34,900 nt of DNA from Gammaproteobacteria bacterium. GTDB lineage: Bacteria > Pseudomonadota > Gammaproteobacteria > GCA-001735895. Shown here in pieces: positions 1 to 34,900 of the stretch. The notes under the pieces were generated by a model, which was given only the letters and a program-made list of their open reading frames with translations, searched no databases and was not told the DNA's origin. The stretch lies in the NCBI GenBank assembly GCA_029862005.1, contig JAOTYD010000033.1, forward strand, positions 1 through 34,900, read 5' to 3'. Positions within the stretch are counted from its first letter, which is position 1. Every line of letters begins with the position of its first letter. The position numbers were made by a program, and so were the translations under genes.

Positions 1-363
1 CCAGGGATGCCAGGGATGTCGGGAATGCCGGGAATGCCGGGAATGCCAGGAATGGGAATGCCAGGGATGCCAGGGATGTCGGGAATGCCGGGAATGCCAG
101 GAATGGGAATGCCAGGGATGCCAGGGATGTCGGGAATGCCGGGAATGCCAGGAATGCCAGGAATGGGAATGCCACCGATGGGGATGATGCCGCAGATGCC
201 CGGGGGAATGCCGCCGATGGGGATGATGCCGCAGATGCCCGGGGGAATGCCACCGATGGGGATGATGCCGCAGATGCCCGGGGGAATGCCGCCGATGGGC
301 ATGATGCCGCAGATGCCCGGGGGAATGCCACCGATGGGGATGATGCCGCAAATGCCAGGTGCG
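1..363 (+). repeat. In-frame coding tandem repeats (51/60-bp, then 39-bp units)
   Basis: Units of about 60, 51 and 60 bp occupy 1-168. They are followed by five 39-bp units from 169 to 363, each beginning atgcc(a/g)ccgatgggg. All unit lengths are multiples of three, so copy-number change keeps the frame. Differences between 39-bp copies are mainly third-position (cca/ccg, ggg/ggc), showing selection on the protein. Confidence 0.9.
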
Positions 364-495
364 ATGCCTGGCCCTCAGGCAATCATGGATCCGGAGCAAT
401 ACGAAAAATTCTACCAGCAGTGGCAAGAAATGATGTCAAAGATGGGGCAGGCCAATCCCGGTACTGCTGAATCCGGTACTGCTGAGTCCCAGTAA
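1..495 (+). CDS. Met/Gly/Pro-rich repeat protein, 5' end cut by window
   Basis: The reading frame is open to the left edge, so the true start lies outside the window and the visible 164 codons are the C-terminal part. Residues up to about 120 are almost entirely M, G and P in two repeat types: three units of 60, 51 and 60 bp (MPGMPGMSG-like), then five units of 39 bp (MPPMGMMPQMPGG-like). A short non-repetitive tail follows (about 40 residues), starting near GPQAIMDPEQYEKFYQQWQ, rich in Q, E and Y and ending in a duplicated GTAES. No membrane segment is visible. I do not recognise the family. Methionine-rich tracts in other bacterial proteins can bind Cu(I), but no Cys or His supports this here. 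A lipoprotein gene follows 14 bases downstream on the same strand, so the two may be co-transcribed. Confidence 0.75.
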   Translation, partial: PGMPGMSGMPGMPGMPGMGMPGMPGMSGMPGMPGMGMPGMPGMSGMPGMPGMPGMGMPPMGMMPQMPGGMPPMGMMPQMPGGMPPMGMMPQMPGGMPPMGMMPQMPGGMPPMGMMPQMPGAMPGPQAIMDPEQYEKFYQQWQEMMSKMGQANPGTAESGTAESQ

Positions 496-509
496 GTTTT
501 AAAGATTAA

Positions 510-926
510 ATGATCATGAAAAAAGTAATCTTGCTACTGCTCGCCACCCTTGTGGTCGCTTGCTACGGTGTTGTGCCAGATAACCGCGAAATCGAAACCA
601 TGGTGCGCGATAGCCTGTTGACCGATGGTCTCGATGACCTGTTTATCATGGAAAATTTCGCCAAGACCAACGGATTCAAGCAAAGCGACAATATTTATAT
701 CGTCGACGTTGAATACGACCTGGTGTTTCAGAAAAGCTTTACCGACGTGGTGCGGGAGATCCGCAAGGATCCGACAGGACCTCAATACGGAATGTTCGGC
801 TCGAAGTTTATCCTGACCGCAATTCAGTCAAATTTCGGCCAGTTCGAAACCGGTGACCGAATCCATAAAACCGACAAGATCACCCTGCACAAAACTGAAC
901 AGGGCTGGCAGATAGCCGAATCGTAG
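510..926 (+). CDS. Small predicted lipoprotein of unknown function
   Basis: This encodes 138 residues. A lipoprotein signal peptide is clear: KK, a run of L/A/V, then lipobox VVAC with Cys18 as the predicted acylated residue. The ATG at 510 and the in-frame ATG at 516 (MKKVILLLL) are both possible, and the second gives a more typical signal peptide. The mature part (about 120 residues) is mixed alpha/beta in character and has no motif I recognise. It shares the strand with the Met-rich gene 14 bases upstream and converges on soxK. The envelope location is inferred from the lipobox, and no function is proposed. Confidence 0.8.
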   Translation: MIMKKVILLLLATLVVACYGVVPDNREIETMVRDSLLTDGLDDLFIMENFAKTNGFKQSDNIYIVDVEYDLVFQKSFTDVVREIRKDPTGPQYGMFGSKFILTAIQSNFGQFETGDRIHKTDKITLHKTEQGWQIAES

Positions 927-929
927 ATT

Positions 930-967
930 AAAAAAGACGACCGGACCGCGAAGCGCGTGTCCGGTCG
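930..967 (-). terminator. Rho-independent terminator of the soxW-soxK unit
   Basis: On the minus strand a 9-bp G+C-rich stem (cgaccggac at 938-946 with gtccggtcg at 959-967, and a small inner cgc/gcg stem) is followed by a run of six T (complement of 930-935). It lies just after the soxK stop codon at 984, so it ends the minus-strand transcript. The plus strand has no T run after the stem. Confidence 0.8.
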
Positions 968-983
968 CTTGCTGCGGGCAGAT

Positions 984-1286
984 TTAAATGTGGAGATTAT
1001 CCTTGGTTTGCGAAGTAGCCTGCATGTAACCCAGCATACCCTGGGCTTCTGCTTCCTGGGCCAGTTTTGCGGCTTCCTTGGCTTTGCCTTCCTTCAACAG
1101 CTTTTCCGCTTTCTTGATCATCTTGCCGGTATCGCGCCATTCTCCGCCGACTGAACTGGCCTGCTTCTGGGCTTCCTTGGCCGCGGCGATTGCCGCTTCG
1201 GCACTCATGTCGCCGGCGCTTACTGATGCAGTGCTGAATGCCGCGACTGAAGCGATGAGCAGCAGGGTTTTCAATGAATGTTTCAT
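984..1286 (-). CDS. soxK: SoxXA-binding protein SoxK
   Basis: This is a 100-residue periplasmic protein. Its signal peptide ends near SVSA (residue 24), followed by a short helical mature protein with the blocks AEAAIAAAKEAQKQA, GGEWRDTGKMIKKAE and KEAAKLAQEAEAQGMLGYMQA. The GGEWRDTGKMI block and the length match the SoxK/SoxXA-binding family, which associates with the SoxXA cytochrome that attaches thiosulfate to the SoxYZ carrier. The assignment rests on this motif pattern. A strong Shine-Dalgarno (aggaga) lies 6 bases before the ATG. It sits 27 bases after a SoxW-like gene on the same strand and ends at an intrinsic terminator, so the pair is one unit. The other sox genes (XAYZB) are not in the window. 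Confidence 0.85.
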   Translation of the reverse strand: MKHSLKTLLLIASVAAFSTASVSAGDMSAEAAIAAAKEAQKQASSVGGEWRDTGKMIKKAEKLLKEGKAKEAAKLAQEAEAQGMLGYMQATSQTKDNLHI

Positions 1287-1313
1287 AATATTTCTCCTCT
1301 CGTTTGACTGTAT

Positions 1314-2393
1314 TTAATCATGAAATGAATCGTAACCCCAGATGTCGGTATCGAATCCGGCTTCACGAATATGTTCAGCTCGCGCCGAAATATAGCGCTG
1401 GAACTCGGGTTCTTCGAGATACGCCTTTTCCAGCACGTAGGCGTAAACTGATTGAAAATGAAAGGTTTTCATGAACGCGCCGATGCGCATGACTTCCTTG
1501 CCCTGTTGATCAAAGAAGACCAGGGAAGGGGTGTAGTTAATGCCGAGGTCCCGGGCCCATTGCCTGACGCTGGTCTGCCTGCCATCCGGTGTGGTCACCA
1601 TTTGTTCAGACGCGACGTTGAACTGCACGTTATTGGCCTTCAACACCAGTCTGCGGGTCGCCTTGTCGGCCAGGATTCGCTCGTGCATGGTCACGCATCC
1701 CTCGCAGTCGGGCGATTCAAAGTATACTGCGAGTGGCCTGTCTGAATTCGAGATGGTTTTGGCGAGATCCGTTTGCGCCAGGAAAAAGTCTTCATTGATC
1801 AGCTTACCGCTGGTCGCTCCTAGCCGATCGAGGCGATACTGTGAAAAGCTCAGTTTACGCTCTAGTTTTTGCGAGACGTAGTCAAGCGCAGCACGAAAAT
1901 CAGCCGGCGGGTAATAGCCATTGAGGCGTAATGCAACCTTGCCATTTTCGTCCAGGAATACCAGGGTCGGGGTATATTGGACCTTAAGGGCCGCGGCAAA
2001 GGTTTTCTCGGTGAAGTCCTGACCGCCAACGCTGACCACCTCGCGGTCTCCCCACATGTTGAGCGAGATACCATCGAAGTGCTTGATAATGTGGGCCTTG
2101 AGCTCGGGGTCGGTAAAGTTTTCTTTAACCAGTAGCGCGCAATAGGGGCAGCCTTCCTGGTGGAAATAAAGCATCACGCGACGGCCCGCGGCTGCGGCTT
2201 CTGCGACGTCATCTTCGAATTCGAGGAAGCTTTCTTTAAACCAGTCCGGTTTCTCGGAGGGTATAGCGCCGTAATATTTACCGGGTTTGACTTCACTGCC
2301 GAGGCTTGCGTTCCAGGGAAACATCAGCATGAACACCAGCACGAATAATTTATGGTTTAATCGGGGTAACGTTGTTAGCTTGCGGTATATCAT
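1314..2393 (-). CDS. Periplasmic double-thioredoxin protein, SoxW-like
   Basis: This encodes 359 residues. An N-terminal signal or anchor segment (about residues 14-32) is followed by two thioredoxin-fold domains. The first has CPYC (Cys82, Cys85) and a cis-proline loop YTPTLVFLDENGK. The second has CEGC (Cys230, Cys233) and YTPSLVFFDQQGK. Single-domain relatives include SoxW, a periplasmic thioredoxin of sulfur oxidisers. Here the domain is duplicated within one chain and the two motifs differ, so the halves probably have different redox roles. It is the first gene of a unit with soxK. Reduction of SoxYZ or of cytochrome thiols is an inference. The ATG at 2393 fits the signal peptide, but later starts such as residue 21 cannot be excluded. 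Confidence 0.8.
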   Translation of the reverse strand: MIYRKLTTLPRLNHKLFVLVFMLMFPWNASLGSEVKPGKYYGAIPSEKPDWFKESFLEFEDDVAEAAAAGRRVMLYFHQEGCPYCALLVKENFTDPELKAHIIKHFDGISLNMWGDREVVSVGGQDFTEKTFAAALKVQYTPTLVFLDENGKVALRLNGYYPPADFRAALDYVSQKLERKLSFSQYRLDRLGATSGKLINEDFFLAQTDLAKTISNSDRPLAVYFESPDCEGCVTMHERILADKATRRLVLKANNVQFNVASEQMVTTPDGRQTSVRQWARDLGINYTPSLVFFDQQGKEVMRIGAFMKTFHFQSVYAYVLEKAYLEEPEFQRYISARAEHIREAGFDTDIWGYDSFHD

Positions 2394-2445
2394 TGAAATA
2401 TTTGAAATTTCTCTTTTCGAGTCAACACCATATCTATGGCATTCG

Positions 2446-2479
2446 TTGACAGGCGTTATGATTTAGCGCATTAATTCTA
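2446..2479 (+). promoter_or_regulatory. Possible sigma-70 promoter upstream of the small secreted protein gene
   Basis: A perfect -35 hexamer TTGACA at 2446-2451 is followed about 18 bases on by a weak -10 candidate (attaat, 2470-2475). It lies in the 217-base divergent gap between the SoxW-like gene and the gene at 2611. The -10 is poor, so confidence is low. Confidence 0.35.
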
Positions 2480-2519
2480 TCTATTCAAAATTGTAATAAA
2501 CACTATATGGATAGGCCTC

Positions 2520-2566
2520 CCGGGAACCATACCCAATGATAGATATAGGCTATCCCGGCCTTTTTT
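2520..2566 (+). terminator. Terminator-like hairpin in the leader of the 2611 gene
   Basis: A short stem (ccggga at 2520-2525 with tcccgg at 2553-2558, loop of 27 bases) is followed after cc by six T (2561-2566). It lies 45 bases before the start codon of the downstream gene, in the same direction. It could be an attenuator in a leader RNA or a weak terminator. The large loop makes it uncertain. Confidence 0.35.
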
Positions 2567-2610
2567 GATTTGCTTGCATTGTTGAAATTATCGCGCGGAG
2601 AGACAGGAAA

Positions 2611-2814
2611 ATGAAGCTTTTGGTAACGTTAATTTTCTTCGCCTTCCAGACGATCGTGCATTCTACGGCCTATGCCTGGTCACCCATACAAGAGTTCCGG
2701 TCTACCGTGGAATCGATGCAGTATTGCTACTGGACAACGGCCAGCAGTGACGACAGCCAGGCAGGCGAAAATAAAGAACAGGCAGAAGGCGAAGAAGAAC
2801 CTGACTGTGATTAG
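2611..2814 (+). CDS. Small secreted acidic protein
   Basis: This encodes 67 residues. A signal peptide (residues 1 to about 22, ending TAYA) is followed by a 45-residue mature peptide with two cysteines (Cys39 and Cys66) and a very acidic tail (EEEPDCD). A purine-rich Shine-Dalgarno (ggaga...agga) precedes the ATG. It lies 51 bases upstream of a periplasmic rhodanese, in a block of thiol/sulfur genes, so a role in periplasmic thiol chemistry is conceivable. No family is recognised. The short length lowers confidence, but signal peptide, ribosome site and context all agree. Confidence 0.6.
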   Translation: MKLLVTLIFFAFQTIVHSTAYAWSPIQEFRSTVESMQYCYWTTASSDDSQAGENKEQAEGEEEPDCD

Positions 2815-2865
2815 GATGGGAGTCATGACTATCCGAATCTTTAATAAAATCCCAGGAGGATCAAG

Positions 2866-3525
2866 ATGAAATCGAAGCTGTTAACAACGATGATGCTGGC
2901 TACCAGCCTGATCTGGGTCGGCAGTACAGTTGCCGCCGATAAACCCGTCGGCATTACACCCGAGATGATGAAAGCTTCCGTCAAACACGGTGGTAAGACG
3001 GTGACGATCATGCGGGACCAGAACAACAAGGCCAAAGTCAATCCTGCCTTTGCCAAGACTTCGCGTCCTTGCCCGCCGTTTTGCATCCAGCCAATTGTGT
3101 TGGCACCAGGCGTGGAAACCCTGGGTGAGCAGGAGATTATCGATTACCTCGTTAGAATGAGTGAAGGTGATAACAGCGTACTGGTTGTTGATTCGCGCAC
3201 ACCTGACTGGGTACAAAAGGGCACTATCCCGGGCGCGGTCAATATACCCTGGACTTCTCTGAATCCAGCGAAAGGGGCCGATCCGATTTCGATTGGCGAA
3301 ATCCTGGAAGACCGGTTTGGCGCCAAATCGCTTGAAGGCCTGTGGGATTACACTGATGCAAAAACCCTGGTCATGTTTTGCAACGGCATGTGGTGCGGGC
3401 AGTCCCCGAACAATATCAAGAATCTGCTCAAGTTCGGCTACCCGGCGCACAAAATCAAGTGGTACCGGGGCGGTATGCAAAACTGGTCAAATCTCGGCTT
3501 GAGCACGGCCAAACCGTCAAGCTAA
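2866..3525 (+). CDS. Periplasmic rhodanese-domain protein
   Basis: This encodes 219 residues with a very strong Shine-Dalgarno (aggagga) 7 bases before the ATG. A signal peptide ends near VAA (residue 24). An N-terminal extension carries a CPPFC pair (Cys69, Cys73), and a rhodanese domain spans about residues 85-215. The hallmark VVDSRTPDW and IPGAVNIPW segments and an active loop beginning FCNGMWCGQS are present. Cys172 is the predicted persulfide-carrying nucleophile and Cys177 lies in the same loop. Rhodaneses move sulfane sulfur between thiols. Its neighbours (thioredoxin, DsrE-like, soxK) point to periplasmic sulfur handling. The paired CPPFC may be a redox or metal site not found in plain rhodaneses. 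The physiological donor and acceptor are unknown. Confidence 0.85.
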   Translation: MKSKLLTTMMLATSLIWVGSTVAADKPVGITPEMMKASVKHGGKTVTIMRDQNNKAKVNPAFAKTSRPCPPFCIQPIVLAPGVETLGEQEIIDYLVRMSEGDNSVLVVDSRTPDWVQKGTIPGAVNIPWTSLNPAKGADPISIGEILEDRFGAKSLEGLWDYTDAKTLVMFCNGMWCGQSPNNIKNLLKFGYPAHKIKWYRGGMQNWSNLGLSTAKPSS

Positions 3526-3598
3526 CGCGGCCTGTTTAATCTTATACTATATCGATTTGCACCGGGACGCGGAAATCGAATTTTCTTGACTGCCTGCC

Positions 3599-4099
3599 AT
3601 GCTAATAAAATTGCTGCCCGTCATGTTGTTGCCCGCGATTATTTTCGTAGGCCCGGCGACTGCTGACTCGGTCGCCATGATCCAGGTTACGGACTTGCGT
3701 GATGAAGCACGCTTGGCCAGGGATAATAATCTAGTACTGGTGCTCGAGTTTTCGAGCGAATACTGCGGCTATTGCCGTAAGCTGGAAGACCTTTTCCTGG
3801 TGCCGATGCAGCGCAATGCAGAATACGATGCAAAAATTTTGATCCGCTCGGTATCCCTGGACAGTTTTGAAACCCTGGTCGATTTCGATGGGCGTTCGCT
3901 AAGTACCGCTGAATTCGCCTCACGCTACGAGGTTTCGCTGACACCAACCCTGCTGTTTCTGAATGCCGAGGGCAAGGAATTAAGCGAAAAACTGGTTGGC
4001 ATATGGTCCGAAGACTTTTACGGTGGTTTCATCGACGGCCGCATTGACCAGGCGCGGGAGAAGCTCAGGCATGATGAACTTACTAAAGCCGGGATTTAG
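3599..4099 (+). CDS. Periplasmic thioredoxin-fold protein
   Basis: This encodes 166 residues. A signal peptide ends at about TADS (residue 22) and a single thioredoxin-like domain follows. Its active site is CGYC (Cys56, Cys59) after VLEFSSEY, and its cis-proline segment is SLTPTLLFLNAEGKEL. This resembles the SoxW/DsbD-gamma type of periplasmic reductant and is similar in layout to one half of the protein at 1314-2393. It overlaps the start of the next gene by 29 bases, which indicates translational coupling with the DsrE-like gene. A role in keeping rhodanese or Sox thiols reduced is inferred from context only. Confidence 0.82.
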   Translation: MLIKLLPVMLLPAIIFVGPATADSVAMIQVTDLRDEARLARDNNLVLVLEFSSEYCGYCRKLEDLFLVPMQRNAEYDAKILIRSVSLDSFETLVDFDGRSLSTAEFASRYEVSLTPTLLFLNAEGKELSEKLVGIWSEDFYGGFIDGRIDQAREKLRHDELTKAGI

Positions 4100-4565
4100 C
4101 CAAAGGCGATATTTTATTGCGCTTCTGACGCTTATGGCCTGCCCTGGTTTCGTGTTGGCAAGCGACGCCGTCGATAAACTGCTGGCTCAATCGGAACCAC
4201 CGCACGGGATCGTATTTGAAATTGTCGAGGCAGACGAAAATGCGCTCGAGGATTTACTACCCCGGGTGCGGGCCGCAATCGAGAGAGTCCGTGCCCGGTT
4301 TCCTGATACTGAATTTGCCGTTGTTTCTCACGGCAGGGAAGAGTTCGCGTTGCAAACGCAATACCAGGGCGAGCACGCCGAAATTCATCAACAGGTGCAG
4401 TCGCTGGTGGCCGACGATGTGCCGGTGCACGTCTGTGAAACCCATGCAGGATGGTATGGCGTTAGCGCAGAAGATTTTCCGGATTATGTTAACGTGGCGC
4501 CTACCGGCCCCGGCCAGGTCCATCTTTACCAGGAACTAGGGTACGAGCTGATCGTTGTTGATTAG
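4071..4565 (+). CDS. Exported DsrE/DsrF-like sulfur-carrier-fold protein
   Basis: I start the gene at the ATG at 4071, inside the end of the thioredoxin gene. From there the product is 164 residues with a plausible signal peptide (hydrophobic RYFIALLTLMACPGFVLA, cut near residue 30). A longer frame back to 3996 would place an unlikely extension before the signal. The mature part has the DsrE/F-like alpha/beta pattern: GIVFEIVEAD, AVVSHG, a conserved Cys122 in VHVCETHAGWYG, then a C-terminal GYELIVVD strand. In DsrE-type proteins such a Cys carries persulfide sulfur. A secreted form beside a rhodanese and a thioredoxin suggests a periplasmic relay. The family call is from pattern, not alignment. 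Confidence 0.7.
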   Translation: MMNLLKPGFSQRRYFIALLTLMACPGFVLASDAVDKLLAQSEPPHGIVFEIVEADENALEDLLPRVRAAIERVRARFPDTEFAVVSHGREEFALQTQYQGEHAEIHQQVQSLVADDVPVHVCETHAGWYGVSAEDFPDYVNVAPTGPGQVHLYQELGYELIVVD

Positions 4566-4584
4566 CCAAATCCAAATTTGAGAA

Positions 4585-4824
4585 ATGCCATATTATCTTT
4601 TTAAAATAAGTGCCCGCGACAGCCTCGGCCTGGTGAAGGATCTGGAGCTGCTGGAAATTTTTGATAAATTCCGTGCCGCCAAAACCGAGGCCAAGAAACT
4701 TCGTGCCGAGCAATCCGAGGATGAATTTATTTTCAAAGTCATGTTTGCCGAAAACCAGTTGTCCGCCGAGGAACAGTTGCTGGAAAAACGCGAAAAACCG
4801 GTATTGATGGAACATGAGCGCTAA
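4585..4824 (+). CDS. Small conserved-looking cytoplasmic protein
   Basis: This encodes 79 residues with no signal peptide or membrane segment. It is charged and largely helical, with an acidic/basic KTEAKKLRAEQSEDEFIFK stretch. The start MPYYLFKISARD suggests a short beta strand before a helical part. It overlaps the next gene by 11 bases and follows the DsrE-like gene by 19, so it belongs to the same transcript. I do not recognise the family. Codon use and spacing support a real gene. Confidence 0.65.
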   Translation: MPYYLFKISARDSLGLVKDLELLEIFDKFRAAKTEAKKLRAEQSEDEFIFKVMFAENQLSAEEQLLEKREKPVLMEHER

Positions 4825-5596
4825 CGCGATGGTAAAGCATCTCATCCTCGTATTGCTGTTTTTTGCAGGACAGGCGCTGGCGTCAGGGCCCGATTTTGCA
4901 CGCGAATCACGGTTGGCAGACGAAATCGTCGACGTTATTCTGGATGGCGATCCCGTTTGGCTTGTGGCGGGTGAGCGCAAATTTTTAAGTATTTATACCG
5001 AGGCCGACGAAATCGGCACCGCCGTCGTGATTCTGCATGGACGCGGGTTCCATCCGGATTGGGCGGACACAATAAATCCGTTGCGCGTGGGTCTCGTCGA
5101 ACATGGCTATAGTACGCTGTCGTTGCAGATGCCGGTGCTTGAAAAAGACGCCAAGTACTACGATTACGTTCCGATCTTTCACCATGCACATCCCCGAATT
5201 GAGGCGGGTATCCGGTATTTACGCGATAGCGGACACCGGAAAATAGTTTTGCTGGCTCACAGCTGCGGTGTGCACATGGCAATGGACTGGATCAGAACCA
5301 AAAACGACCGGTCTATCGATGCCTTCATCGGTCTCGGGATGGGTGCGACCGATTACAAGCAACCCATGCATCAGCCTTTTCCGCTCGACTGGATGCACGT
5401 ACCGATCCTGGATTTATACGGTGCCGATGAATACCCGGCGGTGATCCGGTTGGCACCCGGACGCAAGGCGATGATGGACAAGGCTGGACATGCAAGCTCG
5501 CGACAGGTCGTGCTGCCGGGGGCGAATCACTATTTCACCGATCAGGGTGATGCATTGCTAGACGCGGTTGCGGACTGGCTCGATCAACTGGAGTAG
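4814..5596 (+). CDS. Exported alpha/beta hydrolase (DUF3530-like)
   Basis: This encodes 260 residues. A signal peptide (ALVLLFFAGQALAS-type, cut near residue 24) is followed by an alpha/beta-hydrolase domain: VVILHGRGFHPDW near the oxyanion loop, nucleophile elbow AHSCG (Ser150), Asp205 in DLYGADEY and His239 in GANHYF. The elbow lacks the usual first Gly (A-H-S-C-G), as in DUF3530-type proteins. The substrate is unknown. It is the last gene of the plus-strand sulfur/thiol run and overlaps the preceding gene by 11 bases. The in-frame ATG at 4829 is an alternative start that would still keep the signal peptide. Confidence 0.75.
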   Translation: MSANAMVKHLILVLLFFAGQALASGPDFARESRLADEIVDVILDGDPVWLVAGERKFLSIYTEADEIGTAVVILHGRGFHPDWADTINPLRVGLVEHGYSTLSLQMPVLEKDAKYYDYVPIFHHAHPRIEAGIRYLRDSGHRKIVLLAHSCGVHMAMDWIRTKNDRSIDAFIGLGMGATDYKQPMHQPFPLDWMHVPILDLYGADEYPAVIRLAPGRKAMMDKAGHASSRQVVLPGANHYFTDQGDALLDAVADWLDQLE

Positions 5597-5612
5597 GATC
5601 GGAGGGCTTCCT

Positions 5613-5640
5613 CGCGAAACCGGATCCGGAGCGTTTCGCG
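5613..5640. repeat. Inverted repeat in the gap after the hydrolase gene
   Basis: An 8-bp perfect stem (cgcgaaac / gtttcgcg) encloses a 12-base loop that is itself nearly palindromic (cggatccgg). There is no T run on either side, so it is at best a Rho-independent-like hairpin or a protein site. The rest of the 5597-5789 gap holds no gene that I can see. Confidence 0.45.
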
Positions 5641-5789
5641 AAATTTAATGATCGATTATAAATTCAGTTGCCGCTTTTGCCGGGCGACGAGGGTATAGTG
5701 TCGAACGCCTGGAAGGTCACTGTTTATCCTTCGAGTTGCCTGGTCGATCAATACGGCCAGATCCGATACGCTGATTTAGGGGCATTTGA

Positions 5790-6833
5790 ATGGGATCCGC
5801 TGGAAATTTTATAGATCATTCAGAGCCTGCTGAAGCTGACTCGAGTCACCCCTATACCCGGTTAACACCTGACCACGTTATTGCCGCGGTTGAATCTACC
5901 GGTCGATTGAGCGACGCCCGCATACTGGCTTTAAACAGTTACGAGAATCGCGTTTACCAGGTGGGCGTTGAAGACGACGATCCCGTCATCGTCAAGTTCT
6001 ACCGACCGAATCGCTGGTCCATGCCGCAGATCGACGAAGAGCATCGCTATACCCGTTTTCTGTTCGATCACGAGATCCCGGTGGTGCCACCGTTGGTGAT
6101 TAATGCCGATGCAGAGTATCCAACGCTGGGGCATTATGATGACTTCTGGTTCTCGATCTATTCGCGCCAGGGTGGTCGTGCCCCGGAACTCGATAATCTT
6201 GATCATTTGCACCTGCTTGGTCGTTTCATCGGCCGTATTCATGCAGTCGGGCAGGCATTTCCTTTTCAGCACCGCATCAGGATGTCGGTAGATCGGGCCG
6301 GCGAAAATGTGAACTATTTGCTCGATGCAGGATTTATCCCGTCCGACCTGGAGGACGCGTATCGCGCGATTACAGGCGAGATCCTGGCAGCCATCGAGGC
6401 ACGCCGGCCGGACGTTGATCCGTATCGGCAAATCTCGCTGCACGGTGACTGCCACAGTGGTAACGTGTTGTGGCGCGATGACTGCCCGCATTTCGTGGAT
6501 TTCGACGACGCCATTACCGGGCCGGCAGTCCAGGATCTGTGGATGCTGTTATCCGGGGATATTGCCAACCAGCAGCGCCAGTTGCTGGAGATCATCGAAG
6601 GTTATGAAATGTTTCAGCCATTTGACCTGCGCGAACTCAAGCTGATTGAGCCGTTGCGCGCGATGCGCGTGCTCTATTTCAGCGCCTGGTTGGCGCGACG
6701 CTGGGATGATCCGGCCTTTCCGCTCGCTTTTCCATGGTTTAACACCGAGCGTTACTGGTCGGAGTACATACTCGAGCTCAAGGAATTGCTGACCGGTTTG
6801 CAGCAGCCACCCATTACGATGCCCGAGATATAA
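5790..6833 (+). CDS. srkA: Stress response kinase A (SrkA/YihE family)
   Basis: This encodes 347 residues with an aminoglycoside-phosphotransferase-like kinase fold: the SYENRVYQVG nucleotide-loop region (residues about 50-59), IVKFYRPNRW with the ATP-site Lys, FDHEIPVVPP, catalytic HGDCHSGN (218-225) and metal-binding DFDD (237-240). These segments and the length match SrkA (YihE), a cytoplasmic Ser/Thr kinase of proteobacteria that protects against envelope and oxidative stress death. The N-terminal 20 residues are a little longer than usual, so an internal start is possible. It stands alone, in its own transcript. The terminator-like stem 17 bases after its stop is oriented for the opposite strand. 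Confidence 0.9.
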   Translation: MGSAGNFIDHSEPAEADSSHPYTRLTPDHVIAAVESTGRLSDARILALNSYENRVYQVGVEDDDPVIVKFYRPNRWSMPQIDEEHRYTRFLFDHEIPVVPPLVINADAEYPTLGHYDDFWFSIYSRQGGRAPELDNLDHLHLLGRFIGRIHAVGQAFPFQHRIRMSVDRAGENVNYLLDAGFIPSDLEDAYRAITGEILAAIEARRPDVDPYRQISLHGDCHSGNVLWRDDCPHFVDFDDAITGPAVQDLWMLLSGDIANQQRQLLEIIEGYEMFQPFDLRELKLIEPLRAMRVLYFSAWLARRWDDPAFPLAFPWFNTERYWSEYILELKELLTGLQQPPITMPEI

Positions 6834-6842
6834 ATTTACTGC

Positions 6843-6866
6843 AAAAAAAAGGCCTCCGAAGAGGCC
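6843..6866 (-). terminator. Canonical UUCG-loop terminator reading on the minus strand
   Basis: On the minus strand ggcctc-ttcg-gaggcc (6-bp perfect stem with a UUCG tetraloop, complement of 6851-6866) runs directly into eight T (complement of 6843-6850). On the plus strand the stem is followed by cgcaaatatt, with no T run, so it does not look like a terminator for srkA. No minus-strand protein gene lies upstream of it, so it suggests an RNA transcript. Confidence 0.8.
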
Positions 6867-7110
6867 CGCAAATATTGCGCGATTAAATTGTAAGTCACTG
6901 AGAGTTGCTCATCCTGAGCATTCTCTACTAAGGTCCGTGTCTGTCGACAATTTAGCGAACAAACGCCAGACCCGAGGTCTTAACCAAACCAAAAATCTCT
7001 AATTAGTGGTGAATAATGAAACATTATTCTCAATAATTAAGCGATTTTGTTACTTAACGCGGGCAAGTATCCCCTGATTTTGCACGTAAAACATCACCCA
7101 AATGGGTTAA
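6851..7110 (-). ncRNA. Candidate minus-strand small RNA (ends at the UUCG terminator)
   Basis: The 340-base gap between srkA and the Nudix gene holds no protein gene but is not featureless. The minus strand carries a hairpin with an AGGAT loop (tgctc/gagca, 6906-6920), a second hairpin (agacc/ggtct, 6968-6980) and a third 8-bp stem with a three-base loop (gaataatg/cattattc, 7011-7029). It then ends in a perfect intrinsic terminator. The 5' end is undefined and no clear promoter is visible, so the coordinates are an outer limit. It does not look like 6S RNA, tmRNA or RNase P RNA. A GGA in a hairpin loop is the type of site that CsrA/RsmA binds, but this is inference. Confidence 0.4.
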
Positions 7111-7173
7111 ATTGATGCATTTGTGGCATATTTGCAGACCAGTTTCGAAGACAATAATCCAGACACTAGTTCC

Positions 7174-7845
7174 ATGCGTTCGACCTTTAAATTCGATCAA
7201 TCCCTGCGCGACCTGATTTCGCTCAATCTAAGTCGGCATGACGTTGCCGAGATCGATCGCTCTGACCGTAAACATGCGGCCGTCGCCTTTACCCTGGTCG
7301 ATTGCAGCCAACCGGCCAACATTGCCAATATCCCATATCTGGCCGATCAATACGAACAGGCTGCTTTCATCCTGACGACCCGTGCGGCGAAGCTATCCAG
7401 TCATGCGGGACAGCGTGCCTATCCCGGTGGCAGGCTGGACCCGGGCGAGACCGTCGAGCATGCCGCGTTGCGCGAGCTCGAGGAGGAGGTCGGACTGAGG
7501 CTGGATGCGAGTAATGTACTGGGTCGCCTGGATGATTACGCGACTCGTTCGGGATTTATTATTACCCCGGTCGTGGTCTGGGGAGGGACTGGTCTTGATT
7601 TGGAACCTAATCCCGGTGAAGTTGCGGAGATTCATCGTATCCCGCTCGCTGAACTGTTGCGCGAAGACGCTCCGATACTGGATTCGATAGCTGAAAGCGA
7701 GCATCCAGTGCTTAAAATGCCGCTGGGTGACGAATGGTTTGCCGCACCCAGTGCCGCAATCGCCTACCAGTTTCGCGAAGTTGCGTTGCTGGGGAAAACG
7801 ACCCGCGTGGTGCACTACGAGCAGCCTTATTTCGCCTGGAGCTGA
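7174..7845 (+). CDS. Nudix hydrolase, CoA pyrophosphatase type
   Basis: This encodes 223 residues from the ATG at 7174. A GTG at 7123 would add 17 residues, and neither start has a clear ribosome site. It contains a perfect Nudix box (GRLDPGETVEHAALRELEEE followed by VGL). The box is preceded by the CoA-pyrophosphatase signature LTTRAAKLSSHAGQRAYPGG. These enzymes split CoA and acyl-CoA to 3',5'-ADP and phosphopantetheine, controlling CoA pools in the cytoplasm (E. coli NudL/YeaB is the model). The length is slightly above NudL. It is separated from the next gene by a 98-base gap containing a palindromic repeat. Confidence 0.88.
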   Translation: MRSTFKFDQSLRDLISLNLSRHDVAEIDRSDRKHAAVAFTLVDCSQPANIANIPYLADQYEQAAFILTTRAAKLSSHAGQRAYPGGRLDPGETVEHAALRELEEEVGLRLDASNVLGRLDDYATRSGFIITPVVVWGGTGLDLEPNPGEVAEIHRIPLAELLREDAPILDSIAESEHPVLKMPLGDEWFAAPSAAIAYQFREVALLGKTTRVVHYEQPYFAWS

Positions 7846-7854
7846 AACCGTTGT

Positions 7855-7914
7855 GTCATCCCCGTCGGCTAAGCGTCGTCCCGATACGTCGGACCGCCAC
7901 TTACGCGGGAATGA
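7855..7914. repeat. Intergenic imperfect palindromic repeat (REP-like)
   Basis: The segment starts gtcatccccgt and ends gcgggaatgat, so its two ends are imperfect inverted copies of a gtcat(t/c)cccg motif. Similar motifs occur at 11917-11950 and 25715-25755. This is the style of scattered intergenic palindromes seen in many proteobacteria. Confidence 0.45.
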
Positions 7915-7943
7915 TCAGACTACCGGAATGACGAGGATCATCG

Positions 7944-8606
7944 ATGAGCTTTGCTGATTTCATAAAAGACAACCGCGACAGGTTTGCACCCATGTTTGAA
8001 CCGGTGCTATCCGCTGAAAACACCGTGTACATGGAACTGTCATCAGCCACCAATGCCTTCGAAGGTTTGTCCGAAGCCGAAATCGACAGGGCGGTATTCC
8101 AAAGGATCGACGATGCAGGCGCTATCGCCGGCGTTGGCGGTTACCTGGAAAACCGCGCCATCTACCGAAATACCGAACTATTCCGGGGAGACGAGGAACG
8201 CTGTATCCACATCGGAGTCGATGTTTTCATGCCTGCGGGAACACTGATCTATGCCCCGCTCGCCGGTGAAGTGCACAGTTTTGCCAACCGCCAGGTGAGC
8301 GGTGATTACGGCCCGGTCATTATCCTGCGGCATCGGCTTGATGACTTTGAATTTCATAGCCTTTACGGCCACCTGGCGGAAGCATCGCTCGAAGGACTCT
8401 ACGACGGCAAAGCTTTTGCCAGTGGTGAAAAGATTACCGAAATTGGGCCGCGACCGGTGAATGGCAACTGGACCCCGCACCTGCATTTTCAACTGATCCA
8501 GGATATGCAGGACTATCACGGCGACTATCCCGGAGTCGTGCGTCCCGCCGATCTCGATTTCTTTAAACGGAATTGCCCGGATCCTTCAGTACTGATAGTC
8601 GGATGA
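7944..8606 (+). CDS. M23-fold peptidase-like protein without signal peptide
   Basis: This encodes 220 residues with an M23/LytM-type metallopeptidase core and the expected zinc ligands: HIGVD (His89, Asp93), HSLYGHL (His138 and His143) and HLHFQL (His179, His181). There is no signal peptide or membrane segment, so the protein should be cytosolic. This is unusual for a peptidoglycan endopeptidase. The N-terminal 80 residues have no recognised motif. In other bacteria a similar non-secreted M23 module is found in large fusion proteins with phosphotransferase and aminotransferase modules. That relation is from memory of the architecture, not checked. A ribosome site (gagg) lies 9 bases before the ATG. 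Confidence 0.75.
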   Translation: MSFADFIKDNRDRFAPMFEPVLSAENTVYMELSSATNAFEGLSEAEIDRAVFQRIDDAGAIAGVGGYLENRAIYRNTELFRGDEERCIHIGVDVFMPAGTLIYAPLAGEVHSFANRQVSGDYGPVIILRHRLDDFEFHSLYGHLAEASLEGLYDGKAFASGEKITEIGPRPVNGNWTPHLHFQLIQDMQDYHGDYPGVVRPADLDFFKRNCPDPSVLIVG

Positions 8607-8608
8607 GG

Positions 8609-9877
8609 TCACGGAAAAGCTTGCGCAACGATTTGCAACCAGATCGCACCGACGACCAGCATCCCAATCGCATAAGGCCAGTTCCAGAAGGCGAGTTTCC
8701 AGCTTGGAATGCCGTAGCGACCCTGAAACACCAGGGTGGTGCCGGACAGGGGATTTGAGCAGGTGCCGAGATGCCAGGCGAACAGAAAGGTCGCCGCGAG
8801 CAGGTTGGGGTCCGGGTTCAGCGTCATAATCATCGGCGCGAAGCTCGATATCATGATAATCGGGTGAATCCCGCAGAACGCGCACAGCAACATGATGGCC
8901 AGTACTTCAGCAGCGGTAATGGCATCAAACTGGTCGAAGGGGTTTTCAAAAACCCCGTGCACAATGAGTGCCGAGATGCCCCCGGCGAGCACACCCGCCG
9001 CGAGAAACAGGCACAATTCGTTGACGATTCGGGGTAGGCCATTGAGCACATGAGTTTTAAGTCGGTCGATCGAAGCAGCTATTCCAAGGCGCAGGATGAG
9101 TACCGAGCAGGTCACCAGTAGCGCACTGATGGCAATCAGCACCAGGATCGGGGTTATTGGCAGCAGTTGCGACATCAGCACCACGGTGATAATCAGGATT
9201 GCCGGAACCTTGAGTGCACTAAGGTGGGTCGGGTACCCAACAAAGGCTCCCACCTCGTCGGGATAGCGGATGCGGGCTTCGAGATAAACGCCGATAAAGC
9301 CAATCGCCATGAACGGAAATCCGGCCACGATGATCCACAACAGGCTTGCATCGCTGACATAGGTCAATACTACGGCCATGGCGGCGAAAAAGGGTGACCA
9401 GCTGGATACACCACAGAAGATCCGGGTAAAGGTCTGGCTGCTGAAGCGGTCAAGCGGGCGCCTGCGATGGATACGATCGGAAATCAGGATCGGTGCCGAA
9501 ATGTTGATGATCGAGCTCGAGATGCTGAGCCCCAGAATCGTTTGCAGAAAGGCCTTTTTGCCGATCGGTAAAGTCTCGTCCTGCTCGGTTTCAGGTATGA
9601 CCACCAGGCGCAGGAAACCAACCGCCGCGATCATCGTCATCAGGCCTGTATTCGCGCTGATCAATGCATTCGTATCGACAACAACCGAATACCGACGGGC
9701 GTATACGATCATGGCAATGCCGATCAGTAATATGAGCGAAACCTGGACTTTCAGCACACGCGAAGTATCAACAAACAACAACAATGCTGCTGACCAGGCG
9801 GCAACTCCGGCGATGTGTAGAGGATTGGTTCCGGGATCAAGAAAATTCAATCCCGTCATAATCGTGATAACGACCAT
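8609..9877 (-). CDS. Multi-pass inner membrane permease of unknown substrate
   Basis: This encodes 422 residues with about 11-12 hydrophobic segments and few charged residues. The segments are regularly spaced, with a break near residues 105-150 (PETEQDETLPIGKK, SDRIHRRRPLDRF) that looks like a cytoplasmic loop. Features such as CAFCGIHPIIMISSFAPMI and HLGTCSNPLSGTTLVFQGRYG recall transporters of the ion-transporter superfamily type. I cannot assign a substrate. The frame is open further upstream (as far as about 9962), with protein-like sequence (NESDHPIRQKI...) but no ATG, GTG or TTG in frame, so I keep the ATG at 9877. It is convergent with the M23 gene (stops 2 bases apart). Confidence 0.75.
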   Translation of the reverse strand: MVVITIMTGLNFLDPGTNPLHIAGVAAWSAALLLFVDTSRVLKVQVSLILLIGIAMIVYARRYSVVVDTNALISANTGLMTMIAAVGFLRLVVIPETEQDETLPIGKKAFLQTILGLSISSSIINISAPILISDRIHRRRPLDRFSSQTFTRIFCGVSSWSPFFAAMAVVLTYVSDASLLWIIVAGFPFMAIGFIGVYLEARIRYPDEVGAFVGYPTHLSALKVPAILIITVVLMSQLLPITPILVLIAISALLVTCSVLILRLGIAASIDRLKTHVLNGLPRIVNELCLFLAAGVLAGGISALIVHGVFENPFDQFDAITAAEVLAIMLLCAFCGIHPIIMISSFAPMIMTLNPDPNLLAATFLFAWHLGTCSNPLSGTTLVFQGRYGIPSWKLAFWNWPYAIGMLVVGAIWLQIVAQAFP

Positions 9878-10020
9878 TAACAGAATAAGACTCCCGGCTA
9901 TTTTTTGACGTATGGGGTGGTCCGATTCGTTAATTATGGTTCCAGGATTGATAATGAATTTACCGCCAATTTTACTCGAAACATGCCGCCGGCATTAACC
10001 ATTTTGACTGGACTTCGATT

Positions 10021-10066
10021 AACTGCTCTTTATACTGATTTTCGAGATTAACAGAGCAGTTTTTTT
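10021..10066 (+). promoter_or_regulatory. Terminator-like inverted repeat just before the cyclase gene
   Basis: A 9-bp perfect inverted repeat (aactgctct at 10021-10029, agagcagtt at 10053-10061) is followed by a T run (10060-10066). The start codon of the cyclase gene lies 11 bases later. A good -10-like tatact lies inside the loop at 10031-10036, with a ttgact at 10004-10009 (spacing 21, too long for a standard promoter). It could be an operator around the promoter or an attenuator. Confidence 0.4.
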
Positions 10067-10077
10067 CAGGGAAGTCG

Positions 10078-11838
10078 ATGCCATCTGAACCACTCAATCG
10101 CAAGCTTACCGCGATTCTATATACCGATGTTGCCGGTTATTCGCGTCTGACTGGTGGCGATGAGGAGGGCACCCACCGCCAGGTGATGGAGGTGCTGGAT
10201 TATACCAGTCAGCAGATATCGGATGCAGGTGGCAAGGTGTTGCGCTATTCCGGCGATGCGATACTGGCCGAATTTTCCAGCGCGGTCAGTGCCGTCAATA
10301 CGGCTATCGATATCCAGCGCGAGATGACCCGGAAAAATCAACAGGTCGCCGACGATAAGAAAGTCCAGATTCGTATTGGCATTAATATCGGCGATGTGAT
10401 CGAAGACAGGGGTGAAGTGTTTGGCGACGGTGTCAATCTCGCGGCCCGGCTCGAAGCGGCGGCGCCCGAAGGCGGAATCTGTATTTCTAGTTCCGTACAC
10501 GAACAGGTTCTTGGCAAGCTTGAGGAGGATTTTACCGATGGCGGTGAGGAACAGTTTAAAAATATCAATCGGCCAGTCCATGTCTATCGGTGGGTACCAA
10601 CACAGGATTCAAGTGTAAGTTCAGGCAATCCCGCAAAACGCAGTTCGGAGAAGCCCTCGATTGCAGTATTGGCACTGACGAACATGAGTAACGATCCCGA
10701 TCAGGACTTTATCGGTGACGGCATCACCGAGGATTTGATCACCGCCTTGTCCAAGATCCGTTCGTTCAAGGTTATCTCGCGCGAAAGCACGTTCTCCTAC
10801 AAGGGTTCTGCAATTGACGTACGCGAGGTTGCCCGTGAACTCGGCGTTCGTTTTGTGCTCGAGGGCAGCGTGCGCAAGGCAGGTAACCGGGTGCGCGTAA
10901 CCGCGCAGCTCATTGATGCCGAAACCGGACACCACGTCTGGGCCGAACGCTACGACCGTGAGATGGAGGACATCTTCGACCTGCAGGATGAAATGGTGCG
11001 GATTATTGCCTCGGCGCTCGAGCCAGAGTTGAACGCGTTCGAGCGTGAGCGTGCAGTTAGCAAGTCGCCCGATAATCTCGACGCCTGGGAGCTTTATCAG
11101 CGAGCCCTGTGGCATATGTGGACCTTCGAGGAAGAAAATATTCATACCGCACTGGAGTTGTTTAAACAATCTTCCGCAGCAGACCCTAAATTTGCCCCGG
11201 CCTATGCCTACTATGCCTATTGTTGCTACCAGTTCGTGATCCTGGGCATTGCGGAAGACCCGGACGCATATTTACAGGAAGGCTTGGAATCTGCGAGAAA
11301 GGCGCTGCAATGTGATGACAGGGACGCGATTTCGTACTTTGCGATCGGCCGCATTCACATGATGCTGGGCGATCATGACTCGTCAATTGCGGCGTTGCGA
11401 AAATCCATCGAACTGAATCCCTGTTTTGCGCAGGCTTATCATGGTCTTGGCTTTGCCCTGTCGCTTGCGGGTGAACTCGAGGAGTCCAAGCTCACGACCA
11501 AACAGGCTGTCACGATGAGCCCTCGCGATCCGATGATGTGGGCATTCACGATTGTGCATGCGCTCACCTACATCCTTAGTCAAGAATACGAAACGGCACT
11601 GGAATGGGCCAATCGTACCCTGCAGATTCCAAATGCGACCGGCTACTGGTCACATGCTGTCAAGGCTTCGGCGCTGGCTAATCTCGGAAGGGTAGACGAC
11701 GCAAAACAGTCCCTGGCGCTGGCATTGGCTGCGAAACCCGACCTGTCGATCGGTTATCTTGAAAAAAACCTGCCGACCAAGCACGTTGGAGGATTGGATC
11801 CCTATCTCGACGGCTTGAAAAAATGCGGTCTCGAGTAG
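10078..11838 (+). CDS. Class III adenylate/guanylate cyclase with TolB-like and TPR domains
   Basis: This encodes 586 residues with no signal or membrane segment. Residues 8-175 form a class III cyclase domain: metal-binding Asp17 (LYTDVAGYSR) and Asp60 (RYSGDAILAEF), and catalytic GDGVNLAARLE with Asn120 and Arg124. Residues about 195-325 form a TolB/FlgO-like domain (SIAVLALTNMS, FIGDGITEDLITALSKIR, YVLEGSVR-like FVLEGSVRKAGNR, HVWAERYDRE). The rest is tetratricopeptide repeats (about 360-560). This architecture is common in soluble signalling cyclases that sense through protein contacts, but the nucleotide made cannot be told from the sequence. It converges on a cyclic-nucleotide-domain kinase gene with a 213-base gap. 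All catalytic residues are present, so activity is expected. Confidence 0.85.
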   Translation: MPSEPLNRKLTAILYTDVAGYSRLTGGDEEGTHRQVMEVLDYTSQQISDAGGKVLRYSGDAILAEFSSAVSAVNTAIDIQREMTRKNQQVADDKKVQIRIGINIGDVIEDRGEVFGDGVNLAARLEAAAPEGGICISSSVHEQVLGKLEEDFTDGGEEQFKNINRPVHVYRWVPTQDSSVSSGNPAKRSSEKPSIAVLALTNMSNDPDQDFIGDGITEDLITALSKIRSFKVISRESTFSYKGSAIDVREVARELGVRFVLEGSVRKAGNRVRVTAQLIDAETGHHVWAERYDREMEDIFDLQDEMVRIIASALEPELNAFERERAVSKSPDNLDAWELYQRALWHMWTFEEENIHTALELFKQSSAADPKFAPAYAYYAYCCYQFVILGIAEDPDAYLQEGLESARKALQCDDRDAISYFAIGRIHMMLGDHDSSIAALRKSIELNPCFAQAYHGLGFALSLAGELEESKLTTKQAVTMSPRDPMMWAFTIVHALTYILSQEYETALEWANRTLQIPNATGYWSHAVKASALANLGRVDDAKQSLALALAAKPDLSIGYLEKNLPTKHVGGLDPYLDGLKKCGLE

Positions 11839-11860
11839 TCTGAAACAATAAGTGGACATC

Positions 11861-11883
11861 ATACCGCGGTCCAACCGCGGTAT
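11861..11883. repeat. Perfect 10-bp inverted repeat (ccgcgg-type palindrome)
   Basis: The two arms ataccgcggt and accgcggtat are separated by cca. It lies 22 bases after the cyclase stop and has no T run. It resembles the second hairpin at 11917-11939 (atcccgcgg/ccgcgggat), so both may belong to one palindromic repeat type. Confidence 0.7.
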
Positions 11884-11916
11884 TCAGTAGCGAAACTGGT
11901 TTTTCGGTGGTTGTGG

Positions 11917-11939
11917 ATCCCGCGGTCGAGCCGCGGGAT
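11917..11939. repeat. Perfect 9-bp inverted repeat leading into the tandem array
   Basis: Arms atcccgcgg and ccgcgggat flank a 5-base loop. Its right arm runs straight into the ATGAC units of the tandem repeat. Confidence 0.65.
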
Positions 11940-12048
11940 GACAGTTTTGGGACGTTAGGATGACAGCTTGGGGTGTGAGTATGACAGTATGGGGCGCAGG
12001 GATGACTTCGGAAAGTGCGGGGATGACTTCGGGAAGTACGGGGATGAC
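11938..12048. repeat. Five tandem 21-22-bp units in the cyclase-kinase gap
   Basis: The motif ATGAC recurs at 11938, 11960, 11981, 12002, 12023 and 12044, giving five units of 22, 21, 21, 21 and 21 bp. The spacers are G-rich (cagnntnggg... and ttcggaaagtgcgggg-like). The last two units differ at only a few positions. The array ends 3 bases before the kinase stop codon at 12052. Confidence 0.8.
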
Positions 12049-12051
12049 GGG

Positions 12052-13446
12052 TTACTCGTTGTCGTGGCTACCGCGATGCATCTCGATCTGATGGTTGATG
12101 TTTTCCTCCTGCAGCAGCTTTTGCATGGCGTTGATGAAGTTGCCTGATTGCTGATAGCCAGTGTCACGAAACCGAATGGTTACGGCGAGTTCGTCAGGAT
12201 CAAGCATCAAGTTGAACTTGCTCGAGGGTTTTAGAATATTGCGAATTTCGTCCCAGTCCGAAATGCGATCATCAGGAACCTTGGACAGTGCGCTGTCGAT
12301 GAATTCAGCGAGCGGTTCATCAATTTCCGGACAGGCATTACGAATATCAGGCGGTTTCTGATTGACCTGCATTTTTAACAATTTGGCCAGCGTTGATGCA
12401 CTGAAGGGCAGGCTGTTGGTCAACATATGAAACGCCATAACGCCGAGCGCGTAAATATCTGCGCGCCCATCGACCATATCACCGTTAATGATTTCTGGCG
12501 CCAGGTAGGACGGTGAGCCTTCGATATTGACTTCTTTGTCTTGCGGGGGGCCGGCAATGCCAAAATCGGTAAGCTTGATATTACCGTATGCATCAATGAC
12601 GATGTTTGACGGTTTGATGTCGCGATGGACGATGCCTTTTTCGCCGTGGTTATGTGCGTACTGCAAGGCGTTGGCGACCTGGTACAGGATTTCACGTGTT
12701 TGCGTGAGATTAAACGCGCCCTTATCAGCCAGGGTCGCCGAAAGATCCTGTCCGTGCAGTTTTTCCATGACGATGAAACGGGTGGAAAATGCGTCGATGA
12801 CTTCGAACACATGGACGATATTTGGGTGGTTCAAACTGGCAATAATTTTGGCTTCCTGTTCGAAGCGATCGAGAAACTTATCGTCGTAGGCCAGCTTGTA
12901 CTTCAGCATCTTGATCGCGACCTCGCGTTCAAGTTCCTGTTCCCAGGCGTTGAACACCGTCGCCATGGAGCCCTCGCCGAGCTTATTTCGTAAGTCATAC
13001 TTGCCAACCCGGTTAATGCCGCCGATGTGTGCCATGCGACTGGCCATTAACTGTGACATGACTTCGGCAAAATCCGGGTGTTTTTCGATCAATTCCCTGA
13101 AGTGATGTTTATCCAGATAAAAGGTGGAGGTCTTTGCTCGTGCAACAATGTCGGCCGAATAGGTCGAGTTGACTAGCAACGAAATTTCGCCGACCACTTC
13201 ACCTTTCTTAAGCATGATTCGGCTTTTGACTTCACCGTTAATATCCGGGATCTGGACCTCGACCTCGCCTTCGCAGATAAAGTAAATTCGGCTACCCGTC
13301 TGGCCGGCCTCGATTACTTTGGCGTTTTTATCGAATTTCTCGATTTGCGTGTGCCGCGCAATATCGCGAATGATTTCGACATCGAGATCCTGCAGGATCT
13401 TGACGCCCGAGAGCATTAACGCGATTTCATCGACATCGATTGACAT
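12052..13446 (-). CDS. Ser/Thr protein kinase with N-terminal cyclic-nucleotide-binding domain
   Basis: This encodes 464 residues, cytoplasmic. Residues about 12-135 form a cyclic-nucleotide-binding beta barrel (KVIEAGQTGSRIYFICEGEV, GEVVGEISLL). Residues about 148-410 form a Hanks-type kinase: GEGS (157-160), Lys179 in VAIKMLK, HRDIKPSN (274-281), DFG (294-296), APE (316-318). All kinase residues are intact. In the phosphate-binding cassette the canonical Arg position (GELALLxxxPRAA) reads VNSTYSA, with Tyr96 in its place, so cyclic-nucleotide binding may be lost or altered. A C-terminal 60-residue tail has no recognised domain. The layout resembles a fused PKA regulator and catalyst. It is convergent with a cyclase gene, but direct regulation is unproven. 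Confidence 0.88.
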   Translation of the reverse strand: MSIDVDEIALMLSGVKILQDLDVEIIRDIARHTQIEKFDKNAKVIEAGQTGSRIYFICEGEVEVQIPDINGEVKSRIMLKKGEVVGEISLLVNSTYSADIVARAKTSTFYLDKHHFRELIEKHPDFAEVMSQLMASRMAHIGGINRVGKYDLRNKLGEGSMATVFNAWEQELEREVAIKMLKYKLAYDDKFLDRFEQEAKIIASLNHPNIVHVFEVIDAFSTRFIVMEKLHGQDLSATLADKGAFNLTQTREILYQVANALQYAHNHGEKGIVHRDIKPSNIVIDAYGNIKLTDFGIAGPPQDKEVNIEGSPSYLAPEIINGDMVDGRADIYALGVMAFHMLTNSLPFSASTLAKLLKMQVNQKPPDIRNACPEIDEPLAEFIDSALSKVPDDRISDWDEIRNILKPSSKFNLMLDPDELAVTIRFRDTGYQQSGNFINAMQKLLQEENINHQIEMHRGSHDNE

Positions 13447-13500
13447 TCGATAGCTTTACCTGGTTTGCCTGGTAGGAAAATTAAGCTTAGTTGCTGAATT

Positions 13501-13514
13501 CACTATATATAGTG
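13501..13514. promoter_or_regulatory. 14-bp perfect palindrome with TATATA core before the kinase
   Basis: CACTATATATAGTG lies 55 bases upstream of the kinase start on the minus strand, in the 93-base gap after the SDR gene. It may be an operator or a -10 region. No paired -35 is evident. Confidence 0.35.
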
Positions 13515-13539
13515 CAATCAGTCACATAAGGTGAGAAAT

Positions 13540-14295
13540 CTATAATAATCCGGGATTTAGTGGAGAAGCCGCGGTCAAGCCGCCATCGAGGGTATAACAC
13601 TGTCCGGTTGCGAAACTGGCCTCGTCGGAGGCTAGCCATGTCGCCAGGTTGGCGATATCTGCGGGCTCACCGAAACGTCCTGCTGGGTGCCGCGTCAGCG
13701 CATCGCGTCTTGCAGCGGCGGGATCCCCGGCGACCGCAAACGCGGCGTCGGCCATGCCGGTCATAATCCAGCCGGGGCTGATCGCATTGCAGCGAATATC
13801 GGGGCCATGGTCGACTGCGATTGAGCGCGTCAGACCCTGCACAAAAGCCTTGGAAGCATTGTAAAGAGCAAGCCCGGGATCCGCTGTCGATGCCGAGATC
13901 GAACCGATATTGATAATCGAACCACCACTGGCCATGATCGGGATGCAGGCGCGACAGGTGAGGAAGACGCCCCTGGCATTGACCCCCATCAGCGTCTCGT
14001 AATCTTGATCGGTTGTTTCGACGATGGTCTTCTCGATCTGGATGCCAGCGTTGTTGACCAGCACCGAGAGCTCGCCAAACTCGGCTACCAAGGCATCGAC
14101 GAGGTTATCGACCTCGGATCTGTCGGCGACATTGGTTGTCTGCCATAAGGCTTCTTCAGGTAAATCCTGCGGTCGTTCGCCCCGTCCGCAGGTCATGACG
14201 CGGGCGCCTTCGATAATGAACTTATCGACGATAGCGCGACCGATTCCCTGACTGCCTCCGGTGATCAGCGCGGTCTTGTTCGTCAGGCGTTTCAC
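13540..14295 (-). CDS. SDR-family NAD(P)-dependent oxidoreductase (copy 1)
   Basis: This encodes 251 residues, a classical short-chain dehydrogenase: TGGSQGIG (12-19) cofactor loop, NNAG (81-84), Ser in NIGSISAS (near 132-134) and YNASK with Tyr145 and Lys149. It likely oxidises or reduces an alcohol/ketone on a small metabolite. It follows a second SDR on the same strand with a 4-base stop/start overlap (14292-14295), and that SDR overlaps the Rieske gene in the same way. All three are one translationally coupled unit. Copies 1 and 2 share blocks such as GIxIEKT and ADPGLAxY, so they are tandem paralogues. The substrate is unknown. A hydroxylated osmolyte intermediate is an inference from the neighbouring epimerase and demethylase-like genes. 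Confidence 0.88.
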   Translation of the reverse strand: MKRLTNKTALITGGSQGIGRAIVDKFIIEGARVMTCGRGERPQDLPEEALWQTTNVADRSEVDNLVDALVAEFGELSVLVNNAGIQIEKTIVETTDQDYETLMGVNARGVFLTCRACIPIMASGGSIINIGSISASTADPGLALYNASKAFVQGLTRSIAVDHGPDIRCNAISPGWIMTGMADAAFAVAGDPAAARRDALTRHPAGRFGEPADIANLATWLASDEASFATGQCYTLDGGLTAASPLNPGLL

Positions 14296-15050
14296 AGGCT
14301 CATCTGCTGCACTTGTGCGCTCAGACCACCATCGATCACCCAGAGCTGGCCCGAGGCATAACGGGCCTCGTCGGAAGCAAGCCAGTTAACCAGGTTGGCG
14401 ATATCTTCGGGTGTGCCGTAGGTACGGATCGGGTGAACCTCACGGACCGCCTTTTTGAGTGATTCGATATCGCCCGATTCACCGAAAAAACTCTGCAGCA
14501 TCGGGGTATCGACATAGCCCGGGCAGATCGCGTTGACGCGAATTCCCTCGGGCCCGTGGTCGCAGGCCATCGCGCGCGTCAATGCATGCACCGCGCCCTT
14601 GGTGGCGCAGTATGCCGCGAGCCCGGGATCAGCAATGTAGCCATCGTAGGACCCAAAGTTAATCACGCTCGCCCCCGCCGACTTGCGCAGCAACGGCAGC
14701 GCGAACTTGGAGGTCAGGAACATGCCGGTCACGTTAATCGCAAAGATGCGGTTCCATTCTTCGAGCGTCGTATCTTCGATTGTCTTTTCGATCTCGATGC
14801 CGACCGCGTTGACGAGGATATCGAGCTTGTCCCATCGCCCGGCAAGTTCGGCAAAAGTAGACCGGCAAAGTTTTTCGTCGGTGACATCGAAGGTTATAAA
14901 TTCTACCTGTTCGGGTAGCGTCCCCGGTTGCGACAGATCAGCCGCGATGACCTGCGCGCCCTCGCGCGCAAAGCGCTCACAAATCGCGCTGCCGATACCC
15001 CCGGTTCCGCCGGTAACGAATGCGGTTTTGTCCACGAGCGCCTGGCTCAT
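14292..15050 (-). CDS. SDR-family NAD(P)-dependent oxidoreductase (copy 2)
   Basis: This encodes 252 residues, a classical SDR: TGGTGGIG (13-20), NAVG (81-84, Val replacing the usual Ala), Ser134 in NFGSYDG and YCATK with Tyr147 and Lys151. It is a paralogue of the downstream SDR, with matching blocks GIEIEKTI, TGMFLTS, ADPGLAAY and DHGPEGIRVNAI. It sits between the Rieske gene (4-base overlap at 15047-15050) and copy 1 (4-base overlap). The NAxG change and altered serine loop suggest divergence of substrate or direction between the two copies. A two-step oxidation and reduction, or epimerisation of a hydroxyl centre through a ketone, would suit such a pair, but this is only a hypothesis. Confidence 0.88.
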   Translation of the reverse strand: MSQALVDKTAFVTGGTGGIGSAICERFAREGAQVIAADLSQPGTLPEQVEFITFDVTDEKLCRSTFAELAGRWDKLDILVNAVGIEIEKTIEDTTLEEWNRIFAINVTGMFLTSKFALPLLRKSAGASVINFGSYDGYIADPGLAAYCATKGAVHALTRAMACDHGPEGIRVNAICPGYVDTPMLQSFFGESGDIESLKKAVREVHPIRTYGTPEDIANLVNWLASDEARYASGQLWVIDGGLSAQVQQMSL

Positions 15051-16198
15051 GCGGCAACCTCGCTGGAGCGTTTGTAGGCCTCGAGAATCAGTCCATGAAA
15101 ATGATGGACCGCATGTTCGCTGGCACCGCTGCCCTCGATATCGACCATGTATCTTCCGGAATTGAAGGCCGGCGTGTTCATACCCCGTTGCACGCTCTCG
15201 ACCAGGCCGATGTCCTCCGGTTGCAGCACTTCGTCGATAAACCGGAGCGCTTCTTTTTCAGTCTCATTGGGTTCAGCGGTTTCAAAGAAGAAATCAAATT
15301 CCTCCCAGGTTTCCTGCTCGTTGATCGGGTAAAAGCGCCATACCATGAAGTTGCCGCGTCCCGGATAGCGCATCAGTGTCATATTCGGCCATAAGAACCA
15401 GACTGCGTGATCGGTTACAGTCGCATCCGCGATGTTGTAAGCGCTGTTTTCACCGAGCCTGGCTTTTGCCATGTGGCTGGAGTAAATACCGTGCGTTTTA
15501 ACCTGGTAGGTGTCCATGTCGATCATCGAACTGAAACCCTTGTGCGCAACCGGACAGTGATAGCACTCGAGAAAGTTGTCGACTACGGCTTTCCAGTTTG
15601 CCTTGATTCGATAACTTAGGCGTGTTGCGAAGGTAAGACTCGCGAGATCGGGCGCATAGTGCATGATCTCGTTGGCCAGGTCGCCGGACTGGGTGGATAG
15701 TGCGGTCGCCTCGGTATCGAGATTGACAAAAACCAGGTGGCAGAAGATTTCAATCCGCACCGGTTCCAGACAGATTTCTTTTTGATTGAAGTTCTCGAGG
15801 TGCTCGGAGCGCGGTGCGGTAACGAGTGTACCGTCGAGATCGTAGGTCCAGGCATGGTAAGGACAGGTAATGCGTTTGGTCTGGCCCTCCCCGGACAACA
15901 GCTCGTGACCGCGATGTTTACAGACGTTGTAGTAGGCCCTGAGCTCGCCATTGCGGTTGAGCAGGGCGATGATGGGCTGTCCTTCGATGCTTGAAGTGAC
16001 ATAACCGCCCGGTTCGCGCAGTTTTTCCTCGTGGCACAGGAATTGCCAGCTGCGATGAAAAATCTGTTCGCGCTCAATTTGCAGAAACTTTGGGTCGACG
16101 TAACAACGGGTATTGATTGAGTGCGAGCGCAGTGCGGTTTCGTCATAGCGACCCTTGATTTGAGAAAATTCATCTCGACTCAGAATTGCGCTGGACAC
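15047..16198 (-). CDS. Rieske non-heme iron oxygenase, alpha subunit (betaine/quaternary-amine demethylase-like)
   Basis: I start this at the GTG at 16198, which has a good ribosome site (gggag, 9 bases before). An ATG 111 bases further upstream would add an implausible extension. The product is 383 residues. The Rieske cluster ligands are Cys93, His95, Cys112 and His115 (CKHRGHE...CPYHAW). The mononuclear iron motif is DNFLECYHCPVAH with Glu211, His214 and His219. The layout matches alpha subunits that demethylate or cleave quaternary amines (glycine betaine monooxygenase, carnitine oxygenase CntA, stachydrine demethylase). The partner reductase is not in the window, so electrons must come from a gene elsewhere. 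Which amine is used cannot be told from sequence. Confidence 0.85.
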   Translation of the reverse strand: MSSAILSRDEFSQIKGRYDETALRSHSINTRCYVDPKFLQIEREQIFHRSWQFLCHEEKLREPGGYVTSSIEGQPIIALLNRNGELRAYYNVCKHRGHELLSGEGQTKRITCPYHAWTYDLDGTLVTAPRSEHLENFNQKEICLEPVRIEIFCHLVFVNLDTEATALSTQSGDLANEIMHYAPDLASLTFATRLSYRIKANWKAVVDNFLECYHCPVAHKGFSSMIDMDTYQVKTHGIYSSHMAKARLGENSAYNIADATVTDHAVWFLWPNMTLMRYPGRGNFMVWRFYPINEQETWEEFDFFFETAEPNETEKEALRFIDEVLQPEDIGLVESVQRGMNTPAFNSGRYMVDIEGSGASEHAVHHFHGLILEAYKRSSEVAA

Positions 16199-16418
16199 GA
16201 TATTTCTCCCGTAGATACAGTGATACAAACGGGCGAAGTCGAGGCGCTCCACCCACGCTTCCGGAAAAATAACATTACTAACCCACCAAGATATACTGAT
16301 TCGCGACATTATATCCTTGAAAGATGACCAATTCTTGCGGCAGACTGCAAATTCATAACGGATAGAGACGCTCTGCGGGTACAGATTGCGGCAACCCTGT
16401 CAGAGGTTCAGAATCAGC

Positions 16419-17420
16419 ATGGCCGAAACCAGCTCACAGACCGGTAAAAAGCAGTGGAATTACATACCAGAGGTACCGGTATTGGTGTCACCGCTGTTCA
16501 GAACGCCTTTGGACACCCGGGCGATCTTAAGGTGGTTTGTCAGGGGCTGGTTTCCCCTGTCGGAGCGAGTGATTATCCTGTTTCTATCGGTGCTGTCCTG
16601 GTTCTTTTTTCATCCGGCACTGGTGCGCTGCCAGGTATTCCAGTTCGACTGGATCGCGCAAATCTTCTTACGCAATCTAGCGTTGATGTTCTTCGTCGCC
16701 GGGGGGCTGCATCTTTACTTTTACGTGTATAAAAAGCAGGGCGATGATCGCCATTTCGATGCCAGGCCGTTGGCACGCAACAGTCGCGTTTTTACCTTTA
16801 ATAACCAGGTTCTCGATAACATGTTCTGGAGCTGCGCAAGCGGTGTAACCGTGTGGACCGCATTCGAGGTATTAATGATGTGGGGCCTCGCTAACGGTTA
16901 CGCGCCGGCGCTGCTGTGGCCCGAAGATGCCCCGTGGCTCCTGTTGCTGATCTTCCTGGTGCCGATCTGGGAGACGTTTTACTTTTTCCTGATTCACCGG
17001 TTGTTGCACTGGCCGCCGCTGTATCGCCGGGTGCATTTCCTGCACCACCGCAATACCAATGTCGGACCCTGGTCGGGGCTGTCGATGCACCCGCTCGAAC
17101 ACCTGATCTACCTGGGTTCGGTGTTGATTCACTGGGTGGTGCCGGCCAACCCGCTGCTGATCATTTTTCACCTGCAGTATTTCACGTTATCCGCCGCAAC
17201 CACGCATACGGGTTACGAAGGCATCGTCATCGACGGCAAGAAACGTCTCGCACTGGGCACCTTTCACCACCAGATGCATCACCGGTTTTTCGAATGTAAC
17301 TACGGCGGCCTCGAAATCCCCTGGGACAAGTGGCTGGGTTCCTTCAACGATGGCACACCGGAATCGCATCAGCAGTTTCTGGCCAGCAGAAGACTGAAAG
17401 CCGCGGGCAAGCAGGTTTGA
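16419..17420 (+). CDS. Fatty acid hydroxylase/sterol desaturase superfamily membrane protein
   Basis: This encodes 333 residues from the ATG at 16419 (a TTG at 16386 would extend it by 11 residues). It has several membrane segments and the three His boxes of the superfamily: HRLLH, HFLHH and HHQMHH, which bind a di-iron centre in relatives that hydroxylate or desaturate lipids. It is divergent from the Rieske gene (220-base gap) and 22 bases upstream of the dimethylglycine-dehydrogenase-like gene on the same strand. A hydroxylase family member in a betaine-type cluster is odd. It may act on a lipid or on an N-alkyl/heterocyclic substrate. No substrate is assigned. Confidence 0.85.
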   Translation: MAETSSQTGKKQWNYIPEVPVLVSPLFRTPLDTRAILRWFVRGWFPLSERVIILFLSVLSWFFFHPALVRCQVFQFDWIAQIFLRNLALMFFVAGGLHLYFYVYKKQGDDRHFDARPLARNSRVFTFNNQVLDNMFWSCASGVTVWTAFEVLMMWGLANGYAPALLWPEDAPWLLLLIFLVPIWETFYFFLIHRLLHWPPLYRRVHFLHHRNTNVGPWSGLSMHPLEHLIYLGSVLIHWVVPANPLLIIFHLQYFTLSAATTHTGYEGIVIDGKKRLALGTFHHQMHHRFFECNYGGLEIPWDKWLGSFNDGTPESHQQFLASRRLKAAGKQV

Positions 17421-17442
17421 TCCAGGTCTTGGTTAAAAGTAG

Positions 17443-19839
17443 GTGAAATCGCAGGCCCGCGTCGTCGTGATTGGTGGAGGCATCGGCGGCTGTTCGGCGC
17501 TATACCATCTGACCCAGGAAGGCTGGAACGACGTGGTTCTGGTCGAGCGCGACGAACTGACCTCAGGAACCACCTGGCATTCGGCTGCACAGTGCCCAAA
17601 CCTTGCCTTTAACCAGCTGCTTATCGGGTTGCGTAGTTACACTATCGATTTGTATAAGGCGCTTGCCGAGGATCCGGAATACCCGATCAATTATCACTAC
17701 GCGGTTGGTGGTCTGCGCCTCATAACCGACCAGCAGCAGCTCGACGCCTGCCATCATATTATTTCGGTGGCGGAAGGTATGGGCGTCGAACTCGAGTTAA
17801 TCAGCCCCGAACAGGCACTGGAGAAGAATCCCCTGCTCGAAACCCATGACCTGCTGGCCGCACTTTACGATCCGCGCGATGGCGACATCGATCCGGCGCA
17901 GCTGTGCCAGGCACTGGCACGACGCTCGCGCAAGGCCGGTGCCGAAATCTATCGGCACAATCCCGTTGTCGGCCTGACCCAGCAGCAAAACCACGAATGG
18001 ATCGTGCATACCCGGAAAGGGGATATTTGCTGCGAGCACATCGTCAACGCCGCTGGGTACCGCGCCAATGAAGTCGGTGCGCTGATGGGCGTCGAGTACC
18101 CGATTGTATCGATGGAGCATATGTATTTCGTTACTGAGCCCATCAATGAACTGATGCCGCCCGAGCAACGAGTCGCCATGGTGCGCTGCCCGCGCGACCG
18201 GTTTTACCTGCGCCAGGAAAAGCAGGGTTTACTCATCGGTGTTTACGAGCATGACTGCAAGACTTTTGGCATGGAGGGGATCGATCCGGATTTCGCCAAT
18301 GCCCTGTGCCCGGATGATCTCGATCGATGTTTGCCGAGGCTGGTGCATATTTTCCAGCGCTTACCCTGTTTGCAGAAAGTAGGGATTCAATCGATTATAA
18401 ATGGCCCCATTACCTATACTGCCGATGCAGGACCTCTGGTCGGTAAAACACCGGGCATGCGCAATACCTGGTCTATCAACGGTTTGAGGGTCGGAATCGG
18501 CGAGGGCGGCGGTTACGGCAAGATGCTGGCGCAAATGATGGTGCATGGCGAAACTGACTGGGATTGCTGGCAGTTGGACCCGCGTCGTATCAATCACTGT
18601 TCGACCCTGGAATACACGGCCCTGAAAGCGATCGAGGATTACCAGCACGAGTTTCAGTGGCACTTGCCGCAAGAACACCGTCCCGCTGGAAGACCGCTCA
18701 GGACTACCCCGTTATACCCGGTTTTACAGCAACAGGGTGCCCAGTTCGGCGTGGTTAACGGCTGGGAGCGAGTTTCTTTTTTCAAACCAACAGCGGAAAT
18801 CGTCGAACAACATGGCTATCGATTTAATAACTGGCATGCGATCGTCGAACGGGAAATCGAGTCCCTGTGTCGCGGTGTCGGCATCCTGGAGCTGTCCGGG
18901 TTTAATCGTTACGCGATAAGCGGGCCCGGTGCGCGCGACTGGATCGATAGCCTGACCTGTTCCAGGGTACCGACGCAACCGGGTAGGGTAGGCCTGGCGT
19001 ACTTTCTAAACCGCAGCGGCAACCTGTTGGCCGAAGCGACGCTTGCCCTAGTCGAAAAAGATCATCTCTGGTATGGATCTGCTGCAGCTGCTGAATTGCA
19101 CGATTGGGACTGGTTGCACGAACGATTGCCGCCGGATAGTGCGATTAGAATCGAATCGTTAACTAACGAGCATACGACCCTTGTGATAGCCGGCCCCAGA
19201 TCGCGCGAGTTAATCGAAGCGGTCAGCCCGCGCATGGACTGGAGCAAGGCAGCCTTTCCGCCAATGAGTGTGCGTCAATGTCTGCTCGGTCACTTCGAAG
19301 TAGTCGTGATGTCGGTCAGTGTTTGCGGCGAACTGGCTTACGAATTACACGTCCCGAATCAGCATTTAATCGGTGCTTACGATCTGTTGCAGCAACTCGG
19401 GGCATCGTTGGGTCTGGGCGGATTCGGTATGTATGCACTGGAATCGATGCGCCTCGAGAAGGGCTATGGGCATTGGAAGGCTGACTTGATTGACGAGTAC
19501 AATCCCTTCGAGGCCGGACTGGAACGCTTTGTTAACCTGGAGAAATCGTTTCCCGGTAAGGAAGGCCTGAAGACTCAGATTGAAGCTGGCAACCGCCGCA
19601 ATCGGTTAGTGCTCGAGATTGAATGCGATACGGCGCCATGCCAGGCGGGGGAATCGGTTTACTGCGGTAACGAGGTGGTTGGCACCATCACCTCGGCAGC
19701 CTGGGGTTTCAGAGTGCAGAAAAACCTGGCGATGGCTTACCTTAGGCCGGAATACTCTGCGACTGAAAGCAAGCTGGAAGTCGCGTTGCTTGGACATCGC
19801 TATAAGGCTCGTGTTGCAGCCGAAAACCTGGCCTGGTAA
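17443..19839 (+). CDS. FAD-dependent dimethylglycine/sarcosine-dehydrogenase-like protein with GcvT domain
   Basis: This encodes 798 residues starting at a GTG. The N-terminal half is a DAO-type FAD domain: GGGIGG dinucleotide loop (11-16) and SGTTWHS with His46, matching the FAD-attaching His of dimethylglycine dehydrogenases. The C-terminal part from about residue 420 is an aminomethyltransferase (GcvT)-like, folate-binding module (FGVVNGWERVSFFK onwards). Such proteins oxidise N-methyl groups and pass the carbon to tetrahydrofolate. After the Rieske demethylase the expected substrate is an N-methyl or N,N-dimethyl amino acid, which is inference. It is in the same unit as the hydroxylase-family gene. 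The length fits the family (about 800-850). Confidence 0.87.
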   Translation: MKSQARVVVIGGGIGGCSALYHLTQEGWNDVVLVERDELTSGTTWHSAAQCPNLAFNQLLIGLRSYTIDLYKALAEDPEYPINYHYAVGGLRLITDQQQLDACHHIISVAEGMGVELELISPEQALEKNPLLETHDLLAALYDPRDGDIDPAQLCQALARRSRKAGAEIYRHNPVVGLTQQQNHEWIVHTRKGDICCEHIVNAAGYRANEVGALMGVEYPIVSMEHMYFVTEPINELMPPEQRVAMVRCPRDRFYLRQEKQGLLIGVYEHDCKTFGMEGIDPDFANALCPDDLDRCLPRLVHIFQRLPCLQKVGIQSIINGPITYTADAGPLVGKTPGMRNTWSINGLRVGIGEGGGYGKMLAQMMVHGETDWDCWQLDPRRINHCSTLEYTALKAIEDYQHEFQWHLPQEHRPAGRPLRTTPLYPVLQQQGAQFGVVNGWERVSFFKPTAEIVEQHGYRFNNWHAIVEREIESLCRGVGILELSGFNRYAISGPGARDWIDSLTCSRVPTQPGRVGLAYFLNRSGNLLAEATLALVEKDHLWYGSAAAAELHDWDWLHERLPPDSAIRIESLTNEHTTLVIAGPRSRELIEAVSPRMDWSKAAFPPMSVRQCLLGHFEVVVMSVSVCGELAYELHVPNQHLIGAYDLLQQLGASLGLGGFGMYALESMRLEKGYGHWKADLIDEYNPFEAGLERFVNLEKSFPGKEGLKTQIEAGNRRNRLVLEIECDTAPCQAGESVYCGNEVVGTITSAAWGFRVQKNLAMAYLRPEYSATESKLEVALLGHRYKARVAAENLAW

Positions 19840-19863
19840 TGGACTTAAGTGGATTATCGCGCA

Positions 19864-20967
19864 CTAACTAAATGATGCCGATAGCTTTCCGATACGGCTT
19901 TCATCGGGGGTGACACCGAGACCGAGCGCTTGCGGCAGGTTGATGTATCCGTTCTTAACCTGGATACCATTCTCGGGATCATAATGCTCCTGGTAATAGG
20001 GTGCGCCGATCCAGACGCCTTCGAGTAACCCGGGATCCACGGTTGCTCCGACATGGGCGCAGGCTGCAGCGATGATGTCGCCACCCGAGGTGTCGTCGCA
20101 TGAGTGCGGCATCGAGCGCGCCGTGCAAATGTCACGTACCGTTGCAATTGCGTTCAATCCACCCAGCCTGGTCAGCTTGAGGCCGAAGCCATCGCAAATT
20201 CCGAGAGAGATTGCGCGCAGCACATCGTTGATAGTTTCGGTGTTTTCATCGAGGTAAACCGGATGGTGTATCTGGGCGCGTATCGAGGCAATTTCTTCCA
20301 TCGTGTTGCAGGGTTGCTCGATGACGACTGGAATCTGTCTGCAGGACAGGCTGAGCAGCAGGGTGTCACGCGCGGTCAAACTGCGATTTGCGTCGATCGC
20401 CAGTCGAACCCGGTTGCCTACCGCTTCCCAGACCTTGTGAATGACGGCAATATCTTCATCGATGTCGCGGCCTCCGCATTTGATTTGCAAGCGCGGGAAG
20501 CCTTCATCTGCTTTTTCCCTTGCCTGCCTGACGCTGTCCTCCGGCGACGCGATGCCGATTGCATAATACGAGGGAACTTTCTCGGTGATGGCACCGCCAA
20601 GTAAATCGCAGACGCGCATTTTGTGGTGTTTGCCGATCAAGTCCATCAGCGCGATATCGATAGCCGCCTTGGCCTGGTTGTGGCCATTCAGGTGTGCATC
20701 CATGCGACGTCTTAACAGCAGGGGCGTAAGTGCTGATTCACCGATCATCGCCGGGGCCATTTGTGCCAGGGCAGCCCTGGCACCCTTGGCATGTTCCGGC
20801 TGGTAGGTCGGACCGACGGGACAGGTTTCGCCCCAGCCCACGAGGCCGTTATCACAAACCAGTTTGACAATGGTCGAATCGAGTGCATGCAGTGCGGTTC
20901 CCGCCATCGTGTAGGGCCGCTTCAATTGCAGGTCTTTCTGGTAGATATGAAGTTCAGCAATGCGCAT
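19864..20967 (-). CDS. HpbD-like enolase-superfamily epimerase (4-hydroxyproline/proline betaine type)
   Basis: This encodes 367 residues from the ATG at 20967. A GTG at 20982 overlapping the cyclase stop is an alternative. The start [13 protein letters not shown], the [11 protein letters not shown] loop, [26 protein letters not shown] and [16 protein letters not shown] agree with my memory of the hydroxyproline-betaine 2-epimerase HpbD. The MR/MLE catalytic set is present: Lys163 (QIKCG), metal ligands Asp192, Glu217 and Asp240, and Lys264 (GLKLTRLGG). Such enzymes move the alpha proton of a betaine between two Lys. It is the last gene of the unit that starts at 24914. The family is firm. 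The exact betaine is inferred from recalled similarity, not alignment. Confidence 0.8.
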
Positions 20968-20969
20968 TG

Positions 20970-22175
20970 CTAAGTTTCGCACAAAGCGTAAACGGCCTGT
21001 GGCTCTGCAATACCCTTCATGTCGCGGTTGCCCATGAACTGCGAGGGTATTTCGATGAGTTCGGAAAACTTACGTGAAAACAGTATGTTGCAGTCGAACT
21101 CCTTGGTCAGCGATTCGAGGCGCGCGGTACGATTCACCGCGGGGCCCATCACCGTGAAATCGAGGCGGTCGGGCGCGCCGACATTACCGTAAATCACTTC
21201 GCCGAGGTTAAGACCCACGCCAAACCTGATTTCGGGCTGGCCATGGCGGCGGCGTTGGTGATTCAGGGTTTCGAGGGTGTTGTGCGCATCGATGGCGGCA
21301 TCAATAGCCGCGTTGCATGCGTTTTGTTCACTTGTGTTCTCGTCGATCGGAAACACGATCAGCATTGCGTCACCGATGAAGCGCAGAATTTCGCCGCCCC
21401 TTGCGTTCACTGCGGCGGCAACGAATTCAAAGTACTCGTTGAGCATTTCGAGTACCTGCGCCGCGGGCAGCGTTTCGGTAATCTGGGTGAAATCGCGCAG
21501 GTCGCTAAACCACAGGGCCGCGTTGATCAGGTCCGCATCGCCGCGCTTGATCATGCCGGCAAGAACTTTTTCGCTGGTGCGTTTACCGACGTAGGTGTTC
21601 ATCAGTGAACGCGATATGTGTCGCAAGGCATGCACTTCGAGCACCGGTGCAAGGTAGTCCCGAATTCGCCGAAAGCTCTCGATGTGCTGATCGCTGAAAC
21701 CACCTTTTCTTTTAGTGCTGATTATTATCGCCGCGCCTGGTTCGGCGACCTCGCCGAAAAGTACCGGCAGCGCCACGTAATCGGTAAAGCCGTCCTCGGC
21801 CAGTTCGGTATAGGCACGGTGCGCATCTTCTGGCAGATTATCCAGCCGCTTGCGCACGCGTTTATGGGTTTCGTAGATTGTTGCTAATGGGCTGCCGATA
21901 TAGCGTTCCGAATTACGCACGCCGTGCGATGCATTAATGGGCGTGGTCGTGTCAGTCGACTTCAGCCAGGTTTCCGAAGTACCGACCAATTGCGGATTGA
22001 GCGTCAACAGCGAAACCATCAAGCGGTCAATCGAGGCGCCGTGAACATTCATTTGATGTGCGAGCTGGTGCACAAATTTATTGGTGCTTTCGATACGGCG
22101 ACCCAGTGTGAATAACCAATCGATTACGCCCGGGGCATAACAGCCCGTTATATTTTCTGGTTGTGGAGTGGACAC
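20970..22175 (-). CDS. Class III adenylate/guanylate cyclase with N-terminal GAF-like region
   Basis: This encodes 401 residues. The N-terminal half (about 1-190) has a GAF-like pattern ([28 protein letters not shown]) with no transmembrane segment. The C-terminal domain from about residue 200 is a class III cyclase: metal-binding Asp225 (LWFSDLRDF) and Asp269 ([11 protein letters not shown]), and the catalytic Asn/Arg in [11 protein letters not shown]. It lies 5 bases after the EamA gene, directly upstream of the HpbD-like gene. A signalling cyclase inside a catabolic operon suggests that a metabolite or cell state sensed by the GAF-like region is linked to this pathway. The sensed ligand is unknown. 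Confidence 0.83.
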
Positions 22176-22180
22176 TGTGG

Positions 22181-23071
22181 TTATTGGGTTTCCGATGTCA
22201 GGACTGTACTGCGGTTGCGTCGTTTTTCGCTGGATACCAGTATGATACCCGAAATTACGATTAGGCTGGCACCCGCAAGCATCGCCAAAGTGGGTTGGTC
22301 ACCCCAGATCAGGTAACCGTAGATAAGGGCAATCAGGATGCTGACGTATTTAAACGGGCCGATGAAGGACAATTCGCCGAGGCGGCTACCGATGATCAGG
22401 AACAGGTATCCACAATAGAGTGCCCCTCCAAGTCCAATAAACCACAGGTACCAATGCAGGTCGGCTTCGCCCCATCCCTGGTAAATCGAATAGATTCCAC
22501 CACCCAGCATGACAATCCAGGCATTGGTGAACGCAACCTGCGATGAGGGGATTTCAGCGGGTACGTAGCGAATCGCGATATCGCGTAACGCCACGAAAAA
22601 AGCACAGATGATCGGAAATATAACCGCCCATGAAGCCGTCTCGGAAAACGGATTGGTGATCAGTATCACGCCACCAAAGCCGACCAGAATAACGATCCAT
22701 CGATCCAGACTTACGTTTTCCTTCAGTATGGTTGCCGCCAGAAGTGCCAGAAATATGGGTGAGGCAAAGCCCAGGGTTGATGCCACTGCGATGGGTAACA
22801 TGGACAGGCCGGTCAGGAAGGCGAGGGTAGCGCCCAGTTCAAACAAGGCGCGCAGCAGGTTCCAGCGATGCAGGCTGCGGCGATTGAAAACAGGTTGCCT
22901 ACGAAGCGTCATCACGCTCGCGAAGATTATGCAGATCAATGCACCTCGCAAAAACATGACCTGCCCGACATTAAAAACCTGCGTGATGTGTTTTACGATG
23001 GCATCATTGGTGGTAATCATCGACATTGCGATGACCACGAATAGCGCAGCCTTGAGGTTGTTGAATTCCAC
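22181..23071 (-). CDS. EamA/DMT-superfamily permease (copy 1)
   Basis: This encodes 296 residues starting at the GTG at 23071, 19 bases after the hydrolase stop. An ATG at 23149 overlaps the hydrolase by 59 bases and adds a polar extension, so it is less likely. The protein has about ten hydrophobic segments in two similar halves, the DMT/EamA pattern (FNVGQVMFLRGALICII, RWIVILVGFGGVILITNP), and a C-terminal basic tail. EamA proteins export or import small metabolites. In this operon an osmolyte or its product is a possible cargo, but the substrate cannot be read from sequence. Confidence 0.82.
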   Translation of the reverse strand: MEFNNLKAALFVVIAMSMITTNDAIVKHITQVFNVGQVMFLRGALICIIFASVMTLRRQPVFNRRSLHRWNLLRALFELGATLAFLTGLSMLPIAVASTLGFASPIFLALLAATILKENVSLDRWIVILVGFGGVILITNPFSETASWAVIFPIICAFFVALRDIAIRYVPAEIPSSQVAFTNAWIVMLGGGIYSIYQGWGEADLHWYLWFIGLGGALYCGYLFLIIGSRLGELSFIGPFKYVSILIALIYGYLIWGDQPTLAMLAGASLIVISGIILVSSEKRRNRSTVLTSETQ

Positions 23072-23090
23072 GAAGTGAAGAGTAGCAGTC

Positions 23091-23864
23091 TCAGCTTTGC
23101 TGGAGTAGAAATTCTCGTAGCAGCGGGAGTACCTGGTCGCTGGCTTCAATCATTAATGCATGCTTGAGTCCTTCGAGAATAACCAGGCGGGAACTGGGCA
23201 GTTCGCCATCAATGAATTGATTGAGACGCGGATTGCAACCGCCATCGAGCTCACCGGTCAGCACCAGGCAGGGGCATTTGACTTCATGCAACCAGGGCGC
23301 CATTTCCGTGGTGGCGTAAATCCAGAACACACTCAGGAAGACATCGGCAGGGGTATCGTTAACCTGTTGTAGACGTGCTTCTACCAGATCCGGATGTGCC
23401 TGGATGAATGCATCGGTGAACCAGCGTGCAACAAAGGTCCCCAGGGTTTCGGCGATCCCGTTTTGCTCCATCGCATCGCCGACCGCTTTCAGTTTTGCGC
23501 GATCATCCTCGCTACGACCCGCGGCGGTGCTAAGCAGACCGACACTCTGGGTATGTTCGGGGTAGGCGCGTGCGTAGGCCGGACCGATCATGCCACCGAG
23601 CGAATGCCCAGCAATGTGAATTTTCTCGTGCCCGAGCTTCAGCCGTAGCGCTTCGAGATCATCGACAAGATCATCGAGGGTATATGGCGTTGGTGGAATC
23701 GGGCTTTCGCCGTGACCACGTAAATCGTAACTGACGCAGGTAAAGTCCTGCTTGAGATCGTCAACGAGCTCGTTCCAGGTGGTTTTGCGCGCGCCGATGC
23801 CGTGCACGAGGTAAAGCGCGGGTCCTTGTCCCTCAATTCGATAGCTGACATCTATCGCGGCCAT
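23091..23864 (-). CDS. Alpha/beta-fold hydrolase
   Basis: This encodes 257 residues without signal peptide. The catalytic triad is visible: Ser88 in GHSLGG, Asp207 in TGELDGG, His235 in GLKHALM. The oxyanion-side motif is LVHGIG. It resembles the enol-lactonase/esterase branch of the superfamily (PcaD-like), which hydrolyses C-O or C-C bonds of small molecules. It sits between a luciferase-like monooxygenase (9 bases upstream) and an EamA gene. A monooxygenase followed by a hydrolase is typical of ring-opening or ester-cleaving steps. The substrate is unknown. Confidence 0.85.
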   Translation of the reverse strand: MAAIDVSYRIEGQGPALYLVHGIGARKTTWNELVDDLKQDFTCVSYDLRGHGESPIPPTPYTLDDLVDDLEALRLKLGHEKIHIAGHSLGGMIGPAYARAYPEHTQSVGLLSTAAGRSEDDRAKLKAVGDAMEQNGIAETLGTFVARWFTDAFIQAHPDLVEARLQQVNDTPADVFLSVFWIYATTEMAPWLHEVKCPCLVLTGELDGGCNPRLNQFIDGELPSSRLVILEGLKHALMIEASDQVLPLLREFLLQQS

Positions 23865-23873
23865 TGCTACGGG

Positions 23874-24914
23874 CTACGATGCTCGGGCCCGGGGTTTGTC
23901 GGTCGCGACAAACCCCGGCATGACTTCTTCCGCGAAGCATTGAATCGACTCCAGCATTTCGGCTTGTTCAACGCCGAAGTTGATATTCATGATGAAACGA
24001 TCCACGCCGGCCTCCGCATAGGGTGCAAGCTTGTCGACCATTTCCGATGAGGTGCAAATGGTCAAATTCTCGGCCGTCTGTTCAATGGTCATCTTGCGGG
24101 GTAGCGGTTTTATCATCCCGTTCTCGACGATGCCGGGCCCGGTAAAAACGTTATCAAAACGGCTGTAGTAGTCGTGCGCCATCTGGATCTTGCGCTTACG
24201 GTCAGCATCGTTATGCGATAAAAATGCAACCCGCGACAGCGAAAGGGTCTGATGCGCACCTGCGGCACCCAGTTCTTCCTTGCCGCGGTTGAACGCGTTG
24301 ACCTGGTCGAGCATATGTTGATGATCGCCTGACAGTGGCGTGGTCTGGATATGAAAACCGCGCCTGGTGCAGTGGTAAATAGCTTCGGGAACCAGCACCG
24401 CCATCATGATCGGGATGTCGCGAACCGGACGCGGCATGATCGTCAGTGGATCAAACTGGTAGTATTTACCATCCCAGGAAACTTCTTCGTCGGCAAGCAA
24501 TGCCTGCAGCACATCCAGGGATTCATCAAATTTCTCGCGGCTGATGGTAAGGGGTACGCCCATGCGATCCATCTCGAAGCCGAAAGCGCCGCGCCCGACG
24601 CCGACCATGAGTCGATGATCGGTAAAAATGTCCGCACATACGAGTTCTCCAGCGAGGATACGCATGTCGTGCAATGGCAACACCGAAACCGCGGTAATGA
24701 TTTTCAGTTTCTGCGTCTGACTAGCGATCTTGACGGCAAACTGGAGCGGTGCCGGCATCATCAGGATGTTGATCAGGTGGTGTTCGGTAATGCCAACGGA
24801 TTCGTAGCCGCATTGATCGGCACAGCGAGCCAGCTCGAGCATGTCCCGGTAAACACGATCGCCACCGTAGGACTTGTCGGGATAGTACGCTGAAAGCTGG
24901 ATACTGAAATGCAT
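23874..24914 (-). CDS. Luciferase-like flavin-dependent monooxygenase
   Basis: This encodes 346 residues with the bacterial-luciferase (LLM) TIM-barrel pattern: QLSAYYPD, a GVTEHHLI-type segment (VGITEHHL), ITAVSVLPLHDM, GVGRGAFGFEMDRMG and a C-terminal GVDRFIMNINFG. Such enzymes use FMNH2 from a separate reductase, or F420, to hydroxylate or cleave small organic molecules. It is the first gene of the 24914-19864 unit. No flavin reductase gene is visible nearby. It may open or oxidise an N-containing ring or N-alkyl group, as LLM enzymes do in several catabolic pathways. The substrate is unknown. Confidence 0.85.
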   Translation of the reverse strand: MHFSIQLSAYYPDKSYGGDRVYRDMLELARCADQCGYESVGITEHHLINILMMPAPLQFAVKIASQTQKLKIITAVSVLPLHDMRILAGELVCADIFTDHRLMVGVGRGAFGFEMDRMGVPLTISREKFDESLDVLQALLADEEVSWDGKYYQFDPLTIMPRPVRDIPIMMAVLVPEAIYHCTRRGFHIQTTPLSGDHQHMLDQVNAFNRGKEELGAAGAHQTLSLSRVAFLSHNDADRKRKIQMAHDYYSRFDNVFTGPGIVENGMIKPLPRKMTIEQTAENLTICTSSEMVDKLAPYAEAGVDRFIMNINFGVEQAEMLESIQCFAEEVMPGFVATDKPRARAS

Positions 24915-24969
24915 CTAGGTTTGCCCGGACGTGATTTTCGAGCATTGTCTAATAAAAAGTTCCGGTTGA

Positions 24970-25563
24970 CTATCCGCTGGATGAGCTCGACAAAGGTATG
25001 ATTTCGATGAGCGACCCGAGTGCACGGCGAATTTCTTGAAGCGTCGGATAGTGATTACCGCCAGTGCCCCACTTTTTGGAACAAATCAACGTCTGCACGT
25101 CTGGTTGGTCCGGCGAGACGAGTTTCATTTCAACCCGATAAAGGTAATAACTCGGGGGACCATCCCAATGTCCGAACCGTCTCGACGATGAGTGAAAAAT
25201 GGAAAATCCAAATCCCACAGACGCGTATAACCCCGATCCCGTATGCGTATTCTTTACAATTTCATACCGATTTATAACTCTGTCAACAGAGAAGCGGCCG
25301 GGGAATACTGAAGTCATGTAGTCCGCTTGCTTATCCGGGTTGTAAATATGCAGTCGACAGTAGGTAATCCATCGGTCTAATGCCTTCCCAGGTACCTGCA
25401 AGCCATCCTGAAAGTAGATGCGGGTATAATTCGGTAATGAGTCAAATTGCCGGTTAATCTGGACTATGAAGCCAGTATCGACCGCAGGTGAGATCGGTTC
25501 ACGCGTAGCTGCACAGGCCGCAAGAAAAGTTGCGAGAAATATGGGAACTATGGTTCGACGCAT
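24970..25563 (-). CDS. Predicted lipoprotein of unknown function
   Basis: This encodes 197 residues. It has a lipobox LAAC with Cys17 as the modified residue, after a short basic N-terminus (MRRTIVP). The mature part is a beta-rich domain with FRRFGHWDGPPSYYLYRVEMKLV-like strands and a serine tail. No family is recognised. It lies 55 bases upstream of the luciferase-like gene on the minus strand, so it could be in its leader region or a separate unit. The lipoprotein signal is firm; its role in the envelope is unknown. Confidence 0.75.
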   Translation of the reverse strand: MRRTIVPIFLATFLAACAATREPISPAVDTGFIVQINRQFDSLPNYTRIYFQDGLQVPGKALDRWITYCRLHIYNPDKQADYMTSVFPGRFSVDRVINRYEIVKNTHTGSGLYASVGFGFSIFHSSSRRFGHWDGPPSYYLYRVEMKLVSPDQPDVQTLICSKKWGTGGNHYPTLQEIRRALGSLIEIIPLSSSSSG

Positions 25564-25793
25564 GATGGTATGACCTTAGCCGCTCAGACAGGTTCGCTTT
25601 AATAGTTAGTTTTCAGTTTTACATTCTGATTAAAACGGATGCTAACACTTTAGCGGAATTGGCTCACACATCCCTGTGCTCGGTCCTTCGGACTGGAATT
25701 AAAACACTTGTATCGTCATTCCGCGGCTTGACCCGATGCGTCGAACCGGCGGGATCCAGAGATATTTGTGATCCTATGGTTCGGTTCCATTCT
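25564..25793. other. Intergenic stretch with a repeat-like remnant
   Basis: No protein gene is visible. It holds a small stem (ggtcc-ttc-ggac at about 25680-25700) and, around 25715-25755, a cattccgcggcttgac...ggcgggatcc segment, which resembles the palindromic repeats at 7855 and 11917. The tRNA-associated hairpin starts at 25794. Confidence 0.5.
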
Positions 25794-25934
<141 letters not shown>

Positions 25935-26097
25935 ACGTCTAAGCCAGTTCATTCTAGGAGAATTAGCGTTACGTCACAATCTCATTTAATACCGATTGCC
26001 AGAATATGTCGGTAATTAATCCGTTAGGTCAGTTGACTTTGAATCGGATGCACCATATTTTTCGTCCAACCTAAATCCCGGTCCTGGGGGTCATACG

Positions 26098-26697
26098 ATG
26101 GTCAGTGATAAAAAGAGTACCAAGTCCAAAAAAAAATCTATTCGTTTTAAGAAAATAAAAAAAACCGTGATTTCGACTGCCTCGTCGGTCACGGAAGACA
26201 TCGATAAGGTCAAGGACGTCGTTTTACGTGATTTGCAGGAAGGTTTTGAAACAGTTTCCAGGCGTGCCAAAATCGCAAGCCGTTCGGCTGCCAGGGCAAC
26301 GACAGAGATGGCCTCCACTCTTGCCGAAACCGCGTCCGATGCGAGTGTATCGGTAAAAGAGTCGATTGCTGAAAAACATTTGGCCGAAACCTTTCGTAAG
26401 CTGATTGATGATGTCGAAGAGGCTGCCGAGGAAATAAAAGAGGGAATTAATACAAGATTTAATCAACTGCGTGAAGCGGCAGCCAAAAAAATCCAGCCCG
26501 CTGATACAACAGCTAAAAAGAAATCCGCAGTGAAGAAGAAAGCCGCTATCAAAAAGAAATCGGCTGTCAAGAAGAAGGCCGCGGTGAAGAAAAAAGCTAA
26601 GCCGAAAAAAGCAGCAGTAAAGAAAAAGACGTCAGCAAAGAAAAAAACGACCACCAGGAAAGCGCCAGCCCGTAAACCTGTGGAAAAAATGAAATAA
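26098..26697 (+). CDS. Lysine/alanine-rich histone H1-like protein
   Basis: This encodes 199 residues. A basic N-terminus (KKSTKSKKKSIRFKKIKK) is followed by a helical, amphipathic middle (about 25-140: VTEDIDKVKDVVLRDLQEGF, DDVEEAAEEIKEGI) and a C-terminal tail of AVKKK/AIKKK-type repeats (about 140-199). The tail matches the AlgP/histone H1-like style of DNA-binding proteins. The helical middle has some phasin/coiled-coil character. A nucleoid or polymer-granule binding role is inferred. It faces the tRNA gene across a gap and has its own upstream region. Confidence 0.85.
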   Translation: MVSDKKSTKSKKKSIRFKKIKKTVISTASSVTEDIDKVKDVVLRDLQEGFETVSRRAKIASRSAARATTEMASTLAETASDASVSVKESIAEKHLAETFRKLIDDVEEAAEEIKEGINTRFNQLREAAAKKIQPADTTAKKKSAVKKKAAIKKKSAVKKKAAVKKKAKPKKAAVKKKTSAKKKTTTRKAPARKPVEKMK

Positions 26698-26739
26698 GAC
26701 GCGCCCCTGCGGAGCACACTTAGTCAGTTGCAAGGTGTA

Positions 26740-27210
26740 TCAGGATTTATCGTAGTAAATTCTGTCGAAAGCGGTCGCATTGAAACCATTCATGCGCTGG
26801 TCCCCGATCAGGATAATCGGTACTCCACGACCGTTTAATTTCTTGTATTCTTTTGCTGCCTGCTCGGATTTTTCTATATCGTGCTCGGTAAACGGTATAT
26901 TGTTTTTCCTGAAGTGAAGCGCCGCCTTCTTGCAGTAGCCACACCAGCTCGTCGAATACATGACGACTCCCTTCGAGCGTGTTCGTTTGGTGATGTTGCC
27001 GGGATCGTATACAAATTCCTCGACACTAACCGAGGTGTAACTGCTGACTTTACCGGTTATTCTTTTCAGCTTGGCATTCTCGGGCGGGCTGTCACCGTAG
27101 TGGACGTTACCCTGGTCATCGACCCATTTGAAAAGCTGGCCGGAACCTACCGGGCTCGCCATAAAAAAGAACAGTGCCAGGCACGCTATCAGGAGGTGAA
27201 GTTTCTTCAT
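26740..27210 (-). CDS. DUF4124-glutaredoxin fusion, exported
   Basis: This encodes 156 residues from the ATG at 27210 (a TTG at 27234 would extend it by 8). A signal peptide ends near residue 23. A DUF4124 segment follows (QLFKWVDDQGNVHYGDSPP), then a glutaredoxin domain with active site CGYC (Cys90, Cys93), a cis-proline GVPIILIGD and a G-x-N helix start. Proteins of this form are proposed to act in periplasmic thiol reduction. It is convergent with the histone-like gene (42 bases between stops). Confidence 0.85.
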   Translation of the reverse strand: MKKLHLLIACLALFFFMASPVGSGQLFKWVDDQGNVHYGDSPPENAKLKRITGKVSSYTSVSVEEFVYDPGNITKRTRSKGVVMYSTSWCGYCKKAALHFRKNNIPFTEHDIEKSEQAAKEYKKLNGRGVPIILIGDQRMNGFNATAFDRIYYDKS

Positions 27211-27259
27211 CGCGGGTTTGTTTGTTACCTGCAAATGAGTATAGCAGTTGCCGTAAGCT

Positions 27260-28159
27260 TTACGTTTTCGCGGAGCGACTCACCAGGTAAACACCCATAA
27301 CGCAAACTATCATCCCGCCTATCGAGGCTAGTCCCAACGTTTCGCCGAACAGGTAGTGTGCCTCGACCACGACCAGTGGTGGCACCAGGTAAAACATGCT
27401 CGATATTCTGCCGGCTTCGCCGTGCCTGATGATGTACATCAGCAGCATGACGGCACCGAGCGATAATCCCAGGACCTGCCAGGTCAGCGCAATCGAGAAA
27501 GTCGGTGTCCAGTCAATCGTCCAGGTTTCGCTGAACAGCAATGCGAAGAACGCCGTGGCTAAAGATCCGGCAACGTATTGCATCAACGTGCCGGGCAAGA
27601 GTTGCGACTGATCGCAGAATTTCTTCTGGTAAAACACCCCGCAGGCCATCGACATCAGGCTCACCAGGCACATACCCAGGTCGAAGAGATCGAGGCCGCC
27701 GCTAAGCCCGAGGGATATTCCGTACTTGCCGACAATGACGATGCCAATGCCGATAAAGCCGATCAGCAATCCGGCGAATTTGCGAAAATCGAGATGCTCA
27801 CCGATATACAAGCTCGCCAGGGTCATCGTCAAAATGGGTTGCACGCCGATTATGATGGCAACGATACCCGACGGTACCCCGTTCTTGATGGGCCAGAACA
27901 GGAAACCGAGGTAGCCGCAATGCAGCAATGCGCCGGTTACCATGTCGTGCCGGAACGACCAGATACGGCGCGGTAAGCTGGCACCGAGCACGAGCAGGAT
28001 CGGAACCAGCGCCAACGTGGTGATGGTAAATCGCAGGCACAGAAAAACGAACGGGTCCGCATTCTGCATGCTGTACTTGGCCGCGATAAACCCCGTGCTC
28101 CAAAGCGACACGAATATCAGCGGGGCAACACGCAGCAACAGGGCCTGGCTAGGCACCAC
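27260..28159 (-). CDS. EamA/DMT-superfamily permease (copy 2)
   Basis: This encodes 299 residues starting at GTG. It has about ten membrane helices in two halves with the EamA motifs (SLWSTGFIAAKY at the start of the first, TRRIWSFRHDMVTGALLHCGYLG-type loop, LLIGFIGIGIVIVGKY). It lies 34 bases downstream of the FKBP gene and on the same strand as the ectoine operon, so it could move an ectoine-related compound or a product. The cargo cannot be read from sequence. It resembles the copy at 22181-23071 only in general fold. Confidence 0.82.
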   Translation of the reverse strand: MVPSQALLLRVAPLIFVSLWSTGFIAAKYSMQNADPFVFLCLRFTITTLALVPILLVLGASLPRRIWSFRHDMVTGALLHCGYLGFLFWPIKNGVPSGIVAIIIGVQPILTMTLASLYIGEHLDFRKFAGLLIGFIGIGIVIVGKYGISLGLSGGLDLFDLGMCLVSLMSMACGVFYQKKFCDQSQLLPGTLMQYVAGSLATAFFALLFSETWTIDWTPTFSIALTWQVLGLSLGAVMLLMYIIRHGEAGRISSMFYLVPPLVVVEAHYLFGETLGLASIGGMIVCVMGVYLVSRSAKT

Positions 28160-28193
28160 CTTTACCCATTGCGTTTAATCGGGTACTGCAGAA

Positions 28194-28877
28194 TCAGGGC
28201 TTGATTTCGAGCAGTTCGACTTCGAATACCAGGGTTTCAAATGGCCCGATAGAACCACCGGCCCCGCGCTCACCGTAACCGAGTTCATACGGGATCACGA
28301 ACTGGAATTTACTACCGACGCTCATCAACTGCACACCTTCGGTCCAGCCAGGGATAACCTGGTTGAGCGGAAAAGTCGCTGGCGAACCACGTGAATAAGA
28401 ACTGTCGAACTCGGTACCGTCGATTAATGTACCGCGATAGTGAACCGTGACTTCATCGGTCGCCGTGGGTTTCGGACCATCGCCGGCGGTAATCTCGAGG
28501 TATTGCAACCCGGACGCGGTGACTTGTACACCTTCTTTCTCGGCATTGGCCTTGAGGTAATCCTGGCCGCGCATCTTGTTTGCTTCAGATTGCTCGGAAA
28601 ATGCCTTTTCCAACTGTGCATTGAGGGCTTCGCCGGCATCGTCCAGACTCATCAGGGTCTCCTGGTCCTTGTGTTGTGCCTTTATTCCCTGCAATAGCAG
28701 ATCATAATCAACGTCGCCATACTGCTTGAGCACGCGTTCACCGATCACCATACCGAGTCCATAGCTGAAGCGGTCATCATCGGTTTCGAGGCTGGTACGA
28801 GTCTGTGCCTCATCCTTTTTCTCACAGGCGGCAAGACCTAGTAACAGTGCTGTCAGCACGAGTACTTTGAATTTCAT
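28194..28877 (-). CDS. FKBP-type peptidyl-prolyl isomerase lipoprotein (FkpA/Mip-like)
   Basis: This encodes 227 residues. It has a lipobox LAAC with Cys18, a helical N-terminal dimerisation region (about 30-110), then an FKBP domain: GDGPKPTATDEVTVHYRGTL, VIPGWTEGVQLM and YGERGAGG. The order matches Mip/FkpA-type outer-membrane or periplasmic foldases that twist prolyl bonds. It has a Shine-Dalgarno (aaggaa) and begins 23 bases after doeB. It is probably transcribed with the ectoine operon, but its role as a foldase is independent of that pathway. Confidence 0.9.
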   Translation of the reverse strand: MKFKVLVLTALLLGLAACEKKDEAQTRTSLETDDDRFSYGLGMVIGERVLKQYGDVDYDLLLQGIKAQHKDQETLMSLDDAGEALNAQLEKAFSEQSEANKMRGQDYLKANAEKEGVQVTASGLQYLEITAGDGPKPTATDEVTVHYRGTLIDGTEFDSSYSRGSPATFPLNQVIPGWTEGVQLMSVGSKFQFVIPYELGYGERGAGGSIGPFETLVFEVELLEIKP

Positions 28878-28900
28878 TTTTGGGTTCCTTAATGTTAGGT

Positions 28901-29899
28901 TTATTCTGACACGATCCGGGCGATTACATTCATAAAATCGCCGATCTTGACCAGTGATGGAAAGTGACGGCCCATGATAATACCATCACTTGTGGCTCGA
29001 TACTCGACCGGTTTGCTACCGGTGTGTTCAGTAGTATAGACCCGCGCAATCAGATCGCCATCGCGCACCGGATCTCCGAGGGAAACACAGGGTTCGAGCA
29101 AGCCATTGTGCTCCGAAAATACGTAGGCGTTTTCCTGCTGCATGTCGAGCTTGATACTGGCCTGATCGGGCTGAACGGGCGCGGCGTCGAGAATCCCGGC
29201 ATGCACCAGGAAATTGTGTACGCCGCGTTTAGCCACCTCGGCCGTACGGGGACTGCTGCTGCCGCCGCCACCAAGTTCGGTAGATACGAATACCTTGCCC
29301 ATCGCTTCAGCCTGGGTGTCGTACATGCCACCCGCGTCAATCTCGATCAGGCTCAGGTAATAGGGCGCTGAGAAAGCCAGCGTTGCCGCCTCGCAGGCCC
29401 GCTGCTGGGACTTGTCTTCAAGTTCGTGGTAAGCGGCGAACGGCAGAAACTCGAGTGTTTTGCCGCCCGAGTGAATGTCGAGTACATAGTCACACAGGGG
29501 TAACAGCGTGCGCGTAATGTAATCCGCGATGAGCTGGGTGACGGTACCCGATTCCTGTCCGGGAAAAATTCGGTTCATATTGAGTTGATCGATGGGTGAT
29601 ACCCGTGCCGCTGCCTGAAACGCGGGGTAATTCATCATTGGGATGATGATTACGAGTCCGCGGACCTTGTCGATGTCGATGGTATTGGCGAGATGGTGCA
29701 ACGCGATCGGTCCTTCGTATTCGTCACCATGATTGGCGCCGGTCAGAATTGCACCCGGACCATCGCCATTTTTGGCTACCGTAATCGGCAGCATGATGGA
29801 TCCCCAGGCGGAATCGTTACGCGAATACGGTATCTTCAGGAAACCGTGTTGCAAACCGTCGCGGGCTAAATCTATGGTTGCTGATATCGGATTCGCCAT
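28901..29899 (-). CDS. doeB: N-acetyl-diaminobutyrate deacetylase, ectoine pathway
   Basis: This encodes 332 residues of the succinylglutamate desuccinylase/aspartoacylase family. The zinc ligands are visible: His57 and Glu60 in ANHGDEYEG, His143 in DIHSGG, with Glu208 in the STELGG segment as the likely catalytic acid/base. The family member in this gene order (after doeA) is DoeB/EutE, which removes acetate from N-alpha-acetyl-L-2,4-diaminobutyrate. It starts 2 bases after the doeA stop codon, so they are translationally coupled. The assignment is from motifs and operon order. Aspartoacylase-like function is the alternative. Confidence 0.88.
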   Translation of the reverse strand: MANPISATIDLARDGLQHGFLKIPYSRNDSAWGSIMLPITVAKNGDGPGAILTGANHGDEYEGPIALHHLANTIDIDKVRGLVIIIPMMNYPAFQAAARVSPIDQLNMNRIFPGQESGTVTQLIADYITRTLLPLCDYVLDIHSGGKTLEFLPFAAYHELEDKSQQRACEAATLAFSAPYYLSLIEIDAGGMYDTQAEAMGKVFVSTELGGGGSSSPRTAEVAKRGVHNFLVHAGILDAAPVQPDQASIKLDMQQENAYVFSEHNGLLEPCVSLGDPVRDGDLIARVYTTEHTGSKPVEYRATSDGIIMGRHFPSLVKIGDFMNVIARIVSE

Positions 29900-29901
29900 A
29901 T

Positions 29902-31083
29902 TTATTTCACCAGCAGTCGTTGTTCTACTTTGGCCAGGCTTTCGTAACCGGATTCGGTTACAACCACAGACTCGGTTATTTCGAGACCACCATCGTCGAG
30001 CCAGAGCGCGGGCATGAAGTGGAAGGTCATGTTCGGCCTGAGCTCGGTCTTGTCTCCGCGACGCAGGCTCATGGTACGCTCTCCCCAGTCGGGCGGGTAG
30101 GACAGGCCAATCGAATACCCGGTGCGGTTTTCTTTCTTGAAGCCATGTTTCTCGAGGGTATCGAAAAATGCAATTGCAACATCTTCACAGAGCTTACCCG
30201 GCTTGGCATTTTCAAGTCCTGCATGCATCGCGTCAATCACGGCTTTCTCGGCATCGAGATATTTTCGTGGCGGATTGCCAAGCGAAATCGTGCGCGACAA
30301 CGGACAGTGGTAGCGCTTATGGCACCCGGCGATTTCAAAAAAAGTGATATCGCCTGCCTTTAACCTGGAATCATCCCAGGTCAGATGCGCCGCGGTGGCA
30401 TCCATTCCGGTTGGCAGTAGTGGCAATATCGCCGGATAGTCGCCCCAGTACTCGTCCTTGCCGGCGATACCGGTGCGAAATATTTCGGCGGCGAGCTCAT
30501 TTTTCTTGAGGCCGGGTTCAATCATTTCATAAATCCTGGTGTGCATGGCCTCGACGATGCGGGCCGCACCACGCATGTAGTCAAGTTCCTGCTCGGACTT
30601 GATGATGCGTTGCCAGTTGACGAGTGCAGTTGCATCGATCAGCGTTGTATTCGTTAAATGAGTTTGCAGCGATAGAAATGCCGCGGCGGAAAAGTAATAG
30701 TTCTCCATTTCCACACCGATGGATCCCCGATCCAGTTTCATTTCGCGCAATACTTCCGACAGGTGATCCATCGGATGACAGACGTCTGATTGCACGAAGT
30801 GATCGGGGTACTTCAGTATATTGTCGTCGTCGAGATAGGTGGTACGCACCGCGCCGGGTGCATCGATACCTCGACCCCACCAGACAGGCTCGTGGTCGTG
30901 CTGCACAATCACGCACTGGTGGGTGTAGAAAGACCAGCCGTCGTAACCGGTAAGCCAGGCCATGTTGGACGGGTCGACGATGATCAGGCAATCGATATTT
31001 TTGTCGGACATCGCGGCCCGGGTCCGGTCTAGTCGTTGCGCATATTCATCCAGGGAAAAGTTAAGCTTCGCGTCTTTCGGCAT
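29902..31083 (-). CDS. doeA: Ectoine hydrolase (M24 fold)
   Basis: This encodes 393 residues from the ATG at 31083, with an agag ribosome site. A start at 31134 would overlap eutC by 40 bases. It has an N-terminal creatinase-like domain (DYIDP-type: CLIIVDPSNMAWLTGYDGWS) and a C-terminal M24 pita-bread domain (FFEIAGCHKRYHCPLSRT and GLEITES). The Asp residues that bind metal in ordinary M24 peptidases are not all kept, and ectoine hydrolases differ from them too. DoeA/EutD opens the ring of ectoine to N-acetyl-diaminobutyrate. Order doeA-doeB supports the call. Confidence 0.88.
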   Translation of the reverse strand: MPKDAKLNFSLDEYAQRLDRTRAAMSDKNIDCLIIVDPSNMAWLTGYDGWSFYTHQCVIVQHDHEPVWWGRGIDAPGAVRTTYLDDDNILKYPDHFVQSDVCHPMDHLSEVLREMKLDRGSIGVEMENYYFSAAAFLSLQTHLTNTTLIDATALVNWQRIIKSEQELDYMRGAARIVEAMHTRIYEMIEPGLKKNELAAEIFRTGIAGKDEYWGDYPAILPLLPTGMDATAAHLTWDDSRLKAGDITFFEIAGCHKRYHCPLSRTISLGNPPRKYLDAEKAVIDAMHAGLENAKPGKLCEDVAIAFFDTLEKHGFKKENRTGYSIGLSYPPDWGERTMSLRRGDKTELRPNMTFHFMPALWLDDGGLEITESVVVTESGYESLAKVEQRLLVK

Positions 31084-31094
31084 GATTGATTTCT

Positions 31095-32087
31095 CTAGGT
31101 AACGAAGTTTGTGCCAGCCTGATGCTGCTGGCAAAGTTTGAAAGCCAGGGTTGCGATCGCGGTATCCTGGATGCCGGTACCGGTCAAATCACACAGGGTT
31201 ATGTCGTCGCTGTTGGCACGCCCCATTTTCTGTTGCGAGATTACCTGGCCGAGCTCGGGGTATTCAGTCTCCGGGTTTACCAGCTTTTTGTCGATTGCGT
31301 GGTGTAGCTCACCAAGCAGCCTGGCCTGCGACAGGCAGTCACAAAAGTACTGCGCTTTATCGCCGATGATGTCAGGCTCGATTTCTTTTTTATGCTCAGA
31401 GTCGGATCCCATGGCGGTAATATGTTGTCCGGCTTTGATGTGCTCCGCCATGAGGAATGGTCGGGTCGAAGGTGTTGTCGTGACAATGATGTCGGCATCG
31501 GCCGTTGCGGTTGCAACATCAGGAGAGGCCGTGACTTTTATTCCGAGACCATTACTTAGTTCTTCGGCCCTTGCCTCGGCCTTGTCGGGATTCCGGGCCC
31601 AGATTGTCGCCGACTCGATATCACGCACCAGGGTGAGGGCCTCCAGTTGAAGGCCACCCTGAACCCCGGCACCAAGAATAGCGGCGTGGCGACTGTCTGC
31701 ACGCGCCAGGTACTTGGCCGCGACCGCGCCTGCAGCGGCCGTACGAACATCCGTCAGGTAGCCATTATCGAGTAACAGCGCCTCGACCATGCCGGTGCGC
31801 GTGCTAAACAAAACCATGAGCCCGTTGACGCTGGGCAGACCGAGATCGGGATTATCGAAAAATCCCGGACTGATCTTGATCGCCAGGCTATCGACACCCG
31901 GGATGTAAGCCGTCTTGACGTCGATCTCGCCGTTGTTTTCAACGATATCCAGGCGCATGATGGGAGGCATAACGACTGACTTGGTGGCAAGCGCGTGAAA
32001 CGCGTTTTCCACGCATTCCACGGCAGCCAGGTCCAGCTGAATCTGGCTGCGCAGTTCGGCCTCGGTAAGAATTTTTATATCCGCCAC
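31095..32087 (-). CDS. eutC: EutC-like ornithine cyclodeaminase family protein
   Basis: This encodes 330 residues, GTG start overlapping the eutB stop by one base. It has the ornithine-cyclodeaminase/mu-crystallin fold: Lys71 (AIKIS), Arg115 (DVRTAAAG) and Rossmann loop GAGVQGG (139-145). EutC acts with EutB in the removal of the hydroxyl from hydroxyectoine-derived intermediates. It lies 11 bases upstream of doeA. A second OCD-family gene is the first of the operon, so this one is assigned EutC by position next to eutB. Confidence 0.83.
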   Translation of the reverse strand: MADIKILTEAELRSQIQLDLAAVECVENAFHALATKSVVMPPIMRLDIVENNGEIDVKTAYIPGVDSLAIKISPGFFDNPDLGLPSVNGLMVLFSTRTGMVEALLLDNGYLTDVRTAAAGAVAAKYLARADSRHAAILGAGVQGGLQLEALTLVRDIESATIWARNPDKAEARAEELSNGLGIKVTASPDVATATADADIIVTTTPSTRPFLMAEHIKAGQHITAMGSDSEHKKEIEPDIIGDKAQYFCDCLSQARLLGELHHAIDKKLVNPETEYPELGQVISQQKMGRANSDDITLCDLTGTGIQDTAIATLAFKLCQQHQAGTNFVT

Positions 32088-33061
32088 TAGCGTTCGAATG
32101 CCTCCTGGTTGATGATTTTTCGATGGAGTTCCATGTCGATATTTTTTCCGCTCAACAGGACGATGGTCTTTGTGCCTGGAGTAATCTTCCCGGCCAGTAG
32201 CGCCGAGATTCCAACCGCACCGCCGCCCTCGAGAATCACCTGTTCCTCGAAATAGGCATGCCGAATACCGGCCGCGATTTCATCCTCGGTCAGCAATACG
32301 ATCTCATCGACATAATCACGTACCATATTGAACGTCAGCTTATTTTCGAGGCCTATGCCGCCGCCGAGTGAATCGGCGAGGGTTGGCAACTCCTCGACTT
32401 CGATCGGTTTACCTGCCTGTTGCGATGCCGCCATCGCGCAACCACGCTCCATTGAAATACCGATAATACGCACATCCGACTTTTGCGACTTAAGCGCGAG
32501 CGCAATTCCGGAAATCAAGCCACCACCGGAGATCTGTACCAACACGGTATCGACATCGGGCACCTGTTCCAGCATTTCGAGACCAAGCGTGCCCTGTCCG
32601 GCGATGACATGGGGATGGTCAAAGGGTGGAATCATGGTATAGCCTTCCTCGTCTACCAGGCGCTTGGCTTCGACCTCGGCTTCGTCCTGGGACATACCGA
32701 TTATCCGGGTCTCGGCACCCAGTGCGCGAATCGCTTTGAGTTTGTTTTCCGGCACCAGTTCAGACATGCAAATGATGCAGGGTACGCCAGCCTGCTGTGC
32801 GGAGTAGGCGAGTGCACGACCGTGATTCCCCGTCGACACGGCGGTTACCCCTGTGGTTTCGGGGTCGAGTTGGAGCACCGAGTTCATCGCGCCACGCAGT
32901 TTGAACGCACCGGTGGTTTGCAGGTATTCGTGCGCCAGCAATAAATCGCAGGAAAACTGTCCGGAAAGTGATGGCGAGCTGGTAATCCGCAGCGGGATAA
33001 TGTGCGGACCGATTCGTGTGCGCGCGGCCTGGATATCTTCGAGCTGTATTGGAATACTCAT
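32087..33061 (-). CDS. eutB: EutB-like threonine dehydratase family protein
   Basis: This encodes 324 residues from the ATG at 33061. Its ATG overlaps the stop of the preceding OCD gene as ATGA. A start at 33097 is possible but would extend into that gene. It is a fold-type II PLP enzyme: Lys54 in TGAFKLRG forms the internal aldimine, STGNHGRALAY is the substrate loop, and SGGGLISGIA is the glycine loop that holds the PLP phosphate. In ectoine clusters EutB is the dehydratase-like step on the hydroxylated intermediate. A plain serine/threonine dehydratase is the alternative but operon order favours EutB. Confidence 0.85.
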   Translation of the reverse strand: MSIPIQLEDIQAARTRIGPHIIPLRITSSPSLSGQFSCDLLLAHEYLQTTGAFKLRGAMNSVLQLDPETTGVTAVSTGNHGRALAYSAQQAGVPCIICMSELVPENKLKAIRALGAETRIIGMSQDEAEVEAKRLVDEEGYTMIPPFDHPHVIAGQGTLGLEMLEQVPDVDTVLVQISGGGLISGIALALKSQKSDVRIIGISMERGCAMAASQQAGKPIEVEELPTLADSLGGGIGLENKLTFNMVRDYVDEIVLLTEDEIAAGIRHAYFEEQVILEGGGAVGISALLAGKITPGTKTIVLLSGKNIDMELHRKIINQEAFER

Positions 33062-34014
33062 GAATTCTGGCAATGCTGGTGTAGGATGCGCGCGCACATC
33101 AGGTCAAGGTGGCCGCCACCACCGTTTTTAAACACGGTAATTTCATCGTCGGATTGACGTCCGGGGTGACGCGACTGGCACAGATCGGACAGGTCGGCGA
33201 GTACGTCGGTTTCATTGATTGCGCCGCTGGCCAGCGGAATCATCAGTTCGCCAATGTGATGAATCGTGGTTTCGCGTGCGTCGACAAACAGGCTGCCACG
33301 TTGCAGGCATTGGTCATCGGCTTCGCGCATATCGGCCGTATAAGCGCCGATCAAATCAACATGAGTACCCGGCTTAAGCCATTCGCCGTGTAAGATCGGT
33401 TGCTCGCATCCGATTGCAGAACAGATCAGGTCAGCCGTGCCGGCGCTTGCCTCGATGTCGGTCACGGGCGTGAAGCTGACCTCGGGAATCCGTGTGGAAA
33501 GGCTGGCGCAGAGATCCTCGGCCTTGTCAGTAGTTCGATTCCAGATGCGCACAGTTTTCAACGAGGGCCGTATTTCGCAGTGCGCCGCTACCAGGTGAGG
33601 GGCCATCTGTCCGGCACCGATCATCAGCATCGATTCAATGTTTTCACGCGACAGCAAACGGCTGCCGAGTGCCGAATCAGAAGCCGTCTTTAACCAGGTC
33701 AGGGCGGTACCGTCGAGGCAGGCGATCGGTGTTCCGTTTACGCCTTCGAATAAAATATAGACGGCCTGGATCGACGGCCAGGTGCGTTCCTGGTTGTTAC
33801 GCGGAAATATGGTGATAACTTTCGCCCCGACCGCTTTTTCCGGTTGCCATCCGGTGCGAATAAAAAAATGACTGACATTGCTGTTTTCGTCCGTTGATTC
33901 CATCAGCATTTCGTCAACCAGTCCGATCGGTTCACGGTGCATCGCGGCCAGTTCATCGACCAGTGTCGTGAACGAAGTAGCATTCAGAATCTTATCGGCG
34001 TCGAGCATCAGCAT
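33058..34014 (-). CDS. Second ornithine-cyclodeaminase-family protein at the head of the ectoine operon
   Basis: This encodes 318 residues from the ATG at 34014, with gggga 8 bases before (ATG at 34029 and 34008 are alternatives). It is an OCD/mu-crystallin-fold protein: a GAKVITIFPRNN segment, TALTWLKTASDSALGSRLL and Rossmann loop IGAGQMA. It is divergent in sequence from the EutC copy in the same operon. In known hydroxyectoine clusters the eutA gene (Asp/Glu-racemase-like) is expected near eutB and eutC, and none is seen here. This gene occupies the first position. Its substrate is unknown. Reduction of an imine or iminium intermediate would suit the fold. Confidence 0.78.
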   Translation of the reverse strand: MLMLDADKILNATSFTTLVDELAAMHREPIGLVDEMLMESTDENSNVSHFFIRTGWQPEKAVGAKVITIFPRNNQERTWPSIQAVYILFEGVNGTPIACLDGTALTWLKTASDSALGSRLLSRENIESMLMIGAGQMAPHLVAAHCEIRPSLKTVRIWNRTTDKAEDLCASLSTRIPEVSFTPVTDIEASAGTADLICSAIGCEQPILHGEWLKPGTHVDLIGAYTADMREADDQCLQRGSLFVDARETTIHHIGELMIPLASGAINETDVLADLSDLCQSRHPGRQSDDEITVFKNGGGGHLDLMCARILHQHCQNS

Positions 34015-34124
34015 GCATCGGTTCCCCATGAGCGCAACAGATTGTAGACTGGGACTTTTTCCAGGCGCTCTCGAGTGTACTGAAATCGTGCCGGATTTAA
34101 CAATTCATATTTAGTGGAGACGGT

Positions 34125-34853
34125 GTGGTCGAGATAACAAATGAATTGGGCCAACCTATTGGATTTCCGGTTCCCGACTGGCAACCCTGCGAACACCCGC
34201 GCGGTGCGATTATGGACGGCAGCCTGTGCCGTCTGGTACCCATCGAAATCGATTTGCATGCCAACGATCTGTTTACCGCTTTTAGTCGGGATAAGGATCA
34301 GCGCAACTGGACTTACCTCCCGTACGGACCATTTGCCGACGAGGGAGATTTTCGTTCCTGGATATTTTCGAACTGTATCGGCGATGATCCCTGCTTCTTC
34401 AGCGTCATTGACCTGGCCACCGGAAAAGCGGTCGGCGTCGCCAGCTATCTGCGTATCGAACCGGGGGTCGGTGTCATTGAAGTGGGTCATATCCATTTTT
34501 CACCCAGCATGCAGGGCAAGCCAATTTCGACCGAGGCGATGTTCCTGATGATGCGCCAGGTGTTCGATGTCTGGGGTTACCGGCGTTACGAATGGAAATG
34601 TGACGCTTTGAACGCACCTTCTTGCGCTGCTGCGCAACGGTTGGGATTCATGTTCGAAGGTATTTTCCGTCAGGCCACCATTTACAAGCAACGTAACCGC
34701 GATACGGCCTGGTTTTCAATACTGGATCGAGAATGGCCAACCGCAAAGGCTGTATTCGAACAATGGCTGAGCACGGAAAACTTCGATAGCGAAGGCACTC
34801 AGAAAACCAGCCTTTCGCATTCAATGCAACAGGCCCTGGCGGGCTTGCGCTAA
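34125..34853 (+). CDS. GNAT-family acetyltransferase (RimJ/RimL-like)
   Basis: This encodes 242 residues, GTG start with ggag 6 bases before. The GNAT core is seen as VGVASYLRIEPGVGVIEVGHIHFSP, then a helix and YRRYEWKCDALNAPSCAAAQRLGFMFEG, typical of the RimJ/RimL branch that acetylates amino groups. It is longer than most RimL proteins, with a 70-residue N-terminal part and a C-terminal tail. It is divergent from the ectoine operon (110-base gap), so it may share a regulatory region. It is not EctA, which is much shorter and lies in ect clusters. The substrate is unknown. Confidence 0.85.
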   Translation: MVEITNELGQPIGFPVPDWQPCEHPRGAIMDGSLCRLVPIEIDLHANDLFTAFSRDKDQRNWTYLPYGPFADEGDFRSWIFSNCIGDDPCFFSVIDLATGKAVGVASYLRIEPGVGVIEVGHIHFSPSMQGKPISTEAMFLMMRQVFDVWGYRRYEWKCDALNAPSCAAAQRLGFMFEGIFRQATIYKQRNRDTAWFSILDREWPTAKAVFEQWLSTENFDSEGTQKTSLSHSMQQALAGLR

Positions 34854-34900
34854 AGTTCCGCGGCGCGCAAAGTTTCGACCAGCGTCTTGCAGTCGAGCAG
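34850..34900 (-). CDS. Possible 3' end of a minus-strand gene cut by the window
   Basis: On the minus strand the frame ending at the TAG at 34850-34852 reads LLDCKTLVETLRAAEL and is open to the window edge. It overlaps the stop of the GNAT gene by 3 bases, a common convergent layout. Only 16 codons are visible, so the product cannot be named. Confidence 0.4.
   Translation of the reverse strand: MLDCKTLVETLRAAEL

Follow-up and report, generated by a model that had tools for sequence, protein, structure and literature searches.

Nitrogen osmolytes of the betaine type are widespread, yet no degradation route is known for several of these compounds. In the HpbD/HpbB/HpbA pathway, for which a Paracoccus record gives the gene names, HpbD epimerises the betaine, a Rieske enzyme takes off one N-methyl group and a flavoprotein the next. 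A sequence-only reading of a 34,900-nucleotide stretch of gammaproteobacterial DNA (hereafter the window) had proposed that three gene units, one of them ending in an HpbD-like epimerase, together degrade a cyclic, hydroxylated N-methyl osmolyte. Here we show the gene content of this locus and its synteny within the genus, the presence of two HpbD lineages in that genus and a group Va fingerprint in the Rieske oxygenase. The parts are of known kinds, their combination is not one that is recognised, and for this reason the compound degraded is not recognised either. With a probability of roughly 0.45, we regard the locus as a genus-conserved block for catabolism of a quaternary-ammonium compound, with an HpbD-type epimerase of a different lineage inserted directly behind a cyclase gene.

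The open reading frames (ORFs) lie at the positions reported before and every family assignment was upheld by Pfam (Table 1); together with operon-like spacing, this bears out the gene set and the positions of the three units. Intergenic distances are -4 and -4 bp from the Rieske gene through the two short-chain dehydrogenase (SDR) genes SDRa and SDRb, 22 bp from the FA_hydroxylase gene to the dimethylglycine-dehydrogenase (DMGDH)-like gene, and 9, -59, 5 and 2 bp from the luciferase-like monooxygenase (LLM) gene through hydrolase, EamA and cyclase to HpbD. Following the cyclase gene by 2 bp, HpbD is therefore part of the block's operon. The first unit does contain a Rieske oxygenase and two SDRs, but the gene count has to be corrected: a kinase gene, encoded on the strand of SDRb and 93 bp behind it, is the fourth member, as the two genes stay together and adjoin on 9 relatives' contigs. 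In this kinase the phosphate-cassette Arg is replaced in the window and in 10/10 relatives' loci. Scanning for promoters and for terminators yielded 9 sites in either case, compared with 10.5 and 15.0 in shuffles, and hence no signal. An ectoine operon lies 4 kb from the block, with eutBCDE scoring over curated cut-offs at 28901-33097.

Table 1. Genes of the locus, with window positions and the matches on which the assignments rest
Feature	Position	Strand	Basis
Ser/Thr protein kinase with N-terminal cyclic-nucleotide-binding domain	12052-13446	-	Pfam: Pkinase 190.9 bits, cNMP_binding 56.6 bits
SDRb, short-chain dehydrogenase	13540-14295	-	Pfam adh_short_C2
SDRa, short-chain dehydrogenase	14292-15050	-	Pfam; 4-bp overlap with each neighbour
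Predicted group Va (CntA-like) Rieske oxygenase, quaternary-ammonium type	15047-16309	-	Match to CntA 6y8j; tree
FA_hydroxylase-family membrane di-iron oxygenase, MocD-like	16386-17420	+	Pfam 72.8 bits
DMGDH-like FAD/GcvT protein (DAO+FAO_M+GcvT)	17443-19839	+	473.3 bits to 5l46
Predicted HpbD-clade betaine epimerase (MR/MLE)	19864-20967	-	506.6 bits to 4e8g; listed ORF begins at 20982
Class III adenylate/guanylate cyclase	20970-22175	-	Pfam 57.5 bits
EamA-family transporter	22181-23149	-	Pfam
Alpha/beta hydrolase	23091-23864	-	Pfam; top NCBIfam models are 3-oxoadipate enol-lactonases, under cut-off
Luciferase-like flavin monooxygenase (LLM; Bac_luciferase)	23874-24914	-	Pfam 134.3 bits

The block of LLM-hydrolase-EamA-cyclase, MocD-like and Rieske-SDR-SDR-kinase genes is syntenic in the same genus with or without HpbD, the cyclase included, and its genes hold their order and their neighbours across proteins that are about 64-97% identical. 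HpbD lies inside the block in 7 of the 16 HpbD-bearing same-genus genomes and outside it in 9, some of them on cut contigs. One fixed pathway comprising the whole set, as first proposed, is not what the genus shows, since relatives' blocks occur without HpbD, without DMGDH (a neighbour gene in 4/9) or without LLM; at 1e-60, genome G006 carries the block but lacks HpbD, and G013 carries HpbD but lacks LLM. Across 24 same-genus genomes, with p values uncorrected for kinship and presence sets partly assigned by hand (G009 and G022 scored Rieske-positive from contig-edge fragments, G020 positive for the FA_hydroxylase gene, FAH, from a 126-residue fragment, G010 with a 34% HpbD and G012 with a 59% FAH fragment scored negative), Rieske is found in 12/13 genomes with FAH and 2/11 without (p=0.0004) and in 12/14 with HpbD and 2/10 without (p=0.002); the HpbD/LLM and LLM/Rieske associations are weak (p=0.07 each). 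Synteny and co-occurrence in related genomes, which the sequence-only reading had named as a check, are thus seen. Outside the genus, LLM and hydrolase form a two-gene module in distant genomes, and LLM occurs in 5/17 HpbD-bearing genomes: in a Granulosicoccaceae MAG (L023) HpbD adjoins LLM-hydrolase, a separate occurrence in a different family, and in the other four LLM is on another contig. The locus might instead be an osmolyte island, a region that gathers osmolyte genes and so brings unrelated pathways next to one another. The eutBCDE genes, the free-standing LLM-hydrolase module and the gain and loss of members among relatives are consistent with such an island, which the conserved order and neighbours, the co-occurrence of FAH and Rieske and the adjacency of HpbD to LLM-hydrolase in L023 nevertheless render unlikely.

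The quaternary-amine or N-methyl chemistry attributed earlier to the Rieske and DMGDH-like families agrees with their matches to CntA and 5l46 and with the Rieske tree. The Rieske protein aligns with CntA (6y8j) at 262.9 bits, 128/337 residues being identical, and groups with CntA/YeaW at a support of 96/95. Its start is uncertain, as alignments with full-length matches from other genomes set in only at residues 29-44, save for the very close G020 match, which runs from residue 1. Read against Quareshy 2020 (PMC7948474) and Quareshy 2023 (PMC10952381), the group Va fingerprint is present: F246 (aromatic, CntA 203; Phe, not Asn), E248 (bridging Glu205) and C249/C252 (Cys206/Cys209). It is identical in 3/3 same-genus orthologues examined. 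The enzyme is accordingly predicted to be of the group Va quaternary-ammonium type, like carnitine monooxygenase, and the removal of an N-methyl group, assumed earlier from the HpbD pathway, is not supported; fingerprint and CntA-side tree position set it apart from the N-demethylating HpbB/Stc2 type (group Vb). No HpbB-like protein was found in the own genome, the top matches (33-37%) covering only the first ~200-230 residues. That the Rieske reductase is missing was noted correctly: the proteins scanned from 10078 to 33097 include none, and own-genome searches found no dedicated, CntB-type/YeaX reductase. A MocF-like candidate with a Reductase_C domain is encoded on another contig (G000:C8), unlinked to the block.

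In the SDR tree the window SDRs lie away from both the SDR1 and the SDR2 clades, and SDRb clusters with its own orthologues, apart from HpbD-adjacent SDRs of alphaproteobacteria; on this basis orthology of the window pair with the HpbD-adjacent pair in Rhodobacter-type clusters was rejected. The tree carries no background rows from the own genome: of 12 SDR loci tried for this purpose 2 were dropped by design, and the one sequence extracted, a 118-aa fragment, was dropped for length; the row L150_SDRb is omitted. On another contig (G000:C14) the own genome keeps SDR genes akin to the HpbD-type SDR1/SDR2 pair, together with a DAO-family gene; one of these SDRs (ownC14_down) joins the SDR2 group on a long branch at 91/80, under the starred level of support. 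This arrangement would suit a doubtful alternative in which the Rieske-SDR operon breaks down a trimethylammonium compound that is acyclic and carnitine-like, with HpbD working in trans for the SDR1-SDR2-DAO cluster, kin of its usual partners. The CntA-like tree place of the Rieske protein speaks for it, as do two genes of relative G003: one between Rieske and SDRa that resembles carnitine dehydrogenase, and a GbdR-like regulator adjoining the Rieske operon, the latter under its curated cut-off. Both also fit a quaternary-ammonium block with a recruited epimerase. The dehydrogenase match, however, is likewise under its cut-off (249 of 414 bits), HpbD belongs to the block's operon, and the CntA carnitine pocket (F258, N270, Y295, Y315, F319) is changed throughout, to H, M, F, I and L in the multiple alignment and to gap, R, F, I and L in the pairwise one.

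The MR/MLE protein is a true member of the HpbD clade. It scores 506.6 bits against the Paracoccus HpbD structure 4e8g and only 202.8 against 4mgg, the top non-HpbD match, and the tree places it with characterised HpbDs, separate from other MR/MLE subgroups (39 rows, 12/51 having been omitted as near-duplicates; single outgroup row 4mgg); it did not fall into another enolase subgroup, the outcome named beforehand as a refutation. A motif search gave no HpbD ORF in 13/60 loci (L015, L032, L048, L050, L052, L053, L058-L062, L076, L178). The window protein keeps Lys163/Lys265, D193/E218/D241, Tyr56 and Trp320, which we take to be the catalytic lysines, the metal ligands and the cation-pi residues, respectively. 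The genus holds two HpbD lineages: position 295 is Ser or His in 7/7 block-embedded copies and Trp in 9/9 others, and the embedded copies also change Y98 to Q. As the block is syntenic with or without HpbD, and as position 295 divides the copies in this way, we infer that the block recruited its epimerase. A genuine HpbD, a DMGDH-like protein suited to a second demethylation and 10 MttB-like matches elsewhere in the genome, which could demethylate a betaine, might point to a variant (hydroxy)proline betaine pathway, with epimerisation by HpbD, demethylation by the Rieske and then the DMGDH-like enzyme, and ring opening by the SDRs and LLM, but this is the least probable reading, given a CntA-side group Va Rieske with Phe203, no HpbB-like protein in the own genome, no MttB-, HpbA-, HypD-, HypE-, HpbB- or HpbC-like gene over thresholds and no DAO gene near HpbD in 11 same-genus loci (several with cut ends), and blocks that exist without HpbD. 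A cyclic hydroxylated betaine, the substrate proposed at first, is accordingly one possibility only and is not favoured.

For a recruited epimerase in a conserved quaternary-ammonium block, the following route may be drawn. EamA would move the compound, and HpbD, where present, would flip the alpha-carbon of an amino-acid betaine, making the other stereoisomer usable. The Rieske enzyme would hydroxylate a carbon of the chain, at N+ or beside it, and not an N-methyl group; the two SDRs, judged by family, would oxidise hydroxyls that are either formed in this way or native. LLM (predicted structure of low mean pLDDT, 57.7) and the hydrolase may form a Baeyer-Villiger/lactonase pair acting on the ketone, again going by family for LLM. 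The earlier assignment to the fatty-acid hydroxylase family holds; more specifically, the protein resembles MocD in sequence (~38% identity over 97%; His motifs at residues 204, 217, 235 and 294; mean pLDDT 55.9, low), and the surroundings of a plasmid homologue are mocD-like, with genes for a MocE-family ferredoxin and an FAD oxidoreductase next to it. With the DMGDH-like protein, for which the stretches of the genome that were read hold several paralogues and whose GTTWHSA motif presumably carries the covalent FAD site at its His, it would strip methyl groups, the DMGDH-like protein passing them to tetrahydrofolate; for the MocD-like partner this follows family chemistry. Electrons would reach the oxygenases in trans through a shared ferredoxin and a MocF-type reductase. 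It is a long shot that the embedded HpbDs (W295S/H, Y98Q) are substrate-changed and supply the group Va oxygenase with an amino-acid betaine, perhaps a hydroxylated trimethylammonium compound without a ring. The oxygenase would then hydroxylate a carbon and cleave the C-N bond, after which the SDRs would oxidise the product and the LLM/lactonase pair would cleave it. If true, betaine nitrogen would be reached by a route that needs no N-demethylation by a Rieske enzyme and no methyl transfer by MttB. The block comprises some ten defined genes, relatives with and without an embedded HpbD offer a natural comparison, sites 295 and 98 set the embedded HpbDs apart, and substrate screening of one epimerase and one oxygenase could reveal a new osmolyte pathway.

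Several known systems share parts with the locus. Mitochondrial dimethylglycine dehydrogenase matches the window FAD/GcvT protein over nearly the full length, although the substrate of the latter may differ. The MocDEF rhizopine ferredoxin-oxygenase complex shares the FA_hydroxylase-family oxygenase, but the window has no MocE match and the MocF-like reductase is unlinked. CntA/CntB (YeaW/YeaX) has the tree place, aromatic 203, bridging Glu and Cys-x-x-Cys of the window Rieske protein, yet differs in the substrate-pocket residues, and no YeaX homologue was found in the genome. The MttB-HpbD-SDR-SDR-DAO-ALDH-DHDPS clusters (Cereibacter sphaeroides 2.4.1 pB, Pelagibius, Leisingera) likewise have HpbD near two SDRs, although these come from other clades. 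With the Paracoccus/Pelagibaca pathway (4-hydroxyproline betaine epimerase/proline betaine racemase) the locus shares the HpbD clade and its catalytic and cation-pi residues, whereas the block-embedded HpbDs are changed at W295 and Y98, the Rieske protein is of another group and no reductase stands beside HpbD. Neither a group Vb Rieske (HpbB) nor its reductase (HpbC) was found here; judged by its genes, this is not the HpbD/HpbB pathway, and the hydroxyproline betaine pathway should not be read from the mere adjacency of HpbD and Rieske genes.

The window most likely holds a conserved quaternary-ammonium catabolic block which gained an HpbD epimerase in one sub-lineage. The genes named in the sequence-only reading, which had proposed a possible variant of the HpbD route, or a new route, for a cyclic hydroxylated N-methyl osmolyte, are all present and each carries its expected domain (ORF and domain scan). 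The genome to which they belong (G000) spans 4.0 Mb in 105 contigs, and among named records the uncultured Gammaproteobacteria MAG FO_M_Gamma_013 has the closest HpbD found (99% identity). By spacing, the window genes form three operons: a Rieske oxygenase and two short-chain dehydrogenases (SDRa, SDRb) with 4-bp overlaps and a kinase 93 bp further on; a MocD-like oxygenase and a dimethylglycine-dehydrogenase-like protein (DMGDH) separated by 22 bp; and a luciferase-like monooxygenase (LLM), hydrolase, EamA, cyclase and HpbD with gaps of 9, -59, 5 and 2 bp. The ectoine/hydroxyectoine genes of the window are syntenic with the block in three loci (L012, L161, L156). The window kinase, like its counterparts in 10/10 relatives' loci, has a replacement (STYSAD) of the phosphate-cassette Arg, presumably the site known from CRP and PKA, and because of this its cyclic-nucleotide-binding domain may bind something other than cAMP or cGMP. 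A bacterial kinase with such a fused domain was absent from the literature matches listed.

Features of the window and of compared loci, with coordinates in the respective sequence
Sequence	Position	Strand	Feature	Remark
Window	10078-11838		Cyclase-domain gene	Flanks kinase on one side
Window	12052-13446	(-)	Ser/Thr kinase fused to cyclic-nucleotide-binding domain	Syntenic with Rieske-SDR operon
Window	20970-22175		Cyclase-domain gene	Flanks kinase on the other side
Window	28901-33097	(-)	eutB, eutC, doeA(eutD), doeB(eutE)	Ectoine/hydroxyectoine utilisation; all above curated NCBIfam cut-offs
Window	33058-34029		Second cyclodeaminase-family gene	Resembles Delta1-pyrroline-2-carboxylate reductase, 300 of 322 bits
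L150 (relative G003)	4326-5261		Extra L-carnitine dehydrogenase-like gene	Between Rieske and SDRa; 249 bits, cut-off 414
L150 (relative G003)	6634-7668		GbdR-like AraC regulator	In the position of others' MocD-like gene; 273.7 of 480 bits
L085 (relative G025)	7596-11492		Different Rieske gene, type of the gene on G000 contig C48	About 1.6 kb before HpbD
L200 (G000 contig C14)	8405-11184		SDR1/SDR2 relatives, DAO-family gene, ABC transporter, DMGDH-like gene
L014 (Hyphomicrobiales MAG)	8216-11113		DMSP_lyase-family cupin, MocD-like oxygenase, HpbD	Direct neighbours

By its sequence, the epimerase belongs with HpbD. It scores 506.6 bits against Paracoccus 4e8g and 398.8 against Pelagibaca 2pmq, both of which we take to be characterised HpbDs, and 202.8 against the next structure (4mgg); its top NCBIfam model, cis-3-hydroxyproline dehydratase, stays far below cut-off (243 of 500 bits). 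Tyr56, Lys163, Asp193, Glu218, Asp241, Lys265, Asp292 and Trp320 (numbered as in the 2pmq chain less 2) are all retained, including the presumed metal ligands Asp193, Glu218 and Asp241 and the presumed cation-pi residues Tyr56 and Trp320. Because of the HpbD-level scores, the dehydratase model under cut-off and the retained key residues, clustering with another enolase subgroup, which by the sequence-only reading would have refuted its proposal, is not seen, and the HpbD-like assignment of the epimerase stands. Position 295 is Trp in 43/50 HpbD sequences (4mgg set aside); the others are six block copies (window and L009-L013; five Ser, one His) and L014 (Phe). Position 98, a derived number, is Gln in the same six block copies and Tyr in the others. 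In the 16 genomes of the genus that carry HpbD, position 295 is Ser or His in 7/7 block-embedded copies and Trp in 9/9 others, and a direct motif scan for position 98 gave Gln in 6/7 and Tyr in 7/9, respectively, the motif being unmatched in the remaining three. In a tree of 39 rows the five included block copies form one clade (100/100), apart from five other same-genus HpbDs (L016, L017, L018, L069, L075). The genus therefore has two HpbD lineages, and we infer that the block copy was acquired.

Gene distribution in the genus was as follows. HpbD occurs in 16/31 same-genus genomes at 58-100% identity, with a 34% match in one more, and in 0/64 other genomes searched. It lies inside the block in seven of the 16 (G000, G002, G007, G009, G013, G020, G022) and outside it in nine, where some contigs are incomplete; in G021 it points away from the LLM gene, at a distance of about 1.7 kb. 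The block is found without HpbD in G006 (none at 1e-60), G016 and G018, and also in G003, there without the MocD-like gene; G013 has HpbD and no LLM at 1e-60. Rieske, SDRa, SDRb and kinase genes are contiguous in 8/10 contigs read; in G003 the carnitine-dehydrogenase-like gene intervenes, and the SDRa interval of G001 is without a gene call. Where the interval is visible, DMGDH adjoins the MocD-like gene in 4/9 genomes (G000, G006, G007, G016) and is not beside it in G002, G009, G013, G018 and G022; G020 has a DMGDH fragment after HpbD at a contig end. Across 24 same-genus genomes, with p values that ignore kinship, co-occurrence was found for MocD-like/Rieske (p=0.0004), LLM/MocD-like and HpbD/Rieske (p=0.002 each) and HpbD/MocD-like (p=0.007), and weakly for HpbD/LLM and LLM/Rieske (p=0.07 each).

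In distant genomes, too, LLM and hydrolase make up a module of two genes; by family membership they may be a type II Baeyer-Villiger enzyme and a lactonase. Of 17 genomes outside the genus that carry HpbD, LLM was found in five, and four of the five have it on a different contig from HpbD. The best evidence that the module can work with HpbD is one case, the Granulosicoccaceae MAG L023, where HpbD, itself outside the block clade, directly precedes both genes.

The MocD-like oxygenase is the fatty-acid-hydroxylase-family protein of the sequence-only reading, and its homologues on plasmids are annotated as sterol desaturase family. The Sinorhizobium meliloti pSymA homologue (38% identity) has a MocE-family ferredoxin as its neighbour and an FAD oxidoreductase close by. 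We interpret this setting as the rhizopine-catabolic mocDEF arrangement; a ferredoxin-oxygenase complex is proposed for it in the title of a 1998 paper cited by PMC10107442. The gene adjoins the Rieske gene on the opposite strand in most same-genus genomes with both, except G003; in G007 a LysR gene lies between. It adjoins HpbD in L014. Genes annotated to the same cupin family as that of L014 adjoin hpbA on the Paracoccus pantotrophus record and, in Leisingera, lie near a MocD-like gene.

Two SDRs beside or near HpbD occur in Cereibacter sphaeroides 2.4.1, Leisingera, Pelagibius, Ruegeria, Neomegalonema and others (6/54 loci at our thresholds). Orthology of SDRa/SDRb with this pair (SDR1/SDR2) was rejected: the window genes and their same-genus orthologues form two separate clades in a tree built without own-genome background SDRs and without an L150 SDRb row. 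The claim of the sequence-only reading that the window pair lies outside the described HpbD pathway thus holds, but an SDR pair beside HpbD is in itself not unusual. Relatives of SDR1 and SDR2 (56% and 48%) adjoin a DAO-family gene on C14, the SDR2 relative joining at 91/80 on a long branch; C14 is perhaps another betaine cluster of this genome. G000 (4 Mb) has 18 Rieske matches, some weak, 10 MttB-like matches and several DMGDH-like proteins; judged by gene content, its methylated-amine repertoire is broad.

The top solved relative of the window Rieske protein is the carnitine monooxygenase CntA (262.9 bits, 128/337 identical); the stachydrine demethylase Stc2 gives 106.7 bits. Among quaternary-ammonium Rieske enzymes, Quareshy et al. 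(PMC7948474) assign carnitine, choline and benzalkonium enzymes with an aromatic residue at position 203 to group Va, and glycine betaine and proline betaine N-demethylases with Asn to group Vb. The window protein has Phe at CntA position 203, with the bridging Glu and Cys pair treated in PMC10952381; P. pantotrophus HpbB has Asn. The Rieske tree agrees, with an 11-row clade containing CntA and YeaW (96/95) and HpbB outside. Carnitine itself would be an unlikely substrate, because every carnitine-binding pocket residue reported for CntA differs. Searching G000 with HpbB gave 13 matches, the best 33-37% identical across only the first ~200-230 residues; the HpbB pattern (Asn with Glu-Cys-x-x-Cys) was seen in 0/11 with a readable motif, and the stretch of the other two has no Cys pair before the His. 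A YeaX-type reductase was not found in G000 by a search run without positive control. The PF00175 reductase family has only two matches there, one adjoining genes read as Nqr-like (same search positive in 10/14 control genomes). Contig C8 encodes a reductase that resembles MocF and has a Reductase_C domain, and C5 holds a paralogous pair of Rieske and MocD-like genes (36% and 49%).

Of the 54 fetched HpbD loci, many of them incomplete, 18 have an MttB-like gene nearby, 14 an HpbA-like gene and two HpbB with HpbC at the thresholds used, and none of these was found in the 11 same-genus loci. The block probably works with HpbD chemistry. A defining feature of the HpbD/HpbB pathway, however, is a group Vb Rieske oxygenase with its reductase; because this combination was looked for and is lacking here, the block is not a member of that pathway.
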